In this document: positions 1-64,000 of the stretch, piece by piece
How the letters are laid out: each line of letters starts with the position of its first letter
Position numbering within the stretch: the first letter of the stretch is position 1
Source of the DNA: Helicobacteraceae bacterium
GTDB taxonomy: Bacteria; Campylobacterota; Campylobacteria; Campylobacterales; Sulfurimonadaceae
Reading direction: 5' to 3'
Assembly: GCA_013138865.1 (NCBI GenBank)
Contig: WTBY01000037.1
Span: forward strand, 1-64,000
Length of the DNA: 64,000 bases
Translations under genes and position numbers: made by a program
Notes under the pieces: generated by a model
What the model was told of the DNA's origin: nothing
Databases searched by the model: none
What the model saw: only the letters and a program-made list of their open reading frames with translations

Positions 1-159
1 AAATATTTGTAAGCCTCTCCTTAAACTATATGAGTTTAAACGGAATAATTGTTTCAAATATGAGCTATAAATATATGTATTTAGCTATCTAAAATATTTT
101 GTAGTTTTGCTAGGAGCTGTCTATGTAGAATCTCCCCTATAAACTAGACAATTACTAAC

Positions 160-213
160 CTAGTAAAAATCTAACTCTTTTGCAATTTCATTAACTCTAA
201 CTTTTTCTAACAT
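160..213 (-). pseudogene. broken IF-2 N-terminal-like ORF start
   Basis: A 17-codon ORF begins with ATG at 213 behind a strong ribosome binding site (AAGGAG at the usual distance) and stops at a TAG. Its protein, MLEKVRVNEIAKELDFY, matches the opening helix of the IF2_N domain (pattern KVRVxEIAKEL) that starts bacterial IF-2 and some small stand-alone proteins. After that helix the frame closes and nothing similar follows. I read it as the start of a truncated gene; a genuine micro-protein is possible but less likely. Confidence 0.35.
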
Positions 214-277
214 TTTAGATTATCTCCTTAAAGCATGGTATAAATTGGTAGTATAAGAACAATTAAAGGATGTATCT

Positions 278-403
278 ATGCAATTACAAGTAAATGTAAA
301 TAATTCTAAATATACTGAATTAGCGGTAGATGATTTATTTTCTATCTTTGAAATTATTTCAAATGACAAACCAATAGTTGCAGTTGAATATATAGAAAAC
401 TAG
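278..403 (+). CDS. small antitoxin-like protein (41 aa), possibly relic
   Basis: A 41-residue ORF starts with ATG at 278 behind AAAGGA. It begins MQLQVNVNNSKYTEL and contains a short acidic helix region. The length, the beta-strand-like opening and the piece that follows (a ParE-like fragment in another frame) suggest the antitoxin of a RelB/ParD-type pair. I cannot assign a family from the sequence alone. A -10-like TATAAA lies upstream near 240. It may be the only intact piece of a decayed toxin-antitoxin locus. Confidence 0.35.
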   Translation: MQLQVNVNNSKYTELAVDDLFSIFEIISNDKPIVAVEYIEN

Positions 404-586
404 AAAAACATATTGAGCTGTTAGCATTAAATCCTCTTCTTGGTGTTGAGTGTAGAAGTAAAAATATCCCTTTAGCAGGGTTTGAGATTTTCTTACCTCT
501 TTTTCTTCATCGTGTACAATGGACTTATAGAAGACTCCTTGCGACCTTGTAGCTGTTCTTTTATTTAATGTTTTTAACTGTATCAT
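359..586 (-). pseudogene. integrase N-terminal fragment
   Basis: On the minus strand an ORF starts with ATG at 586 behind AGGAAATG. Its first 30 residues (with SQGVFYKSIVHDEEKEV) resemble the N-terminal strands of tyrosine recombinases common in Campylobacterota, where a GVFYK motif precedes the arm-binding domain. From about residue 33 onward the resemblance ends and the frame runs antisense through the toxin-antitoxin relic to a stop at 359. The core-binding and catalytic domains (R-H-R-Y) are absent, so this is a start fragment, not a working recombinase. Confidence 0.35.
397..552 (+). pseudogene. ParE/RelE-like toxin fragment
   Basis: Reading the plus strand in frame from about 397 gives a stretch with KHIELLALNPLLGVECRS, which resembles the central part of ParE toxins (helix, then NPxLGxEC, then a strand). 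The frame has no start codon of its own, overlaps the end of the 41-residue ORF in a different frame, and loses similarity after about 490 before a stop. It therefore looks like the middle of a toxin gene whose start and end are gone. The call rests on a short motif only. Confidence 0.3.
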
Positions 587-627
587 GTCATTTCCTAAAT
601 ATAAAAATTTATTTTTAGTCCAAATTT

Positions 628-688
628 AGTCCCTTGAGAGTCCCTCAAATATGAATGAATTTGACAAAGTCCCACTATATGAGGGACT
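628..688. repeat. AGTCCC direct and inverted repeats
   Basis: AGTCCC occurs at 628, 639 and 668 on the plus strand, and its complement GGGACT at 683. The first two are 11 bases apart, one helical turn. AGTCCCTCA at 639-647 and TGAGGGACT at 680-688 form a perfect 9-base inverted repeat. The group lies just upstream of the integrase-like start at 586, a place where recombinase arm sites or an attachment site could lie. This role is inferred from position only. Confidence 0.4.
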
Positions 689-757
689 AAAACTATATTA
701 CAAAAAAGCCAAATAACCCCCTTGTTAACGAAATTTGACAAGATTTAAGGATATTAA

Positions 758-2116
758 ATGAGCATCTACAGAGAGTATGACATACGTGGAATTTATGAGA
801 AAGAGTTAAATGAAGATAGTGTTACTAAAATAGGTTACGCACTCTCTAAACATATAAAAGGTAATGTAGTTGCAATCGGTTATGATGCACGAACACATTC
901 ACCTATACTGTTTGAATATTTAGTTGCTGGACTTAACGCAGGTGGTAAAAAAGTTCTTTCATGTGGTGTTGTTCCAACTCCTGTTAACTACTTTTGTAAC
1001 TACAATGCCTTTGATGGTGTAACAGCTGACGCTTCTGTAATGATCACAGGCTCACATAACCCAAGTGAGTACAATGGCTTTAAAATTACAGTTGATAAAG
1101 CGCCATTCTTTGGTGAGCAGATCTACGCACTTGGTCGTGAAATTGATAATATGTCTATGCCCTCTAAAGTTGAGAGGTTAGTTACAGAAATACCTGCAAA
1201 AGAGGCCTATATAGCTTATATGTTAGAAGAGTTTTCACACTTAAAGGCAATGAACACTAAAATAGTTTATGATTGTGGGAATGGTGTTGCTGGAGTTGTG
1301 ATCGAAGATATATTTGATGCGTTGGAGTTAAATACAAAAGGTATTTTCAAAGAGCCAGATGGAACTTTTCCTAACCACCATCCAGACCCATCTGTTGAGA
1401 AAAACTTAGTAGATATAAAAGAGCTTTTAGCCCAAGATGGTGATATAGCTTTTGCTTACGATGGTGACGCCGATCGTATAGCAGTTCTTACTCATAAACA
1501 TAACATAAAAGGTGATCAGATGGCCCTTTTATATAGTATGAAAATGGATAAGCCTACTGTGATCGGAGAGGTTAAGTGTTCTCAAGTTATGTACGATGAG
1601 TTAGAAAAAAGAGGCTGTACAGCTGTTATGTATAAAACAGGTCACTCTAACTTAAAAGTTAAAATGAAAGAGTTAAATGCAGAGTTAGCTTGTGAAGTAA
1701 GTGGTCACATATTTTTTAAAGATCGTTACTTTGGTTATGATGATGCTATTTATGCAACACTAAGAATGTTAGAGTTAGTTTATGACGGAGTAGACTTAGA
1801 CAAAGAGATCGAAGCGCTACCTCAAACTTTTTCAACTGAAGAGATCAAAGTAGAGACTACAGAAGAGCAAAAATTTAAAATTATTGACTCACTTAAAAAA
1901 CTTCTTGAAAATCCACCAGCAGACTTCCCTAAAATAAAAAATATTATAGATGTTGATGGTGTAAGAGTCATTTTTGAGAAAGGTTGGGGGCTAGTTAGAG
2001 CTTCTAATACAACACCTGTTTTAGTTACACGTTTTGAGTCTACGATCGAGAGTGAAGCTAAAAGATATGAAGACGAGTTAAATAAACTTATACTTCAAGC
2101 TAAAGCACTAGTTTAA
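758..2116 (+). CDS. phosphomannomutase/phosphoglucomutase
   Basis: This 452-residue protein belongs to the alpha-D-phosphohexomutase family, which interconverts hexose 1- and 6-phosphates for nucleotide-sugar, LPS and capsule synthesis in the cytoplasm. The active-site serine loop TGSHNPSEYNGFK lies at 97-109 (Ser99), the magnesium loop DGDADR at 235-240, the sugar-specificity loop CEVSGHIFF at 312-320, and the phosphate-binding RASNTTPVLV near 418. Length and motif order are those of AlgC/ManB-type bifunctional enzymes. It stands alone with its own upstream region. Whether mannose or glucose is preferred cannot be read from the sequence. Confidence 0.93.
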   Translation: MSIYREYDIRGIYEKELNEDSVTKIGYALSKHIKGNVVAIGYDARTHSPILFEYLVAGLNAGGKKVLSCGVVPTPVNYFCNYNAFDGVTADASVMITGSHNPSEYNGFKITVDKAPFFGEQIYALGREIDNMSMPSKVERLVTEIPAKEAYIAYMLEEFSHLKAMNTKIVYDCGNGVAGVVIEDIFDALELNTKGIFKEPDGTFPNHHPDPSVEKNLVDIKELLAQDGDIAFAYDGDADRIAVLTHKHNIKGDQMALLYSMKMDKPTVIGEVKCSQVMYDELEKRGCTAVMYKTGHSNLKVKMKELNAELACEVSGHIFFKDRYFGYDDAIYATLRMLELVYDGVDLDKEIEALPQTFSTEEIKVETTEEQKFKIIDSLKKLLENPPADFPKIKNIIDVDGVRVIFEKGWGLVRASNTTPVLVTRFESTIESEAKRYEDELNKLILQAKALV

Positions 2117-2123
2117 TAATTTA

Positions 2124-2156
2124 CCTTAAGATCTATATTAATTATAAGTCTTAAGG
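2124..2156 (+). terminator. hairpin after phosphohexomutase
   Basis: CCTTAAGA at 2124-2131 pairs with TCTTAAGG at 2149-2156, and TATA pairs inside the loop. It lies right after the stop codon at 2116. There is no U-run after it, so termination would be weak or factor-assisted. Confidence 0.4.
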
Positions 2157-2294
2157 GTTTCGTTGAAATAACCTTGCAAGAACACCTTTACCAAACACCA
2201 CACTAATAATAAATAATAATACAAAAATATCACTTTTTATCTGTAGTTAATAGTTAAACAGCTAAAGTAACATCAGCTATTATGCCAATTTAAA

Positions 2295-2315
2295 TTGTGA
2301 TATTGAATATCACAA
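2295..2315. promoter_or_regulatory. 21-bp palindrome upstream of reductase operon
   Basis: TTGTGATATT and AATATCACAA form a perfect inverted repeat around one central G, ending 20 bases before the ATG at 2336 and just upstream of the ribosome binding site. The TGTGA/TCACA ends recall CRP/FNR-family half-sites, but the spacing (9 bases) is wider than the usual 6. It is a good candidate operator for a regulator that responds to electron acceptor supply. A leader hairpin is the alternative. Confidence 0.5.
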
Positions 2316-2335
2316 ATTTTAAGTAAGGAGAGTAA

Positions 2336-2971
2336 ATGCAATTAGGATTCCTAGTTGACCTTCACATGTGTATGGGTTGTAAAGGTTGTGAGGTAGCATG
2401 TAAAGTGGAGAATGAAGTTCCACTTTCTACATGGAGACTTCGCGTTAAGTATGTTGATACGGGTGTATTCCCTGAGACTAAGAGAACATTTACACCATTA
2501 AGATGTAATCACTGTGCTAACGCACCATGTGTGCGTATCTGTCCAGTTAGTGCTCTGCACTATCTTGATAATGGTATTGTTAATATTGACAATGAAAGAT
2601 GTATAGGGTGTGCTGGATGTATGATGGCTTGTCCTTATGGAGCTATCTACATAGATCCACAAACACAAACAGCTGACAAATGTACTTATTGTGCACACCG
2701 TATTGCTTCTTCAATGATGCCTGCTTGTGTTGTTGCTTGTCCAGTTCAGGCAAATATTTTTGGTGATTTAGATGATGCTACATCTAATATTAGTAAATAT
2801 ATTATGGATGCTGGTAGTGACTTACAAGTACGTAAACCAGAAAAAGGTACGTTCCCTCATCATTTCTATGTTGGTGGTGGTAATGTAACTCTTAATCCAT
2901 TAGCATCGTTTAGAGCTGAAGGACATTCACTGTTTAATAACTTAACACATCTTCCAGTAGGAGGTCACTAA
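2336..2971 (+). CDS. four-cluster 4Fe-4S electron-transfer subunit (PsrB/TtrB-like)
   Basis: This 211-residue protein is the iron-sulfur subunit of a complex iron-sulfur molybdoenzyme. Sixteen cysteines sit in four groups (12/15/18/22, 57/60/65/69, 89/92/95/99 and 116/119/131/135), the standard set for four cubane clusters. There is no signal peptide; such subunits are exported with the TAT-bearing catalytic partner. It carries electrons between the membrane anchor encoded next (one-base TAATG overlap) and the catalytic subunit at 3883. Gene order B-C-A matches ttrBCA of tetrathionate reductases, but PsrB- or SoeB-type partners are equally compatible. Confidence 0.88.
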   Translation: MQLGFLVDLHMCMGCKGCEVACKVENEVPLSTWRLRVKYVDTGVFPETKRTFTPLRCNHCANAPCVRICPVSALHYLDNGIVNIDNERCIGCAGCMMACPYGAIYIDPQTQTADKCTYCAHRIASSMMPACVVACPVQANIFGDLDDATSNISKYIMDAGSDLQVRKPEKGTFPHHFYVGGGNVTLNPLASFRAEGHSLFNNLTHLPVGGH

Positions 2972-3870
2972 TGGTACATGATGCACTAGCTGCAACAAAT
3001 GCAGTAGTAACACTTGATGTTGCTTTACCTAGCGTTATTTGGGGTTGGATTATTACTATGAATATGTGGGCTAAAAGTATTGGTACTGGTATCATATTTG
3101 TAGCTTTCTATATGTTAAAGAAATATCCAAATGAGGCTGGTTTTATCCGTTTACCAACGGCTATAATCTCATTTATTTTTATTAATATGTTCTTGTTATT
3201 TACTGTAATTGACTTACATCAAATGTTTAGATTTTGGCATATCTTTTTCCACCCTAATTTCACTTCAGCTATTACAGTTGGTGCATGGATGGCAACACTG
3301 TTTATGGGTCTTTTAATGGGTCTTTTATATGCTAGTTTTATCAAAAAAGATACAGCGTTATTTGACAAAATTTTACTACCAACAGTTATTTTAGCTGTTC
3401 CAGTTACTCTGTATACTGCAGGTCTTATGGCTCAGTCAACTGCACGTGAATTATGGCAAATGCCAACAGAGTCTGTACAGATGATTTTAGCAGCTACTCT
3501 TTCTGGTTCTGCTGTAATGCTTCTAATAGCTAACAAGCTACCTTATGAAGCAAGACGTGACCTTGGTTTAGTGCTTGCATTTAGTGGTTCTGCAGCATTT
3601 ATTATTTATATGGCTGAGTTAGTATTTGGTCCTATGAAAGCGGAAGAAGTAGCTGTAACACTAGAGGCTATTAAAGGTCATGGTGAGTACACAAGTATGT
3701 TCTGGATAGGTCAAGTTTTAGGATTTATATTACCAACTGTTTTAGTAATTTTAAGTGTTACTAACCGTACAGAAGGTTTACTAAAATTAGCTGCTGTTTC
3801 TGCACTAGTTGGACTATGGATAACAAAACATGTTTGGTTAGTTATTCCACAATTACTAAATTTAAGTTAG
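2971..3870 (+). CDS. NrfD/PsrC-family membrane anchor
   Basis: This 299-residue protein has about eight hydrophobic helices and belongs to the NrfD/PsrC family, the quinone-reactive anchor of molybdoenzymes in the cytoplasmic membrane. Its start shares one base with the stop of the FeS subunit gene, implying coupled translation in equal amounts. Histidine- and aromatic-rich segments near residue 85 (DLHQMFRFWHIFFHP) and in the last helix are suitable for quinone binding. It links the complex to the menaquinone pool. The direction of electron flow cannot be inferred from it. Confidence 0.85.
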   Translation: MVHDALAATNAVVTLDVALPSVIWGWIITMNMWAKSIGTGIIFVAFYMLKKYPNEAGFIRLPTAIISFIFINMFLLFTVIDLHQMFRFWHIFFHPNFTSAITVGAWMATLFMGLLMGLLYASFIKKDTALFDKILLPTVILAVPVTLYTAGLMAQSTARELWQMPTESVQMILAATLSGSAVMLLIANKLPYEARRDLGLVLAFSGSAAFIIYMAELVFGPMKAEEVAVTLEAIKGHGEYTSMFWIGQVLGFILPTVLVILSVTNRTEGLLKLAAVSALVGLWITKHVWLVIPQLLNLS

Positions 3871-3882
3871 AGAGGTTTTTTA

Positions 3883-6800
3883 ATGTATTTAGAAAGTAGA
3901 AGAACGTTTTTAAAAGGTGCTGCATTTAGTGTTGCAGGCGCCGCTATTGCTAAGGGTGTATTTAGTACAGATGTACTTGCTTCTTCAGTAAAAGATAGTA
4001 AGTTTACAGATACTCCTGATTCACTCTCTTTTTATCCACCACTAGATCAGTGGGAAGATTTTCAAGAGTTAAGTGCTGAGAGTTGGAAGGGCGGTGGTAT
4101 CGCTCGTCGTGGTGTTCAAAGTGAAGATAATCCAGATGGTATTAAAGTTAATGATTATGCGATCGTACCTACGGCTTGTTCAAATTGTGAAGCAGCTTGT
4201 GGTCTAACTGCATGGATTGATAAAAACACATTTAGTGTTGTTAAGTATATGGGTAATCCACTTCACCCTGGCTCACGTGGTCGTAACTGTGCAAAAGGTT
4301 ATGCTACTCAGTCTCAAATGTATGATCCAGATCGTCTACCATTCCCATTAAAAAGAGCTCCTGGTTCTAAACGTGGTGAAGGTAAATGGTTACGTACTAC
4401 TTGGGATGAAGCAATGACTTCAATCGGTAAGAAGATGAACCATACACTTCGTAAAGGTGATGAATTATCTAAAAAATCAGTAATGTTCCACGTTGGTCGT
4501 CCAAATGAGAATGGTTTTACTGGTAACGTATGGAGTACACTTGGTTGTGACTCTTTTAATTCACATACAAATATTTGTAGTTCTGGTGGTCGTACTCCGA
4601 CAATTCAGTGGGCAAATGATGATAGAAGTTCACCAGATTGGGCTAATGCGAAATTAATTTTCCTTAACTCATCTCACGCTGCTGATGCTGGTCACTATTT
4701 CCAACAATCAGCTTCTTTTATTGCTGATGCTAGAAAAAAAGGTGCAAAACTTGTAGTTATGGATCCACGTCTTTCTAACTCAGCGGGTATGGCTGACTTA
4801 TGGATTCACGCATGGCCTGGAACTGAACCAGTTATATACCTTTACCTAGCTAACCGTATTTTAAATGAAGGTGAACTTAATGTTGACTTTGTTAAAAAAT
4901 GGATGAACTGGGAAGTTTTCTTAGATAACAAAAAATACTTAGAGTTTATGGTTGAAAAAGGCTATATCTCTAAAATGCCTGAAGGTAATGATTTTGATAC
5001 TTTTGTTGAAGTATTAAAAGAGTTATATGCTCCTTACAGCTTAGAGTACGCTGTTAAAGAGTCACATGTTCCTGCTTACAAACTAGAAAAACTTTATGAG
5101 TATTTCATAGAAGCTGGTACTGCGATTTCTTCTTACTTTTGGCGTGCTGCTGCTGCGGGTAACCGTGGTGGCTGGATGAGTGGACGTACAGGTTTCTTAG
5201 CACTAGGTTTACGTGGAGCTATTGGACCTAAAGGTGGGACTTTCTTTCATCACTGGCATGTTATTTCTGTTGCTGGTAAAGGTGGTAGTTCGACTATTGG
5301 ACAAGGTAAACGTGGATCTAAAATCCCTAAAGTTGATGTATGGAATGAGTTAGCATGGCCACCAGAATGGCCTCTATCAACTTATGAGATGTCATTTTTA
5401 CTACCTCACCTTCTTTCTGATACTGAGTGGCAAAAAAAATGGATAGACAAAGGACTTAATGTACCTCAAAAACTAGCTGTTTGGATTCCTCGTATGTATA
5501 ACCCAGTTTGGATTAATCCAGATGGTTTTAGATGGTTAGAAGTTCTTAAAGACGAAACAAAAATGGAACTTACATTTAACCTTTCTCCTACTTGGAGTGA
5601 GACTAACTGGTATGTTGACTATATTTTACCAATGGGTCTTGCTGGTGAGCGTCACGATCAACACTCTGAAGCAACTATGCCTGCTCGTTGGACATCGTTC
5701 CGTCAGCCGGTTATGAGAGTTGCATTAGAAAAAGCTGGTTGGAAGCCTAACAACCCTAACCGTGCTACACTAGAGGCTCATATTAAAGCTGGTCTTGGTG
5801 AAGTTTGGGAAGAGAATGAGTTCTGGTTTGATATGTGTGTTAACTACATTGATCCTGATGGAAAATTAGGTATTCAAAAAATGTGGGAATCAAAACGTAA
5901 CCCAGGTAAACCAGTTACGATCGCAGAGTGGTATGACGCAGCGTTTGGTGATAACTTACCAAACCTTTATAAAACTGCTACAAATGATGCTCGTTACTCA
6001 ACTGCTGAATTTCCAGTTTATGAGTATATGAGAGATCATGGTGCATGGTTAGAGCAAAATGATATCTATTCTGCTCAAGAGTATAAACTTAAAGATGATG
6101 GTCAAAACCTTATCTCTCACGGTCACAAATACAAAAAAAGTGACTGTTACCTTGATAGACGTACTGGTGTTATCACTGCGAAAGATCATAAAACTGGTTG
6201 GAAATACCCTGGTGGTAAAAAACCAATTGGTATTGAGATCGATGGCGAAAGAATGGAAGGTTTTGCGACAAATGACAAAAAACTAGACTTCTTCTGTGAG
6301 TGGTTAGCTGACGACTGGAAATGGCCAGAGTACGCTATACCTTTTTACCCTCGTAATGAGAAAGAGAAAGAAGAGATGGTTCATATCGTTTCTCATGTTA
6401 ACCATATGTACATGAATGGAGATAATGAGTTTGCACTAAATACTGTATTTAGACTTCCTTATAATATCCATACACGTTCTGCTAACTCTAAGCACCTTAT
6501 GGAAATTTCTCAAAATCATGACCCTATTTGGATCAGTACACAAGATGCTAAGAAATTAGGTTTCAAACGTGGAGATCCGATAAGAGTTAAAATTACAGAT
6601 ACTGTTTCTAACTTAGACTCTGGTTTCTTCGTTGCTATGGCTGTTCCAACTGAGGGTGTTCTTCCAGGAACACTTGCATGTTCTCACCATGGTGGTAGAT
6701 GGAAACTTAAAAATTCAGTAAATATCCCTAATGGTGTTAGTGATGGAAAAATAAACTCTAATAACACACCTCGTGATATGAGTAACCCTGAATTTATGGC

Positions 6801-7293
6801 TGAGTCACCTAAAAATGCTGGTAAAGATGGCGAAAAAATTGAAGACTTCAATGGCGACATTGGACTAATCGGTTTTGGTGCTCCTTTAGCTGAGATGCAA
6901 ATGGATGGTAAAGAGGGTAAACTTCAATACATTGAAGGTATTAAACCATTTAAGACAGAACGTTGGGCTGAATACAATGATGATACTTCAAACATCTGGT
7001 GGGATGGACTTTCGGGTTCATGGCAAAATGCTGTAGCACCTGCACATCCAGATCCTATTTCTGGTATGCATTGTTGGCATCAAAAAGTAATTTTAGAGCC
7101 TGCTGAAAAAGGTGATAAAATTGGTGATATTCATGTTAACTATGAAAACAACCTTAATACTTATAGAGCTTGGAGAGATAAGTTAACACGTGGATTAGAT
7201 TCTGATTCTAAACTACGTCGTCCTCCATTTATTAAGCGTCCTTGGGTACCTTTAAGCGAAAAAGCTTACACGGTAGAAATTAAAGACGTTTAG
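3883..7293 (+). CDS. large molybdopterin oxidoreductase, catalytic subunit (Psr/Ttr/Soe-like)
   Basis: This 1136-residue protein is a DMSO-reductase-family catalytic subunit. It starts with a twin-arginine signal (RRTFLKG, residues 6-12) followed by an Ala-rich helix, so the enzyme faces the periplasm. Cys99, Cys102, Cys106 and Cys136 form the proximal 4Fe-4S site. Cys232 in SHTNICSSGGRTP is the likely Mo ligand, as in polysulfide, tetrathionate and related reductases. The length exceeds PsrA (about 750 residues) and is nearer TtrA and SoeA. Substrate candidates are tetrathionate, polysulfide, sulfite or another sulfur or arsenic oxyanion; the sequence does not decide. It follows the anchor gene by 12 bases and has an AGAGAGG ribosome binding site. 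Confidence 0.85.
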   Translation: MYLESRRTFLKGAAFSVAGAAIAKGVFSTDVLASSVKDSKFTDTPDSLSFYPPLDQWEDFQELSAESWKGGGIARRGVQSEDNPDGIKVNDYAIVPTACSNCEAACGLTAWIDKNTFSVVKYMGNPLHPGSRGRNCAKGYATQSQMYDPDRLPFPLKRAPGSKRGEGKWLRTTWDEAMTSIGKKMNHTLRKGDELSKKSVMFHVGRPNENGFTGNVWSTLGCDSFNSHTNICSSGGRTPTIQWANDDRSSPDWANAKLIFLNSSHAADAGHYFQQSASFIADARKKGAKLVVMDPRLSNSAGMADLWIHAWPGTEPVIYLYLANRILNEGELNVDFVKKWMNWEVFLDNKKYLEFMVEKGYISKMPEGNDFDTFVEVLKELYAPYSLEYAVKESHVPAYKLEKLYEYFIEAGTAISSYFWRAAAAGNRGGWMSGRTGFLALGLRGAIGPKGGTFFHHWHVISVAGKGGSSTIGQGKRGSKIPKVDVWNELAWPPEWPLSTYEMSFLLPHLLSDTEWQKKWIDKGLNVPQKLAVWIPRMYNPVWINPDGFRWLEVLKDETKMELTFNLSPTWSETNWYVDYILPMGLAGERHDQHSEATMPARWTSFRQPVMRVALEKAGWKPNNPNRATLEAHIKAGLGEVWEENEFWFDMCVNYIDPDGKLGIQKMWESKRNPGKPVTIAEWYDAAFGDNLPNLYKTATNDARYSTAEFPVYEYMRDHGAWLEQNDIYSAQEYKLKDDGQNLISHGHKYKKSDCYLDRRTGVITAKDHKTGWKYPGGKKPIGIEIDGERMEGFATNDKKLDFFCEWLADDWKWPEYAIPFYPRNEKEKEEMVHIVSHVNHMYMNGDNEFALNTVFRLPYNIHTRSANSKHLMEISQNHDPIWISTQDAKKLGFKRGDPIRVKITDTVSNLDSGFFVAMAVPTEGVLPGTLACSHHGGRWKLKNSVNIPNGVSDGKINSNNTPRDMSNPEFMAESPKNAGKDGEKIEDFNGDIGLIGFGAPLAEMQMDGKEGKLQYIEGIKPFKTERWAEYNDDTSNIWWDGLSGSWQNAVAPAHPDPISGMHCWHQKVILEPAEKGDKIGDIHVNYENNLNTYRAWRDKLTRGLDSDSKLRRPPFIKRPWVPLSEKAYTVEIKDV

Positions 7294-7319
7294 TCTTTAC
7301 GAGCATTTGCTCGTAAAGA
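7294..7319. terminator. perfect hairpin inside the reductase operon
   Basis: TCTTTACGAGC at 7294-7304 and GCTCGTAAAGA at 7309-7319 make an 11-base perfect stem with an ATTT loop, starting directly after the catalytic-subunit stop codon. No U-run follows. It may be an attenuating terminator or a 3'-end stabiliser that separates high expression of the structural genes from lower expression of the maturation genes. Confidence 0.6.
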
Positions 7320-7383
7320 ACTCCTTATACTTCAAAACTTATTTATAATCCTTCAACATAACCCAATTTTCAGATAGCTTAGC

Positions 7384-7389
7384 TACAAT
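7384..7389 (+). promoter_or_regulatory. possible -10 box before chaperone gene
   Basis: TACAAT at 7384-7389 lies 31 bases upstream of the ATG at 7421, in an AT-rich stretch after the hairpin. Campylobacterota housekeeping promoters often show only a -10 box, so this could be a second promoter for the maturation genes. Confidence 0.35.
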
Positions 7390-7420
7390 CTTCTATTATT
7401 TTTTACTAAGGTACTAGCTT

Positions 7421-8035
7421 ATGGAACAGACACTTTCACGTAGTAATATTTATGCACTTATCTCAAGACTTCTTTTAATTGAGCTTGACGAGACACTTCT
7501 AGAACAAATTAAATCTGATGAGAATATATTAGATTTTTTTCCAAACTTTAAAGAGTGGAGTAAAGTTAAAGAGTTAGATTCTAAAACTTTAATAGAGCAA
7601 TTTCTCTCACCTGACTTTACAAATATTTCACTTCTACATCTTATCCCTTATGAGTCTTTTTATATTAGAGAAGATCAAATGATAGAGACGGGTGGGGCAA
7701 ACCCTGTTACAGATATGTACAGCGCTTTTAACTTCCATGTTGATTATGCAAAATCTCGTGTTGTTTCATCTGATCATATAGGCGTAGAGTTAGAGTTTAT
7801 GCACTACCTATGTAGTGCTCAACTTAAAGCTGAAGAGGCAAAAGATGAAGTTGCGATCACTGAGTTAAAACGTGTTCAAAAAGAGTTTTTAAATAAGCAT
7901 CTTCTTCAATGGGCACCACTATATTTAATTAACTTTAAATATGAGGCTCGTACTCCTATTTATCATGATTTAGGTGAAATGGCTTTAGAGTTTATTCTCT
8001 CAGACAACGAATACTTAAGTGGTGAAGTTAAATAG
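7421..8035 (+). CDS. TorD-family molybdoenzyme chaperone
   Basis: This 204-residue, all-helical cytoplasmic protein fits the TorD/DmsD family, which binds the TAT signal and apo-form of a molybdoenzyme until cofactor is loaded. Seen features are the acidic central helix with HIGVELEFMHYLC (near residue 125), matching the family's ELxFMxxL core, and the WAPLYL segment near 166. It lies between the catalytic-subunit gene and the polyferredoxin gene (4-base gap to the latter). Its client is therefore most likely the 1136-residue enzyme. Confidence 0.8.
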   Translation: MEQTLSRSNIYALISRLLLIELDETLLEQIKSDENILDFFPNFKEWSKVKELDSKTLIEQFLSPDFTNISLLHLIPYESFYIREDQMIETGGANPVTDMYSAFNFHVDYAKSRVVSSDHIGVELEFMHYLCSAQLKAEEAKDEVAITELKRVQKEFLNKHLLQWAPLYLINFKYEARTPIYHDLGEMALEFILSDNEYLSGEVK

Positions 8036-8039
8036 TTAA

Positions 8040-9152
8040 ATGGCACTCTTAAGACTAAATGCTTCTGCTTGTGTACGTAACTTAGTTAAAGCATCTACAT
8101 GTAGATCCTGTGTTGATATATGTCCAACTAAGGCAATTGATATACTTGAGGGTGGACTTGATGCGACTATACCTGCACTTAACCTTTCTAAATGTGTTGG
8201 TTGTGCCGGTTGTGTTAGTATATGTCCCTCTTCAGCACTTAGTGTAGAAGAATTTGATGCAACAACTTTTTTCTTCTCATTTATGAAAGAGAATACAAAA
8301 AATACTCTCTCATGCCAAGATAATGTCCCATGTTTAGCATCTTTAAATGTTGAGCAACTTTTAGCACTTAGTGTATTTAAAAAAGAGTTACACCTAGACG
8401 GTGCTCATTGTGAAAGTTGTGATATAGCTCATACTTGTAAGCCATTTATAGATAAGAGTGTTGAGGAGGTAGAGTATCTTCTCTCAGCTATGGACTCAAC
8501 TGCTAAAATTCAGATAAAAGATCTAAATATTATTTCAGAGCAGATACCACAAGAGCAAAATAGAAGAGATTTTTTTAACGCTTTTCATCTGAAAAATGCA
8601 ATAAAAAGTAAAAAAGATTTTGAAGATAGAGTTGAGAGTTCAACTGATGAGTTTATTGCACATAATTTAAATGCTGAAAAAGTAAAAGAGATACGTGCTA
8701 AAAGTGATCTTTCAGATAGAAAAAAACTTTTTTTTACTGCGATCAAAAGAGTAGATGTACCAGAACAATTTCATGTAGTTGATGCTAAAGAGGTAACATT
8801 TACTTCTCAAAAGTTAATAGATAAAGAGTTATGTACAGCGTGTCAAATGTGTTATAGAATTTGTCCTACAAAAGCTCTTAAGAGTGATGGTAAAAACTCT
8901 AAAATAGATTTTGATGCTTTTTTGTGTATTAAGTGTGCTAGTTGTATAGATGTTTGTGAGCCTAAAGCTATCTATTCATCTGACTCATTTAATATAAAAG
9001 AGTTCTTCGCTCCATCTATACAGCGCCTTATAACTTATGACGTTAAAAGGTGTAATGAGTGTACTGCTTTTTTTACCTCAATACAAGGATCTGAAGTTTG
9101 TCATAGATGTCAAGCAGAAGAAGACGATGCAAAGGAGTTATGGGGCTTATGA
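8040..9152 (+). CDS. polyferredoxin-like 4Fe-4S protein
   Basis: This 370-residue soluble protein has two ferredoxin domains separated by a long linker. The N-terminal domain has Cys11/21/24/28 and Cys52/55/58/62. A middle cysteine group (near 133-142, CESCDIAHTC) follows. The C-terminal domain repeats CTACQMCYRICPTKA and CIKCASCIDVCEPKA, and the tail has a CNEC...CHRC pair like a zinc or extra FeS site. No signal peptide is seen. Such proteins accompany TorD in Campylobacterota molybdoenzyme clusters and may deliver electrons or assist assembly. The exact role is unknown. Confidence 0.7.
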   Translation: MALLRLNASACVRNLVKASTCRSCVDICPTKAIDILEGGLDATIPALNLSKCVGCAGCVSICPSSALSVEEFDATTFFFSFMKENTKNTLSCQDNVPCLASLNVEQLLALSVFKKELHLDGAHCESCDIAHTCKPFIDKSVEEVEYLLSAMDSTAKIQIKDLNIISEQIPQEQNRRDFFNAFHLKNAIKSKKDFEDRVESSTDEFIAHNLNAEKVKEIRAKSDLSDRKKLFFTAIKRVDVPEQFHVVDAKEVTFTSQKLIDKELCTACQMCYRICPTKALKSDGKNSKIDFDAFLCIKCASCIDVCEPKAIYSSDSFNIKEFFAPSIQRLITYDVKRCNECTAFFTSIQGSEVCHRCQAEEDDAKELWGL

Positions 9153-9565
9153 TGAACAACAATGATGAATTAAAGACAGATACGAAGGCTTTTGCTTTTA
9201 TAGCTTTTAAAGCAACTTCTGACCGCTTTAGTACGATAATAAACAAGCTTTTTAAAGATGATGAGAGCAATGCAATGATTATTCCTATGAATATCCGTCA
9301 TGATGATTTTTTTTACACTATGTCGAATATGAAAAATTCTAAGCTTGATGGTGCCGTTATATCTGAAGAGTTTACAAAAGATATAATAGAGCATTTAGAC
9401 TCTAAGAGTGAGGCTGTAGAAAAGTACGGAGTTTGTGATATAGTTATACTTAAAGATAAGAAATTTTATGGTGACTATCTATTTATAAGTACAAGAGAAG
9501 AGAACAGTGAAGAGTTTGATTATAAGAAAATTACTATATATTTAAAAGGAGATACAGATGAGTAA
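9149..9565 (+). CDS. unknown cytoplasmic protein in reductase operon
   Basis: I take the start at the ATG at 9149, which overlaps the previous stop by four bases (ATGA) and has AAGGAG 11 bases upstream; a second ATG follows at once, and an upstream in-frame extension would run into the ferredoxin gene. The 138-residue product has no signal peptide or membrane helix. It alternates short strands and helices, with a conserved-looking segment (IPMNIRHDDFFYTM) that faintly recalls the substrate domain of shikimate dehydrogenases, too weak for a call. Its coupling to the chaperone genes suggests a maturation or accessory role. Confidence 0.6.
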   Translation: MMNNNDELKTDTKAFAFIAFKATSDRFSTIINKLFKDDESNAMIIPMNIRHDDFFYTMSNMKNSKLDGAVISEEFTKDIIEHLDSKSEAVEKYGVCDIVILKDKKFYGDYLFISTREENSEEFDYKKITIYLKGDTDE

Positions 9566-10073
9566 AGGTGATGCATCATTTGATGAGTTAAAATTAGAGT
9601 TTGATAAATTTGTAAAACAAAAATGTACAACAGATGGGGATTTTGATGAAAAAAATCAAAATCCAGACTCTGGAGATAAAGAAGATGACGAAGCAGTTCC
9701 AGCTTTTGTAGATGAAATAGCTGATCAAATGTTAGCACCAGCAATTTCTGGTGTCTATTTATCACGTATAGATATTAAAAGAGTTGCTGAAGCTATAGAC
9801 GAGTCGTTACCTATTAAAGAACGTAAGAAGATGATTAGAGCACTTTTCCGTCATACAACGACTCGTGAGTACTTAAGAGGGGCATTTGATGAGTTCGCTA
9901 GACATATTAATGGGCGTGTACTTATCTATCAAGAGTTAAGTGAAGCATTTCCAGCATCTAAACCTGTTTTTGATAGCTTTATAGCTAAAAGTGAGAAAAT
10001 GAGTACTCTTTGTGATAGAATAGTAGAAGATTTTGAAGAGATAGATCCTACTTTTGAGCCAATGCTAACTTAG
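9558..10073 (+). CDS. unknown acidic/helical protein in reductase operon
   Basis: This 171-residue protein overlaps the preceding gene by eight bases. Residues 1-50 are strongly acidic and low in complexity (many D, E, K, N). Residues 55-171 form a helical domain with SRIDIKRVAEAIDESL and KERKKMIRALFRHTT, then an amphipathic helix. There is no signal peptide. The family is not recognised. Its position suggests partnership with the TorD-like chaperone or the polyferredoxin in assembling the molybdoenzyme. Confidence 0.6.
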   Translation: MSKGDASFDELKLEFDKFVKQKCTTDGDFDEKNQNPDSGDKEDDEAVPAFVDEIADQMLAPAISGVYLSRIDIKRVAEAIDESLPIKERKKMIRALFRHTTTREYLRGAFDEFARHINGRVLIYQELSEAFPASKPVFDSFIAKSEKMSTLCDRIVEDFEEIDPTFEPMLT

Positions 10074-10102
10074 AAGTAGAATAGATAAAGGAGGGAAATA
10101 TA

Positions 10103-10624
10103 GTGAACACTTATGATTATAAAAGTGATAATTATGTTTACCCTGTAGTTCAAAGAGCAAAAACACTTCTAGAAGAAGAGGCTCAAATAGAGGTAGGTAG
10201 TATTACTTCTAAAGAGATTTTAACTCAGTTTGTCAATCCACAACATATAACCTCTATGATAGCTATTGGTGGCGATGTAAATATGTATGTTGCTATTAGT
10301 TATGAAAAAACTGTTATAACTAAATTAATTAAACTTTTTATATATGATGAAGTGAATGAAAATGAGTTAGAAGAGTTGAGCGAAGCTACAGCAAGTGAAA
10401 TATCTAATACTATTGTTGGTAACTCAATCTCATCTATGCCATATGCATCTCAAAAACTGATACGTATTAGTACCCCAGTGACTATTAAAAATAGTGATTT
10501 GTCAGTAATTAAGAGAAATCATAAAATGTACGAGATAACACTACTAAGCGAATTAGGTAATATTATTATCTATATAATAAAAGTATTAGATAGTGATGTA
10601 CTAGAAGACATTTTAAAGTTATAG
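10103..10624 (+). CDS. CheX/CheC-like chemotaxis phosphatase domain protein
   Basis: This 173-residue protein starts with GTG at 10103 behind AAGGAGGG. The segment ELSEATASEISNTIVGNSI (near residues 90-108) matches the CheC/CheX/FliY signature ExxxN, whose Glu and Asn catalyse dephosphorylation of CheY-P. The rest is consistent with the alternating strands of that fold. It follows the reductase maturation genes by 30 bases on the same strand, so it may be co-transcribed. That would be an unusual link between respiration and taxis. Whether the phosphatase is active is not shown. Confidence 0.7.
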   Translation: MNTYDYKSDNYVYPVVQRAKTLLEEEAQIEVGSITSKEILTQFVNPQHITSMIAIGGDVNMYVAISYEKTVITKLIKLFIYDEVNENELEELSEATASEISNTIVGNSISSMPYASQKLIRISTPVTIKNSDLSVIKRNHKMYEITLLSELGNIIIYIIKVLDSDVLEDILKL

Positions 10625-11032
10625 CTCTTTTATATAAATTTCATCTAATTCTCTGAACTCTTTCATTTTAAAAAATTCATCTAAATTTTTAAATGTTTTA
10701 CTACTTCCTAAAATAACATGTTTGCACTGTAGTACTTTTGCATGATTATTTAAATATAGGATCAGCTCTCGATCATACCCTCTTAGGATATACTCACTAT
10801 CTGTAATTAGTTCATAAATATGTAGATGCTGTTGAAATTCTAAAGAGCTTAAAACACTTATACCTGCAAAACTAACAACTCTATTTTTTTCAAAAATACC
10901 ATACATTTTATAATTTTGATGACGCATATCATAAATGATATTTTCGAATTCATCTAAAGAGTAAGTGTAATGACTTTTTACTAAGTCATAAACGTCTTGA
11001 AGTTCATTAAGTGCAATTTCTCGTATTTGCAT
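10619..11032 (-). CDS. GNAT-family N-acetyltransferase
   Basis: This 137-residue protein shows the GNAT fold order: an N-terminal strand and helices, a central strand pair (KMYGIFEKNRVVSFAGI), and the acetyl-CoA loop seen as RGYDRELILYLNNHAK (near residues 84-99), a variant of the usual RGxGxG loop. The substrate is unknown. Its stop overlaps the convergent CheX-like gene by six bases, so no independent terminator fits between them. Confidence 0.7.
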   Translation of the reverse strand: MQIREIALNELQDVYDLVKSHYTYSLDEFENIIYDMRHQNYKMYGIFEKNRVVSFAGISVLSSLEFQQHLHIYELITDSEYILRGYDRELILYLNNHAKVLQCKHVILGSSKTFKNLDEFFKMKEFRELDEIYIKEL

Positions 11033-11065
11033 ATTTATTTAAGTATATAAGTGGAGTTAGAAGCT

Positions 11066-12052
11066 CTACTTAGCTTCTAATAAAGAGATAATAAGAGGAA
11101 CTATATCTTGACTTTTAGTTTTACTTATAAATGCATCAGCACCAAGTACTTCAGCTTCGCGTTTATTGTTCTCACCAGTCATAGAGCTGTTAACAATAAC
11201 AGGAATGCTTTGAGTTTTAGGATTTGCTTTAAGAAGTCTAAGAACAGTAAAACCTGACATTTCCGGCATCTCAATATCTGTAACAATTGCAGGTATTGTA
11301 GCTTCTGGATCTTCTATAGCTTCTATATGATCCATCATAAGTTTTCCATTATCAAATATAATAAAGTCTAAACTTAATTTTGTAAAGATTATCTTTAGAT
11401 GTTTTTGAGCTACTTTAGAGTCTTCTGCAATTAGAACAGTACCATTTCTAAGTATGGCAGGAATTACAACTGTTGGATCCATTACTACGTCTAAATTAAC
11501 CATGGCTTGAGGAATAACCTCTGAGAGAAGTCTTTCATAGTCTAAAATAAGACATAGACTACCATCATCAAGACGAGTATGGTTCATAACTTTAGCACCA
11601 TCAGTTGAAGAGCTGTAAGCTGATGGTGCATGTATCTCATTCCAGTTCTTTTTTATAACGCGGTGAGCATACATAATTCGAAGACCAATAACAATACCAT
11701 TAAAATCACAAATAAGTATATTTGATTTTTCTAATTGATCTAAACTTAAGTCCTGACCAACCCACTTAGCAAGGTTTAAAACAGGAAGTTGCATACCGCG
11801 AAGGACAATAGTACCTTCTAGTAGTGGGTTTGCTGATGGAATTTGAGTCATACGATGTTTATTAGATTCTATTACCTCACGTGTTTTAAATACATTGATT
11901 GCATAAAATGGCGACTCTTTCTTTTGATCGTTTACTTTGAAAACAAGTAGTTGAAGTTCATTATTTTTAGCAAGATTTGTGGCACCATCTACATGTTCTA
12001 ATAGGGACATACTTTGACCTTTGTGAAAGTTTTTTAAATAATAGCTAAACAT
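11066..12052 (-). CDS. cheV: chemotaxis coupling protein CheV (CheW-receiver)
   Basis: This 328-residue protein joins an N-terminal CheW-like domain (about residues 30-180, with LRGMQLPVLNLAKWVG) to a C-terminal receiver domain (about 205-325) with the phospho-acceptor in VTDIEMPEMSGF and the conserved Lys in ISKTKS. CheV proteins couple chemoreceptors to CheA and adapt the signal through receiver phosphorylation. Length and layout are standard. Campylobacterota often carry several CheV copies, so this is one paralogue. It is transcribed away from the molybdoprotein gene at 12113. Confidence 0.92.
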   Translation of the reverse strand: MFSYYLKNFHKGQSMSLLEHVDGATNLAKNNELQLLVFKVNDQKKESPFYAINVFKTREVIESNKHRMTQIPSANPLLEGTIVLRGMQLPVLNLAKWVGQDLSLDQLEKSNILICDFNGIVIGLRIMYAHRVIKKNWNEIHAPSAYSSSTDGAKVMNHTRLDDGSLCLILDYERLLSEVIPQAMVNLDVVMDPTVVIPAILRNGTVLIAEDSKVAQKHLKIIFTKLSLDFIIFDNGKLMMDHIEAIEDPEATIPAIVTDIEMPEMSGFTVLRLLKANPKTQSIPVIVNSSMTGENNKREAEVLGADAFISKTKSQDIVPLIISLLEAK

Positions 12053-12112
12053 TAATGAAAGTTAGTTAAAAGTGTTATGATAGTAGAATAACACAATATT
12101 TTAAGGAGTTGT

Positions 12113-13855
12113 ATGAAGTTAACAGCCTGTCCACTTGACTGTTTCGATAGTTGTGTTATTGATTATTCACAAAACAGCATAAAACCATTTAAAGATGATC
12201 TTCATACAGGTAAGTTTTTATGCTCACATATGAACCATTTTGAAGCTACTCAACGTCTTGAAAAACCTACTTTTATGGGTGAAGAAGTCTCTATGGAAGA
12301 GGCACTTAATATTTTAACAAAGATCTTAAAAGATAGTGAAGCTAATAAAACTCTCTATTTTAAAGGTCATGCGAATATGGGTGAAATGCAAAATATAACT
12401 AAAGAGTTTTTTAGAGAGTTTGAAGCTGTAAATGCAAAAGGTTCTATTTGTGCAGGCAGTGGTGACAAAGCAATTGAACTAGGACGAGGATCTAATTATA
12501 CACTCCCTTTAGATGCAATTAAAAGTTCAGAAGTTGTTGTTCTTTGGGGTCGTAACCCTCATGATACAAATTCACATATTTTACCACTTCTTAAAAATAA
12601 AAAAATTATAGTTATTGATCCAAGAGTAACTACATCAGCTCAAAATGCTGACCTTCATATTCAAATTAAACCATTAGGTGATCTTGTTTTAGCACTTCTT
12701 TTAGCACGTTTCGCTGTGGTATATGATCAAGAAGATAAAGAATTTTTAAAAGAGTTTACTCAAGACAGCGAAGATTTTTTTGATCTGACTCAAAATATAC
12801 GAATTAAACAAGCACTATTTGAGATAGATGCAACCCTACCTCAAATTGGGGAATTTTTAGACCTTGTAAAACATAAAAAAACAGTTTTTTTGGTTGGAAC
12901 AGGTGTTCAGCGTCACATAGATGGTGTAGCAGCATTTAGGGCTATTGACTCTTTGGCAGCTACTCTTGGGTTATTTGGAAAAGATGGTTGTGGTGTAGGT
13001 TATTTGAGTAACCCACAAGTTGGCATTAAGAGTGCCTTTAAAGAGTTTAAAAATAACACTACAAAAGCAAATGTAAATTTTTCTGAATATGAGACTGTTT
13101 TTATTCAAGGTGCAAACCCTCTCTCTCAACTTCCTAACTCTTTAAAAGTTACAAAAGATATACAAAAGTGTGAAAATGTGATCTATTTTGGAACTTTTGA
13201 AAATGAGACTTCAAAAGTTGCGACATTAGTAATTCCTGCTAAACATTTCTTAGAAAAAAATGATATTCGTTTTAGCTATGGAAGTGAAAGAGTAACTATT
13301 TTAAATAAGCTAAAAGAGTCAAATATAGGTATAAGTGAGTACGATTTAACTCTACATTTATGTGAAAAATTTGATTATAAAATAAATAGTGAAAAATACT
13401 ATTTAAATTATTTTAAAGAGCATATACAAGAGTATAAAAGAGTTAAGAAAACGCAATATACAAAAGCTATTCCTTATGAAGATGGTTTTGATACTGCTAG
13501 TGGAAAATTTGAGTTCTTAGATGAGATAGATTTTGAGCATGACTTTAGTTGGGGTATGAATTTAATTTATGCTAAGAGTAAAAACTCATTAAACTCTCAA
13601 TTTAAAAGAGAGCAATTTGCTTATATTAACGCTAACCATGGTTGGGATAATGGAGAAGAAGTAATACTTGAGAGCAAATATGGAACTCTCAAAATAGTAC
13701 TTAAGCATGACAATACTCTTAGACCTGATACACTTTTACTCTATTCAGGAACACCAGGGGCAAATAACCTAACAAATTCAAAAGTTAGCTACGAGGCTAA
13801 TAGTGCAGTATACCAAGGTATAAAAATCAATATTTTAAGGATTATAAATGATTAA
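12113..13855 (+). CDS. cytoplasmic molybdopterin oxidoreductase (short form)
   Basis: This 580-residue protein belongs to the DMSO-reductase superfamily but has no TAT signal and is shorter than typical formate dehydrogenase or nitrate reductase subunits. A 4Fe-4S site is formed by Cys6, Cys10, Cys14 and Cys37 (CPLDCFDSC opening). KGSICAGSGDKA (110-120, Cys113) is in the position of the Mo-ligand loop. VVLWGRNPHDTNSH and IVIDPRVT are cofactor-binding segments, and the C-terminal dinucleotide-binding domain (ANHGWDNGEEV) is present. No partner subunit gene is adjacent. The substrate is unknown. It overlaps argD by eight bases. Confidence 0.8.
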   Translation: MKLTACPLDCFDSCVIDYSQNSIKPFKDDLHTGKFLCSHMNHFEATQRLEKPTFMGEEVSMEEALNILTKILKDSEANKTLYFKGHANMGEMQNITKEFFREFEAVNAKGSICAGSGDKAIELGRGSNYTLPLDAIKSSEVVVLWGRNPHDTNSHILPLLKNKKIIVIDPRVTTSAQNADLHIQIKPLGDLVLALLLARFAVVYDQEDKEFLKEFTQDSEDFFDLTQNIRIKQALFEIDATLPQIGEFLDLVKHKKTVFLVGTGVQRHIDGVAAFRAIDSLAATLGLFGKDGCGVGYLSNPQVGIKSAFKEFKNNTTKANVNFSEYETVFIQGANPLSQLPNSLKVTKDIQKCENVIYFGTFENETSKVATLVIPAKHFLEKNDIRFSYGSERVTILNKLKESNIGISEYDLTLHLCEKFDYKINSEKYYLNYFKEHIQEYKRVKKTQYTKAIPYEDGFDTASGKFEFLDEIDFEHDFSWGMNLIYAKSKNSLNSQFKREQFAYINANHGWDNGEEVILESKYGTLKIVLKHDNTLRPDTLLLYSGTPGANNLTNSKVSYEANSAVYQGIKINILRIIND

Positions 13856-15026
13856 ACAACTAGACGATAAATATGTTTTACCAACATACGCAAGACAGAA
13901 TATTAACTTTGTTGAGGGAAAAAATGCAACACTTAAAGATGACAAAGGTGATGAGTATATAGACTTTACATCAGGGATCGCAGTTGTAAGTGTTGGTCAC
14001 TCAAATGATCGTTTAAATAGAGCTATAAGTGATCAAATAGCTAAGATGATACATATTTCTAACCTTTACCAAATAGAGCCACAAGCTAAGTGTGCTGAAC
14101 GCCTAGTTACTCTTAGTGGTTATGATATGAAGTGTTTTTTTGGTAACTCTGGAGCTGAAGCAAACGAGGGAGCTATTAAAATAGCTAGAAAATATGGTGA
14201 AGTTGATGGAGAGCCTAAGCGTTATAAAATTATTACACTAGAACACTCTTTTCATGGTAGAACAATCACAACAGTAAAAGCAACTGGTCAAGAGTCAATG
14301 CACAACTATTTTGGACCTTTTCCTGATGGTTTTGTTTATGCCCAAAACATAGAGCAAATAGAGTCTTTAATCGATGAGCATACCGTAGCAGTTATGATCG
14401 AACTTGTTCAAGGAGAGGGTGGTGTTCAGCCACTTGATAGGCAAAAAGTAAAAGTTTTAGCAGATATGTTAAAGAAAAAAGGTGTTCTTTTGATCGTTGA
14501 TGAGGTTCAAACAGGGGTCTATAGAACAGGAGAATTTTTAGCTTCTAACCTTTACGATATTGAACCAGATATTATAACTTTGGCAAAAGGTTTAGGTGGT
14601 GGAGTTCCGATCGGAGTTGTAATGACATCTAAAAAAGATGTTTTAAAGGCTGGCGATCATGGTTCAACTTTTGGTGGTAACTACCTCTCAACGACAGCAG
14701 GTAACACAGTCTTAGATATTTTAAGTGAGTTAAAAGATAGTGGAGAGTTAGATCATACTTTTATATATTTTGAAGAGCAGTTAAATAAGTTTTATGAGAC
14801 AAACAAGAGACTCTTTTTAGATAGTGTAGGTTTTGGACTTATGAGAGGTCTTAGAGTTAAAGATGCAGATACATTAAGTCTAATTATAAGTTCTTGTTCT
14901 AAAGAAGGAGTAATGGTACTTAAAGCAGGAAAAAATACACTTAGGTTTTTACCTGCTCTAACAATTTCAAAAAAAGAGATAGATGAAGGTTTTAAAAGAT
15001 TAAATAAAGCTGTAAAGGATTTATAA
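13848..15026 (+). CDS. argD: acetylornithine aminotransferase
   Basis: This 392-residue class III PLP aminotransferase fits ArgD, which converts N-acetylglutamate semialdehyde to N-acetylornithine in arginine synthesis. Seen motifs are NSGAEANEGAIKIARKY (PLP phosphate site, about 100-116), SFHGRT (134-139), DEVQTG (218-223) and the PLP lysine in TLAKGLGGG (Lys247). Its start overlaps the molybdoprotein stop by eight bases, so the two are translationally coupled. The functional link is not obvious. The enzyme may also act on succinyl-diaminopimelate (DapC role), as in other bacteria. Confidence 0.92.
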   Translation: MIKQLDDKYVLPTYARQNINFVEGKNATLKDDKGDEYIDFTSGIAVVSVGHSNDRLNRAISDQIAKMIHISNLYQIEPQAKCAERLVTLSGYDMKCFFGNSGAEANEGAIKIARKYGEVDGEPKRYKIITLEHSFHGRTITTVKATGQESMHNYFGPFPDGFVYAQNIEQIESLIDEHTVAVMIELVQGEGGVQPLDRQKVKVLADMLKKKGVLLIVDEVQTGVYRTGEFLASNLYDIEPDIITLAKGLGGGVPIGVVMTSKKDVLKAGDHGSTFGGNYLSTTAGNTVLDILSELKDSGELDHTFIYFEEQLNKFYETNKRLFLDSVGFGLMRGLRVKDADTLSLIISSCSKEGVMVLKAGKNTLRFLPALTISKKEIDEGFKRLNKAVKDL

Positions 15027-15055
15027 AAAAAGCTTTTTTAATCCTCTATTTTTTT
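15017..15055 (+). terminator. terminator after argD
   Basis: GGAT at 15017 pairs with ATCC at 15041, enclosing an AAAAAAAGCTTTTTT core, followed by a T-rich run around 15048-15055. It lies over the argD stop codon and serves the convergent boundary with the gene ending at 15046. Confidence 0.55.
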
Positions 15056-15510
15056 AAGAACTTTTGATTTTCTGGGTTTGAAAGAAAACTATCCATAGAG
15101 TTTTTAACACCTAAGTCGTTTGTGTTTGTGTTTTCGCTTTCAAGCTCTAAACTTAGATCTGAAGCTAAGTTAATAAAAATAGGTGTATCATCGATCACAA
15201 TTTGCATAATACTTAAGAGTGGCACACGAACAACACTGCCTAAGTTATCAGTTCCAAAACCTGCTTCAAACATCAAAGCTCCATCAATTATTTTAGCACT
15301 TTCAAAAGTATAACCTGCTAAAAAGAAGAGTGTCATCGGGCGAAACTCTTGTGTTATATCTGCTGGTAAATGAGGTTCAAATGTTACATTGTCTATTTTA
15401 CATAAGACTCCAAAACTCTGCTCTTGTTCAAAGAGATGCACTAAAATATCTGTCATATTATCATGCATAAGTTTCGCAAATGTTTTACTCTTAATTAGGT
15501 TAACTAACAT
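15046..15510 (-). CDS. SspB-like protein (possible ClpXP adaptor)
   Basis: This 154-residue protein is not annotated by a strong motif. Residues 80-115 (with MFEAGFGTDNLG, then VVRVPLLSIMQIVID and PIFINL) resemble the core of SspB, where FGG is followed by the strand that includes VPxxAVLAI. The last 35 residues are acidic and flexible and end in a short positively charged tip (NQKFLKK), like the SspB tail that binds ClpX. The stop sits within the argD terminator region. It starts two bases after the class IV aminotransferase stop, so the two are probably co-transcribed with cysK. Confidence 0.5.
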   Translation of the reverse strand: MLVNLIKSKTFAKLMHDNMTDILVHLFEQEQSFGVLCKIDNVTFEPHLPADITQEFRPMTLFFLAGYTFESAKIIDGALMFEAGFGTDNLGSVVRVPLLSIMQIVIDDTPIFINLASDLSLELESENTNTNDLGVKNSMDSFLSNPENQKFLKK

Positions 15511-15511
15511 C

Positions 15512-16099
15512 TTAAGTCCTTAAAGCTTCTTCTATTAAACCAACTTCTTTAAAGCCGATCATAGCGTTCATTATTGCTACTTTTGTATACTTATATAACT
15601 CGTCTATATTGATATCATCTTCTACAATCATACCCTCATCTAATAGACGTGCTCTTGTTGTACCATATAAAAGAGGTTTTTTTGGTGTTACCCACCTGTC
15701 TCCATTAAAAAGTGCAATATTTGCTATGGTAGTATCGGCTATTAAGGAATTTTTTACAATTAGTATATCATCACACTCTAAACGTTTTGAAAAGAGAGTG
15801 TTAATAGCGTCTCTATTTGAATATTTCAGTGAGTAATTTATGTTATTTTCGTGAACTATTTTAATACTTTTTATAGCTCTTGGTATATATTTAATATACT
15901 CGATGTCTGTATTAAATTCATCATAAATAACACGACATCTAAAAAGACCTTCACTAGGAGCTTTAATAAGTTCACTTAGGTTATGAAAGTTATTAGCACC
16001 TAAAGTAGATAATGAGTATTTAACTCTTCTTTGATGATAAAGTAAGTTTTGAGCTTCTCCATCTAAACACTTTATAGTCTCAAGTAGTTTAATCTTCAA
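15512..16099 (-). CDS. class IV aminotransferase (PabC-like)
   Basis: This 195-residue protein belongs to the fold-type IV PLP enzymes. The N-terminal half holds YHQRRV (21-26) and FRCRVIYD (53-60), and the PLP lysine is in SLKYSNRDAI (Lys92). The C-terminal half has the family's IADTTIANIALFNGDRWVTP and LLxGTTRARLL. It is shorter than IlvE (about 300 residues) and fits 4-amino-4-deoxychorismate lyase (folate synthesis). Its start overlaps the stop of cysK by 11 bases. The PabC role is inferred from size and motifs. Confidence 0.75.
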   Translation of the reverse strand: MKIKLLETIKCLDGEAQNLLYHQRRVKYSLSTLGANNFHNLSELIKAPSEGLFRCRVIYDEFNTDIEYIKYIPRAIKSIKIVHENNINYSLKYSNRDAINTLFSKRLECDDILIVKNSLIADTTIANIALFNGDRWVTPKKPLLYGTTRARLLDEGMIVEDDINIDELYKYTKVAIMNAMIGFKEVGLIEEALRT

Positions 16100-17015
16100 A
16101 AAGGTCAGTACTTAAGTAACGTTCAGCCGTATCACATAAAATAGTAACAATTGTTTTACCTCTGTTTTGCTCTTGTTTGGCAACTTGTATAGCTGCATAA
16201 ACGTTAGCACCTGCTGATATACCTACAAGTAAACCCTCTTCACGTGCGATCATCTTTGCAGTTGCGATCGCATCTTCATTACTTACTTTTATGATCTCAT
16301 CATAAATGTCAACATCTAAAATATCAGGAATAAAACCAGCACCAATACCTTGTATTTTATGAGGGCCTGCGCCTTCGCCTGAAAGAACTGCTGAGTCTCT
16401 AGGTTCAACTGCAACTATTCTTATTTGTTCACCTAGTTTTTCACGTAGACCACCACCAGTGCCAGTTATAGTGCCACCAGTTCCGATCGCAGCTACAAAA
16501 ATATCTAACTTGTCATCTGTATCACGAAGAATCTCTTGCGCTGTGGTTTTATAGTGCATAGTAGGGTTGTCAGGGTTTTGAAATTGTTGCAGAACTATGG
16601 AATTAGGTCTGTTCTCTTGTAGTTCAATTGCTTTTTGTATAGATCCATTCATTCCTTCCTTTGCAGGAGTTAAAACAATTTCAGCGCCAAGTGCTTTTAA
16701 TAGACGACGACGCTCAACACTCATAGACTCAGGCATAGTTAAAATAAGTTTTAATTTTTTAGAAGCACAAATAGAGGCAAGTGCTATCCCCGTATTTCCA
16801 CTAGTTGGCTCTATTATAGTGCTATCTTCATTTATATCACCACGCATTAGAGCTTGTTCGATCATATTAAAACCTATACGATCTTTCACACTACTTGTAG
16901 GATTTAAAAATTCACATTTTCCTAAAATAGTTGCGCCACCTAAGTCTGAAGCAGTATGTAGTTTTACTAAAGGGGTGTTTCCTATTAAGTCTATAACACT
17001 ATTTTTAATATTCAT
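16089..17015 (-). CDS. cysK: cysteine synthase A
   Basis: This 308-residue enzyme condenses O-acetylserine with sulfide to cysteine. The PLP lysine is Lys44 in TSSVKDRIG, the substrate loop is EPTSGNTGIALA (near 69-80), and the phosphate-binding GTGGTITGTGG lies near 174. It is first in a three-gene minus-strand unit with the aminotransferase and the SspB-like gene. The C-terminal tail after position 290 is standard. In a sulfur-metabolising cell it also serves sulfide assimilation. Confidence 0.94.
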   Translation of the reverse strand: MNIKNSVIDLIGNTPLVKLHTASDLGGATILGKCEFLNPTSSVKDRIGFNMIEQALMRGDINEDSTIIEPTSGNTGIALASICASKKLKLILTMPESMSVERRRLLKALGAEIVLTPAKEGMNGSIQKAIELQENRPNSIVLQQFQNPDNPTMHYKTTAQEILRDTDDKLDIFVAAIGTGGTITGTGGGLREKLGEQIRIVAVEPRDSAVLSGEGAGPHKIQGIGAGFIPDILDVDIYDEIIKVSNEDAIATAKMIAREEGLLVGISAGANVYAAIQVAKQEQNRGKTIVTILCDTAERYLSTDLFED

Positions 17016-17123
17016 AAAAATTCCTATTTATCTTTTCATATTTATTATTTAATGCATATTATAGCTCAATATTACTACTACGGAAACTTATTATTTATAA
17101 TATAAGCATAATGCAAATAAAGC

Positions 17124-17129
17124 TATAAT
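17124..17129 (+). promoter_or_regulatory. -10 box of sensory operon
   Basis: A consensus TATAAT at 17124-17129 lies 25 bases before the ATG at 17154. The upstream region is AT-rich without a clear -35 box, as is usual for Campylobacterota housekeeping promoters. It is the only good promoter seen before the five-gene operon. Confidence 0.6.
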
Positions 17130-17153
17130 GAGGTACTTAAATAAAGGCTATTT

Positions 17154-18062
17154 ATGAAAAAACTATTTTTACTACTTCTACTTACATTCACTCTCTCAGC
17201 AAAAACTATTACTCCAAATGAGGTTTATTCTCAAGTTTCACTGATTACAGACGAGGTCCACTTTTTACTGAATTATTATGGTATCAAGCATGAAAATAAC
17301 GAGATCACAAAACATCCAAAAGTCTCTACAAAACTTAAACCTAGAAACGTATGGCAAATGACTTATGAAATAATGGTTAAAATAAATATATTGAGAGAAG
17401 ATAATAACCTTCCAGTTATTGAGCCTGTAAATATGTCACCTGTACTCAACTTAAACCCTGATATGGTTTATGAACAGACACAAAGAATTTTAACAGAGTT
17501 GAAAATTTTTGAGATTAGAATGGGAATAAAAGCACCGATTTTTGAAAAAAAAATATTCAAGGGTAAAACTTCCTTAGATGTTTATAATGCACTTACTCAT
17601 GTTTCTAAAAATATTGATGAGCTAAATAAAGGTACTGTTACTCCATCATTCGTATTTGCTGAACAGATGAGAGTATATGAAGACATAACACTACTGCTAG
17701 AGCGTCTTAAGATAGAAGATAAAAGTATTCCAAGCGCTAAGAAACTGGGTTCTGTTCCAGAAAATGCTTTTGATGAGTCTCTAAAACTTTTGGAGAAGAT
17801 CAAACAACTTCAAATTATCTCTGGAATAAATTTTGTAGATTTTTCAGAGTTTAAAAAAGGTAACGAATCTCCAAGTGATGTTTTTACAATTACTCAAATG
17901 ATTTTAGCAGAACTTCAGACATTAAAGGCGTATGTTGGTGAAGACACCATTACAAAAGCTGCAATAAGGTACAACACTAAAACACCTTCAGAAGTTCGTC
18001 AGCTTGTTAGTTGGAATCTTAGAAAACTAAACCTAATTCACTCTTTAAATAAAGGTAACTAA
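17154..18062 (+). CDS. exported protein built of about eight 38-residue repeats
   Basis: This 302-residue protein starts with a signal peptide (residues 1-16, cleavage likely after LSA). The rest is a series of degenerate units beginning P-x-x-[VA]-[FYW] and followed by an amphipathic helix with the pattern I-L-x-E-L-x3-L. Units start near residues 21, 63, 102, 139, 164, 202, 240 and 278, so most are 37-42 long. No known domain is recognised. It precedes the hybrid kinase by one base, making it a likely periplasmic binding or scaffold partner for the kinase sensor domain. Confidence 0.7.
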   Translation: MKKLFLLLLLTFTLSAKTITPNEVYSQVSLITDEVHFLLNYYGIKHENNEITKHPKVSTKLKPRNVWQMTYEIMVKINILREDNNLPVIEPVNMSPVLNLNPDMVYEQTQRILTELKIFEIRMGIKAPIFEKKIFKGKTSLDVYNALTHVSKNIDELNKGTVTPSFVFAEQMRVYEDITLLLERLKIEDKSIPSAKKLGSVPENAFDESLKLLEKIKQLQIISGINFVDFSEFKKGNESPSDVFTITQMILAELQTLKAYVGEDTITKAAIRYNTKTPSEVRQLVSWNLRKLNLIHSLNKGN

Positions 18063-18063
18063 C

Positions 18064-21000
18064 ATGAATCTATCTGTTAAAAATAAAATATTTTCTATCT
18101 TTGTCATTACAACTATTATCTCTATTAGTGCTATTGGTTGGTTTGGTTTTAGTAGTGCTAAAGATGCCTATATAGACTCTGCACTATCTATAAATCAAGG
18201 TGAAACTAAAGCTCTAGCAAATGAGATCAAAGGTGTTTTAGGAACCATACCTGAAGATGTACTCTATAATGCAAATTTCTATGCACTAGAAAAACTCTTA
18301 GTTTGGGAAGACTTAGAAGATAAGAAAAAAATACAAAAATGGAAAAATATCTATATTTCAAGTCTAAAAGACTATGTACTAAATAAACAACTTTACTACC
18401 AAATTAGAGTTTTAGATAATAAAGGTAATGAGAAAATACTTCTTAAGTATAACGAAAAGTCAGGTACTATCATAGATACTCCAAAAAACAGACTCCAAAA
18501 TAAGTCTCATATAAACTATTTTTTAGAAGCGAAAAAACTAAAAAAAGGGAAATTCTATATATCACCAATGACTTTAAATATAGAAAATGGTGTAATAGAA
18601 AAACCTTATGTCCCAGTTATCAGATACTCTACTCCTATAATAGATCAAAATGGTGAGTTTAAAGGTGTGATTGTACTTAACTTTAACGCAACATATATTT
18701 TAAATGAGATCGCAACTGCAAAAGCTATTGATGACACAAGAGAGGTACAAAAGTACTACCTTGTAAATGAGCAAGGTTACTATTTATTTATAGGTGACAA
18801 AAGTAAGAGGTGGGGCTTACAATTGGGTCATGATTACTCTTTTACAAGAGACTATCCTGGTATTTTAGAAAAGTTTAAAGATAAAGATCAGACTACCTTT
18901 ATAAAAAATGGAAGAATTTTTTCTATGGATAAAATATACCCTAATAAGGCAGATAACCAGTATAGGTTTTGGTACTTGGTTACTGAAATTGATGAGCAAG
19001 TAGCATTTTCATCGTTAGAGACTTTTATAAATATCTTTTTTATAATTCTTATATTTGTTCTATTTTTTAGTCTACTAACTACAAACTGGTATATTTCAAA
19101 AATTATAACTCCTTTAGAAAAAGTAACCTCTCAACTAAAAGCTCTCTCAAGAGGTGAAATAAAAAAAGAAGAAATTACTTATAGTGCTAATGATGAAGTA
19201 GGTGAGATTGTAAGTTATACTACTATTTTAGTTGATGCTATTGAGACTACAATACAGCAAGCTAGATTAGTGGCTAATGGAGACTTTTCAAAAGAGATAA
19301 ACCTTCTTAGCAAAAACGACCAACTAGGTCTCTCTATTCAAGATATGACAAAGAGACTAAAAGAGATAACAGAGCTCTCAAGCTCACTCTCAAATGGTAA
19401 TTATGATGTAAATGTTATAGTTAAAGGCAGTAGTGATCATTTAGGTATTGCACTTAAAGATATGGTTACATACCTAAAGACTATAACTGAACTTACTGAG
19501 TCTATAGCTCTAGGTGATCTAAATGTTATGTATAAAGCTAAGGGCGAGCAAGATCGTTTAGGTCTTGCTATACTTCAAATGACAAGCTACCTAAGAAGTA
19601 TATTGAAGCAGGCTAACTCTATTTCTAAAAATGACTTTAGTGGCTCTATTGAAGCAAGAAGTAAAGATGATGAGTTAGGTATAGCACTTATTACAATGAC
19701 AGATATTTTAAGAGACTCAGCAATAAAAAATAAAAATGAGATCTATTTTAGTGAAGGAATAGCTACATTTAGTGACAGCTTGAGTGGAATTAGTGAGACT
19801 AGTAAATTAGCAAAAGAGGCAATCACAATGGCATGTCGTTATATAGATGCAAGTAGTGGTGCTATATATATCTATAACAAAGATAATGCCGAGTTAAACC
19901 TTATAGCTTCTTATGCGTATACTTCTCGTGATGCACTTTCCAATATTTTCAAACTTGGAGAGGGTGTTGTTGGACAAGTTGCACTAGAGAAAGAGCCTAT
20001 ACTTCTTAAAAATATAAAAGATGATGAGTATAAAATTCAGAGTGCTACCACAGTTGCATCTGCTAAAGAGGTCTACACTTTTCCTCTAATAATTGAGGGT
20101 GAACTATTTGGTGTAGCTGAAGTGATGAGTTTTGAAAGCTTTAGTGATATTCAAAAAGATTACTTAGCTAAAGCTGCTAGCATTTTTTCAACAGCACTTC
20201 ATACCACAAGTCAAAATGCACAAATAAAAGTACTTCTTGAAAAATCTCAACAAGCATTTGAAGAGCTACAGGTTCAAAGTGAAGAGCTACAAGAGTCAAA
20301 CGTTCAAATGGAAGAGCAACAACAACAGCTGACTATTCAGTCTAAAGAACTTACAGACAAAAATAATACACTAGCAAACGCAAAAAAAGAGATCGATAAA
20401 CGTGCTGAAGATTTTGAACGTGCATCTACTTATAAAAGTGAGTTTTTAGCAAACATGAGTCATGAGTTAAGAACACCACTTAACTCGATCATACTACTCT
20501 CTAAACTCCTAACACAAAACCAAAATAACACTCTAAATGAGAAAGATGTAGAAAAAAGTAGTGTTATTCATAAAGCAGGAAACGATCTACTTCTTCTTAT
20601 AAATGATATTTTAGACTTAACAAAAATAGAGTCAGGAAATATGGAGCTACTAAGTGAAGAGATAAATACAAAAGAGCTTTGTGAAGATATGAAAGGACTC
20701 TTTAACGCTTTAGCTGATGAGAAGAAAATAGAGTTTATTATTAATGACTCGTTTAAGTCAGCTTTTGTAACAGACAAAACAAAAATAGCACAAGTTCTTA
20801 AAAACTTACTAAGTAACTCCTTTAAATTTACAAAAAAGGGTTCAATTACACTCTCTATTATTAAAGAGAAGAGCAATCTACTCATAAGTGTAAAAGATAC
20901 GGGTATAGGTATACCAAATGACAAACTAGAGTATATCTTCGATGCATTTAAACAAGTAGATGGATCTATTAGTCGTGAGTTTGGTGGAACTGGCTTGGGT

Positions 21001-21594
21001 CTGTCTATTACTAAAACTATAGTTGATCTTATGGGTGGTAGAATTGATCTTAGCTCTACATTTGGAGAGGGCACTATTTTTAAAATAACACTTCCACTTG
21101 AAAATAATAGCGTAATTGAAAAAGCTATAAAAGAAGAAATTCAAGAGTTTAACCTTCAAGCAAACAGTCCAGAAGTAGCAATTATCTTAGACGAAGATGA
21201 CACTATATTTAACAACAAAGTGTTGAGCGAAAAAAATATTCTTATAGTTGATGATGATAGTAGAAATATATTTACATTAACGTCTATACTAGAGAGTATG
21301 GACGCTGATGTTTATAGTGCTTTTAATGGTCAAGAGGCCATTGATACTCTTGAAGAAGGTACGCATATAGACCTAATATTAATGGATATTATGATGCCTG
21401 TTATGGATGGACTAAAAGCTATAGAGTCAATTAAAGCTAACAAAAAGTTTAAAGATATCCCTATAATAGCTATAACAGCTAAAACAATGCCTGAAGATAA
21501 ACAAGCATGTTTAGATGCTGGAGCTGATGAGTATTTATCTAAACCTTTAGAGCATCAAGCGTTAATATCAACAATAAAAGCCTGGGTAAAATAG
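18064..21594 (+). CDS. hybrid histidine kinase with five HAMP units, GAF and receiver
   Basis: This 1176-residue membrane protein has a first transmembrane helix (about 9-30), a periplasmic dCache-like sensor (about 35-310), a second helix (322-341), then five consecutive HAMP-like units starting near 345, 400, 440, 478 and 518. A GAF domain (about 575-715), a Gln/Glu-rich coiled coil (720-785), HisKA with His800 in NMSHELRTPLN, HATPase_c (with DTGIGIP and GGTGLGLSI) and a C-terminal receiver (Asp1108 in LMDIMMPVMDG) follow. It should autophosphorylate and pass phosphate to its own receiver or to the downstream response regulators. Confidence 0.88.
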   Translation: MNLSVKNKIFSIFVITTIISISAIGWFGFSSAKDAYIDSALSINQGETKALANEIKGVLGTIPEDVLYNANFYALEKLLVWEDLEDKKKIQKWKNIYISSLKDYVLNKQLYYQIRVLDNKGNEKILLKYNEKSGTIIDTPKNRLQNKSHINYFLEAKKLKKGKFYISPMTLNIENGVIEKPYVPVIRYSTPIIDQNGEFKGVIVLNFNATYILNEIATAKAIDDTREVQKYYLVNEQGYYLFIGDKSKRWGLQLGHDYSFTRDYPGILEKFKDKDQTTFIKNGRIFSMDKIYPNKADNQYRFWYLVTEIDEQVAFSSLETFINIFFIILIFVLFFSLLTTNWYISKIITPLEKVTSQLKALSRGEIKKEEITYSANDEVGEIVSYTTILVDAIETTIQQARLVANGDFSKEINLLSKNDQLGLSIQDMTKRLKEITELSSSLSNGNYDVNVIVKGSSDHLGIALKDMVTYLKTITELTESIALGDLNVMYKAKGEQDRLGLAILQMTSYLRSILKQANSISKNDFSGSIEARSKDDELGIALITMTDILRDSAIKNKNEIYFSEGIATFSDSLSGISETSKLAKEAITMACRYIDASSGAIYIYNKDNAELNLIASYAYTSRDALSNIFKLGEGVVGQVALEKEPILLKNIKDDEYKIQSATTVASAKEVYTFPLIIEGELFGVAEVMSFESFSDIQKDYLAKAASIFSTALHTTSQNAQIKVLLEKSQQAFEELQVQSEELQESNVQMEEQQQQLTIQSKELTDKNNTLANAKKEIDKRAEDFERASTYKSEFLANMSHELRTPLNSIILLSKLLTQNQNNTLNEKDVEKSSVIHKAGNDLLLLINDILDLTKIESGNMELLSEEINTKELCEDMKGLFNALADEKKIEFIINDSFKSAFVTDKTKIAQVLKNLLSNSFKFTKKGSITLSIIKEKSNLLISVKDTGIGIPNDKLEYIFDAFKQVDGSISREFGGTGLGLSITKTIVDLMGGRIDLSSTFGEGTIFKITLPLENNSVIEKAIKEEIQEFNLQANSPEVAIILDEDDTIFNNKVLSEKNILIVDDDSRNIFTLTSILESMDADVYSAFNGQEAIDTLEEGTHIDLILMDIMMPVMDGLKAIESIKANKKFKDIPIIAITAKTMPEDKQACLDAGADEYLSKPLEHQALISTIKAWVK

Positions 21595-23262
21595 TTGTTA
21601 AAATTTTTTGAAAAAGATCATCGTTGCGAAGTTTTAATAGATCCACCATTTAAAAGTGAAGATATTAAAACGCTCTCAACACTATTTTCAAAAAACTATA
21701 TCTCGTGGAGTATAATATTTGGTAGAATTTATAGTGTTGAAGTAGAGTTAATTCAACTTCTTTATAAAGAAATTATAAAAAATAAAAAGAGTATATCGCT
21801 TACAACACATAAATATAAGTTAAATCGTTATTTTCATCAACTGGGTTTTACAACAACTTTTAACTCACTTATAAAAGATGATGTAATTGATGTTGAAAGT
21901 GTAGAAGTTGTTCTTATTGGTGGAAGTGCTGATTCATCTTCAAAAGTTATGGAGATCATAAAAAATTGCTCATTTAAAAACTTAACACTTATTATTGTTC
22001 AACATGTAGAGGCGAATGGAACTCAACTGTTTGATAAAGTTTTACAAGAGTACACATCAACAAAAGTTACTTACGCAAAAGATGGTGAAGAAATTAAAAA
22101 GTCAAGAATCTATATAGCACCACACAATACTCATTTAAAAGTAATCGATGGTTATTTTGCACTAAGCTTTGAAAAGAAATATAACTTTTCTCGGCCATCT
22201 ATCTCGATCTCTTATGACTCTTTTTCTACATACTATAAAGATAAGCTAGTAGTTATTCAAGAGTGTGGTTACTCTAATGATGGAGTAGATAAGCTAAAAC
22301 TTTTAAAAAAGAATAAAACAAAAATAATTATTCAAGATAAGTGTGAATGTGAAGCGAAACCTATGGTACTCAATGCACTTGAATTAAATTTAGAAGACTA
22401 CATTTTCAACATTCAAAATATAGTCTCTTTTATAAACTTTTTAGATTTGCAAAACTCAGACTCTCATAAAGTAGAATATCTGCTAGATATGATCTTAAAA
22501 ATATATGGTTATGATTTTAGGCTATATCAACGAAGTATGATTGAGAGACGTTTAAAAATTTTTATGCTCAAACATGATATACACACTATTAAGAATGCTG
22601 TAGGTGTAATTCTTTTTAATAGAAGTGCCTTTAAAGGGTTTTTTTTAGAGGCCTCTATCAATGTAACTGAGCTCTTTAGAGATACCTTATCTTTTAGTTC
22701 TATTGTAGATCTTTTAAAACACAGTTGTACAAAAAAACAATCTTTAAAAATATGGAGTGCTGGTTGTAGTAGCGGTGAAGAGGCCTATTCAATAGGAATT
22801 ATCCTTAAATCTTTAGCAATACTAGACAAGTCTATAATTTATGCTACTGACTTTAATAGTGTAATTTTAGAAGAGGCAAAAAATGCTATCTATTCTCAAG
22901 AAAGTTACAAGGTTGCAAAAAATAACTTTAATGAAATTAATCTAGATGATAACTTAGATAACTACATTACACAAAACAGTAACTTTATAACTATTAATGA
23001 GAATATTCGTAAAAAAGTACTGTTTTTTCAACACAACTTAGCTACGGATAGCTCTTTTAATGAATTTGATATTATAATATGTAAGAATGTTATAATATAT
23101 TTTGATAATACTTTACAAAACAGAGTATTCCAACTATTTTATGACTCACTTAAATTTGGTGGTTTTTTGGTATTAGGTGAATCTGAGGCAATACAAGAAG
23201 AGTTTACAAATAAATTTATTAAATGTACTGACAAGTGTAAAATATTTAAGAAAGTTGCATAA
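21595..23262 (+). CDS. CheB-CheR fusion without receiver
   Basis: This 555-residue protein starts with TTG immediately after the kinase stop. Residues 1-95 form a small STAS-like region. Residues 104-285 are a CheB methylesterase domain with the catalytic Ser111 (IGGSADS), His137 (VQHVEAN) and Asp229 (GYSNDGVDKL) all present. Residues 290-555 are a CheR methyltransferase with SINVTELFRD, the SAM motif AGCSSGEEAYSI and CKNVIIYF. The usual CheB receiver is missing. The fusion could set and remove a methyl mark on the same target, perhaps the HAMP-rich kinase or a receptor elsewhere. Confidence 0.85.
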   Translation: MLKFFEKDHRCEVLIDPPFKSEDIKTLSTLFSKNYISWSIIFGRIYSVEVELIQLLYKEIIKNKKSISLTTHKYKLNRYFHQLGFTTTFNSLIKDDVIDVESVEVVLIGGSADSSSKVMEIIKNCSFKNLTLIIVQHVEANGTQLFDKVLQEYTSTKVTYAKDGEEIKKSRIYIAPHNTHLKVIDGYFALSFEKKYNFSRPSISISYDSFSTYYKDKLVVIQECGYSNDGVDKLKLLKKNKTKIIIQDKCECEAKPMVLNALELNLEDYIFNIQNIVSFINFLDLQNSDSHKVEYLLDMILKIYGYDFRLYQRSMIERRLKIFMLKHDIHTIKNAVGVILFNRSAFKGFFLEASINVTELFRDTLSFSSIVDLLKHSCTKKQSLKIWSAGCSSGEEAYSIGIILKSLAILDKSIIYATDFNSVILEEAKNAIYSQESYKVAKNNFNEINLDDNLDNYITQNSNFITINENIRKKVLFFQHNLATDSSFNEFDIIICKNVIIYFDNTLQNRVFQLFYDSLKFGGFLVLGESEAIQEEFTNKFIKCTDKCKIFKKVA

Positions 23263-24528
23263 ATGAAACAAAATATACTTTGTGTAGATGATATACAGAC
23301 AAACCTTTTTATACTTACTAGTGTTTTTGAAGAGTTTGCAGGAGATCAGTATAACCTCTTCCTTGCAACTTCTGCTATGGAGGGTTTAGATATCCTTCTT
23401 AAAGAGAAAATAGACCTCATCTTACTAGACATTATGATGCCTGAAATAGATGGCTTTGCTGCCGCTAAGATGATAAGATCAAATAAAAAGACAAAAGATA
23501 TTCCGATCATATTTGTAACTGCTAAAAAAGATGATGAATCAATAGAGATGTGTTATAAAGTCGGTGGTGATGACTATGTTAATAAGCCATTTAACTATAC
23601 TGAACTATTAGCACGTGTCTCATTTCATATACAATCAAAAGAGAAAGATGTACTTCTTAAAGAAGAGCAAGAGTATGTGCAAAGTATCTTAAATTTACAA
23701 GAAAACATGATCCTTGTAACTGATGGTAAAAAAGCAATAAATGCTAATCATGCTCTTTTAAACTTCTATAATGTAGAAACTGTAGAAGATTTTCAAAAGA
23801 CGTTAAAATGTGTCTGTTTTACTTTTATAAAAGATGATGGATTCTTTAGTCTGAACCTTTTAAAAGAAGATGATCAATGGGTTAATGAAGTTATACAACG
23901 ATCCAAAAGCGAAGATGTGGTCGTAAAAATTATAAAAGATGAAACAATAGAGGCTATATTTAACGTAAAAGCTGCAACTTTCAAAGAACAATACATAGTA
24001 ACGCTTACAGATATAACGCAAATTTCAAACCTCTCTTTAGAGTATCAACATGAAGCAAACTTTGACTCTTTAACTCAGGTATATAATAGAAATATGTTTC
24101 AACGCCTTATAAGTAAAAAAATAACTATGGCTAAAGTAGAAGCTACCTCTTTTGTTTTTATTATATTAGATATAGATTATTTTAAAAATGTTAATGATAC
24201 TCACGGTCACTTAGTAGGTGACAAAGTACTTAAACAGTTATCTGCACTTATTAAAAAACATACAAGAATAAATGATATTTTTGCTAGATGGGGCGGAGAA
24301 GAGTTTGTTTTAAGCTTTAATGTAAAACTCAAAAAGGGTCTTGAAATAGCTGAAAGTTTAAGAGTACATATTGAGAATGAAAATTTTGAAGATGTAGACC
24401 AGATCACTTGTAGTTTTGGAGTAACTGAGTTTAAAGATAATGACACACAAGACAGTCTAATAAAACGAGCTGATACAGCTCTTTATGAAGCAAAAGAGCG
24501 TGGAAGAAATATGGTTTGTCAAGCTTAA
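23263..24528 (+). CDS. response regulator diguanylate cyclase
   Basis: This 421-residue protein has an N-terminal receiver (Asp56 in LLDIMMPEIDG), a central PAS-like region (about 135-255) and a C-terminal GGDEF domain. The active-site GGEEF at 344-348 is intact, and an RxxD product-inhibition site (RIND, 335-338) lies five residues before it. It should make c-di-GMP when phosphorylated. The ATG directly follows the CheB-CheR stop. The phosphate donor is probably the hybrid kinase in the same operon. Confidence 0.9.
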   Translation: MKQNILCVDDIQTNLFILTSVFEEFAGDQYNLFLATSAMEGLDILLKEKIDLILLDIMMPEIDGFAAAKMIRSNKKTKDIPIIFVTAKKDDESIEMCYKVGGDDYVNKPFNYTELLARVSFHIQSKEKDVLLKEEQEYVQSILNLQENMILVTDGKKAINANHALLNFYNVETVEDFQKTLKCVCFTFIKDDGFFSLNLLKEDDQWVNEVIQRSKSEDVVVKIIKDETIEAIFNVKAATFKEQYIVTLTDITQISNLSLEYQHEANFDSLTQVYNRNMFQRLISKKITMAKVEATSFVFIILDIDYFKNVNDTHGHLVGDKVLKQLSALIKKHTRINDIFARWGGEEFVLSFNVKLKKGLEIAESLRVHIENENFEDVDQITCSFGVTEFKDNDTQDSLIKRADTALYEAKERGRNMVCQA

Positions 24529-26330
24529 AGTCTAAGTATACAATTCTTTGTGTTGATGATAATGCAAATAACCTTTTTACGATAAATGCTCTTTTAAGTA
24601 CCCTAGATAGTGTCAAGACTAAAGATGCTCTTGGTGCTAAAGAGGCTTTAGATATTTTACTAACTCAACATATTGATCTCATACTTTGTGACGTTCAAAT
24701 GCCAGATATTAATGGTTTTGAGTTGGCAAAGATGATCAAGTCAAATAAAAAAACTAAAGATATCCCTATAATTTTTGTAACGGCTGTTTTTAAAAGTGAA
24801 GAGTTTATAAAACAGGGCTTTCAACTTGGTGCGGTTGATTATATAACAAAACCTATAGATGACAACCAACTTCTTAATAAGCTAAATCTCTATCTTAAAA
24901 TATTTACAGAAAAAGAAAAAGTTTTACAGAGTGAAAAAAGACTCTTTGATATAGCTCAAAGTATTGGTAATGGTATCTATACACTAGATACTGATTACAA
25001 TACAACATTTATCAATAACGAAGCACTAACTCTTCTTGGTTTTAAAGAGAGTGAACTACTAGGTAAATGTATTCATGATTATATTCACTATAAAGATATC
25101 AACAATAACCAAATTTTGTCTAAAGATTGTTGTGTTCACCAATCGATGTTAGCTAACAATATCTGTAGAAACGAAAATGAGTACTTAGTAAAAAAGGATG
25201 GTACTTTTTTACCTGTTTCGATAGTTACTACACCTCTTAGTATAAGCAATGAGGTAGTAGGGACTGTTGCTGTTTTTACAGATAAGTCAAATCAAAATAA
25301 AATAAGTCTGCTTGAACATGAAAAGCTTAAAAATCAAGAGCAGATGATTCACTCTATGATCGACATGATCGAATCACGTGACTCTTACACAGCGGGACAT
25401 ACCAAAAGAGTTGCATACTACTGTAAGCTCATAGCACAAGAGATGAATTTTAGTAATAATGATGTTGAGCTATTACAAAATGCTGCTTGGTTACATGACA
25501 TAGGTAAAATATCTACACCTGACAGTGTTCTTTTGAAACCTGGTAATTTAGACAAGAGAGAGTATTCCCTAATTCAAGAACATCTAAATTCTGGTTTTAC
25601 TATGTTAAATAGTATCGATCAGTATAAAGAGATTGCATCGGTTATGAGAGAACATCATGAAAAGTATGATGGCTCAGGTTATCCAAGAGGACTAATAGGT
25701 GATGAAATAAAACCTTTAAGTAAGATCATGATTGTAGCAGATGCTTTTGATGCTATGACAACTAACAGAGTCTACAAGCCAAAAAAGAGTATTGAGGTTG
25801 CACTAAAAGAGCTAGAGAGTTTAAGTGCTATTCACTTTCACCCTAATGTAGTTCATGCAGCAAAAAAAGTTCTAAAAAATATAAATATAGATGAAGAGAT
25901 CTCTCAACTACCAACGACAGAAATAGAAGAACAAAGGTTCGCATATTTTTACAAAGATCGTTTAACAAACCTGTTTATTATAGACTATATGGAGCTTATA
26001 CTACGCTACTACGTAAAAACAAAAGATATTTATACTTATGACATTAAGTTACACCACTTTAGTGCCTACAACAAAAAGTTTGGTTGGAAGAGTGGCGATT
26101 GCTACTTAATAAACTTTTCTGAATTTTTAAATAACATAGATAAAAAAAGTGTTGTTTTTAGAGTTGAAGGTGATGACTTTATGATCTTGAGTGAAAGTAA
26201 AATAGAGAGTATAGAGAGTAAAATTAAAGAGTACATTAATAATACAGAAAAAACTTTAGCGTGCTCCGTTGAAGAGAAGTTTATCGAAGATGTTCATAAC
26301 AACATGAAATCACTTTTGCAGATAGTTTAA
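24516..26330 (+). CDS. response regulator with PAS, HD-GYP and degenerate GGDEF
   Basis: This 604-residue protein starts with TTG at 24516, inside the end of the previous gene (13-base overlap). It holds a receiver (Asp59 in LCDVQMPDING), a PAS domain (about 140-260), and an HD-GYP domain with LHDIGK (326-331) and HHEKYDGSGYP (380-390) intact, predicted to hydrolyse c-di-GMP. Residues 455-600 look like a GGDEF domain whose signature has become EGDDF, so probably inactive. It would oppose the cyclase encoded just upstream. Confidence 0.87.
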   Translation: MSSLKSKYTILCVDDNANNLFTINALLSTLDSVKTKDALGAKEALDILLTQHIDLILCDVQMPDINGFELAKMIKSNKKTKDIPIIFVTAVFKSEEFIKQGFQLGAVDYITKPIDDNQLLNKLNLYLKIFTEKEKVLQSEKRLFDIAQSIGNGIYTLDTDYNTTFINNEALTLLGFKESELLGKCIHDYIHYKDINNNQILSKDCCVHQSMLANNICRNENEYLVKKDGTFLPVSIVTTPLSISNEVVGTVAVFTDKSNQNKISLLEHEKLKNQEQMIHSMIDMIESRDSYTAGHTKRVAYYCKLIAQEMNFSNNDVELLQNAAWLHDIGKISTPDSVLLKPGNLDKREYSLIQEHLNSGFTMLNSIDQYKEIASVMREHHEKYDGSGYPRGLIGDEIKPLSKIMIVADAFDAMTTNRVYKPKKSIEVALKELESLSAIHFHPNVVHAAKKVLKNINIDEEISQLPTTEIEEQRFAYFYKDRLTNLFIIDYMELILRYYVKTKDIYTYDIKLHHFSAYNKKFGWKSGDCYLINFSEFLNNIDKKSVVFRVEGDDFMILSESKIESIESKIKEYINNTEKTLACSVEEKFIEDVHNNMKSLLQIV

Positions 26331-26677
26331 ATAGGGAGTGTTCAAAATTTTATAATGAACCCCTAAAATTGAACCAGTAAAAATTGTTTTTTTATTTCTA
26401 AAATGATAAAATATAAAAAGATGCGTGTAAAAAAAGTTCTACAACCTGTAGGTTTTGGGAATTTTCTTCATTTTTAAGTATTGCTGAAAATAGTGTTCCA
26501 AATATAAGAGTTAATGAGACTTAAATTTAGTGTGACTTTCGGATGCTGGAAACCATTGATTAAACTTCCATATACCCTTAAATACCCTGTATATCGAAGT
26601 TTTCACACTTTAAGAAATATACTCAAAAGGTATTTTATAGGTATATAATGGCACCGAATTGGCACCGAGTATTTAAT
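26331..26677. other. intergenic island boundary with short repeats
   Basis: This 347-base gap holds no gene that I can support. Around 26421-26521 there is a short coding-like stretch (MRVKKVLQPVG, then a frame change and a further 24 codons) that could be a frameshifted relic. The 9-mer TGGCACCGA occurs twice, at 26649 and 26660, 11 bases apart. The gap separates the sensory operon from the toxin-antitoxin pair and may mark an integration boundary. Confidence 0.4.
26649..26668. repeat. two TGGCACCGA direct repeats
   Basis: TGGCACCGA starts at 26649 and again at 26660, an 11-base period. It sits ten bases before the toxin stop codon. Two-fold repeats at one helical turn are typical of protein binding sites, such as those of an integrase. 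No integrase gene is nearby. Confidence 0.4.
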
Positions 26678-27268
26678 TTATTTCAAAACCTCTATTAAAT
26701 CATCTTGTTTAAATATCTCACAAAACACAATCATTTCGTTTATAAGTTCTTTAACTTCACTTGGTTTTGCTATATCAAAAACCATAAACATAGTATCACT
26801 ATTTTCTTCTTTATCAATTTCAATAAACCCAAATCTTTTATAAAATTCTATTGCTTCAAATTTGCTATCAACTATTAAAGCCCTACATCCTATTTTTTTC
26901 TGTTGAACTACTGCTAATATATTGGCGAAAGTCATTAAGATACTTCCAATACCTTTATTACAAAAATTATCAAAAATACATAGTCTAGTTATCTTTACTG
27001 CAGGGATAGAGTATTTTATAGATGAAGATATATTTATTTCATCTTCTATTGTAGTTCTCTCAATAGTAGCAATAGAAACAGAGATATAACCTAAGAAGTT
27101 TTCATTATCATCCACATAAAAATATGTTTGAAATAATCCCTCTTTTTGATGGTTAAAAGCATATTGTTTGATATGTTTATCAAGTTCTCTGTTTTCACAA
27201 GAGAAGTTCTTTTTTAGTCTATCAAATTTACTTCTTGAAATATCATTAAGACTAATAATTGAAGGCAT
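26678..27268 (-). CDS. GNAT toxin of a toxin-antitoxin pair (TacT-like)
   Basis: This 196-residue acetyltransferase has the features of the GNAT toxin family that acetylates charged tRNA: FSCENRELDKHIKQYA (23-38) corresponds to the CxNxELDxFL start, SIPAVKITRLCI is the strand before the CoA loop, NKGIGSILM is the acetyl-CoA pyrophosphate loop, and FYKRFGFIEI carries the catalytic Tyr region. The gene begins nine bases after the end of a 62-residue ORF that should be its antitoxin. The last 30 residues extend beyond the usual family end. Toxicity is inferred from family and layout. Confidence 0.78.
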   Translation of the reverse strand: MPSIISLNDISRSKFDRLKKNFSCENRELDKHIKQYAFNHQKEGLFQTYFYVDDNENFLGYISVSIATIERTTIEDEINISSSIKYSIPAVKITRLCIFDNFCNKGIGSILMTFANILAVVQQKKIGCRALIVDSKFEAIEFYKRFGFIEIDKEENSDTMFMVFDIAKPSEVKELINEMIVFCEIFKQDDLIEVLK

Positions 27269-27277
27269 TAAGAACTT

Positions 27278-27466
27278 TTAACTTGCAGATGGAAAAGGTT
27301 TTTTAATAGCAAAATCAAGAAGAGATTTTAATTTATCTGTTTTTTCTTGAATATATTTAGAAGATTTATTTTCACTGAACATTGAAAAAACTTTTGTTGC
27401 ATCATTACCAGATAGTAAAATACCACTTTCTTCTTTTGCATTTTCATTTATATGTTTAACAGCCAT
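27278..27466 (-). CDS. short antitoxin candidate (62 aa)
   Basis: This 62-residue protein directly precedes the GNAT toxin gene. Its middle (ILLSGNDATKVFSMF) resembles the C-terminal toxin-binding part of DUF1778 antitoxins, where LS(N/D)xDxxxFxxxL is common. However, the N-terminal ribbon-helix-helix DNA-binding part found in DUF1778 is missing or replaced by about 14 residues. It has a clear ribosome binding site (AAGGAG) and a -10 box. It could bind the toxin without binding DNA, or represent a different antitoxin family. Confidence 0.6.
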   Translation of the reverse strand: MAVKHINENAKEESGILLSGNDATKVFSMFSENKSSKYIQEKTDKLKSLLDFAIKKPFPSAS

Positions 27467-27480
27467 TTGAATCTCCTTGT

Positions 27481-27493
27481 CACTAATTTAGTG
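27481..27493. promoter_or_regulatory. palindromic operator of the toxin-antitoxin promoter
   Basis: CACTAATTTAGTG is a perfect 6+1+6 palindrome lying just downstream of the minus-strand -10 box and upstream of the ribosome binding site, so it covers the likely transcription start. This is the usual place for toxin-antitoxin autorepression. Confidence 0.6.
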
Positions 27494-27494
27494 T

Positions 27495-27500
27495 ATTATA
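27495..27500 (-). promoter_or_regulatory. -10 box of the toxin-antitoxin operon
   Basis: TATAAT read on the minus strand from 27500 to 27495, in the context GATATAATAC, lies about 29 bases before the antitoxin ATG at 27466. The upstream DNA is very A/T-rich. Confidence 0.6.
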
Positions 27501-27597
27501 TCAAAAATTTAGTTATATATTTTAAATTTTTTTTTTATACTATGCTATAACTTTAATGACTATCGTCTACTGACACAAAACTCTGAACGGTCTCTTT

Positions 27598-27624
27598 AAA
27601 TACAACTATTGCACAGTTGTATTT
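27598..27624 (-). terminator. hairpin at the end of the large lipoprotein gene
   Basis: AAATACAACT at 27598-27607 pairs with AGTTGTATTT at 27615-27624 (10 bases, 7-base loop). It includes the last codons and stop of the lipoprotein gene. A short T-poor tail follows, so strength is uncertain. Confidence 0.45.
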
Positions 27625-30209
27625 AACTCTCCCTCATTAGAAGTTCCATCTGCTACACCTAATATTTTGAAGTATAGTTTTTTATCGGTAGCTGAACTAT
27701 TTGCATCGTACTTATCTACAGAACGTATAGTTAGGTCAATGCCTGCCCATTTATTTGCACCTGTCGTAAATGCTCCAGCAGTAGAAAATTGAAGTTGAGC
27801 ATTTCCTGAGATATCTATCTGACCACCAGTAATAGTTACATTGTCCCCTGTTGCTGGTTGAATATCAACACTGTTAAAACACTCTGCACTACCTATACTC
27901 GAAACTGCACTAACAATAGAGTCACTATCTGTAACTATAGTTGCCCTACTAAAACAAACTTTAGAGATCTCACTTGCACTACTGTTAAAGTCTTGCATTC
28001 CATCTTTATCACCAAAGACTGTAGTTAGTGTAATGTTAGAGTCTTCAACTAATATGCCACTTGTTTGGTTTAGATCAATTGTAACACCACTTCCATTACC
28101 TATATACTCACCAACACTCTTAATAGTTTCAGGAGCTCTATTTAACTTGATCGTAACATTTTGCTCTATTCCACTCTTGTAAAATTCATCAATAGCACTA
28201 TAAGTTAAAACTCTAAAAGGGTGAGTACCCTCTGGGTAAGTATAAGTTGTATTTGTATCAACTGAAACCTCTAAAATACCTGCCGCTGCCCAGTCAACAT
28301 ATGGAACACTTCTAGTAGTTACATTTAACTCTCCAAGCTCAGTTTTTACAACTGTAATTAAAGTATATAACTCTTTAACATCACTATCTATTTTATTAAA
28401 AGAAAAAGTTACATTTCTATCATCTAAAAAAGAGTTATAGTTCAGCATAACACTCTGTGCAGAGCCATTAATATCTTTACTTTTATCAACTGCATTTGAC
28501 AAGTTAGAGTCATCTAAAACTCTCATATTATACAGTGGTGCACTATTTTCTTTTGTAGTGCTTCCTCTAAAATCTACGTATATTGTGCTTATAACTGTTT
28601 TACCTGTTCCCTTTACATAAGGATTTGTAGGCTCAACTACTGAAGTTATTGATGTATCTCCCCAGATCATGGTTTTACTCTCATCGCTATCACTAACTCT
28701 AGTAAGTTTAGCGTTGTCAACTATTGCTACTTTAAACATACTTACATTATTTTGTAGTTTTGTAAAAGCACTTATAGTTTTCTTAGTAGTTACTGTTGCA
28801 TTTGTTTCTATAGCACTTAGTAGAGTTGCTAATTTCAAAGTTACTAAACCAGTAGTAGGATCGCTAATAATAAAGCTATCACTTAAACCTATATTTGAAG
28901 CATTTTGATCATGAAACTCATAAAAAGTTTTATCTGTTAAATTATGATCTTGATAGACAAGAGAGTATTTTGTTGTTGAGCTATTTAACTCTAAAGTTGC
29001 ACCATCTGTTACATCATTAATAAGTTTTATGAGAGATATCTTTACTACCATCTCATTAGCATCTAAAGCTTCAGCAAAATATTTTCCACCAAAAAGCTGA
29101 ACAATGAGACTAAGGTCAGCACTTGTATTTATATCGCCCTTAATAAGTTGAAACGTTAAAGTATCTAACTGACTTGTTGCAATTTTATCACCATTTATAC
29201 TTATAGCTGTTGTATCAAACGCATTTATTTGAAGAGTGTTAAGTTTAGCGATCGCTGTTGTTGAAGAAGCTTTGGCTACTAAATTACCACCATCATTTAC
29301 ACTTGCATCTAAATTTGCTGAACCTATCTGAGATAGGTAAGTAGTCTCACCTACTGTTGCTATCTGTTCTAAAATTTTACCAAAAACTCCACTACCACTT
29401 GTAGCTTCATCTGCACTGTTTAGCTTTTCTATTGTCTGTGCATAAGTTGTTGTAGTTGTAGCATTTGCCTCTTTTAGCAACTCTACTGTGAACTTTGTAG
29501 CATCACCTGGATTTTTCATAATAGCAGATAGATAGGTATTAATCTGCTGATATTTAACATCTGTAGTATTAAGTGGATCAACACCTTTTATACTACTCTC
29601 ATCAAGATTTAAAATACTTGCAACCTGCTTAATTGACTCTTCAACTGTACTAGCATTCAGCTCTTCACCCATATTTACTAAATTAAAGCCATCAACGCCA
29701 CCTACTGCCTCAAATATAATGTTAGTGATAGGAGTGATAATAGTAAAGCCAGAGGCTGGTGCGTAAAGTTTTGTAGTAGTTGAAAATCTATTTACAAACA
29801 GCGTATCATCGTCATCATAAATACCTTCTACGCTTCCATTGTCTATAAAAGTTGCAGGTACAACTGTTGTTGTCCCCTCAATCGTATCGGCAACTCTATT
29901 TTGTATACTGTAGTAACGTACCTTTTCTAAATTAACTGCATCTGTTACACTATATCCAGCTGTACCCTTTACATTTTTAGTTGCAGTAACAGAGTCCATT
30001 TTAGACTCTGTTGTAAGCATATCTAACTCACTTAAAGCTGAGTTTTCATCGTAATAATATGCAGTAGCTTGAGCGTTTAAAATATATGCATCAACAGCTG
30101 TTATTGTATTTGCAGGAGCTGTTGAGCCTCCTCCACCTGAAGTGCTATAACCACAACCAGTTAAAAAGGTCGCTAAAATAGTTGATATTAATAAATTCTT
30201 ATTATTCAT
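27606..30209 (-). CDS. large surface or periplasmic lipoprotein, unknown
   Basis: This 867-residue protein begins with a lipoprotein signal peptide; the lipobox LTGC puts the lipidated Cys near residue 19. A flexible GGGGS linker follows. The first domain (about 38-150) resembles the opening of carboxypeptidase-regulatory-like repeats (TAVDAYILNAQATAYYYD). The rest is Thr/Asn/Asp-rich beta-type sequence with no catalytic motif recognised. It lies eight bases after smpB on the same strand and so may share the uvrD-smpB transcript. It could be an adhesin or surface-layer-like lipoprotein; no family is assigned. Confidence 0.6.
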   Translation of the reverse strand: MNNKNLLISTILATFLTGCGYSTSGGGGSTAPANTITAVDAYILNAQATAYYYDENSALSELDMLTTESKMDSVTATKNVKGTAGYSVTDAVNLEKVRYYSIQNRVADTIEGTTTVVPATFIDNGSVEGIYDDDDTLFVNRFSTTTKLYAPASGFTIITPITNIIFEAVGGVDGFNLVNMGEELNASTVEESIKQVASILNLDESSIKGVDPLNTTDVKYQQINTYLSAIMKNPGDATKFTVELLKEANATTTTTYAQTIEKLNSADEATSGSGVFGKILEQIATVGETTYLSQIGSANLDASVNDGGNLVAKASSTTAIAKLNTLQINAFDTTAISINGDKIATSQLDTLTFQLIKGDINTSADLSLIVQLFGGKYFAEALDANEMVVKISLIKLINDVTDGATLELNSSTTKYSLVYQDHNLTDKTFYEFHDQNASNIGLSDSFIISDPTTGLVTLKLATLLSAIETNATVTTKKTISAFTKLQNNVSMFKVAIVDNAKLTRVSDSDESKTMIWGDTSITSVVEPTNPYVKGTGKTVISTIYVDFRGSTTKENSAPLYNMRVLDDSNLSNAVDKSKDINGSAQSVMLNYNSFLDDRNVTFSFNKIDSDVKELYTLITVVKTELGELNVTTRSVPYVDWAAAGILEVSVDTNTTYTYPEGTHPFRVLTYSAIDEFYKSGIEQNVTIKLNRAPETIKSVGEYIGNGSGVTIDLNQTSGILVEDSNITLTTVFGDKDGMQDFNSSASEISKVCFSRATIVTDSDSIVSAVSSIGSAECFNSVDIQPATGDNVTITGGQIDISGNAQLQFSTAGAFTTGANKWAGIDLTIRSVDKYDANSSATDKKLYFKILGVADGTSNEGELNTTVQ

Positions 30210-30217
30210 TTTATCTC

Positions 30218-30670
30218 CTAGTAGTTCTTCAATTCTCGTGCCATATCTCTTTTTAGAGACTTCTCTTTTAAAGACTCACGCTTATCGTGCAACTGTTTAC
30301 CTTTTGCGATCGCTATTTGTATTTTTATTAAATTTCTTGAGTTAAAAAACATACTTAAGGGTACAACCGTCATTCCATCACGATCAACTGCACTTTGTAG
30401 TTTTACTATCTGTTTTTTATGTAGTAGAAGTTTACGAGTTCCTCGCTCTTCGTGTCTATAGTAGTGGTTTGTAGTTGCAAGTAAGCCTATATGAGCATTA
30501 AATAAAAAAGCTTCATTTTTTACAATTTTTATAAAACTATCTTTTAAATTTACACGACCTGATCGTATAGCTTTTATTTCGCTACCTTTTAAGACCAAGC
30601 CAGCTTCAAACTTTTCACCTAAGGTGTAGTCAAAATAAGCTTTTTTGTTTTTTGATACTGTTTCACCCAT
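30218..30670 (-). CDS. smpB: SsrA-binding protein
   Basis: SmpB binds tmRNA and brings it to stalled ribosomes. I choose the ATG at 30670, which has GGGAG five bases upstream, rather than the GTG two codons earlier. The 150-residue product has the typical [18 protein letters not shown] opening, [15 protein letters not shown], and a basic C-terminal tail ([14 protein letters not shown]). tmRNA itself is not in this window. It is the last housekeeping gene of the uvrD-truB-csrA-ispE-smpB series. Confidence 0.95.
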
Positions 30671-30702
30671 AACCACTCCCTTGATTAAATTTGAAAATTA
30701 CT

Positions 30703-31482
30703 CTATTTTATTTTAAAAAAACTACTCCCTGTTCCTGAGAAAAACCAGCCATCTTTGACATAGTCTTTAAGCTCTGGGTGCAGATGCAACGCACTTTCAA
30801 AAAGATCATTTGCATTTTTAATATTTAAATTTTTTAGAACTTCTAAAGAACTCATTCTAGCTAACTTAGTTCTCTCTTCATCACTTAACTCTTTATAGTA
30901 AAACTCTCTAAAAGTTTTAAAAACAGCTGGTGTTGAGATCTCAACTTGTGGAGTAAAAACTTCAAGTTCAAGTGCTTGTTCTTCGAATTTTTCTATAACT
31001 TCACCTATGCCACTTACGTTAGCACTCTGATAATCGTAAATAAAAAAAGGCACATCAGCACCTACTCTTATAGCTATATCGGCTAACTCTTCAACTTTTA
31101 AACCTAAGTTTAACTCTTGATTACACATTTTTAAATATGTAGCAGCGTCACTACTCCCACCACCAAGTCCTGCAAAAGCAGGTATTTTTTTCTCAACTAC
31201 TATTGCATTATGAATCATAAAAGTTTTCAATTTTGCAGAAGAGGTATACTCCAAAAGAGCTTTATATGCTTTATAAATAGTATTTTGTTGAACTTTACAA
31301 GAGAAGTTACCAACTATTTCAAACTCTTTTGAGTCTGATGGTTGAAAATATAGAGTATCATAAAGGGAGTTGACTTTAATAAAACGAGAGAAGAGAGTGT
31401 GATAGTTATCACGTTTACCTCTGATTTTTAAAAAGATATTTACTTTGGCATAAGCTCTATATTTTTGAGCTTGATTATTCAC
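30703..31482 (-). CDS. ispE: 4-diphosphocytidyl-2-C-methyl-D-erythritol kinase
   Basis: This 259-residue GHMP kinase phosphorylates CDP-methylerythritol in the MEP route to isoprenoids. AYAKVNIFLKIRGKR (11-25) holds the substrate lysine and asparagine, GLGGGSSDAATYL (near 116-128) is the ATP loop, and FFSGTGSSFF near the C-terminus is motif 3. Its start shares one base with the stop of csrA, so translation is coupled. Confidence 0.94.
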   Translation of the reverse strand: MNNQAQKYRAYAKVNIFLKIRGKRDNYHTLFSRFIKVNSLYDTLYFQPSDSKEFEIVGNFSCKVQQNTIYKAYKALLEYTSSAKLKTFMIHNAIVVEKKIPAFAGLGGGSSDAATYLKMCNQELNLGLKVEELADIAIRVGADVPFFIYDYQSANVSGIGEVIEKFEEQALELEVFTPQVEISTPAVFKTFREFYYKELSDEERTKLARMSSLEVLKNLNIKNANDLFESALHLHPELKDYVKDGWFFSGTGSSFFKIK

Positions 31483-31718
31483 TATTTTTTCTTTAAAATA
31501 CCTGCAAAGTCTCCAAGAACTGAAGCATCTACACGCATATTTGAAGCCTCTTTATTTGACTCTTGTACTGCTTGTATAAGTTCTGAGCGTAAAATAGAGA
31601 TCTCGCGAGGTGCATCAATGCCTAATTTAACAACACCTTTTTCAACGCTAATAACTTTTATAATTATATTATCTGAGATAACTATTGACTCTTCTTCTTT
31701 TCTCGCAAGAATTAACAT
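31482..31718 (-). CDS. csrA: carbon storage regulator
   Basis: CsrA is an RNA-binding protein that blocks or stabilises mRNAs by binding GGA motifs at leaders. The 78-residue product starts MLILARKEEESIVISDNI with the family's RKxxESIxI, and RREI-type segment DAPREISILRSEL carries the RNA-contacting arginines. It is longer than gammaproteobacterial CsrA (61) as is usual in Campylobacterota. It overlaps truB by seven bases and ispE by one. In relatives it controls flagellin and is held by FliW. Confidence 0.95.
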   Translation of the reverse strand: MLILARKEEESIVISDNIIIKVISVEKGVVKLGIDAPREISILRSELIQAVQESNKEASNMRVDASVLGDFAGILKKK

Positions 31719-32566
31719 ATTTCAACCTTATTTAAAACATATTTTACACTATTTTCTTCTATTTCCACTATTGCTATACTATTTAAATATTCTACCCAGT
31801 ATGTTCCATCTTTTTGGACTTCAAACTCTTCTATATTTAATACTTTACCATCTTCAAATTTACTAACATTCCCTATAAAAATATTCTTGGGTATATTTAA
31901 ATATTCACGAATGTCCAAAGACTTTTCGCCATTGTATCTAAATAACCCCTCATTTAATCTCTCTAGCGCAGATAGTGTCCCTAAATTTGCATTTAATCTA
32001 TTTAGTAGCACTTGAGCTAAACTTCTTATATAAGCACCTTCGCTTACACTTATTTCAAAAGTTATAAAAGGGTGATTATAGTGTATTAGTTTAGTCTCAT
32101 AAACCTCTGATTCTATGGAGTTCATAGTAAACTCTTTATCTTCTCTAGCCAAAGCATAAGCACGTTTACCATCAATTTTTTTAGCAGAGTATTTTGGTGG
32201 TAGATACTCTATAGTTCCAACTAATGAATTTAAAGCTTTTTGTATATCACTCTCTTTTAACTCTTCAACTTCTTCTACATTAGTTACTTTTTCTATATCT
32301 AAAGTTTCACTATCAGCACCAAGCCAAAGAGTTGCTCTATAGCTTTTAGGAGTTTTATTTAAAAATCTAAAAAGTTTAGTATGCGTCCCAAATGCACAGA
32401 CAAGTACACCTTTAGCAAATGGGTCAAGCGTACCTGAGTAGCCGGATTTTTTAGGAGAGTATTTTCGCTTTAGTGAAGATAGATACTGGTTAGAACTTTT
32501 TCCTGCTGGTTTAAAACCTACAAAAAGTCTATTTATATCAACTTTTTTAAACTTTTTTTGAGCCAC
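31712..32566 (-). CDS. truB: tRNA pseudouridine-55 synthase
   Basis: TruB makes pseudouridine 55 in the T-arm of tRNAs. The 284-residue protein has KPAGKSSNQYL and the catalytic aspartate in GYSGTLDPFAKGVLV (near 42-56), followed by YxATLWLGxxSETLD. The C-terminal region has EGAYIRSLAQVL. Its start shares one base with the stop of the helicase gene. Confidence 0.95.
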   Translation of the reverse strand: MAQKKFKKVDINRLFVGFKPAGKSSNQYLSSLKRKYSPKKSGYSGTLDPFAKGVLVCAFGTHTKLFRFLNKTPKSYRATLWLGADSETLDIEKVTNVEEVEELKESDIQKALNSLVGTIEYLPPKYSAKKIDGKRAYALAREDKEFTMNSIESEVYETKLIHYNHPFITFEISVSEGAYIRSLAQVLLNRLNANLGTLSALERLNEGLFRYNGEKSLDIREYLNIPKNIFIGNVSKFEDGKVLNIEEFEVQKDGTYWVEYLNSIAIVEIEENSVKYVLNKVEIC

Positions 32567-34614
32567 TAAAGTTTCTCTATAAATGAAGCTAAAATATCTC
32601 TTTTAGTCCCCGCAAAATTTATACTTAATTTAAACTCTTTACCAGCTTTTGTAACTGCTGTTATACGGCCTGGTCCAAATATTTTATGTCGAACTAAGTC
32701 ACCTTTTCTAAAAGAGCTACTCTTTTGAATAGTTAAAGATCCTTGACAAAGACCTGACTCTTTGAAAAAACGACTTTTTTCAAGATCGGTACGACGTCCT
32801 TTGTAAAATCTACTTGAAACATGAGAGAGTGTTAAAGCACGTTTTGCTCTTGTAATCGCAACATAACCTAAACGACGCTCCTCTTCAAGATCACATCCAT
32901 CGCCTACGATCGGTAAAAAGCCCTCTTCCATACCGATCACAAAAAGGTATTCAAACTCTAAACCTTTTGAAGCATGAATACTCATTAAATAGATACTCTC
33001 ACCCTCAACTTGATCTTGTTCACTTTGAAGCGTTAACTCATTCAAGAACTCATCTAAAGCAGACTCGGGTGATGTTTTTATAAAGTCACGCCAAAGTGCG
33101 TAGAACTCATCTATATTTGCTATTTTATCATCAGATTCAGCTGTATTTTTATAAATGTCTTTTAGTCTAAATTTCTCTTCTAATACATCTATAAACTCAT
33201 AAGTTGCCTCTTGAGAAACCTCATAAACATCTCTTATATCTTTTACAAAAGCTTTAAGGGTTGAAGCATTTTTCTTTTTTACTAAAGCTTCAAGTTCTGC
33301 TAGAGTTGCACTCTCTATAAAAGTGAACATTGATATCGATCTGCTCATAGCCTCTAACTCTACTTTATCTATAGTAGCTTTTCCAAGTCCACGTTTTGGC
33401 TTATTTATAATACGCTTAATAGAGAAATCATCATGAAAGTTAGTGATCACACGCAGATAACTAATAAGGTCTTTAATTTCAGCCCTATCGTAAAAACGCA
33501 GACCACCAACTAGTTTATAAGCGATCGAAGCACGATTAAGTCCCTCTTCGATAGATCTACTAAGTGCATTTATACGATAAAGTATAGCGATCTCATTTGC
33601 AGCAACACCAGAGTCTAAAAGTTTTTGTATTTTTGATGATATCTGTCTGCTTTCTTCATTCTCATCATTAGAACTAAGTGTTATAGGCTCATCATTTCCA
33701 GCAACAGTAGGGATCAGTTTTTTACCTATTCTTGATCTATTGTGTTCTATTAACTTGTTTGCACACTCTAAAATAGGTTTTGTTGAGCGGTAGTTATTCT
33801 CTAGTTTTATAGTTGAGACATCTTTAAAATCTTGGTCAAACTCTAAAATATTACGAATATTAGCACCGCGCCAACCGTAAATACTTTGGTCATCATCACC
33901 AACAACACATATATTATTATGTGCTGAACATAATTTTTGAAGAAGTTTTAGTTGAAGCTCATTTGTATCTTGATACTCATCGATCATAATATATTGATAC
34001 TTTTGGCTTGTCTGTAGTGCTAAGTCTTCATTCTCATTCAGCAGTTTATATGTTAAAGAGAGAAGATCATCAAAGTCTACTAGGTTATTTTCTAAAAGGT
34101 AAGCTTCATAAACTTCATAAACTTTAGCAACTTCTTGATAAAGCATACCTTCTGCTTGTTTATAAGCGTCATCAGGAGTTAAAAGAGAATTTTTGTATCT
34201 TGAAATTTCACTATTTACTAAAGGAATAGCTATCTCAGAATTTATTTTTTTAATAATACGCTTTTTGTCTTCACCATCAATAACAACAAAGTTATTCTTT
34301 CGACCTAACTTATCTATATGAAACTTTAAAAATAGTAAACCAAATTTATGAAAAGTACAAAGTAGAGGTGGATATGACAAAGTATCTATCATACTTAAAG
34401 CTCGTTCACGCATCTCGCGTGCAGCTTTATTAGTAAAAGTAAGTGTTAAAGTTTGTGCGGGTGGAATTCCGATCTCATTTATAAGATATGCCAAACGAGA
34501 GGTAATAGTTTTTGTCTTACCACTACCTGCACCTGCTAAAATAAGAAGAGCACCATCAACCTTTTCAACGGCTGATCTCTGCTCTTCGTTTAAACCTTCA
34601 AATATTTTTTGCAT
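32566..34614 (-). CDS. uvrD: UvrD/Rep-type DNA helicase
   Basis: This 682-residue superfamily 1A helicase has Walker A AGAGSGKTK (27-35), motif Ia TLTFTNKAAREM, Walker B IMIDEYQDTN, motif III VVGDDDQSIYGWRGA, motif IV NYRSTKPIL, motif V SIHASKGLEFEYLF and motif VI AITRAKRAL. The C-terminal region (FRKGDLVRHKIFGPGRI) is the Tudor-like domain that in PcrA/UvrD contacts RNA polymerase. It acts in mismatch or excision repair and in clearing blocked replication. It heads the operon. PcrA or Rep are alternative names. Confidence 0.92.
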   Translation of the reverse strand: MQKIFEGLNEEQRSAVEKVDGALLILAGAGSGKTKTITSRLAYLINEIGIPPAQTLTLTFTNKAAREMRERALSMIDTLSYPPLLCTFHKFGLLFLKFHIDKLGRKNNFVVIDGEDKKRIIKKINSEIAIPLVNSEISRYKNSLLTPDDAYKQAEGMLYQEVAKVYEVYEAYLLENNLVDFDDLLSLTYKLLNENEDLALQTSQKYQYIMIDEYQDTNELQLKLLQKLCSAHNNICVVGDDDQSIYGWRGANIRNILEFDQDFKDVSTIKLENNYRSTKPILECANKLIEHNRSRIGKKLIPTVAGNDEPITLSSNDENEESRQISSKIQKLLDSGVAANEIAILYRINALSRSIEEGLNRASIAYKLVGGLRFYDRAEIKDLISYLRVITNFHDDFSIKRIINKPKRGLGKATIDKVELEAMSRSISMFTFIESATLAELEALVKKKNASTLKAFVKDIRDVYEVSQEATYEFIDVLEEKFRLKDIYKNTAESDDKIANIDEFYALWRDFIKTSPESALDEFLNELTLQSEQDQVEGESIYLMSIHASKGLEFEYLFVIGMEEGFLPIVGDGCDLEEERRLGYVAITRAKRALTLSHVSSRFYKGRRTDLEKSRFFKESGLCQGSLTIQKSSSFRKGDLVRHKIFGPGRITAVTKAGKEFKLSINFAGTKRDILASFIEKL

Positions 34615-34691
34615 TTTAATCTCACTTTTACAGCTTGTTGCTATTATTATAGCTAAAGTAGCTGATAATACTAAAAATTATCATTTTTTTT

Positions 34692-34716
34692 TAATAAGCC
34701 TTGCTTATTATATAAT
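34692..34716 (+). promoter_or_regulatory. palindrome and -10 box before lysR-type gene
   Basis: TAATAAGC and GCTTATTA form an 8+3+8 palindrome at 34692-34710, touching a TATAAT at 34711-34716, about 47 bases upstream of the start at 34763. The layout fits autorepression by the regulator. A rho-independent structure for the opposite strand is possible but that gene begins, not ends, here. Confidence 0.5.
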
Positions 34717-34762
34717 TTTGAGTTATACTTTTGCATTATATTAACTTATAGGAATTATAAAT

Positions 34763-35662
34763 ATGTTAAAAGATTTTGCAAAATTACATACGTTTATGGT
34801 GGTTGTAAAAGAGAAAAGTTTTTCTAAAGCTTCTGCTAAACTTGGGATTTCACAACCAGCTGTTACTCAACAAATTAAATTTATTGAAGAGTATTTAGAT
34901 ACTAAGATAGTTGAGAGAAAAAAGAATGGTATTAAACTGACAAAAGAGGGTGAAGACCTTCATAAAATTGCTCAAAGACTTGAAAAAGCAATCACTTCTA
35001 GTGAAAGAGATTTACTTAAAATTATTAATAAAGAGTTTACATTTGTGATCGGTGCATCAAATGCAATTGGTAACTATGTACTTCCTCAACACATACCAAA
35101 ACTTAAAGATGCTATTCAAAATGACATCTATGTTAAAGTAGAAAACTCAGAATTAATTATAAGTTTGCTTGAAGACAAACAGATTGACTTAGCTCTTATA
35201 GAGTCACCTATATTTCGTGACAACATAATTTATAGAGAATGGGTTGAAGATGAACTAGTTATATTCTCTAACAAGCAACTTCCTAGATCTTTAACAGCAA
35301 AAGATCTTAAAAGTTTTCAGTGGTACTGTAGAGATGAACAGTCACACACTAAAAAGTTAATGAGTGAAGCATTTGATGAAATTGGTGTTGATTGTAGATC
35401 ATTTGATGTGCTTGGAGTTCTTTCAGGTACAACAGCAGTAAAAGAAGCTGTTATTAGAGCAGATCAAAATAGTGAAAAACAAGTAGTTTCAGTTATTTCT
35501 ACACATGCTATATCTGAAGATGTTAAAAATGGAACACTATTTTGTGCACCTCTTAAAAATAAAACTGTAAAAAGAAAGTTTTATATAGCATACTCTAAAG
35601 ATAGAAAACATGACGCGTTTATAGAGAATGTAGTTAATTTCTTATTTCAACTAAAAGTATAA
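34763..35662 (+). CDS. LysR-family transcriptional regulator
   Basis: This 299-residue protein has a winged helix-turn-helix at residues 1-62 (KEKSFSKASAKLGISQPAVTQ) and a LysR substrate-binding domain from about 92. No target gene is adjacent: its divergent neighbour is uvrD and its convergent neighbour an HD-GYP regulator. LysR regulators of this type in sulfur- or CO2-fixing cells often control cysteine or carbon genes, but no effector can be deduced here. The binding pocket (ASNAIGNYVLPQHIP) is typical of CysB/CbbR-like domains. Confidence 0.88.
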   Translation: MLKDFAKLHTFMVVVKEKSFSKASAKLGISQPAVTQQIKFIEEYLDTKIVERKKNGIKLTKEGEDLHKIAQRLEKAITSSERDLLKIINKEFTFVIGASNAIGNYVLPQHIPKLKDAIQNDIYVKVENSELIISLLEDKQIDLALIESPIFRDNIIYREWVEDELVIFSNKQLPRSLTAKDLKSFQWYCRDEQSHTKKLMSEAFDEIGVDCRSFDVLGVLSGTTAVKEAVIRADQNSEKQVVSVISTHAISEDVKNGTLFCAPLKNKTVKRKFYIAYSKDRKHDAFIENVVNFLFQLKV

Positions 35663-35663
35663 A

Positions 35664-35691
35664 TATTTGATAGGAACTTTCCTATCAAATA
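35664..35691. terminator. bidirectional hairpin between convergent genes
   Basis: TATTTGATAGGAA pairs perfectly with TTCCTATCAAATA (13 bases). It starts one base after the LysR gene stop and precedes the end of the convergent gene at 35715. It lacks a long U-run on either strand. Confidence 0.7.
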
Positions 35692-35714
35692 GAGTAACAA
35701 TTCATATAAAACTT

Positions 35715-37928
35715 CTACTCAAACTTCTCTTTAATTTCTAAAAATTGTTCCAAATTGTTAAAGAAAATATCTACTAGTTCAGGGTCAAAATGTTTCCCTT
35801 TTTCATTTTTGAAAAATTCTAAAATATCTGGTAGTTCCCACGCTTTTTTATAACATCTATCATGTCCCAAAGCATCAAAAACGTCAGCTAGTGCTGTAAT
35901 ACGTCCAAAAATAGGAATCTCATTAGATTTAAGACCTTTAGGGTAACCATTACCATCATAACGTTCATGGTGGGTCATTGCTACCTGAGCAGATGCTTTT
36001 AAAATAGGTCTATTTGAATATTTCAACATCTCATAGCCTACCTCAGCATGAGTTTTCATAATTTCAAACTCTTCGGTAGTTAAACGTGCTGGTTTGTTTA
36101 AAATACTATCCGCAATAGCAACTTTTCCTATATCATGCATAGGTGAAGCCTGTTTAAGTAACTCAGAATCCTCTTTAGAAAGTCCATAAAGAGTAGCAAA
36201 TAGATACGAGTACTCTGCAACGCGTTTAACATGAAAACCTGTCTCTTTGGAACGAGTCTCACCAATTGCTCCCATCGTGAAAACAACCTCTTTTTGAGTA
36301 TTTATAATCTCTTCATTTAGCTCAACAGTTTCAGTTATATCATACATTACTTGCAGGTTTTCTACAATATTTCCATTTACGTCAGAGACTGGGTAAAACA
36401 CAGTATCAACATAGTGTTTTTTACCACTTTTTTTAATATTTGTCATAACTCTAGAGACAGCTCTATTAGACTGAAGCTCACCCGCTATTAATGCACACTC
36501 TTTAACATCTTTATGAATGTCATCTCTTAAATCAACACAACTTGTACCTACTAGTTCCTCATTAGTGTACCCACTAAGTTGGCAGAATTTGTCATTAGCA
36601 TAGTGTATAGTATGGTCAAGACCAGTTTTTAGTATACCTATAGAGTTATTTATAGCATCTTCATACTGCTCTATATAATGAATATTTTCTTCTAAGCTTT
36701 TATTTTTAGTATCAAGCTCATTTTTTAGAAGTTGTTTATACTCTTCTAACTCTGTAACATCACTTCTAATACTAATATACTCTATCAACTTTCCATCACT
36801 ATCACAAATAGGTACGACTTCACTTATAACATAATAAGCTTTACCACTTTTACATCTATTTTTAACAGTGCCTTTCCATATTTTGCCGCTTTGTATAGTT
36901 TCCCACATATTCCTAAATGCTTCTTTAGGCATATCTTTATGTCTTACTATATTGTGAGGTTTACCAAGGAGTTCTACTTCTGTGTAACCAGAGATATTTT
37001 CAAAATTTTTATTTACCTCTTTTATAATTCCATTTTCGTCTGTAATAGAGAATATACAAGCCTCTTCAACTGCTTTTTTAAACTGTTTAAGATAACTATA
37101 GTTATTAGCTAAATTTTTATTTACCTTATCTAACTCTCTATTTTTTTGCTCAACTAATTTTTTAGCTGTTACATCATCAAAAGTAGCTACATAGCCTATA
37201 TGTTTATTTGCTAAACAATCAAACTCTTTTGTTATTTTTACAATAAAAGAGAGTTTATTATCATTCATATCTTTAGTTTCGATCTCTACTATATGAAGTT
37301 GATTATCATTTATCTCTTCAAAAAGCGCTTGAAACTTTTCTTCACCTAATGAATCTTTAGTTAAACAATATTTTTTCTTTTTAAAGAACTCCTCTTTGGA
37401 GCAACCAAATAGTTTTACTAAAGCAGAGCTCACACTAACAATTTTATACTCTTGATCTAAATCTATATAGAGGATATGCTCATCCATAGCTTTAAGATGT
37501 CGTTCTTTAACCATCACATCTTTTTGTCTCTGTTCTAGTGCATTAGATAGTGAGTCTCTTAAGTGAAACAGTTGTAGAGTATTTTTAATTTTTGACTCTA
37601 CTTTAATAGAGTGAAATGGTTTTGAAATATAATCAATAGCGCCATATTGAAAATACTTGTCTATATTATCTTTATCAGTGTTATCTGTTATAAAGATAAG
37701 TGGTATAGAGCTTGTACTTGCATCACTTTTTAATATATGTGCAAATGAGTAACCATCAGAAGAGATGACATCTATTAAAATTAGATTTACTCTATTTCTT
37801 AGAATTTCCTCTTTGGCAATATTAATATCACTATAGGTACTTATCTCATAATGATCCAAAAAAATATCATTTAACGTAGCTTCAGTTGTTGTATCATTAT
37901 CAAAAAGTAAAATTTGCTGTTTTTTCAT
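35715..37928 (-). CDS. response regulator with multiple PAS and HD-GYP domains
   Basis: This 737-residue cytoplasmic protein has an N-terminal receiver (about 5-120; acceptor in LILIDVISSDGYSF, so the usual D-x-x-M-P loop is altered), then about three PAS domains (near 145-260, 285-400 and 420-535) and a C-terminal HD-GYP domain with MHDIGK and HHERYDGNGYPKG intact. It should degrade c-di-GMP. PAS repeats with NITEKSGFY-like HNIVRHKDMPKEAF loops suggest redox or aromatic sensing, as in Aer-type PAS. The output is probably set by both phosphorylation and PAS input. Confidence 0.85.
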   Translation of the reverse strand: MKKQQILLFDNDTTTEATLNDIFLDHYEISTYSDINIAKEEILRNRVNLILIDVISSDGYSFAHILKSDASTSSIPLIFITDNTDKDNIDKYFQYGAIDYISKPFHSIKVESKIKNTLQLFHLRDSLSNALEQRQKDVMVKERHLKAMDEHILYIDLDQEYKIVSVSSALVKLFGCSKEEFFKKKKYCLTKDSLGEEKFQALFEEINDNQLHIVEIETKDMNDNKLSFIVKITKEFDCLANKHIGYVATFDDVTAKKLVEQKNRELDKVNKNLANNYSYLKQFKKAVEEACIFSITDENGIIKEVNKNFENISGYTEVELLGKPHNIVRHKDMPKEAFRNMWETIQSGKIWKGTVKNRCKSGKAYYVISEVVPICDSDGKLIEYISIRSDVTELEEYKQLLKNELDTKNKSLEENIHYIEQYEDAINNSIGILKTGLDHTIHYANDKFCQLSGYTNEELVGTSCVDLRDDIHKDVKECALIAGELQSNRAVSRVMTNIKKSGKKHYVDTVFYPVSDVNGNIVENLQVMYDITETVELNEEIINTQKEVVFTMGAIGETRSKETGFHVKRVAEYSYLFATLYGLSKEDSELLKQASPMHDIGKVAIADSILNKPARLTTEEFEIMKTHAEVGYEMLKYSNRPILKASAQVAMTHHERYDGNGYPKGLKSNEIPIFGRITALADVFDALGHDRCYKKAWELPDILEFFKNEKGKHFDPELVDIFFNNLEQFLEIKEKFE

Positions 37929-38083
37929 GAGTAATATTCTTTAATTTAATATTTTAATTTATTTTATTTTTAATATTACACTAAAAATCTTTAACTAATA
38001 ATAAAAAAAAATTATATTAAAATTTAATTATAAAAAGTTCTATTACTAATGTATAATTACATATAATTTTACTGGAGCACTAT
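37929..38083. promoter_or_regulatory. divergent AT-rich promoter region
   Basis: The 155 bases between divergent genes are extremely A/T-rich. On the plus strand two TATAAT boxes lie at 38052 and 38062, 32 and 22 bases before the Nif3-like start at 38084. Which one is used cannot be decided. Confidence 0.5.
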
Positions 38084-38806
38084 ATGAAACTTAAAGATAT
38101 ATATAAAGAATTAGACATAATATCACCTTTTGAACTACAAGAGAAGTGGGACAATTCAGGTCTTCAAGTTGGTTCATACAATGATGAAGTCAATAGTGTT
38201 GTATTAAGTATGGACATAGATGAGGAGTTAGTAAACTCCATTAAAGAGAATAGTCTTGTTATTACGCACCATCCACTTATATTTTCACCACTTAAACAAA
38301 TTAACTATGATCAATTCCCAAGTTCCTTAATTCAAAAAATGATCAAAAAAAATATATCAAATATTGCGATGCATACTAATTTTGATAAAACGCACTTAAA
38401 TAGATATGTTTTAGAAGAGATCTTAGGTTTTAAAATAAGTAAAGAAGATGATTTTACCCTTTATGCCGAGGTTGATGAAACACTATCTTCATTAAGTAAA
38501 AAAGTTAAAAATTTACTAAATATAGAAAACTTAAAAGTAGTCTCTGTAAAAGATAATATAAAAACAATAGCACTCTGTACGGGAAGTGGTGCATCACTTT
38601 TAGAAAATATTGATGCTGACTGTTTTTTAACAGGTGACATTAAATACCACGATGCAATGCTCGCAGTTGCTAAAAATATTTCTATGATCGACATCGGTCA
38701 CTACGAAAGTGAGTGCTTTTTTGCACAAATTTTACAAACACCTTTGAAAAATTTAGGTATAGACGCTATAATGGCGACAACAAAAAACCCATTTAAGTTT
38801 TTATAA
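38084..38806 (+). CDS. Nif3-like dinuclear metal centre protein
   Basis: This 240-residue protein belongs to the Nif3/YbgI family (GTP cyclohydrolase 1 type 2 in databases), hexameric proteins with a two-metal site. Ligand segments are ITHHPLIF (near 60-67), AMHTNFD (near 100) and DIGHYESE (near 205). The function is not established; a hydrolase role is often suggested. It is first in a block also found in Helicobacter (HP0959-HP0956). Confidence 0.88.
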   Translation: MKLKDIYKELDIISPFELQEKWDNSGLQVGSYNDEVNSVVLSMDIDEELVNSIKENSLVITHHPLIFSPLKQINYDQFPSSLIQKMIKKNISNIAMHTNFDKTHLNRYVLEEILGFKISKEDDFTLYAEVDETLSSLSKKVKNLLNIENLKVVSVKDNIKTIALCTGSGASLLENIDADCFLTGDIKYHDAMLAVAKNISMIDIGHYESECFFAQILQTPLKNLGIDAIMATTKNPFKFL

Positions 38807-38838
38807 TAGACTACTGTGGGTAAAAAATAGGAAAAATA

Positions 38839-39555
38839 ATGAACAAACACCTTGAGCAAATCATAAACTTATCAAAAATAGATAAAGAGATTAGTGCGTT
38901 TGAGCCCCGCTTAGAAGAGGCAAATGCTAAATACAACACTATCATTTTTGAGAAAGATGAGCTTTCATCTCAAATAGAAAAATTAGAAGATGAAATTAAA
39001 TCAGAAAAATTAAAAAGTCAAAAAAATGAACTTCATTTAGCAGAGCTTTCTGCAAAATTAGAAGAAAATTCTAAAAAAAGTGCTTCTATTAAGAGCGAAC
39101 GTGAGATGAAATCTCTTCAACTTGAAGAAGAAATAGCAAAAGAGCAAGTATCTTTCGCAAATGAAGAGATTGAAAGACTTGGAAAAGTTATTGATATTAA
39201 AAATGAGTTAATAACTGAACTAAAAACTAAAATGGATGAAGTTGAAGAAAAATTAACTCCAATCAAAGCAGAAGTTGATAAAGCAGTTGTTTCAATAGAG
39301 AAAGATCGTAAAAAAGTTTTCTCTAAAAAAGAGAAACTAATGGGTGAGATGGAACAAAAAGGTGTTGCATTCTACCAAAAAGTTCGTCGTTGGGCTAGTG
39401 ATAGTGCAGCAGTTGAGCTTAAAAATCAAGCTTGTATGGGCTGCTTTATGCTTGTAAATGACAAAATATATTCTGAAGTTATTAAAGGTGAAGAGATTGT
39501 AACTTGTCCTCACTGTGGAAGAATTATTTATCTTGATGAGGCTACTGCTTCATAA
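38839..39555 (+). CDS. zinc-ribbon coiled-coil protein, FlgZ-type (HP0958-like)
   Basis: This 238-residue protein is a long coiled coil (about 15-165, rich in E, K and L heptads) ending in a C4 zinc ribbon (CMGCFMLV near 200 and CPHCGR near 224). The layout and the gene neighbourhood match Helicobacter HP0958 (FlgZ), a chaperone that stabilises sigma-54 and binds flaA mRNA. A role in flagellar gene expression here is inferred from that homologue. Confidence 0.85.
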   Translation: MNKHLEQIINLSKIDKEISAFEPRLEEANAKYNTIIFEKDELSSQIEKLEDEIKSEKLKSQKNELHLAELSAKLEENSKKSASIKSEREMKSLQLEEEIAKEQVSFANEEIERLGKVIDIKNELITELKTKMDEVEEKLTPIKAEVDKAVVSIEKDRKKVFSKKEKLMGEMEQKGVAFYQKVRRWASDSAAVELKNQACMGCFMLVNDKIYSEVIKGEEIVTCPHCGRIIYLDEATAS

Positions 39556-39572
39556 AACTTGAGTAGGTTTTT

Positions 39573-40733
39573 ATGAAACTTTTCACTCTATTTTACTCTA
39601 TTTTACTAGTAGTGTTGTACATTATAGCACTACCAGTTATCTTTACGCTCTCTTTTAAACCTAAATATAAGAACTCTATTCCTGCTCGCTTTTTTCTTAG
39701 AAATAATAGAGCTTTTAAAGAGAATGGGATATGGTTTCATGTATGCTCATTTGGTGAAGCTAAAGCACTTCAACCAATTTTACAAAAACTAGAGCAAAAA
39801 AGAGTAAATATATCTACCATTACAGCAACAGGTTACAGTGAAGCTTCAAAATATGAAGCAGATGTTCGCTACCTTCCTTTTGAGCTTTTTCTACCTTTTT
39901 GGATAAAAGAACAAAAACAAGTCGTAGTTTTAGAAGCAGAGTTCTGGTACTTACTATTTGCGATCGTAAAGAGTAGAGGATCAAAACTTATACTCTTAAA
40001 TGCAAGAATAAGTGATCGAAGTTATCCCAAATACAAAAAGTTTTCTTGGTTTTATAAAAGAGTGTTTAAGTTTGTAGATAAAGCTTTTGTTCAAAGTATT
40101 GAAGATCAAAAACGTTTCAAGAGTTTAGGTCTTGAAAATATAGAGGTAACTGGAAATATAAAATTAGCTCAAAAAATAGTTGCTACACGTTTTTTTGAAA
40201 AGCTTCCATGTGAAGTTATAACAGCAGGAAGCACTCATGAGAATGAGGAAGAACCTATTATAAAAGCTTTTATAGAACATAAAAAAGAGAATAATTCAAA
40301 ACTTATAATAGTTCCTCGTCACCCTGAGAGGTTTGATAGTGTTTATAAACTTATAGAGAGTAACTCTGATAACCTAAGTCACTCAAGATGGAGTAAGACT
40401 GAGAATTTTGAAGCGGACATAGTGTTAATAGACACACTAGGAGAACTGAACAACATATATGCGATCACAGATGTCGCTATTTTAGGTGGTGCTTTCATAA
40501 AGAGTGCTGGTGGACATAACCCACTTGAGCCTGCTGCCTTTGGGTGTAAAATAGTAACAGGAAAACATATACAAAACCAACGAGAACTCTTTAAATATGT
40601 AAAAGATGTTCAGTTTATAGAGGAGAGTGAAATACTCAAAGCACTTGAAAATGCAAAAGTATTACCACCTTCAAGTATGAATGAAAAAATAGATATAAGT
40701 AGAATTACAGAATATTTAAATAAGGAAAATTAA
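39573..40733 (+). CDS. waaA: 3-deoxy-D-manno-octulosonic acid transferase
   Basis: WaaA adds Kdo to lipid A on the inner face of the membrane. The 386-residue protein has an N-terminal membrane helix (about 5-28), the catalytic-region HVCSFGEAKALQP (near 56) and EAEFW, and the C-terminal donor-binding GGHNPLEPAAFG (near 328). It is slightly shorter than the E. coli enzyme (425), as in relatives. It lies between the FlgZ-type and pseudouridine synthase genes, with a one-base gap to the latter. Confidence 0.92.
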   Translation: MKLFTLFYSILLVVLYIIALPVIFTLSFKPKYKNSIPARFFLRNNRAFKENGIWFHVCSFGEAKALQPILQKLEQKRVNISTITATGYSEASKYEADVRYLPFELFLPFWIKEQKQVVVLEAEFWYLLFAIVKSRGSKLILLNARISDRSYPKYKKFSWFYKRVFKFVDKAFVQSIEDQKRFKSLGLENIEVTGNIKLAQKIVATRFFEKLPCEVITAGSTHENEEEPIIKAFIEHKKENNSKLIIVPRHPERFDSVYKLIESNSDNLSHSRWSKTENFEADIVLIDTLGELNNIYAITDVAILGGAFIKSAGGHNPLEPAAFGCKIVTGKHIQNQRELFKYVKDVQFIEESEILKALENAKVLPPSSMNEKIDISRITEYLNKEN

Positions 40734-41732
40734 ATGGCAAAGATTAAAAAAAGAAAAGATATAAAAAAAGCTTCTAAAGCAACAAAAGCTAAAACTAGAA
40801 AAAGAGGTGGTAACTCACGCTCTGGAAAACCATTAGTTGTTCGTCAGTTTGAAGATGATCAAAAAAAGAAGAAGCAAGAGAGAAAAGAGCAAGCAAGAGA
40901 TGCTAAAAACCAAAGAGTTGATGTTCTTGGTGAAGAGTTTAGTGAAGAGATTGCTGCACTAGAGAGTACTGAACAGAGTGAAGTTAAGAAAAAAGAGTCC
41001 ACTAAAGATAAAGCTTATAAACTAGTAGCTCTTCAAGAGGGAATATCTAACTCACAAGCGAAGTCATTAATAGATCGCGGTCTTGTTTATGTTGGTCCTA
41101 AAAAAGTTATGATCGCACGTGCGGACATTGATACTAGAACAGCTTTTAAAGTAACAGAGATAGAAAAAATAAAACCAATTTTTGAAAACCACTATTTAAT
41201 TGTTGTAAATAAGCCAGCATATTTAAACTCAGAAGAGGTAGAAATGCAGTTTCCAAATGCAGCACTTCTTCATCGTCTTGATCGTGAAACAAGTGGTGTT
41301 CTTATACTTGTAAAAGATGAAGACTTCAGAGAAAAATGTATAGCAGAGTTTAAAGCTAAAAAAGTTTACAAAGAGTATGTTGCAGTTGTTGAGGGTAAAT
41401 TTATAGAAGAAGTAGAGATAGATAAACCTATTTTTACAGAAAAATTAAATAACAAAGCTATTTCACGTGTTTCTAAACAAGGAAAACCATCACATACTAC
41501 AGTTACTCCATTAGAAGTAAGTGGAAGAATTTCAAAAGTTAAAGTTGTGATAGATGAAGGGAGAACTCACCAAATTAGAGTTCACCTTAAAAGTATAGAT
41601 TTTCCTATAGTTGGAGATGAACTTTATGGTGGAAGAAGATCTAAAAGAGTTATGCTTCATGCTAAGAAAGTGATACTTTTAGGTAAAACTTATGAGATAG
41701 AAGAGCCAAAAGAGTTTAAACTTCAACATTAA
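40734..41732 (+). CDS. RluA-family pseudouridine synthase
   Basis: This 332-residue protein has a basic, Lys/Arg-rich N-terminal extension (1-90), an S4-like RNA-binding segment (about 92-140) and an RluA catalytic domain with the active aspartate in LLHRLDRETSGVLIL. VVNKPAYLNSEE and GRTHQIRVHLKS are further family motifs. It modifies 23S rRNA or tRNA; the target site is not readable. It is the last gene of the block shared with Helicobacter (HP0956). Confidence 0.88.
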   Translation: MAKIKKRKDIKKASKATKAKTRKRGGNSRSGKPLVVRQFEDDQKKKKQERKEQARDAKNQRVDVLGEEFSEEIAALESTEQSEVKKKESTKDKAYKLVALQEGISNSQAKSLIDRGLVYVGPKKVMIARADIDTRTAFKVTEIEKIKPIFENHYLIVVNKPAYLNSEEVEMQFPNAALLHRLDRETSGVLILVKDEDFREKCIAEFKAKKVYKEYVAVVEGKFIEEVEIDKPIFTEKLNNKAISRVSKQGKPSHTTVTPLEVSGRISKVKVVIDEGRTHQIRVHLKSIDFPIVGDELYGGRRSKRVMLHAKKVILLGKTYEIEEPKEFKLQH

Positions 41733-41784
41733 TCTTACCTCTTTATGATAAAGTAAATAGTTATTTTTACTTAAGGAGTGAGGC

Positions 41785-43764
41785 ATGTTAAATATAGCTA
41801 CATTTATAAAGCTATTAAAAGAGTCATTTCGTGACTTGTTACCAATTATATTGGTAATTCTATTTTTTCAACTTATAATACTTCAAACAGTGCCAGAAGG
41901 GTGGCAAGGGACTGCGATCGGTTTAGTTATCGTTGCATTTGGTCTTGCTGTATTCTTACTTGGTCTTGAAGTTGGTATTTTCCCAGTTGGTGAGGGTCTT
42001 GCAGGTGATTTTGCAAGAAAAGGTTCTACCTTTTGGACAGTACTCTTTGCCTTTATGATAGGTTTTGGTACTACAGTTGCCGAACCAGCTCTATTTGTAA
42101 TCGCTGAAAAAGCGGCAGGTATTAGTTGCGGTAAAATTGATGCCACTACTTTAAGAATGGTTGTTGCACTCTCTGTTGGTTTTGCGATCGTACTTGGTGT
42201 ATGGCGTATTATCAAGGGTCATCCAATTCATTACTACATCATCGCAGGGTATGTTCTTGTTGTTGCAGTAACACCATTTGCTCCAAAAGAGATAATTGGT
42301 CTAGCTTATGACCTTGGAGGTGTTACAACATCTACTGTTACGGTTCCTCTTGTTGCAGCCCTTGGTATTGGTTTAGCATCAACTATTCCTGGACGATCAC
42401 CTATGATCGATGGTTTCGGTCTGATCGCTTTTGCTTCACTAACTCCTATGATTTTTGTACAAATTTATGGAATTGCAGCTTATGAGATGGCAGGCGGAGC
42501 AGCAGTAGTTGCAGCAGATACTTTAACTCAAGCAAGTGCAGCAATACAAGGTTCAGTAGCGGCTGATCCGACAATTTTAGCTTGTCCTCCTCCTCCAGTT
42601 CTAGATTTTAGCATTGGTTCACTTATTGGTGGTTTCTTTAGTGTTGTAAAAGATGTTCTTCCTATTATGGCAATTATTTTCTTCTTTCAATACGTCATAC
42701 TTAAAAAACCTGTTGAGAATTTAAAAACTGTTCTTATAGGTTTTGTGCTTGTTATGGTTGGGCTTGATGCGTTTATTATCGGTTTAGAGATGGGACTATT
42801 TCACCTTGGTGAGACTATGGCTTATCAACTTACTCGTGGTGACTCTGTTAGTATTATCTATGCATTTGCATTTATGATTGGTTTCTCTACTACTATGGCA
42901 GAACCAGCTCTTACTGCGATCGCAAAAAAAGCAAAAGAGATCTCAGATGGAAAAGTAAACGATTTTGTTTTACGTCTATTTGTTGCTACTGGCGTAGCTG
43001 TTGGTATCGCTCTTGGTGCTTATAGAATTGTAAGCGGTGGTGAAATTTCTTACTTTATTATAGTTGGGTATATTATAGTTGTTATATTAACTACTATGGC
43101 ACCTAAGTATATTATTCCTATCGCATTTGATAGTGGTGGAGTTACAACTTCAACAGTAACTGTTCCTTTAGTTGCTGCACTTGGTCTTGGTCTTGCTACA
43201 AACATACCAGGTCGTGATCCTCTGATCGATGGTTTTGGTCTAATTGCCTTTGCTTCACTTTTCCCAATGATTACAGTTATGCTGTATGGTATTATCACCG
43301 AGAAAATGGGTGTTAAGGGTGAACATGAGCTTGAAGTACTTCATGAACTTGAGATGCAACATGCACTTGAAAGTGTTAATGACATGGCACTATCAACCGT
43401 AAATGTTGATGGTACAGATACTCGTCACTCTATGAAACTAGCATTTAGTGCTATTCATATTATTGTTCCTATGGAGCGAAAAGAAGAGGCTATGCTCTCT
43501 GTTCAAAATTCTGGATGTTCTGGTGTTACTGTTATGGAAGCTCATGGTATGGGTCTTCATAAAATGCAAGGAATGTACGATCGCATTGAACATGAGATCA
43601 CAGATGCAAACTTAATGAGTATTGTTCCTACTGATCATGTTGATGATGTTATAGAACATGTTATTCATGACCTAGAACTTACTACAACTGGACATGGTAT
43701 AGCTTACTCTTACCCTGTTTCACATCTAAAAGGTCTTTCACTCAAGAAAGAGCATTTAGTTTAA
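41785..43764 (+). CDS. DUF1538 membrane protein fused to a PII-like domain
   Basis: This 659-residue protein has two similar membrane halves (about 1-235 and 265-505), each with the DUF1538 pattern PxGWQGTxIG-type loop, GFGTTVAEPAL or GFSTTMAEPAL, and DxGGVTTSTVTVPLVAALG. About 12 helices are expected. A C-terminal domain (about 545-659, IHIIVPMERKEEAML and MSIVPTDHVDDVIEHV) looks like a PII signal-protein domain. In other bacteria the two are separate neighbouring genes. It may be a transporter whose activity is gated by the PII-like domain; the substrate is unknown. Confidence 0.8.
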   Translation: MLNIATFIKLLKESFRDLLPIILVILFFQLIILQTVPEGWQGTAIGLVIVAFGLAVFLLGLEVGIFPVGEGLAGDFARKGSTFWTVLFAFMIGFGTTVAEPALFVIAEKAAGISCGKIDATTLRMVVALSVGFAIVLGVWRIIKGHPIHYYIIAGYVLVVAVTPFAPKEIIGLAYDLGGVTTSTVTVPLVAALGIGLASTIPGRSPMIDGFGLIAFASLTPMIFVQIYGIAAYEMAGGAAVVAADTLTQASAAIQGSVAADPTILACPPPPVLDFSIGSLIGGFFSVVKDVLPIMAIIFFFQYVILKKPVENLKTVLIGFVLVMVGLDAFIIGLEMGLFHLGETMAYQLTRGDSVSIIYAFAFMIGFSTTMAEPALTAIAKKAKEISDGKVNDFVLRLFVATGVAVGIALGAYRIVSGGEISYFIIVGYIIVVILTTMAPKYIIPIAFDSGGVTTSTVTVPLVAALGLGLATNIPGRDPLIDGFGLIAFASLFPMITVMLYGIITEKMGVKGEHELEVLHELEMQHALESVNDMALSTVNVDGTDTRHSMKLAFSAIHIIVPMERKEEAMLSVQNSGCSGVTVMEAHGMGLHKMQGMYDRIEHEITDANLMSIVPTDHVDDVIEHVIHDLELTTTGHGIAYSYPVSHLKGLSLKKEHLV

Positions 43765-43772
43765 TACAAATC

Positions 43773-43796
43773 ATGTATAGGGATTTCCCTATACAT
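43773..43796. terminator. bidirectional hairpin between convergent genes
   Basis: ATGTATAGGGA at 43773-43783 pairs perfectly with TCCCTATACAT at 43786-43796. It lies nine bases after the DUF1538 gene stop and faces the end of the convergent exonuclease gene at 43835. Confidence 0.7.
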
Positions 43797-43834
43797 AACT
43801 ACTTCTCTTCATCTATATTTTTTGACTAATTTAA

Positions 43835-44575
43835 CTAAGCACCCATAATTTTATCAAGGGTATATTTCATATCTTCATCTAGATCCATATTTTTTTGCAT
43901 CCAATTTATGTAACCTATATCTTGATCACAAACATCAACTATTTTTTTGTCTTTGTGTTTACCAAATTTAAAAGTTTCTATGAAAATAGGAGTATTACTC
44001 AACTCTACTAATTTTAACATAGGGTTTACTCCTGCATATTCAGCTTTTACTCTCTCTACAAGTTTTGAAAGTAAAAGTTTCATAACCAAAACATCTCCAA
44101 TTGCATCATGAGCTTTTATAACAATGTTATGTTTTTTAGCTTCTGCTGCTTCAATTTTATAGAGCTCTAGTGAATATCTGAAATATTGTAGTCTATGGTA
44201 TGGAGAGTCTTTAAGAAGGTGCCTAGCACATCGTAATGTGTCTATTATTTGTAAGTTTGACTCAAAACCCTCTTTTTTAATCATACCCATATCAAAAGGC
44301 ATATTATGTGCTATTAAAAAATTATCTGGAGTGTTTAATGAAAGTAGTGCTTTATAAAAATTAGTGTCAGTAAACTTTGACTTACCAATTAAAAGCTCAG
44401 GAGTAATTCCATGAACTTCCATCGCTTCAAGTTTTATAGCTTGATCGCTTGAGCAAAGTTCATCATGTACTTCTACACTACCTTTACTATCTACGATCAT
44501 AGCACCAACTTGGATCACGCGATCATCATCAGCGATCCCTGTTGTCTCCGTATCAAAAAGAATATACTTAGCCAT
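43835..44575 (-). CDS. DEDDh 3'-5' exonuclease with DUF3820-like tail
   Basis: This 246-residue protein has the ExoI-III motifs of the DnaQ superfamily: FDTETTG (7-13), AHNMPFDMGM (near 87-96) and KAHDAIGDVLV (near 150-160), giving a DEDDh set. The C-terminal 45 residues (FKFGKHKDKKIVDV) match DUF3820, found fused to or beside such nucleases. It could proofread, trim RNA or degrade DNA ends; it is not part of a DNA polymerase here. It follows guaB by eight bases. Confidence 0.88.
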   Translation of the reverse strand: MAKYILFDTETTGIADDDRVIQVGAMIVDSKGSVEVHDELCSSDQAIKLEAMEVHGITPELLIGKSKFTDTNFYKALLSLNTPDNFLIAHNMPFDMGMIKKEGFESNLQIIDTLRCARHLLKDSPYHRLQYFRYSLELYKIEAAEAKKHNIVIKAHDAIGDVLVMKLLLSKLVERVKAEYAGVNPMLKLVELSNTPIFIETFKFGKHKDKKIVDVCDQDIGYINWMQKNMDLDEDMKYTLDKIMGA

Positions 44576-44583
44576 ATTATCGC

Positions 44584-46074
<1,491 letters not shown>

Positions 46075-46145
46075 TTATGTTGTTAAGAAGAGGTAAAATT
46101 AGTTATACTTTTTAAATAATAACTCTATAGGAACTCATAAAACTA

Positions 46146-46547
46146 ATGAAAATTGCCATAAAATGTGACTCACCCCTACTACATAAAAGTTTAGAATTAC
46201 TTCTCGTAAATCATATAGTTTCATATAAAAATGCAGACGTTATTTTAAGCGATCAACCGCTTATTGATGAAGACAAAAAAGTTCTTTGGATCTCTACAGA
46301 TAAAGAAGCAGATATTATTAAGCCATTTTCACCATCACAACTTATGGTAGCGATCGAGAGAGTAACGGAAAAAGAGAGAAAACTAGAAACTTTAACTAAA
46401 ATTGCTGAGAATATGGATGAAGATGAAGTCCAAACAACATTTGAGAGTAGTTTTGACTTTGATATTTTAGAAAAACGTATAAAAATGCTTACACAAGAGT
46501 ATGAAACTAATATTTTAAATACAGTCAGAGCATTTTATGACAAGTAA
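46146..46547 (+). CDS. unknown protein, degenerate receiver-like
   Basis: This 133-residue protein starts MKIAIKCDSPLLHKSLELLL, and its first 75 residues have alternating strands and helices like a receiver fold (ADVILSD, KVLWIST, IIKPFSPSQLMVAIERV; the KPF near 59 is the receiver lysine motif). The acidic pocket and phospho-acceptor are missing. The C-terminal half is a helix region. It overlaps rsmD by 11 bases. Similar proteins precede rsmD in relatives; the function is unknown. Confidence 0.6.
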   Translation: MKIAIKCDSPLLHKSLELLLVNHIVSYKNADVILSDQPLIDEDKKVLWISTDKEADIIKPFSPSQLMVAIERVTEKERKLETLTKIAENMDEDEVQTTFESSFDFDILEKRIKMLTQEYETNILNTVRAFYDK

Positions 46548-47136
46548 GTTTACAAAACAGATCATAGCTGGCGAGTTTAAAGGTAAAGCTTTAAAAGTTC
46601 CTTCTAAGGTAACTACTAGAAGTTCTAAAACTATAGTTTTAGAGTCTTTTTTTAACACTATTCAGTTTGAAGTCTGCGACGCTATTTTTGTTGAAGTTTT
46701 TAGTGGAAGTGGTTCGATCGGGCTTGAAGCTTTAAGTCGTGGTGCCTCTAAAGTTATTTTTATGGAACAAGATAGAGATGCACTTAAAATTTTGAAAGAG
46801 AACATCTCAAACTTAGCACCTTCAAAATGTGAAGTCTATAGTGGAGATAGTTTTGTAAATATTAAAAACGTGATCGCAACATTAAAAGAAGAAGTTGAAA
46901 ATGTCTACTTCTATATAGATCCACCTTTTCCTATACGTGAGGGAAAAGAGGAAATTTATAACCAAACAACATCACTTATAAAGTCCATACCTAGCAACAT
47001 AGTAAAGTTGATCATAGTTGAGCATATGAGTGATCAGAACTTTAGTGATAGCTTAGGTGAATTTACTAAGAAAAAAACTAAAAAGTTTGGTAAGACATCT
47101 CTGTCATACTACGTTTCAAAAGATGAGGATTATTAA
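46537..47136 (+). CDS. rsmD: 16S rRNA (guanine966-N2)-methyltransferase
   Basis: This 199-residue SAM-dependent methyltransferase has the RsmD opening (IIAGEFKGKALKVPS), motif I EVFSGSGSIGLEALSRGA (near 51-68) and the catalytic YIDPPFPI (near 129). It modifies G966 of 16S rRNA before subunit completion. It overlaps the genes on both sides (11 bases before, one base after, TAATG), so all three are probably one transcript. Confidence 0.9.
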   Translation: MTSKFTKQIIAGEFKGKALKVPSKVTTRSSKTIVLESFFNTIQFEVCDAIFVEVFSGSGSIGLEALSRGASKVIFMEQDRDALKILKENISNLAPSKCEVYSGDSFVNIKNVIATLKEEVENVYFYIDPPFPIREGKEEIYNQTTSLIKSIPSNIVKLIIVEHMSDQNFSDSLGEFTKKKTKKFGKTSLSYYVSKDEDY

Positions 47137-48344
47137 TGTTAAGTACAATCATAGCAATTTATACATTTTACATACTAGTTAAACTTTACGCTAGTATAAT
47201 GCAAATAGGTTTTATAAACGATCGCAAAACTAAAAAAGCGCTCTTAATGAGTGAGAGTAAATTTTTAATAGCAGGTAACTACGCAGTTGCTAAAGAGAAG
47301 ATGAGCATGGCTTCAACTCTGTTAGAATACATAGCTTTTATAGTCTGGTTAGACTTAGGTATAGCTTGGTTGCAGAGTAGTGTTGCTTTTAGCTCTCAAG
47401 CTTATGAGACGACTGCTATTGTACTTGGTTTTATTCTTATAAGCTCTATAATTTCACTTCCATTTGCATACTATGAAAAGTTTGTTTTAGATGAAGCATT
47501 TGGTTTTAACAAATCTACTATAAAACTTTTTATTAAAGACACTTTTATAGAAGCTTTTTTAACAATTATAATAGGTGGTATTGTTATTTTAGGTATTAAC
47601 TACATCATAACAAACTCTACACTTTGGTGGTTATGGAGTTTTCTATTTATTTTTACGATCATAATTTTAATTAATATGCTTTTTCCAACTGTACGCGCTA
47701 TGTTTTTTGACAAACTAACACCTCTTGACGATGAAGAGCTAAACACTCAAATTACAGAGTTAATGACTAAAACAGGTTTTCAAAGCCAAGGTGTTTTTAT
47801 AAGTGACGCTAGTAAACGTGACGCTCGTCTTAATGCTTATTTTGGTGGTTTAGGAAAGTCTAAAAGAGTTGTACTTTATGACACACTTTTAGAAAAGCTC
47901 TCAGCTAATGAACTACTTGCAGTTTTAGGACATGAACTAGGACACTTCGCTCATGGAGATATTTACAAAAATATAGCACTAGTTGGTGCTATGTTGTTTG
48001 GTATGTTCGCACTATTTGGAAATATTCCAAGCTCACTATTTTTAGAGTTAAACATAACAGAATCAAGTGCCTCACTTATGATTCTATTTTTACTTTTCAT
48101 GTCACCACTTGGTTTTATAATGATGCCGATCATGGGGCTTGTTAGTCGTCATAATGAGTACGAAGCAGACAAGATGAGTGCAGAGCTAATAAGTGCAGAG
48201 TATTTAGTAACAGCTCTAAAAAAGCTAGTGACAGAGAACAAAAGCTTTCCACTCTCACACCCAGTTTATATGTTTCTTTACTACACTCACCCACCAGTTT
48301 TAGAGAGACTTCGTGAACTTGGTTTAGATGTTGATAAAGAGTAG
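47136..48344 (+). CDS. M48 family Ste24-type membrane zinc protease
   Basis: This 402-residue protein has five to seven membrane helices and the zinc site HELGHFAHGD (His-Glu-x-x-His near 269-273), with the third ligand Glu in HNEYEADKMSA. KRDARLNAYFGGLG is typical of the CAAX prenyl protease 1 (Ste24) branch rather than HtpX. In bacteria such proteases take part in membrane protein quality control. It starts on the rsmD stop (one-base overlap). Confidence 0.9.
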   Translation: MLSTIIAIYTFYILVKLYASIMQIGFINDRKTKKALLMSESKFLIAGNYAVAKEKMSMASTLLEYIAFIVWLDLGIAWLQSSVAFSSQAYETTAIVLGFILISSIISLPFAYYEKFVLDEAFGFNKSTIKLFIKDTFIEAFLTIIIGGIVILGINYIITNSTLWWLWSFLFIFTIIILINMLFPTVRAMFFDKLTPLDDEELNTQITELMTKTGFQSQGVFISDASKRDARLNAYFGGLGKSKRVVLYDTLLEKLSANELLAVLGHELGHFAHGDIYKNIALVGAMLFGMFALFGNIPSSLFLELNITESSASLMILFLLFMSPLGFIMMPIMGLVSRHNEYEADKMSAELISAEYLVTALKKLVTENKSFPLSHPVYMFLYYTHPPVLERLRELGLDVDKE

Positions 48345-48346
48345 TT

Positions 48347-48865
48347 CTATTTTAAACCATCAGAGCAATATATGCCATTTTCAAGTTCTTCCATCTTGTA
48401 TTTGGTATGCTCTCTATCAAGAACATTAGAACTTTCTAATATATTAAATAGTTCTTTTTTGCTTATAGCTTCTACATTTTCATTAGCTTTTAACTCAATT
48501 TTAACATCTTGACAGCCAATTACTAAACTAGAGTAACAAACACATAAGCGTGGTTCATACCCAACTTTAGCTAGTGCAAAACTATATGTAACATAATAGT
48601 TGCCAGCACTCATAGGGTGAACTTTTATACCTTTGCTCTCATTTTTTGCTATTGTGAACTCTCCATTTTTATCAGTTGTATTGACATCATTGTTAGAACT
48701 AACAACCAAAACATCTGCAACTTTTTCTTTTGTTATTTGATCTATAACTATACCATTAGTTGAAGGAAGTGGAAAGTATGAGCTTTGGTAGTTTAAAATA
48801 GTCTCTTTAAGAGAGCATCCACTTAAAAGTAAGACTAAAATAATTATTGATAAATATAACTTCAT
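48347..48865 (-). CDS. lipoprotein with carboxypeptidase-regulatory-like domain
   Basis: This 172-residue protein has a lipoprotein signal (LLLSGCS, Cys17) and a beta domain (about 35-130; GIVIDQITKEKVADVLVV, TTDKNGEFTI, GYEPRLCVCYS) resembling the carboxypeptidase-regulatory-like fold. Four cysteines (near 108, 110, 117 and the C-terminal one) may form disulfides. It is convergent with the M48 gene. The role is unknown, probably structural in the envelope. Confidence 0.6.
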   Translation of the reverse strand: MKLYLSIIILVLLLSGCSLKETILNYQSSYFPLPSTNGIVIDQITKEKVADVLVVSSNNDVNTTDKNGEFTIAKNESKGIKVHPMSAGNYYVTYSFALAKVGYEPRLCVCYSSLVIGCQDVKIELKANENVEAISKKELFNILESSNVLDREHTKYKMEELENGIYCSDGLK

Positions 48866-48947
48866 ATCTGTTTTCCTTAAAGAGTAGTTAGAATTTTAGC
48901 AGAATATGGTATTATTATTTCTTATAAATATATAAAAGGTTATTATA

Positions 48948-50897
48948 ATGACAAAAACATATTTCAAGAATATACTTAAGCTTAAACCTTATCTATTACC
49001 AGCTTTTATAACTATTTTTTTTAGTGCATGTGCAAATGTTGTAAATGTACCATTAGCAAACTCTTATGATTCTATTAGAGTGCAATTAGAAAACCAGAAG
49101 ATGGTTCAGGTTGAAGTAAAAGAACCTATGTTTAGTATACCTAAACTAAACTCATCACTACATAAACTTCAACATAATACTTTTATAGATTTTAGTGAAG
49201 CTAGCCACCGTGTTTGTGTTGATTCAGTTATAAAGCATAAAAATTATTTGAGTTGTAATAAATTTTATTTTTTAAAAAATCCAGATACTTTTCAAGCAGA
49301 AGGTAGTGTTGTCATGGGCGTAAGATTTGATCGAAGTATTAAAAGTACTCATGATTATGGTTGGTATAATTACCGAAGAAAAGGAGTGGAAAATCCATAT
49401 AGCAATTGGGAGAGTATTATTGAAAATAGCTTTAAGAATCAAGAGGCTACATTAGTAATATATGTATATGGTGTAAGTACTAAACAAAAAATAACTACTT
49501 CTGTACCTTACGATTATAGTAGATGGATATATATGAAAATAGGAGAAACTTTAAAAGGTAAATTAAAACCAGATTCTGAAGGTTTTGTAATTAAAGGCTC
49601 TGCAATAATACCAATACCTGACACATATCTACCTAAGGGTATAACAGATAAAAGTATAGTAATTCCTCTCAAGTTAGGGAAAACAATAAATAAAAAAGGT
49701 AGGAAATTTGATCCAGCTACATATGCATATTCAGATACTAAAAGAAAATGTAGTATAAGTAATCTTTGTTCAAGTAAGTTTAATACAGCTTATGGATTAA
49801 TAGATGGTTTTAAACTTATACCTAATGTTGAAAAATATACTGGTTTAGAAAACTCTATAAGAAAAAATATTATTGTTCAAAAGAATAAGCAAAAACGACT
49901 AGAAGTAGCAAAACATAATAAGCTTGTTAAGAATAAAAAGTATATTGTTGGAACTATAAATAATAAAAAATTAGCTAAACCATATAATAAATATGTAGAT
50001 ATTCAAGATACATACAACATTTTAAATGATAGCTCTTACTCATTAGATAGATTAGATTGTAGAAGAGAAATTCACCAAAGTAATAGATCATTGATAAGCT
50101 CATGTGAAAGTAAACAACGTAGGTTACAGCGTAAAATGGATTCTAAATTAGAAAAACTGCAAGCTACTCTTAAAAGGTATAAAAATGAGTTCTTATCACG
50201 AGTTGGCAAAGATAAAGCAAAAGCTTTAAACGCATTACTAGAATATAATGCTACAAAAAATAGAGTTACATACTATACTGTTGTTAAAAAATACCCATAT
50301 GCAAATGTTGACTGGATAGATAGGCTCTCAGGAGACTCTGATCGTGCTACAACAGAGTCTAATGATACTTTTAGAAGAGAACAAAAAGCTAGAAGCTCAA
50401 GCAAAATGTTTAGTGATGTAGGCAAGCCATCATTAGCAACGCAAATTATGAACCAAAATATGAATAATCTAAGAGCATATGATAGAAATAGAATTAAAAT
50501 GGCTAATGAAGAAAGGGAACGTGAAGCTAAACAAAAATATCAAAGACAAAGAAATAGTTCTAATGTTTATTTAATAAAAAAACAAGTTATTAACAATAAC
50601 TATGCAGAAAGTGAAAAAACTGTGAGTTCTAAGAAAAAAACAACTTCTTTTGATACAAGTAGGTGCAATAGCCCTGTTTATAGCTTACCAACCTTTAGAA
50701 GTAATTATGGTGAAAAACATCCTAGTGCTAAATCTACTGAGTATATTCAAAATAAGTGTTCAAATACTTCACCAATTATGATTGACTACATGAATAGACC
50801 CATAAAACATACCAAAACACAAACAATTTTAAGTGGAGGAAGTTTTTGTTGTGCTAAAGCTAGATCTAAAAGTGGAAACTCTTCATATGAACAATAA
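48948..50897 (+). CDS. unknown lipoprotein-like basic protein (649 aa)
   Basis: This 649-residue protein starts with a basic segment and a hydrophobic helix ending FFSACAN, so it may be a lipoprotein with Cys27. Residues 40-290 form a beta-rich region (GWYNYRRKG, YDYSRWIYMKIGE, IPIPDTYLPKG). Residues 290-560 are very basic and helical (many K, R, N), and the C-terminal 80 residues carry scattered cysteines. No family is recognised. Its codon use appears even more A-rich than that of its neighbours, which suggests recent acquisition. The gene stands alone between lipoprotein genes. Confidence 0.55.
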   Translation: MTKTYFKNILKLKPYLLPAFITIFFSACANVVNVPLANSYDSIRVQLENQKMVQVEVKEPMFSIPKLNSSLHKLQHNTFIDFSEASHRVCVDSVIKHKNYLSCNKFYFLKNPDTFQAEGSVVMGVRFDRSIKSTHDYGWYNYRRKGVENPYSNWESIIENSFKNQEATLVIYVYGVSTKQKITTSVPYDYSRWIYMKIGETLKGKLKPDSEGFVIKGSAIIPIPDTYLPKGITDKSIVIPLKLGKTINKKGRKFDPATYAYSDTKRKCSISNLCSSKFNTAYGLIDGFKLIPNVEKYTGLENSIRKNIIVQKNKQKRLEVAKHNKLVKNKKYIVGTINNKKLAKPYNKYVDIQDTYNILNDSSYSLDRLDCRREIHQSNRSLISSCESKQRRLQRKMDSKLEKLQATLKRYKNEFLSRVGKDKAKALNALLEYNATKNRVTYYTVVKKYPYANVDWIDRLSGDSDRATTESNDTFRREQKARSSSKMFSDVGKPSLATQIMNQNMNNLRAYDRNRIKMANEEREREAKQKYQRQRNSSNVYLIKKQVINNNYAESEKTVSSKKKTTSFDTSRCNSPVYSLPTFRSNYGEKHPSAKSTEYIQNKCSNTSPIMIDYMNRPIKHTKTQTILSGGSFCCAKARSKSGNSSYEQ

Positions 50898-50951
50898 AAG
50901 TGTTATGAACTACATTTTATATATTACACACTTATTCATATTTCGCAGTAA

Positions 50952-51908
50952 CTAAATTCCTAAAAAGTTAAAAAGTAGATCTTCACTTTTTAGCTTTGCT
51001 TTAAATGAGTTAAGCATAAACTCGTCAGCTCGTTTATAACTATTGATCGACTTTGCACCTAAAACGACTCTGCTGTTACCTATAAGTGTACTATTTGAGG
51101 CATCATACGCACTCATATTTATAGTCCCTTTTAAGATTTTGTTACCAACTGCAGCGTGACGCTGTTTTGTTAAAATGAAGTTTATTTTTATGCTCGGGTA
51201 GTTTTTGCTTATTCTGTAACCATTAAGTGTGATCTGCTCGGCTAAAGCTTTTGAATAGCTATTTTGTGTACTACTTATATAAAAAACAACACTACTTTTA
51301 AACTCACTTATAACTTTTAGTGTCTCATTTAGATAGTTTAAATATGGATCTATATTGATAGCACTGTTTATACTTTTAAGAGTGTAAATATCCGATCGCA
51401 AAGAAGAGTTTAACTTTGTGATCGTGTTGTACTCTTTTAGTTTTGCAATCGTATTTTTGTACTTTTTGTTCAACTTTGTTGAAATAGAAGAGAGTGCATT
51501 CTCTATTTTACTCTTGTACTCATTTGCAAGTTCTACTCGATTAACTGCAACTTTTACAATACTCTCTGCTTCAAAACTCTTTTTATTTAAAACTATGTAG
51601 TTATTAAACTCTATTTTTTTAACACTGTTTTTAATGTTTAACTCAATATCTTTGTCGTAACTCTTTGAGTTTACATGAACATTTGAGTTAAAGACCGACT
51701 CAACTTCAACACTCACTCTTGAAGCGATGCTATTTAGTGCAGAAGCGATCGCATCTGCTTCAGTATTTCCATTAGCAGTTGCATAAAAAGTACTCGTACT
51801 ATCACGAGATGTACTATCATACCATTCAGGGTAAGTTGGAGTTGCTGGCTCTTTAGAAGAGCAACCTAAAAGAAGAAAAAGCGTAGTAAAAAGAAGTAGT
51901 AATTTCAT
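50952..51908 (-). CDS. LPP20-family lipoprotein
   Basis: This 318-residue lipoprotein (lipobox LLLGCSS, Cys16) has the LPP20 core near residues 25-75: PEWYDSTSRDS, then FYATANGNTEADAIASAL and the strand SVEVESVF. The family is named after the Helicobacter outer-membrane lipoprotein Lpp20. A later Lys/Ser-rich helical region (130-230) and a beta C-terminus follow. It is eight bases after the FlgT/CsgG-like gene and so co-transcribed. A role in the outer membrane or flagellar sheath or base is possible. Confidence 0.75.
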   Translation of the reverse strand: MKLLLLFTTLFLLLGCSSKEPATPTYPEWYDSTSRDSTSTFYATANGNTEADAIASALNSIASRVSVEVESVFNSNVHVNSKSYDKDIELNIKNSVKKIEFNNYIVLNKKSFEAESIVKVAVNRVELANEYKSKIENALSSISTKLNKKYKNTIAKLKEYNTITKLNSSLRSDIYTLKSINSAINIDPYLNYLNETLKVISEFKSSVVFYISSTQNSYSKALAEQITLNGYRISKNYPSIKINFILTKQRHAAVGNKILKGTINMSAYDASNSTLIGNSRVVLGAKSINSYKRADEFMLNSFKAKLKSEDLLFNFLGI

Positions 51909-51916
51909 TTTAGATC

Positions 51917-52924
51917 CTAAAAGAGGTTAAAGAAGCCAGAACTATATTTGGCTTTTACAAAGTCGCCAGCTTTGATCGTATTTTGTTCATTAAGCTCATC
52001 TACGATCACCCAAGAGTATTTACCTGTGATCTGATCAGAGACTACGCCCTCCCCTATTTTCATAGTAACTCTTTGAGTCTTTTTAGTTAAAGGGTTTGTA
52101 TCATCTATGATCGTAAAGATATCAACATCTTCACCTTTCATAGCACCATGTTCTCTTCCAAAAGTAGTTTTAACTATAAGATCATCATCATTATTTCTCA
52201 TCTCATAAATATAGCCTTTTGTTGAAAAAAAGTTTTTAAGTTTGATCGTTAATGTATCTATCGCCCTTGTTCCTGCTTCACGTAAAAGTGCAGGATCTCG
52301 TTTAACATCACGAGAGTTTCTAACCTCGGTAGAGTTCCTAGCACATCTATAAAATGAAAAACTATCTTGCTCTTTTAACTCTGGGAGAGATAGCACTTGT
52401 AAGTTACCCATGACACATGATTCATAGTACATTCTAGGCGGTACATATGCAGTTCGTACTTTTCCTTTTGAGTCTTTGTAGTCGTAGTAGTATCCCTCAC
52501 TAAATGTATGAGTATATGAAGCGTTGCTTAGTTCACCTTTGATCAAAAAGTCAGCTGATCCAACATCTGTTTGTAGTTCACGAGAAAGCTCTGCGGCTTC
52601 TACCTCTTTACTTATTTGGTCTTCACTAACTTTGGAGTTTGCACGTTGCACAACCTCTACACTTTTACTTCTTGAAAAAAGAGTTTTTACTCTTGTAGCC
52701 ATTGAGCTACCTAATTTTGCGTTCTGCGCAAGTTTTATATTGTTATTATTTAAAGACATAACAATTATTTTTGGTTTTTTTATTTCAACTTCACTAGGCG
52801 TTGGCATGTATTGCGTATTTTTTAGGTTAGCTTTTGTGTAGTCTGAGAGTTCGAGAGATGCTCCACAACCACTTAAAAGAAGTGCAAGACTTAAGTAAAG
52901 TGCAGACTTAATACTTATGTTCAT
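51917..52924 (-). CDS. lipoprotein with CsgG/FlgT-like domains
   Basis: This 335-residue lipoprotein (LLLSGCGA, Cys20) has a TolB/CsgG-like domain (about 45-225; KPKIIVMSLNNNNIKL, KSVEVVQR, DVGSADFLIKGEL) and a C-terminal FlgT-like domain (about 240-330) with GAMKGEDVDIFTI and a final IKAGDFVKAK. FlgT and CsgG relatives sit at the outer membrane. It is first of a pair with the LPP20 gene and diverges from a second LPP20-like gene. This suggests a joint envelope assembly. Confidence 0.65.
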   Translation of the reverse strand: MNISIKSALYLSLALLLSGCGASLELSDYTKANLKNTQYMPTPSEVEIKKPKIIVMSLNNNNIKLAQNAKLGSSMATRVKTLFSRSKSVEVVQRANSKVSEDQISKEVEAAELSRELQTDVGSADFLIKGELSNASYTHTFSEGYYYDYKDSKGKVRTAYVPPRMYYESCVMGNLQVLSLPELKEQDSFSFYRCARNSTEVRNSRDVKRDPALLREAGTRAIDTLTIKLKNFFSTKGYIYEMRNNDDDLIVKTTFGREHGAMKGEDVDIFTIIDDTNPLTKKTQRVTMKIGEGVVSDQITGKYSWVIVDELNEQNTIKAGDFVKAKYSSGFFNLF

Positions 52925-52955
52925 TATAATAAACCTTGTTAGTAAATATTTTGCT

Positions 52956-52961
52956 ATACTA
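52956..52961 (+). promoter_or_regulatory. -10 box of LPP20-like gene
   Basis: TATACT at 52956-52961 lies 28 bases before the ATG at 52989, in the divergent region between the two lipoprotein units. Confidence 0.45.
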
Positions 52962-52988
52962 CCATAAAAATTAACAAAGGCTATTTTG

Positions 52989-53585
52989 ATGAAAAATAAT
53001 ATCTTAAAAATATCAACTACAACGTTAGTACTTTCACTACTTTTAGTAGGCTGTGGTGCAAAACCAGAAGTAGAATCTGCAAAACAGACTTTTGAGTGTG
53101 TACAAGATGGTATTGAAGCACCTGCTTTTACTTGTAACCCGTACTTTGAAGGCTCGATCGTAGCTTTAGGTGTTGCTAAAATGAATGCAGGAAATGATAA
53201 AGAGTTTCAAAGAGTTGAGGCTATGAGTTCAGGTCGTGATGCACTTGCTCGTACGATCGAAGTTAAAGTAGACAACCTTTTCAAAAAGTACAAAGGTACA
53301 ACAGGAACAGGAGAAAATGCTACTTTCGACAAAGTTAGTTCAGATGTTTCTAAACAGTTAGCTTCACAAACGCTAAAAGGTTCAAAACAAGTTGGAAATA
53401 GTTGGAGACACCCTGAAACTCAAGAGCTATTTATTCTCGTAGCTGTAACTAATGAACCAGTGATCGAAGGGATTGGCGAAGTTGTTACTACATCTTTTAA
53501 AAATGACACTGCAATGTACCAACAGTTTGTAGCTGAAAAAGCAAATGGCGAATTAAATAGAGAACTTGAAAAAGCAAATAAATAA
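52989..53585 (+). CDS. LPP20-family lipoprotein
   Basis: I start at the ATG at 52989, with AAAGG upstream, rather than the TTG one codon earlier. The 198-residue product has a lipobox (LLVGCGA, Cys near 22) and an LPP20-like domain with SIVALGVAKMNAGNDKEF and SSGRDALARTIEVKVDNLF. The C-terminal part (LFILVAVTNEP, then a helix) resembles the same family. It is divergent from the CsgG/FlgT-like and LPP20 pair. The three probably act together at the outer membrane. Confidence 0.75.
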   Translation: MKNNILKISTTTLVLSLLLVGCGAKPEVESAKQTFECVQDGIEAPAFTCNPYFEGSIVALGVAKMNAGNDKEFQRVEAMSSGRDALARTIEVKVDNLFKKYKGTTGTGENATFDKVSSDVSKQLASQTLKGSKQVGNSWRHPETQELFILVAVTNEPVIEGIGEVVTTSFKNDTAMYQQFVAEKANGELNRELEKANK

Positions 53586-53596
53586 TAGGAAGTTAA

Positions 53597-53968
53597 GTGT
53601 TCAGTTTTTTTAGTAGTGACGAATTTATAATAGCTTTAGAGGTAGTTTTTCTACTCTTTATAGCTTACGATGCAAAAAGATATTTTGAGACTCGAAAACG
53701 AGAATATATTTTCAATATAGTCTTAACTTTTGGTTTTTTCATATACGCCGCAATCCCTTTTTATAACAAATATTACACTTGGAGTGACAAAGCTCAACAA
53801 AAACTTCTAAGCGAGTGTTTAATAGAGAACAATACAAGTGTATGTGAATGTTTAGATGATATGATCGTAAAAGAGTACAACTTTAGCTCATACCAAGAGT
53901 TAAATAAACTTGATCTTACTAGTTTTGTAAATGAAACTAAAAAAGAGTGTTTAGAGGATATGGAATGA
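53597..53968 (+). CDS. small membrane protein, unknown
   Basis: This 123-residue protein starts with GTG at 53597 behind AGGAAG. It has two membrane helices (about 9-24 and 37-56) and a C-terminal soluble helix region with three cysteines (ECLIENNTSVCECLDD, near 75-90), likely periplasmic. No family is recognised. It overlaps the next gene by four bases and follows the LPP20-like gene by 11, so it is part of a transcript that continues into hisH. Confidence 0.6.
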   Translation: MFSFFSSDEFIIALEVVFLLFIAYDAKRYFETRKREYIFNIVLTFGFFIYAAIPFYNKYYTWSDKAQQKLLSECLIENNTSVCECLDDMIVKEYNFSSYQELNKLDLTSFVNETKKECLEDME

Positions 53969-54861
53969 TCGCACGTGACATAGAGCAGTTTTCACAAACA
54001 AGAACAAAAGCAAGAGCATATTTTTGCTACCTCTTTTCAAAAAACCTACCTAATAATCTTCCTAAAATTGATTTAGATGATGTTGTAGGACACATGAAAA
54101 AAATTCGTGGTGATGTTAAAGATTGTGAAGCACTATACATTTTAGATGACAAGGGTATGCAAGTAACAGATACATTTACAGACGATGGAAAGCTTGAAGA
54201 TATTGGTGCAATAAGGTCTTCTCGTGCTTACTATTATAGAGCTGTAAAAGAGAAGCGTTGTACGATCACAGATCCTTACCCATCACTTATCACTCAAGAG
54301 CTTACCGTTACAATTTCAAAGCCTATTTTTGATGATAAAGATGAATTAATTTACATAGCTTGTATAGATGTTCCTTTAACATTTATACTTAAAACTTTTC
54401 ACCCTATGCCTCTGCACTCATTTATAGGGCGTAGTATTAGAGGGCTTTATGCAACGTTTGCAGTTGCGTTAGCTTTTATTTCACTATTTTTGTTTATAAA
54501 AAGTTTTACAATATTTTTTGGTTCAAATATTTTAGTTATAAACATCGATGATGTATTTCACTCAACTATTTTACTAACCCTATCTTTAGCAATTTTTGAT
54601 CTTGTACGTACACTCTTAGTCGAAGAGGTCTTTGCAGAAGAAGAAGCTTCATCGGCATTTGACTCACATAAGACCATGGTTAGATTTTTAGGTTCCATTA
54701 TCATAGCACTCTCGATAGAGTCACTTATGTTAGTATTTAAGTTTGCTATGAATGACCCTAGTAAAATCATCTACGCTGTTCAGATCCTTGGTGGCGTGGG
54801 AATGCTTCTTATAGGACTTGCAATCTACATAAAATTCACTAAAAAAGATGTTGTTAAATGA
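53965..54861 (+). CDS. PDC/dCache-sensor membrane protein without output domain
   Basis: I start at the ATG at 53965, which overlaps the previous stop (ATGA) and has GAGGA upstream, rather than a GTG 18 bases earlier. The 298-residue product has a PDC-like sensor domain (about 20-150; YILDDKGMQVTDTF, SRAYYYRAVKEK, ITISKPIFDD) and then four to five membrane helices. There is no kinase, GGDEF or methyl-accepting domain. It could pass a signal through membrane partners. Its stop overlaps hisH by four bases. Confidence 0.7.
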   Translation: MIARDIEQFSQTRTKARAYFCYLFSKNLPNNLPKIDLDDVVGHMKKIRGDVKDCEALYILDDKGMQVTDTFTDDGKLEDIGAIRSSRAYYYRAVKEKRCTITDPYPSLITQELTVTISKPIFDDKDELIYIACIDVPLTFILKTFHPMPLHSFIGRSIRGLYATFAVALAFISLFLFIKSFTIFFGSNILVINIDDVFHSTILLTLSLAIFDLVRTLLVEEVFAEEEASSAFDSHKTMVRFLGSIIIALSIESLMLVFKFAMNDPSKIIYAVQILGGVGMLLIGLAIYIKFTKKDVVK

Positions 54862-55469
54862 TAGCTATAGTTGATTATAAAATGGGGAATTTACAGAGTG
54901 TTAAAAATGCTTTTAAAGTTCTTGATCAAGAGATTGTTGTTGAGAGCGATCCAGACAAACTAAAAAATTATGACAAAATAATACTTCCAGGTGTTGGTGC
55001 TTTTGGCGATGCGATGGATCATCTAAGAGAACGTGGAACTGATGAAGCACTAAAAGAGTATGCAACAAGTGGCAAAACTATGATGGGTATCTGTCTTGGT
55101 ATGCAACTACTTTTTGAGAGTTCAAAAGAGTTTGGTGAACATAAAGGTCTTGGACTAGTTAAAGGTAGTGTTGTTCCTTTTAATACAGAAGAGTTTAACA
55201 CTTCACTAAAAGTTCCACATATGGGTTGGAACAGAATGACAACACAAAAACATAAACTTTTTGAGAACTTAGATGAGAACCACTACCTCTATTTCGTGCA
55301 CTCTTTTCATGTAAAGTGCCAAAATAATTCCAATATAATTGGTGAGTGTGAGTATGGCTATAATTTCACAAGTGCGATAGCAAATGACAATATTTTAGGA
55401 ATTCAACCACACCCAGAAAAGAGCCATAAAAATGGTTTACAAATTTTACAAAATTTTATAAATTTATAA
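54858..55469 (+). CDS. hisH: imidazole glycerol phosphate synthase, glutaminase subunit
   Basis: HisH releases ammonia from glutamine for HisF in histidine synthesis. The 203-residue class I glutamine amidotransferase has the nucleophile in [12 protein letters not shown] (Cys near 78) and the catalytic His-Glu in GIQPHPEKS. The opening [12 protein letters not shown] is typical. HisF is not adjacent; hisA follows after ten bases. Confidence 0.95.
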
Positions 55470-55479
55470 GAGGTATATA

Positions 55480-56184
55480 ATGATAATTTTTCCAGCAATA
55501 GATCTTAAAGATGGCAAGGCAGTAAGACTCTCAAAAGGTCTTATGGATAGTGCCATAATTTACTCAGACGAACCATACAAACTAGTAAAAAAGTTTGAAG
55601 ATATGGGCGCTGAGTGGGTTCATCTAGTAGACCTTGATGGTGCTTTTGCAGGAGAGCCAAAAAACCTAGATGAGATCAAAAAAATACGTGCTAACTGTAG
55701 TGTAAAGTTAGAACTTGGTGGTGGTATTCGTGATGAGGCTACGATCAAACAGTATTTAGAGTTAGGAATTGATCGTGTTATTTTAGGATCGATCGCAGTT
55801 AAAGATCCACAGTTTGTAAAAGATATGGCTAAAAAATACCCTGTTGTTGTAGGTATTGATGCAATTGATGGTTATGTTGCAGTTGAGGGTTGGGGTGAAG
55901 TTAGCGAAATGAAAGCTACAACTTTAGCTAAAGAGTTCGCTGACGCTGGTGTTGAAGCTATTATATGTACAGATGTTGGACGCGATGGAATGCTTAGTGG
56001 AGTTAATGTTGAGTTCACTGTAGATATAGCCAAAGCATCTGGTGTCTCTACAATTGCAAGTGGTGGAGTAAAAGATGAAAGTGACATTGAAAAACTAACT
56101 AAATACTCAGATATTATAGGTGGGGTAATAGTTGGTAAAGCCTATTATGAGGGAACGATTAACTTAGAAAAATTACTAAAATAG
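55480..56184 (+). CDS. hisA: phosphoribosylformimino-5-aminoimidazole carboxamide ribotide isomerase
   Basis: HisA opens the ring of ProFAR in histidine synthesis. The 234-residue (beta/alpha)8 barrel has catalytic Asp8 ([11 protein letters not shown]) and the second aspartate in [12 protein letters not shown] (near 127), plus the phosphate sites LGGGIRDE and ASGGVKDE. It is coupled to hisH. Confidence 0.95.
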
Positions 56185-56269
56185 TACTATAAAGTTAAAG
56201 TAAAGTAGTTTATGTTAATATATCGTAAATAAAATTATATAAGTTTTTTAATAAACAAAAGGATTTGGC

Positions 56270-56644
56270 TTGAAACTAATAGTCGTTGATGATAGTTCTA
56301 CAATGAGACGTATTATTAAGAATACTCTTGGTCGCTTAGGCTACAAAGATATCTTAGAGGGTGAAGATGGCGTTCAAGGTTGGAATGTTCTTAATGCTAA
56401 CCCTGATACTGGAATGTTAATTACTGACTGGAATATGCCTGAAATGAATGGTTTAGAGTTAGTTAAAAAAGTTCGTGCAGATGAGCGTTTTACTGATCTA
56501 CCTATTATTATGGTAACAACCGAGGGTGGTAAAGGTGAAGTTATTACAGCTCTTAAAGCTGGTGTTAATAACTACATCGTTAAACCTTTTACTCCTGCTG
56601 TTCTTAAAGAGAAACTAGGTGCAGTTCTAGGCGTTGATGAATAA
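56270..56644 (+). CDS. cheY: chemotaxis response regulator CheY
   Basis: This 124-residue single receiver domain matches CheY, which binds the flagellar switch when phosphorylated by CheA. It starts with TTG at 56270 behind AAAGGA. VVDDSSTMRRI holds the acidic pocket, Asp54 or so in LITDWNMPEMNG is the acceptor, and NYIVKPFTP has the lysine. The cheY-prmA-ftsH order is also found in Campylobacter. It shares its last base with the prmA start (TAATG). Confidence 0.93.
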   Translation: MKLIVVDDSSTMRRIIKNTLGRLGYKDILEGEDGVQGWNVLNANPDTGMLITDWNMPEMNGLELVKKVRADERFTDLPIIMVTTEGGKGEVITALKAGVNNYIVKPFTPAVLKEKLGAVLGVDE

Positions 56645-57477
56645 TGCAAGACTTCTATCACCTCTTGGTGATTACTCCCTCTTCAAACCACAATTTATTT
56701 AAAGATTTTTTAGCAGATACACTTCCTGTCGGCTTCGAAGAGCTAGATGATAGCTTCCTTGTAAGAAGTGAAGATGAACTTGAAACTTATGCTTGGGGTC
56801 TTCAGCAGTTTGCTGAAGCTTTAAGTAAAGCTCTTAAAAATGAAGTTAGTGTAGATCTAAAAATTACTAAAGAAAAAAATAGTGACTGGGTAGAGAGTTA
56901 TCAACAAAGTATACAACCTATAAGTGTTGGAGAGTTTTATATTCATCCAACATGGTCACCACCTAGCTCAGAACTGTTGAATATTTCAATAGATCCAGCT
57001 TTAGCATTTGGAACAGGTCACCACCCAACTACTGCTTCAGCACTAGAAGCAATTAGTAAATATGTTAAAAAAAATGATAAGTTTTTAGACGTAGGGTGTG
57101 GTAGTGCCATTTTAGCAATAGCAGCAATTAAAAAAGGCGCTGTTGTTGATGCTTGTGATACAGATGATGTTTCGGTAGAAAACTCAAAGTTAAACGCACA
57201 AAACAATAAAGTTGAGTTTAACAACGTATGGAGTGGTTCTGCTAACTCTACTAAAGAGGTTTACGATGTAGTTGTTGCAAATATCGTAGCAGATGTCTTA
57301 GTATTTATAGCAAGTGATCTAAAAAAAGTTTTAAAAAATAATGGTCTGTTAGTTTTATCAGGTATATTAGATAAATATGAAGATAAAGTACTACGATCAT
57401 ATAAAGAGTATGAAATTTTAGAGACGATCAAACAAGATGAGTGGATAACTCTAATATTAAAAAACAAGGATTCGTAA
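56644..57477 (+). CDS. prmA: ribosomal protein L11 methyltransferase
   Basis: PrmA trimethylates ribosomal protein L11. The 277-residue protein has an N-terminal substrate-binding domain (1-90) and a SAM domain with FLDVGCGSAILAIAA (near 142-156) and the NIVADVL motif. GTGHHPTT precedes motif I as in the family. Its start overlaps cheY by one base; ftsH follows three bases on. Confidence 0.93.
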   Translation: MQDFYHLLVITPSSNHNLFKDFLADTLPVGFEELDDSFLVRSEDELETYAWGLQQFAEALSKALKNEVSVDLKITKEKNSDWVESYQQSIQPISVGEFYIHPTWSPPSSELLNISIDPALAFGTGHHPTTASALEAISKYVKKNDKFLDVGCGSAILAIAAIKKGAVVDACDTDDVSVENSKLNAQNNKVEFNNVWSGSANSTKEVYDVVVANIVADVLVFIASDLKKVLKNNGLLVLSGILDKYEDKVLRSYKEYEILETIKQDEWITLILKNKDS

Positions 57478-57480
57478 ACA

Positions 57481-59529
57481 ATGAGTGAAAAAAAACAACC
57501 AGAAAATGATAACAACTTTTTCAATCAAAACCCCTTAGTAACTTTTGCTATCTTTTCAGTAGTAATAATTATGCTATTCAAATCACTTGTAGGTGAAAAT
57601 GGTGGCGGACTAGGTAATGACACAACAGGGAATAGTACTAGTACACATAAAGAAATCAGTTACTCCGAACTTAGAAAACTAATAGAAGGCAAAAGTATAC
57701 AAAAGGTCGCAATTGGACAAAAGTATATTCGTGCTATAAGTTTTGATGGATCACAAAAGACAATCTATACAACTAGAGTTATTCGTGGTAGCGATCTGAC
57801 ACTACTTCCTCTACTTGATAAAAATAACATAGAGTACACTGGCTTTAGTGAGTCTAATTGGTTTACAGAGATGTTCGGTTGGTTAATGCCATTCTTAATT
57901 CTAATAGCTATTTGGATGTTCTTCGCTGGACGTATGCAAAAAAGTATGGGTGGCGGTCTGCTTGGAATGGGTAACTCAAAAAAACTTGTAAACTCAGAAA
58001 AGCCAGATGTTAAATTTGATGATGTAGCAGGTGTACAAGAGGCAAAAGAAGAAGTAGTAGAGATCGTTGACTTTCTTAAAAATCCTGAGCGTTATGTATC
58101 TTTAGGTGCTAAAATTCCTAAAGGTGTTCTTCTTGTTGGATCTCCAGGTACTGGTAAAACACTTTTAGCAAAAGCAGTTGCTGGTGAAGCAGATGTACCT
58201 TTTTATTCAGTATCAGGTTCTAGTTTTATAGAGATGTTTGTAGGTGTTGGTGCAGCTCGTGTTAGAGATCTATTTGAGCAAGCAAAAAAAGAGGCTCCTG
58301 CTATCATATTTATAGATGAGATAGATGCTATCGGAAAAAGTCGCGCCGCTGGTGGAATGATGGGTGGTAATGACGAGAGAGAACAAACACTTAATCAACT
58401 ACTAGCAGAGATGGATGGTTTTGGAACTAACACTCCGATCATTATTTTAGCTGCAACTAACCGTCCTGAAGTTTTAGATCCTGCACTTTTACGTCCAGGT
58501 CGTTTTGATCGTCAGGTTCTTGTTGACAAACCAGACTTTGAAGGTCGTATACAGATACTAAAAGTTCACTCTAAAGCTATTAAAGAAGACAAAGATTTTG
58601 ACATAAAAGAGATAGCTCGTCTTACTGCAGGTTTAGCAGGTGCAGATCTTGCAAACATCATTAATGAGGCAGCACTTCTTGCTGGTCGTAAAAACCAAAA
58701 AACAGTTAAACAACAAGATTTAAGAGAATCTGTTGAGCGTGCAATTGCAGGTCTTGCTAAAAAAAGTCGTCGTATTGATCCAAAAGAGAAGAAGATTGTT
58801 GCTTATCATGAGAGTGGTCATGCACTTTTGGCTGAGACAACTAAGGGAGCTAAGAAAGTTTCTAAAGTCTCTATTGTACCTCGTGGTTTAGCAGCTCTAG
58901 GTTATACGCTTAATACTCCTGAAGAGAATAAATATCTTGCTCAAGAGCACGAACTTTGGGCAGAAGTTGATGTTCTGCTTGGTGGACGTGCAGCGGAGCA
59001 AGTATTCATAGGTGAAATATCTACAGGTGCTAGTAATGACTTAGAACGTGCTACTGATATCATAAAAAGTATGGTTCAAATGTATGGAATGAGTGAAGTC
59101 GCTGGTCTTATGGTTTTAGAAAAACAGAGAAGCACATTTTTAGGTGGTGGTATGAGCCAAGCACGTGAATATAGTGAGAAGATGGCTGAAAATATGGATC
59201 AGTACATTAAAAAAGCTCTAAATGAACACTATGAGCTGACTGTTGCAAGACTTGAAGAGTATCGTGGAGCTATAGAGAAGATAGTAGCTCTTTTATATGA
59301 TAAAGAGAATATCTCTGGTGATCAAGTAAGAGAGATAATTAAAAACTTTGAAATAGAAAACAATATGGAAACTAAGCTTTCTGTTAAAGAGGATATAGCA
59401 GAAGAGATCAAAGAGGACAAAAAATTTACTGATGAGCATAGTTCTTCTGATAAAAAAGTAGATGAGAATGACGCTACAGAAGAGACAAATAGTGACGAAG
59501 AAGAAGATGATAGTAATGAAAAACAATAG
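57481..59529 (+). CDS. ftsH: ATP-dependent zinc metalloprotease FtsH
   Basis: FtsH degrades membrane and short-lived proteins. The 682-residue protein has two membrane helices (about 18-38 and 130-150), the AAA domain with Walker [11 protein letters not shown] (near 222; G-S-P replaces the usual G-P-P), the second-region [22 protein letters not shown] and the zinc site [10 protein letters not shown] (near 443). The last 70 residues are acidic and low-complexity (D, E, K), beyond the normal family end. This tail overlaps the next gene. Confidence 0.96.
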
Positions 59530-60160
59530 TTTCTTTATAGCAGAAAATGGCTTTTCACCAATTGCTATAGTTTTTGCTCTATTCATACTCTCTACTTTAA
59601 TGGATATATTTCTTTTAGAGTTTATAACTTTTGCAGCACTTTTAGCAATGCTATGGATGTTTAGAAACCCTGAAAGAGTTGCTCCTCACTTTAATGATGG
59701 AGCAATTTCAAGTGTAGCAGATGGCGAAGTTATAGCTATTGATAATGTTGATAGTTGTAAATATTTCGATGAACCATGCCTCAAGATAGTTATTAAAAAA
59801 AGAGTTAAAGATATAGCACTACTAAGAGCTCCTTTTGATTCACAAGTGAGTAAAATAGAAAAAATAGTTGGCGCACATTTATCACTTAAAAGTGAGAAAG
59901 CTAGATCACTAAATGATAAGACTACAGTTACTTTTGAAAAAAATAGTAAAAAAATAGTAGCTGAACATATAGTTGAGTATGGTTTTCAAACTATAAGTGT
60001 TGAGACAATTGAAAACAAAGAAATAAGACAATCAAGCAGGTACGCTTTTATGAATTGTGGTGAGAGTACAATGTACCTACCTAACAGTTCAAGAGTATCT
60101 ATAAAAGTTGGGGATGAGCTCAGTGCAGGAGAGAGTTTAGTAGGTTATTTCACCACTTAA
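59516..60160 (+). CDS. phosphatidylserine decarboxylase-related protein
   Basis: I start at the ATG at 59516, inside the ftsH tail (14-base overlap); earlier in-frame starts would give a charged extension with no family match. The 214-residue product has a membrane-helix pair (about 15-50), FRNPERVAPHFNDG (the PSD opening), the central ADGEVIAID, LLRAPFDS and the C-terminal YLPNSSRVSIKVGDELSAGESLVG. The position of the autocleavage GS pair is CG (MNCGESTMYLP), so the usual serine is shifted or absent. It is probably made with ftsH. The order is as in Campylobacter. Confidence 0.75.
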   Translation: MKNNSFFIAENGFSPIAIVFALFILSTLMDIFLLEFITFAALLAMLWMFRNPERVAPHFNDGAISSVADGEVIAIDNVDSCKYFDEPCLKIVIKKRVKDIALLRAPFDSQVSKIEKIVGAHLSLKSEKARSLNDKTTVTFEKNSKKIVAEHIVEYGFQTISVETIENKEIRQSSRYAFMNCGESTMYLPNSSRVSIKVGDELSAGESLVGYFTT

Positions 60161-60804
60161 TTTTTAGAAAAATTCTCTAACGGTGTAAACTGATTTTCAA
60201 GTGCATCATAGTAGTCAATACTTCCATCTTTAATACAGTAGTACCAACCATGAATAGATAGTTTACCTTTTTTTACTCTCTCTTTTATATATGGATATGA
60301 GAGAAGGTTATCTATTTGGTTTATAATAGATAGTTTTTCAGTCAAGCGCAATAACTCTTCTTTTGGAGCATTAGCACCTAAACTACTAACAGCTAAAGAC
60401 TTTGCTTTTGTACCTAACTCTAACCACTTTTTTATCTGTACTAAATTTTTATCTGTTGGACAGTCATATAGAGCGTTTATAGCTCCACAATGACTATGCC
60501 CACAAACTATTATGTCTGAAACATTAAGTACGTTTACTGCGTACTCTATACCTGAAGCTGTTGCATGAAAATCTTCATCTAATTTGTATGGTGGTACAAG
60601 GTTACCAACATTTCTGATCACAAAAAGATCACCAGGAGAAGTTTGAATCATAAGGTCTGGTATAACTCTAGAGTCAGAACATCCTATAAAAAGTGCTTTT
60701 GGTGATTGACCTTTTTCTGCTAACTCTAAAAGATCTTTAGAATTTTTTTTAAAAAAAGTATTTTTAAATTTTTTATTTCCCTCTGCAAACTCAGCTAATG
60801 CCAT
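60157..60804 (-). CDS. beta-carbonic anhydrase
   Basis: This 215-residue protein is a beta-class carbonic anhydrase, interconverting CO2 and bicarbonate. Zinc ligands are in GCSDSRVIPD (Cys41 or so, Asp, Arg dyad) and CGHSHCGAI (His and Cys). The HGWYYCIKDG segment near the C-terminus is typical. A cytoplasmic location is likely, supplying bicarbonate for carbon fixation by the reverse citric acid cycle in an autotroph. Its stop overlaps the convergent psd-like gene by four bases. Confidence 0.93.
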   Translation of the reverse strand: MALAEFAEGNKKFKNTFFKKNSKDLLELAEKGQSPKALFIGCSDSRVIPDLMIQTSPGDLFVIRNVGNLVPPYKLDEDFHATASGIEYAVNVLNVSDIIVCGHSHCGAINALYDCPTDKNLVQIKKWLELGTKAKSLAVSSLGANAPKEELLRLTEKLSIINQIDNLLSYPYIKERVKKGKLSIHGWYYCIKDGSIDYYDALENQFTPLENFSKN

Positions 60805-60818
60805 TCTTAATCTTCAAC

Positions 60819-61088
60819 TTAGTCACAAAGTTTTATATCAAGGTGCTTTAGTATTTTTTCAAATACGTCACCTGCTTCACGATCATAGTCATCTTGATAC
60901 TCGATAACTATTACTTTTCTACCATTAGATATGTCACAACCATAAATATTTGGCATAATCGAGCAACCTTTAGAGCATACTTCTATAGCAGTATTTATAG
61001 CTGCTTCTTCTTCAGTGCCAGTATAAGCTATTGATAGTTTAGAGTATCTCTCTTCACCGTGGTACTCTGCATCCATTGGTTTACTCAT
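60819..61088 (-). CDS. unknown 89-residue protein
   Basis: This 89-residue cytoplasmic protein starts MSKPMDAEYHGEERY and contains three cysteines (near 38, 42 and 51; EVCSKGCSIMPNIYGC) that might bind a metal. It has alternating strands and helices (RKVIVIEYQDD). No family is recognised. It is 14 bases upstream of the carbonic anhydrase gene on the same strand and probably co-transcribed with it. Confidence 0.6.
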   Translation of the reverse strand: MSKPMDAEYHGEERYSKLSIAYTGTEEEAAINTAIEVCSKGCSIMPNIYGCDISNGRKVIVIEYQDDYDREAGDVFEKILKHLDIKLCD

Positions 61089-61161
61089 TGTAGTCCTTAA
61101 TTTATGATTAATATAATTACTTTATTATATACATATATTAGTTAAACTCTCTTTAATAACT

Positions 61162-62514
61162 TTACATCCACTCTATAAGTTTAGTCACTTCATCAGCTAT
61201 ATAACACTTAACACCATGACTCTCTTTAGGTTTTTTTGGAACTAGTGCTTTTGTAATATTTAACATTTTTGCCTCTTTTAGTCTTGAGTCTAGTTGAGAT
61301 ACTTCTCTTACATCTCCAACAAGCGAAACCTCTCCTATAAAGAGTGTCTCTTTTGAAACAGCCCTATTTCTAAAGCTACTTATGATCGCTGCCAAAATAG
61401 CTAAGTCTGCTGAAGTCTCCATAACTTTTATACCACCAGTTATATTTATAAAAACATCGTAGTTATTAAGTGGTATCTCTAACTTTCTCTCTAAAAGGGC
61501 AAGAAGCATATTTAACCTATTGTTATCAAACCCTGTAGCTTGTCTTTTAGGATTAGAAGCGTATGACTCAGCAACAAGTGCTTGAACCTCTAAAACTATA
61601 GGTCGAGAACCTTCCATAACTACGGTAAGTGCTGATCCACTCTGATCCTTAGCTGCATCAAAAAAGCGTGATGATATATCTTTAGCACTAACTAAACCCT
61701 CAGCTCTCATCTCAAAAACTCCGATCTCGTTTGTTGGACCAAAGCGGTTTTTAAACCCTCTTAAAATTCTGAGCTCTTTTGAACTATCTCCCTCAAAATA
61801 TAGAACTGTATCAACCATATGTTCTAACACACGAGGACCAGCAATTGAACCCTCTTTAGTAATGTGTCCTATTATAAAAGTAGATAACTGTCTCTCTTTA
61901 GCTATACGCATAAGATCAAATGTTATTTGTCTAACTTGTGTAACAGAGCCTGGTGCGGAAGATATAGTCTCTGAGTACATAGTCTGAATAGAGTCAATAA
62001 TTAATAAGTCATACTTTCGCTCACTTAACTCTACTAAAATTTGCTCTAATTTAATCTCGTTTAAAATATATAAATTCTCTTCATTAGCATCAAGACGATT
62101 TGCTCGAATTTTTATTTGTCCTTCACTCTCTTCGCCTGTGACATAAAGAACATTTTTACCACTTTTAGCTATGTTCGCACCGATCTTTAAAAGGAGTGTT
62201 GATTTCCCTACTCCAGGTGAGCCACCAATAAGTGTCAGTGAACCTGGAACTATGCCACCACCTAAAACAAGATCTAACTCTTCATCCTTAGAGCTAAAAC
62301 GCTCAAAGCTACTCTCTTCAACTTTTGTTATGCTTTGTGCTTTTGCACCTTGGGTATTAGAAATTGATGATGAAAGTTTTATAACTTCTTGTTGATCTTC
62401 ATTAAGCTCAACTAAAGAGTCCCATGATCCACAATTTGTACACTTGCCCATCCATTTAGGTGATGTTAATCCACAGCTTTGACACTCAAACAGTACTTTT
62501 TTCTTTTTTGCCAT
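61162..62514 (-). CDS. radA: DNA repair protein RadA
   Basis: RadA is a RecA-like ATPase acting in recombination and branch migration. The 450-residue protein has the N-terminal C4 zinc finger (FECQSCGL and CTNCGSW, 9-31), Walker A GGSPGVGKSTL (near 98-108), the RadA-specific KNRFG (near 254) and a C-terminal Lon-like fold (ITGGIKVMETSADLAI). Length and order are standard. Confidence 0.95.
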   Translation of the reverse strand: MAKKKKVLFECQSCGLTSPKWMGKCTNCGSWDSLVELNEDQQEVIKLSSSISNTQGAKAQSITKVEESSFERFSSKDEELDLVLGGGIVPGSLTLIGGSPGVGKSTLLLKIGANIAKSGKNVLYVTGEESEGQIKIRANRLDANEENLYILNEIKLEQILVELSERKYDLLIIDSIQTMYSETISSAPGSVTQVRQITFDLMRIAKERQLSTFIIGHITKEGSIAGPRVLEHMVDTVLYFEGDSSKELRILRGFKNRFGPTNEIGVFEMRAEGLVSAKDISSRFFDAAKDQSGSALTVVMEGSRPIVLEVQALVAESYASNPKRQATGFDNNRLNMLLALLERKLEIPLNNYDVFINITGGIKVMETSADLAILAAIISSFRNRAVSKETLFIGEVSLVGDVREVSQLDSRLKEAKMLNITKALVPKKPKESHGVKCYIADEVTKLIEWM

Positions 62515-62649
62515 AATCTATACCTTTTTGTTATTAAGCATCATAGTCCAAAAAAGAGCGAAACTGTTAAAGCATTGCATTTTGACATATATTTAAATCT
62601 CGCAAACATTCCAAATCCATAAAACTAGGCTTGTATAAATAGTTATACT

Positions 62650-62681
62650 GTGGAATATTTTATATAATAATGATACTCCAC
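62650..62681. terminator. hairpin after cytidylyltransferase gene
   Basis: GTGGAATAT and its near-complement ATACTCCAC form a 9-base stem with one mismatch around an AT-rich loop, eight bases beyond the end of the minus-strand gene at 62690. It probably ends that transcript. Confidence 0.4.
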
Positions 62682-62689
62682 GTAAGTCA

Positions 62690-63154
62690 TTATTCTATTA
62701 TATCTATAAACTTGGTATCTTTACTCGTTCTCGATGTCACTTTATGAAATTGTGCAAGAACATCTCGTTTGATTTTTGTTGATGAAGTTTGTGGACTATA
62801 ATTAACTTGGATAATTTTTTTACCTTTAGATTTTAGATATTTTTCCACTGCAATATTATGTGGTTTATCTCCCCAATCTCCACCAATTACAAAAATATCA
62901 GCATCTGTTTCTCTGCAAGCTGTTACATATTCTAGTTCATCATAAGAGCGAACATCATCAACACATTCTAAGGCTTTAAGCATCTGCATTCGTTGCTTTA
63001 AAGGAATTACTGGAATATTTGGTTTATAAGAATGAACTACTTTATCAGAGGCAACTCCAACAATTAAAGTATCTCCCATTGTTTTACAGTGTTCTAATAA
63101 TGCTAAATGTCCAACATGGAGTAAATCAAAAGTTCCTACAGTATATACAGTCAT
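62690..63154 (-). CDS. cytidylyltransferase-like nucleotidyltransferase
   Basis: This 154-residue protein is a HIGH-type nucleotidyltransferase, with the start TVGTFDLLHVGHLALLEHC (3-21) holding HxGH, and TSSTKIKRDVL (near 127-137) as the KMSKS-like motif. It fits glycerol-3-phosphate cytidylyltransferase or a related enzyme that makes CDP- or ADP-linked alcohols. It diverges from a CDP-alcohol phosphotransferase gene. The substrate is unknown. Confidence 0.82.
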   Translation of the reverse strand: MTVYTVGTFDLLHVGHLALLEHCKTMGDTLIVGVASDKVVHSYKPNIPVIPLKQRMQMLKALECVDDVRSYDELEYVTACRETDADIFVIGGDWGDKPHNIAVEKYLKSKGKKIIQVNYSPQTSSTKIKRDVLAQFHKVTSRTSKDTKFIDIIE

Positions 63155-63248
63155 ATTTGTTTCCTTTAGTAATAGTAATTAAGTTATTTTAGATATAATA
63201 CCATTTATATGCTTAAATTTCAGCAAAAAATAGATAAGGACTTATAAT

Positions 63249-63893
63249 ATGTCAGATGAAAACTCCACTCAACAACCTACTATCCTCTCTTATGTTAGAG
63301 ATCTTCCAAACCTTTTATCACTCGCAGGATTAGCTTGTACTGTTTTAGCTATTTACTTTGCTATTACTGGTCTTTACGCTGCGGCAATGATTGGGATGGT
63401 TTGGGCTGTTGCTTTTGATTGGGCTGATGGTCTTGTAGCTAGAAAATTAAAAGGACGAACTCCAACTGATGCAAAGTTTGGAGGACAACTTGATGTTGTC
63501 ATAGACATAGTAAGTTATGGTGTAACACCTGCAATTTTACTTTTAAGTTATGGACACTTTCAGCCTCTGTACTTAATCGGAGCATTTGTTATGGTGGCGG
63601 CTGCTGCAATTAGACTAAGCTATTTTAGTACTTATGGACTAGCTGGTGGGACTAAATACACAGGCCTTGCACTTGATAACAATAGTTTAATTTTAGTTTT
63701 TATATTCTTACTTGAAGGTATAGTGAGTAATGGAACTTTTTCCATAATCCTTTATGCTAGTGGAGTTGGACTTGCAATACTCAATGTTTCAGAAATTAAA
63801 ACACCAAAACTTTCAGGAAATCCTAGAAATGTCTATTTACTAGCAGCTTATACTCTTGGTATAACAGCTGTTTATGGATTTCAACTTATATAA
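63249..63893 (+). CDS. CDP-alcohol phosphatidyltransferase (PssA-like)
   Basis: This 214-residue membrane protein has about six helices and the CDP-alcohol phosphotransferase motif DWADGLVAR...GGQLDVVID (near 57-85). The gap between AR and G is 12 residues instead of the usual eight. In Campylobacter the pssA gene follows ftsH and the psd-like gene; here it lies 3 kb further on. It may make phosphatidylserine, or another lipid with the head group supplied by the divergent cytidylyltransferase. Confidence 0.75.
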   Translation: MSDENSTQQPTILSYVRDLPNLLSLAGLACTVLAIYFAITGLYAAAMIGMVWAVAFDWADGLVARKLKGRTPTDAKFGGQLDVVIDIVSYGVTPAILLLSYGHFQPLYLIGAFVMVAAAAIRLSYFSTYGLAGGTKYTGLALDNNSLILVFIFLLEGIVSNGTFSIILYASGVGLAILNVSEIKTPKLSGNPRNVYLLAAYTLGITAVYGFQLI

Positions 63894-63918
63894 AATTACT
63901 TAAAAAAAGGAAATAGCA

Positions 63919-64000
63919 ATGAATAAAAAAGAAGAATTTTTAAATATGATGAACTTTAGACATGCGTGTAAAGTATTTAATGAAACTAAAAAAATAAACG
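63919..64000 (+). CDS. nitroreductase-family protein (start only)
   Basis: A gene begins with ATG at 63919 behind AAAAGGAA and runs off the window end. The 27 visible residues start MNKKEEFLNMMNFRHACKVF, which match the opening of NAD(P)H nitroreductases (FRHACKxFD). It follows the PssA-like gene by 25 bases. Only the start is seen, so the assignment is limited to the family. Confidence 0.6.
   Translation, partial: MNKKEEFLNMMNFRHACKVFNETKKIN

Follow-up and report, generated by a model that had tools for sequence, protein, structure and literature searches.

The window analysed here is a stretch of 64,000 nucleotides from a Helicobacteraceae bacterium (contig WTBY01000037.1, positions 1 to 64,000), and it carries on the forward strand a gene for a protein built of tandem repeats, which is directly followed by a gene for a hybrid histidine kinase and by further signalling genes. 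The features that matter for the argument are these:

17154..18062, + strand, repeat gene: 302 aa, ATG start; proposed periplasmic co-receptor with eight helical units
17154..17201, + strand, signal peptide, residues 1-16 (MKKLFLLLLLTFTLSA), read from the sequence
17214..17339, + strand, repeat unit 1: residues 21-62, PNEVY; repeat statistics and unit HMM
17340..17456, + strand, repeat unit 2: residues 63-101, PRNVW; repeat statistics and unit HMM
17457..17570, + strand, repeat unit 3: residues 102-139, PDMVY; repeat statistics and unit HMM
17571..17642, + strand, repeat unit 4, the conserved short unit: residues 140-163, SLDVY; repeat statistics, unit HMM and family alignment
17643..17756, + strand, repeat unit 5: residues 164-201, PSFVF; repeat statistics and unit HMM
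17757..17870, + strand, repeat unit 6: residues 202-239, PENAF; repeat statistics and unit HMM
17871..17984, + strand, repeat unit 7: residues 240-277, PSDVF; repeat statistics and unit HMM
17985..18059, + strand, repeat unit 8: residues 278-302, PSEVR; repeat statistics and unit HMM
18064..21594, + strand, hybrid histidine kinase, the cognate receptor: dCache-type periplasmic sensor, HAMP, GAF, HisKA, HATPase, REC (Pfam)
21595..23262, + strand, CheB-CheR fusion: 0 bp gap after the kinase; kept in relatives
23263..24528, + strand, REC-GGDEF response regulator: same operon; kept in relatives
24516..26330, + strand, REC-PAS-HD (HD_5)-partial GGDEF protein: same operon; kept in relatives

The stop of the repeat gene at 18062 and the start of the kinase at 18064 leave 1 bp between the two genes, and the gene order of the whole operon recurs in several relatives. 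The sensor of the kinase is of the dCache type and falls into PF21623 (VP0354-type), its best PDB relatives by sequence being 3LID and 2P7J; the periplasmic domain takes up approximately residues 35-320 of the kinase. This likeness concerns the periplasmic domain of the kinase partner and not the repeat protein. Judging from the domains it encodes, the output of the operon is likely control of c-di-GMP. We also note that the CheB-CheR fusion (21595-23262) shares its operon with a histidine kinase and with c-di-GMP proteins, and that this operon contains no chemoreceptor.

The initial annotation described the product as a periplasmic protein with a signal peptide, and the hydrophobic N-terminus bears this out: read by eye, the signal peptide ends ...LSA-K, and nearly all close relatives likewise have a hydrophobic N-terminus ending in A. 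Export to the periplasm is therefore predicted for the 302-aa protein, whose mature part, residues 17-302, contains no Cys.

What follows the signal peptide had been described as about eight degenerate repeats, and these are real. When the units were scored against one another with BLOSUM, each start being free to shift by up to 12 residues and the shuffles being given the same freedom, the optimised eight-unit similarity score was 377, as against -147 +/- 44 (maximum -47) for composition-matched shuffles. Further, a unit HMM of 24 positions, trained only on units of relatives of about 590 aa and with the window protein left out, recognises exactly eight stretches in that protein, and every proposed unit contains one of them; they start at 19, 76, 105, 142, 172, 206, 239 and 276. 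Together they score 30.8 bits, and no shuffle out of 200 exceeds 5.4 bits; two of the eight are weak taken singly (76-83 and 172-184). Seven of the eight unit starts originally given can be kept, while the fourth moves from 139 to 140; the units thus begin at 21, 63, 102, 140, 164, 202, 240 and 278, and the resulting spacings of 42, 39, 38, 24, 38, 38 and 38 agree with the claimed period of about 38 residues that is broken around the fourth unit. Since this short fourth unit, of about 24 residues, is kept family-wide and recurs in each half of the 590-aa proteins, its irregularity is a feature and not a sign of decay. With its eight units and short fourth unit, the window protein belongs to the repeat family. 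Pooled over about 100 domains, the consensus of a unit is approximately [KI]-T-P-s-D-V-Y-x5-I-L-x-E-L-x2-L-x4-G-I, and the unit most conserved in the family is unit 2 (P-R-H-V-[WY]-Q-K...K), with a mean column information of 2.01 bits, the highest of the eight. The claim that each unit continues as an amphipathic helix stands in part: the hydrophobic spacing is present in the pooled alignment, but in the window protein the hydrophobic moment is clearly higher than in its own shuffles for unit 4 alone.

The fold can be described with low confidence. An AlphaFold2 model of the full protein, for which the alignment consisted of two rows (the window protein and its relative L002 from a gammaproteobacterial MAG), has a mean pLDDT of 45 and shows a helix of 18-23 residues, one per unit, at all eight unit starts; at this pLDDT we discarded the packing in the model and retained only the pattern of one helix per unit. 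Units 5-8 modelled alone reach a pLDDT of 65, again with one helix per unit, and a Foldseek search of this model against the PDB returned no entry at E < 0.5. Between the long helices the models show an irregular, often proline-containing linker, with short helical pieces in some linkers. Covariation of neighbouring units, pooled over 103 domains, has its strongest signal between cap prolines, at lags 1-3, and contains no packing signal specific to lag 1. In these low-confidence models each unit would therefore be one helix of about 20 residues after a T-P-x-D-V-Y-like cap, and an alpha-solenoid, a bundle and an extended array are all compatible with such units.

Might the family belong to one of the known alpha-helical repeat superfamilies, such as TPR, PPR or HEAT, and have diverged beyond the reach of profiles? 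The 38-residue period and the one long helix per unit with short helical pieces in some linkers would fit, and tandem helical units of 34-40 residues are indeed what the family shares with alpha-solenoids of the TPR/PPR/HEAT type. However, neither single sequences nor profiles match anything of the kind in Pfam, NCBIfam or PDB sequences (TPR, PPR, HEAT, Sel1 and the other helical repeat profiles of Pfam included), and the low-confidence models show one long helix with an irregular linker, not two regular helices. The family differs also in its unit, T-P-x-D-V-Y plus a single helix of about 20 residues and an irregular linker, and in an array fixed at eight with a conserved short fourth unit. 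We consider such an origin doubtful; it concerns the fold and is in any case compatible with the role proposed below.

The initial annotation knew of no repeat family with this pattern, and our searches came to the same result, with no described match in Pfam, NCBIfam or PDB sequences. The window protein has no credible Pfam match, no NCBIfam match and no PDB sequence; profiles of 10 and 25 family members retrieve no credible PDB sequence, and scans of individual members against Pfam and NCBIfam give no credible family either. Literature searches on the unit motif and on receptor partners of this sort found nothing on the family, and searches of plasmids, phages and viral contigs found no relatives. 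A few weak matches were set aside. The best of them, to PexRD54 WY (PF22748; 5.5e-6 at best, below Pfam's cutoff), comes from a short K-T-P-x-D-V-F string in the 590-aa forms; it covers 12 residues only, no stretch passes singly, and the window protein has no match, so we judge it to be convergence or chance. A Pfam match to Zw10 is short or sub-threshold, and NCBIfam matches of single members at E 0.004-0.07, under various unrelated names, are taken as chance.

Relatives were found in the window's own bacterial family and order and in the class and phylum of the gammaproteobacterial MAG, whose L002 protein is 54% identical. With the 25-member profile, members are present in 20 of the 349 genomes sampled from the window's order and in 31 of the 378 from the L002 phylum, that is, in about 6-8% of the sampled genomes of both groups. 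They occur in two forms, one of about 300 residues with eight units and one of about 590 residues with sixteen. In the tree, the N-terminal halves of the long form all fall into one group (support 100) and the C-terminal halves into another (95), and thus the sequences are most simply explained by a single ancient tandem duplication that gave the sixteen-unit form before it spread between phyla. Despite its gammaproteobacterial record, the L002 gene falls inside the window's clade.

The most informative property of the family is what lies next to it. A family gene was counted as having a partner when the gene that follows it in the same orientation, no more than 200 bp away, encodes a receptor with two or more TM segments plus a signalling or Cache domain. 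Such a receptor lies directly downstream of 67 of the 80 family genes, compared with 9 of the 513 other ORFs called in the fetched family loci, a background that is itself enriched for receptors, which makes the comparison conservative. The corresponding Fisher p of about 1e-64 counts related loci many times and so overstates the number of independent events. The repeat gene is nearly always first, and the gap to the receptor is usually an overlap or within 20 bp. Most partners are histidine kinases, either hybrid or simple, that have dCache sensors, but the output varies: there are chemoreceptors (MCP; for example at L084, L093, L095, L097 and L099), GGDEF proteins (L102, L190) and a SpoIIE phosphatase (L048), and PAS proteins are also among the partner receptors. 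The tie to the neighbouring kinase suggested in the initial annotation is therefore strengthened, since the adjacency extends over two phyla and over receptors with four kinds of output.

Several of the exceptions retain the association in a different form: a chemoreceptor gene lies upstream of the family gene instead at L186 and L188; at L191 a chemoreceptor overlaps the family ORF; and at L100 a chemoreceptor is split, by a frameshift or a sequencing error, into a sensor ORF (6838-7545) and a signalling-domain ORF (7746-8696). L190 has a chemoreceptor upstream in addition to its downstream GGDEF receptor. No receptor adjoins the family gene at four loci (L087, L098, L196 and L199). Two loci deserve mention for other reasons. 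At L054 (genome G344, of the window's order) an ORF for a PAS receptor, which has two TM segments and a GGDEF fragment, lies between two different family members (4257-5171 and 6937-7851), and a GGDEF-EAL protein comes after them; this is possibly a receptor with two partners. At L097 two long tandem chemoreceptors (74-6699) with HAMP_2 arrays of 3 and 8 copies lie downstream of the family member.

Within the window's bacterial family the association can be followed gene by gene. Searching 151 genomes with the N-terminal 346 residues of the kinase as the sensor query, we found close orthologues (E < 1e-70, 38-58% identity; the next match is at 7e-29) in nine genomes and no others, counting that of the window. 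The complete 302-aa repeat gene is present in just these nine, and in each of them it lies next to the kinase gene (hypergeometric p about 1e-14, for orthologues that are related by descent within one bacterial family). Outside these complete cases, genome G002 has a repeat fragment at a contig end, where a partner cannot be seen. At L002 a kinase of the same type comes after the repeat gene; it is read as two ORFs (6939-9056, the sensor-GAF part, and 9182-10498, the HisKA-HATPase-REC part), so this kinase is split or frameshifted. As the L002 repeat gene sits inside the window's clade and the same kind of kinase adjoins it, its sequence context suggests that repeat gene and kinase moved to that genome together, as a pair.

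In our opinion the repeat protein is probably the periplasmic subunit of a two-part receptor, a helical-repeat co-receptor predicted to dock on the periplasmic domain of the adjacent receptor. The signal peptide and the two-TM topology of the partner would put the repeat protein and the receptor's sensor in the same compartment, and the protein is encoded with one cognate two-TM receptor, both by downstream adjacency across the family and by nine-of-nine co-occurrence. Docked there, the protein would present a ligand or report a condition of the envelope through a conserved face, unit 2 being the most conserved, and would shift the receptor between signalling states. In the window this would alter the flux from the kinase into the REC, CheB-CheR, REC-GGDEF and REC-PAS-HD proteins and by this route c-di-GMP. 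No ligand pocket and no solved relative were found for the repeat protein. If the whole family behaves in this way, which we think has about an even chance, its members form a widespread class of periplasmic receptor subunits, an all-helical module of eight or sixteen units common to histidine kinases, chemoreceptors, diguanylate cyclases and phosphatases and docking on both dCache and all-helical sensors.

Adjacent genes could also be co-regulated with no contact between their products. The repeat protein might then be an output or substrate of the two-component system, transcribed together with its regulator as a structural or envelope protein and never touching the receptor, which is what adjacency alone, and the few family genes without a receptor, would fit. 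We nevertheless regard this as quite unlikely. Chemoreceptor, GGDEF and SpoIIE phosphatase partners do not directly control transcription, and a partner that is kept while the output of the receptor changes argues against a mere regulated target gene; so does the order of the genes, in which the repeat gene nearly always leads and its stop either overlaps the start of the next gene or is separated from it by a gap close to zero. Another reading is a special case of the co-receptor proposal, with a different sign and a different stimulus: as a chaperone or stress reporter that is free in the periplasm, like CpxP, the protein would keep its kinase inhibited until damaged envelope components titrate the protein away. 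A kinase partner that is periplasmic, predicted to be all-helical and devoid of an obvious ligand-binding fold is in keeping with that, but there is no credible Pfam family and hence no homology of the CpxP/LTxxQ type (the corresponding Pfam profile gives no match at E up to 0.1 in any of 25 members), and the family pairs with chemoreceptors as well as with kinases, which CpxP-type proteins are not known to do. This reading too is unlikely. What the two systems share is a small periplasmic protein that modulates the sensor of a kinase, CpxP being the periplasmic accessory protein of CpxA (PMC4160245) and modulation being only proposed for the repeat protein; they differ in that the repeat family consists of eight or sixteen tandem units and has MCP, GGDEF and SpoIIE partners too.

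The preferred reading, a co-receptor, is of a known functional kind. LuxP with LuxQ and TorT with TorS are pairs of a periplasmic co-receptor and a histidine kinase, in which LuxP and TorT are alpha/beta periplasmic binding proteins. LuxQP has a double-PDC sensor, and TorS has an all-helical sensor that is bound by TorT (PMC8534201). The likeness to our case lies in a separate exported protein that is paired with a two-TM kinase, with a dCache-like sensor as in the window kinase (LuxQ) or an all-helical one as several chemoreceptor partners here may have (TorS), and by analogy the repeat protein may control its receptor as LuxP does LuxQ and TorT does TorS. In contrast to LuxP and TorT, it is predicted to be an all-helical tandem-repeat protein with no sequence relation to described families, and no profile in Pfam, NCBIfam or the PDB detects the periplasmic-binding-protein fold in it. 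Both the protein and the range of its partners appear undescribed in these libraries, and an unnamed entry in InterPro, COG or AlphaFold DB may exist.

The analysis thus adds a helical-repeat family with a defined number of units, absent from the libraries searched (Pfam, NCBIfam and PDB). The signal is unknown for most bacterial receptors, and assays on an isolated receptor domain fail when the sensing is done by a partner protein. A partner that recurs beside kinases, chemoreceptors and cyclases, in some 6-8% of the sampled genomes of two groups, gives a reason to test such receptors together with the repeat protein.

Follow-up and report, generated by a model that had tools for sequence, protein, structure and literature searches.

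A receiverless STAS-CheB-CheR protein as a probable adaptation enzyme of its upstream hybrid histidine kinase

Introduction

Methylation-based adaptation is known for chemoreceptors, and in its canonical form the methylesterase CheB and the methyltransferase CheR are separate proteins that act on MCPs. Canonical CheB also carries a receiver, as in the solved structures 1a2o and 6ymz. CheR1 of Pseudomonas putida is reportedly linked to biofilm, going by the title of a study.

Among the closest described systems is the cfcABCDE operon of P. putida. There the diguanylate cyclase CfcR requires CfcA, a CHASE3/GAF hybrid kinase, while participation of the CheB/CheR-type proteins CfcB and CfcC in chemotaxis is reported to be excluded (PMC4951495, PMC6849547). 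A further point of reference is CheS of Sinorhizobium meliloti, a STAS-only protein that binds the kinase CheA (PMC12654446).

Here we analyze a stretch of 64,000 nucleotides (contig WTBY01000037.1, positions 1 to 64,000, of the Helicobacteraceae bacterium assembly GCA_013138865.1; hereafter the window), in which a fused CheB-CheR gene directly follows the gene of a hybrid histidine kinase. We propose that the encoded enzyme probably adapts this kinase, and not chemoreceptors.

Results

Domain architecture and catalytic residues

The enzyme gene (21595-23262, +) encodes 555 amino acids and has a predicted TTG start abutting the stop codon of the kinase gene, an arrangement suggesting that translation of the two is coupled. 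Pfam assigns CheB_methylest to residues 106-279 (21910-22431, +; E = 9.6e-28), CheR_N to residues 294-332 (2.4e-6) and CheR to residues 356-545 (4.8e-43), the methyltransferase spanning residues 294-545 (22474-23229, +). The predicted structures of the two parts match 1chd (TM 0.85) and 5ftw (TM 0.88), respectively, both normalized by target length. When the enzyme is aligned by phmmer with the complete CheB of Salmonella (1a2o) and positions are counted by hand, Ser111 (21925-21927, +), His137 (22003-22005, +) and Asp229 (22279-22281, +) pair with S164, H190 and D286. None of the 27 aligned family members departs from this triad, nor from R362, E396, D419 and N498 in the methyltransferase. 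Pfam matches CheR in all 27, and the CheR part has the expected all-alpha N-domain and SAM-binding domain with conserved residues. Catalytic residues and folds are shared with canonical chemotaxis CheB and CheR. A preliminary description of the locus had judged the esterase triad and the methyltransferase motifs to be intact, which these alignments confirm, and we infer that both opposing activities may reside in one chain.

A predicted STAS fold in place of the receiver

The same description had proposed that CheB lacks its receiver and begins with a STAS-like region instead. A domain search of residues 1-100 with Pfam gave nothing convincing. In scans of the 27 members, one gave a chance-level receiver match (E = 0.19), and none a STAS match at E up to 1. 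Searching a profile of the N-domain against the sequences of solved structures likewise returned three chance-level matches only (E 0.23 to 4.2). AlphaFold2, run on the 27-row alignment, yielded a mean pLDDT of 91.2 for the whole enzyme and of 91.3 for residues 1-102 alone; the N-domain was modeled separately because a structure search with the full model matched only CheB, CheR and methyltransferases. In the predicted model, residues 1-92 (21595-21870, +) follow the order beta-beta-alpha-beta-alpha-beta-alpha-beta. Their best VIA-align match is SpoIIAA (1h4y; Z 10.3, 2.3 Å over 91 residues), with more STAS proteins among the top rows and the first clearly unrelated protein at Z 7.5, and in Foldseek rows 1-11 are STAS or anti-sigma antagonist chains, with a best E of only 2.5e-3. 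By predicted fold, the N-domain is thus a STAS domain that replaces the receiver, and both parts of the earlier proposal hold. A receiver in residues 1-100 was rejected on the predicted fold, whose strand order differs; the absence of receivers from the lists of structural matches would not by itself be enough to exclude one.

Residues 1-92 share the fold of SpoIIAA/RsbS-type STAS proteins but differ from them in the lack of any Pfam STAS match among the 27 members, which marks the N-domain as a distant branch by sequence. The column equated with the SpoIIAA phospho-serine, aligned by eye to the SpoIIAA motif, holds Ile in the window enzyme and Ser or Thr in only 2 of 27 members, so a phospho-switch of the SpoIIAA type is unlikely. 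The STAS-only CheS of Sinorhizobium shares the fold type of this N-domain.

Distribution and phylogeny of the family

A scan of genome contigs yielded 36 related loci, 26 of which were aligned with the window enzyme to give the 27 members; the others (L038, L045, L056, L062, L065, L066, L067, L069, L071, L072) were omitted because the gene was cut, frame-shifted or not cleanly called. The family is conserved across Campylobacterota, Pseudomonadota, Nitrospirota and Bacteroidota, with the triad kept in every aligned member. In the CheB tree, the 27 members form a single group (100/99). In the CheR tree they group together less firmly (89/89), join CheR proteins of Pseudomonas (99/96, plus one long plasmid row), and stand apart from long CheB-CheR fusions and from the other CheR matches of the window genome. 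A plasmid search returned 101 records of weaker matches, all below 60% identity and those listed at 25-30%; of two records examined, one holds a chemotaxis cluster and the other a long CheR-family fusion. Full-text searches of one literature collection gave no match whose title or opening abstract lines describe a STAS-CheB-CheR protein or a methylated histidine-kinase coil.

Loci L047 and L050 are labeled Helicobacter cetorum, although they come from cave metagenome bins (SulCav); they fall among environmental Campylobacterota in the trees, and the label therefore looks doubtful.

The upstream kinase and gene order

Directly upstream of the enzyme gene lies its presumptive partner (18064-21594, +), a hybrid histidine kinase of 1176 amino acids with a sensor domain, HAMP, GAF, coil, HisKA, HATPase and REC. 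We assembled a set of 26 upstream ORFs from the window kinase and 25 chosen counterparts (L038, L065 and L071 among them; none from L057), in which Pfam finds HisKA in 24, HATPase_c in 25, a receiver in 24 and GAF_2 in 23. The enzyme starts -25 to +3 nt from the end of the upstream ORF in 20 of 23 measured loci, as judged from called ORF starts; wider gaps separate the two in L040 (69 nt), L051 (196 nt) and L054 (96 nt). Exceptions to the common arrangement are L051, where the adjoining ORF is not a kinase, L047, where it has HAMP and HATPase_c with no HisKA match, L054, where a PAS kinase without a coil adjoins the enzyme, and L064, where a kinase lies downstream.

Two neighboring genes may encode sensory partners. 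The first, directly upstream of the window kinase (17154-18062, +), specifies a protein of 302 amino acids that begins like a signal peptide and has no convincing Pfam match; L039 (55% identity) and L115 (50%) carry a homologue in the same position, and it is possibly an extracytoplasmic partner of the kinase sensor. The second, in L047 (3011-4201, +), encodes a Peripla_BP_6 periplasmic binding protein, immediately precedes the HAMP-HATPase ORF and the enzyme gene, and could be a ligand-sensing partner.

Downstream of the enzyme gene, the window carries genes for a REC-GGDEF response regulator with a GGEEF motif (23263-24528, +) and for a REC-PAS-HD-GYP protein with a partial GGDEF match (24516-26330, +). 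Scanning ten downstream proteins of relatives gave two with GGDEF, six of kinase type with a receiver, one transporter and one without a match, and this mixture indicates that a c-di-GMP output is not shared by the whole family.

A Glu/Gln-rich coil between GAF and HisKA

In most partner kinases, the stretch from GAF to HisKA contains repeats such as SNAQMEEQQQQLQQQSEELQQ. In the window kinase, this Glu/Gln-rich heptad coil spans residues 732-776 (20257-20391, +). Of the 24 partners scored, 23 have a combined E+Q fraction of 0.27-0.54 ahead of HisKA (L054 has 0.15), compared with 0.06-0.24 in 11 other kinases of the window genome; five further kinases there have no recognized H box and went unscored.

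Receptor methylation sites are E/Q pairs in which, as a rule, the second residue carries the modification and occupies heptad position c (PMC6829392). The window kinase places the pairs E733-E734, E740-E741 and Q754-Q755 at heptad positions b/c, with L at d, and E734, E741 and Q755 accordingly occupy the position described there, making them candidate adaptation sites. Of the small flanking residues in the motif [ASTG][ASTG]xx[EQ][EQ]xx[ASTG][ASTG] (PMC1079850), the EELQES of the window kinase keeps only part. Compared with composition shuffles, spacing of E/Q pairs by seven stood out at a value below 0.05 for 14 of the 24 partners, including the coil-less L054; it was not significant beyond composition in the window kinase (0.07) or in 28 rows of cfc-like Pseudomonas kinases (0.097-0.31), some of them from the same locus. 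A chance origin of the coil was rejected on composition and on the co-occurrence described below, the strict test of spacing by seven being mixed.

Co-occurrence of enzyme and coil

Across 298 Campylobacterota genomes, including that of the window, the enzyme (E of 1e-60 or better) is present in 9, an EEQQQQ codon pattern in 10 and both in 8 (Fisher 2.9e-13, a test that ignores relatedness). Much of this co-occurrence follows from linkage within the operon. The two genomes with the pattern alone (G028, G269) have it in no ORF of 100 aa or more, and the one genome with the enzyme alone (G317) has a neighboring kinase with EEQQQN. Among the 60 nearest genomes, which overlap the 298 in part, the enzyme is found in 8 (seven at E 6.3e-90 or better, plus a gene in G031 cut at the contig end), the pattern in 8 and both in 7 (Fisher 1.6e-7). 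Since G040 and G059 carry coil kinases on contigs without the enzyme, the link goes beyond a single operon. In 16 genomes chosen for having the enzyme, the pattern occurs in 15, counted as codon matches of which part were traced to genes. It lies about 2 kb from the enzyme in G244, G291 and G308, and matches away from the enzyme are also found in G334, G339 and G346 and likewise in other Pseudomonas genomes.

Hybrid kinases with an EEQQQQ coil are encoded in L089 (4425-8267, -), L090 (5379-8873, -) and L091 (6141-9908, +), with no enzyme gene on the stretch covered; in these genomes the enzyme gene is found on a different contig. A single enzyme may thus act on more than one kinase in a cell.

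Receiverless CheB in other arrangements

A kinase matching the GAF-to-HATPase segment of the window kinase, in many cases only from the coil on, is present in 58 of 59 Pseudomonas genomes. In all ten loci fetched, the order is kinase, CheR, CheB, and the kinase has an EE-heptad coil that reads NEELQVQQEELKTANEELEEQ or close to it; one such kinase, scanned with Pfam, has the order CHASE3-GAF-HisKA-HATPase-REC. The CheB frame leaves no room for a receiver in eight of the ten, and a longer open frame exists in the other two. From their gene order and domains, these loci appear to be orthologues of cfc. The cfcABCDE operon resembles the window system in that genes for CheR and CheB come after that of a hybrid kinase, here of CHASE3/GAF type; the cfc-like loci have the EE-heptad coil, and their CheR joins the STAS-CheB-CheR family in the tree. 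The cfc-like loci differ from the window in that CheR and CheB are separate genes and in that no STAS domain was detected in the ten.

Long CheB-CheR fusions represent a further arrangement, in which NEELQST-type heptads follow CheR (11 of 14 sequences being readable with the motif). CheB starts within the first 40 residues in ten Pfam-scanned examples, leaving no room for a receiver, and HATPase_c is present in seven of these ten; two of the three lacking it are cut or near the end of the locus. Places with two or more EELQxxxEEL codon matches in the 298 genomes have CheB and CheR in one ORF in 15 of 16 cases, the sixteenth being a Lys-rich coil with no Pfam match; for single EELQ heptad matches, 30 loci were fetched. 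Like the window enzyme, the long fusions combine CheB and CheR in one chain with a receiverless CheB near the N-terminus; unlike it, they have no STAS domain, carry the coil, PAS and (in the seven) HATPase in the same chain, and form a separate group in both the CheB and the CheR tree. A receiverless CheB is by itself therefore not special, as it occurs in these fusions and in the Pseudomonas operons too; it is the STAS domain that sets the family apart.

The likely substrate

Because its Glu/Gln-rich coil goes together with CheB and CheR in three arrangements, the neighboring hybrid kinase is the likely substrate. The reading that we favor, with more confidence than doubt, is that of an adaptation enzyme, complete in itself, that acts on the E/Q coil of the adjoining hybrid histidine kinase, with the STAS domain for docking or as a lid and with c-di-GMP as output.

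The E/Q coil might instead be merely a stiff signaling helix, with the enzyme modifying some other site, for example a receiver, in the kinase or the regulator. E/Q-rich coils are indeed common, the spacing test is significant in only some kinases, and in Salmonella, methylation of the response regulator PhoP by CheR has been reported (PMC8546571). We nevertheless regard this alternative as unlikely, given that EE-heptad coils accompany CheB and CheR in three separate arrangements and that the 11 scored other kinases of the window genome have no comparable coil.

It is rather improbable, too, that the protein is a chemotaxis adaptation enzyme acting on MCPs and stands beside the kinase incidentally. 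Potential substrates of this kind exist: the MCP signal is matched 22 times in the window genome, and MCPs occur in 28 of the 30 genomes that carry the enzyme; against this, the remaining two (G047, which is 97% complete, and G334) have the enzyme and no MCP match, making an MCP substrate unlikely there. Moreover, further CheB- and CheR-like genes lie at three places in the window genome, the enzyme abuts a kinase in most measured loci, and the window contains no MCP match, the nearest on the contig lying at 127907.

A working CheR joined to a catalytically dead or scaffolding CheB half, giving one-way modification, seems very unlikely: the receiver is gone and Salmonella CheB residues M283 and T281 are replaced family-wide (by Y226 and C224, the Tyr and Cys being invariant in 27 of 27), but the CheB triad is unchanged in every aligned member over several phyla.

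Discussion

If the adjoining kinase is the substrate, the CheR half would methylate glutamates of the coil that joins GAF to HisKA, and the CheB half would demethylate them and deamidate coil glutamines. Such modification may tune the coupling between sensor and kinase core, much as methylation tunes a chemoreceptor. Lacking a receiver, CheB would not be switched by phosphorylation, and the balance of methylation may instead follow the conformation of the coil; it is fair to infer, in line with the preliminary description, that adaptation is under a different control here. The STAS domain would most likely dock the enzyme on the kinase, by comparison with the binding of CheS to CheA (PMC12654446), the alternative being a lid over the CheB site. 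In the window, the tuned phosphorelay could then drive the c-di-GMP enzymes encoded downstream.

More broadly, reversible glutamate methylation may be a general means of adaptation for ordinary hybrid sensor kinases, mediated by a portable E/Q-heptad coil and by receiverless CheB with CheR in several arrangements; STAS-CheB-CheR would be the version that works in trans from a single chain and could attend to several kinases per cell. On this wider proposal we are evenly divided. If it is true for two-component kinases, many of them would acquire a memory along with a set point that can be adjusted, and the substrates of CheB/CheR pairs outside chemotaxis, such as that of P. putida CheR1, would become directly testable. 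The receiverless fused CheB-CheR would also offer a natural example of adaptation governed by the shape of the substrate alone.
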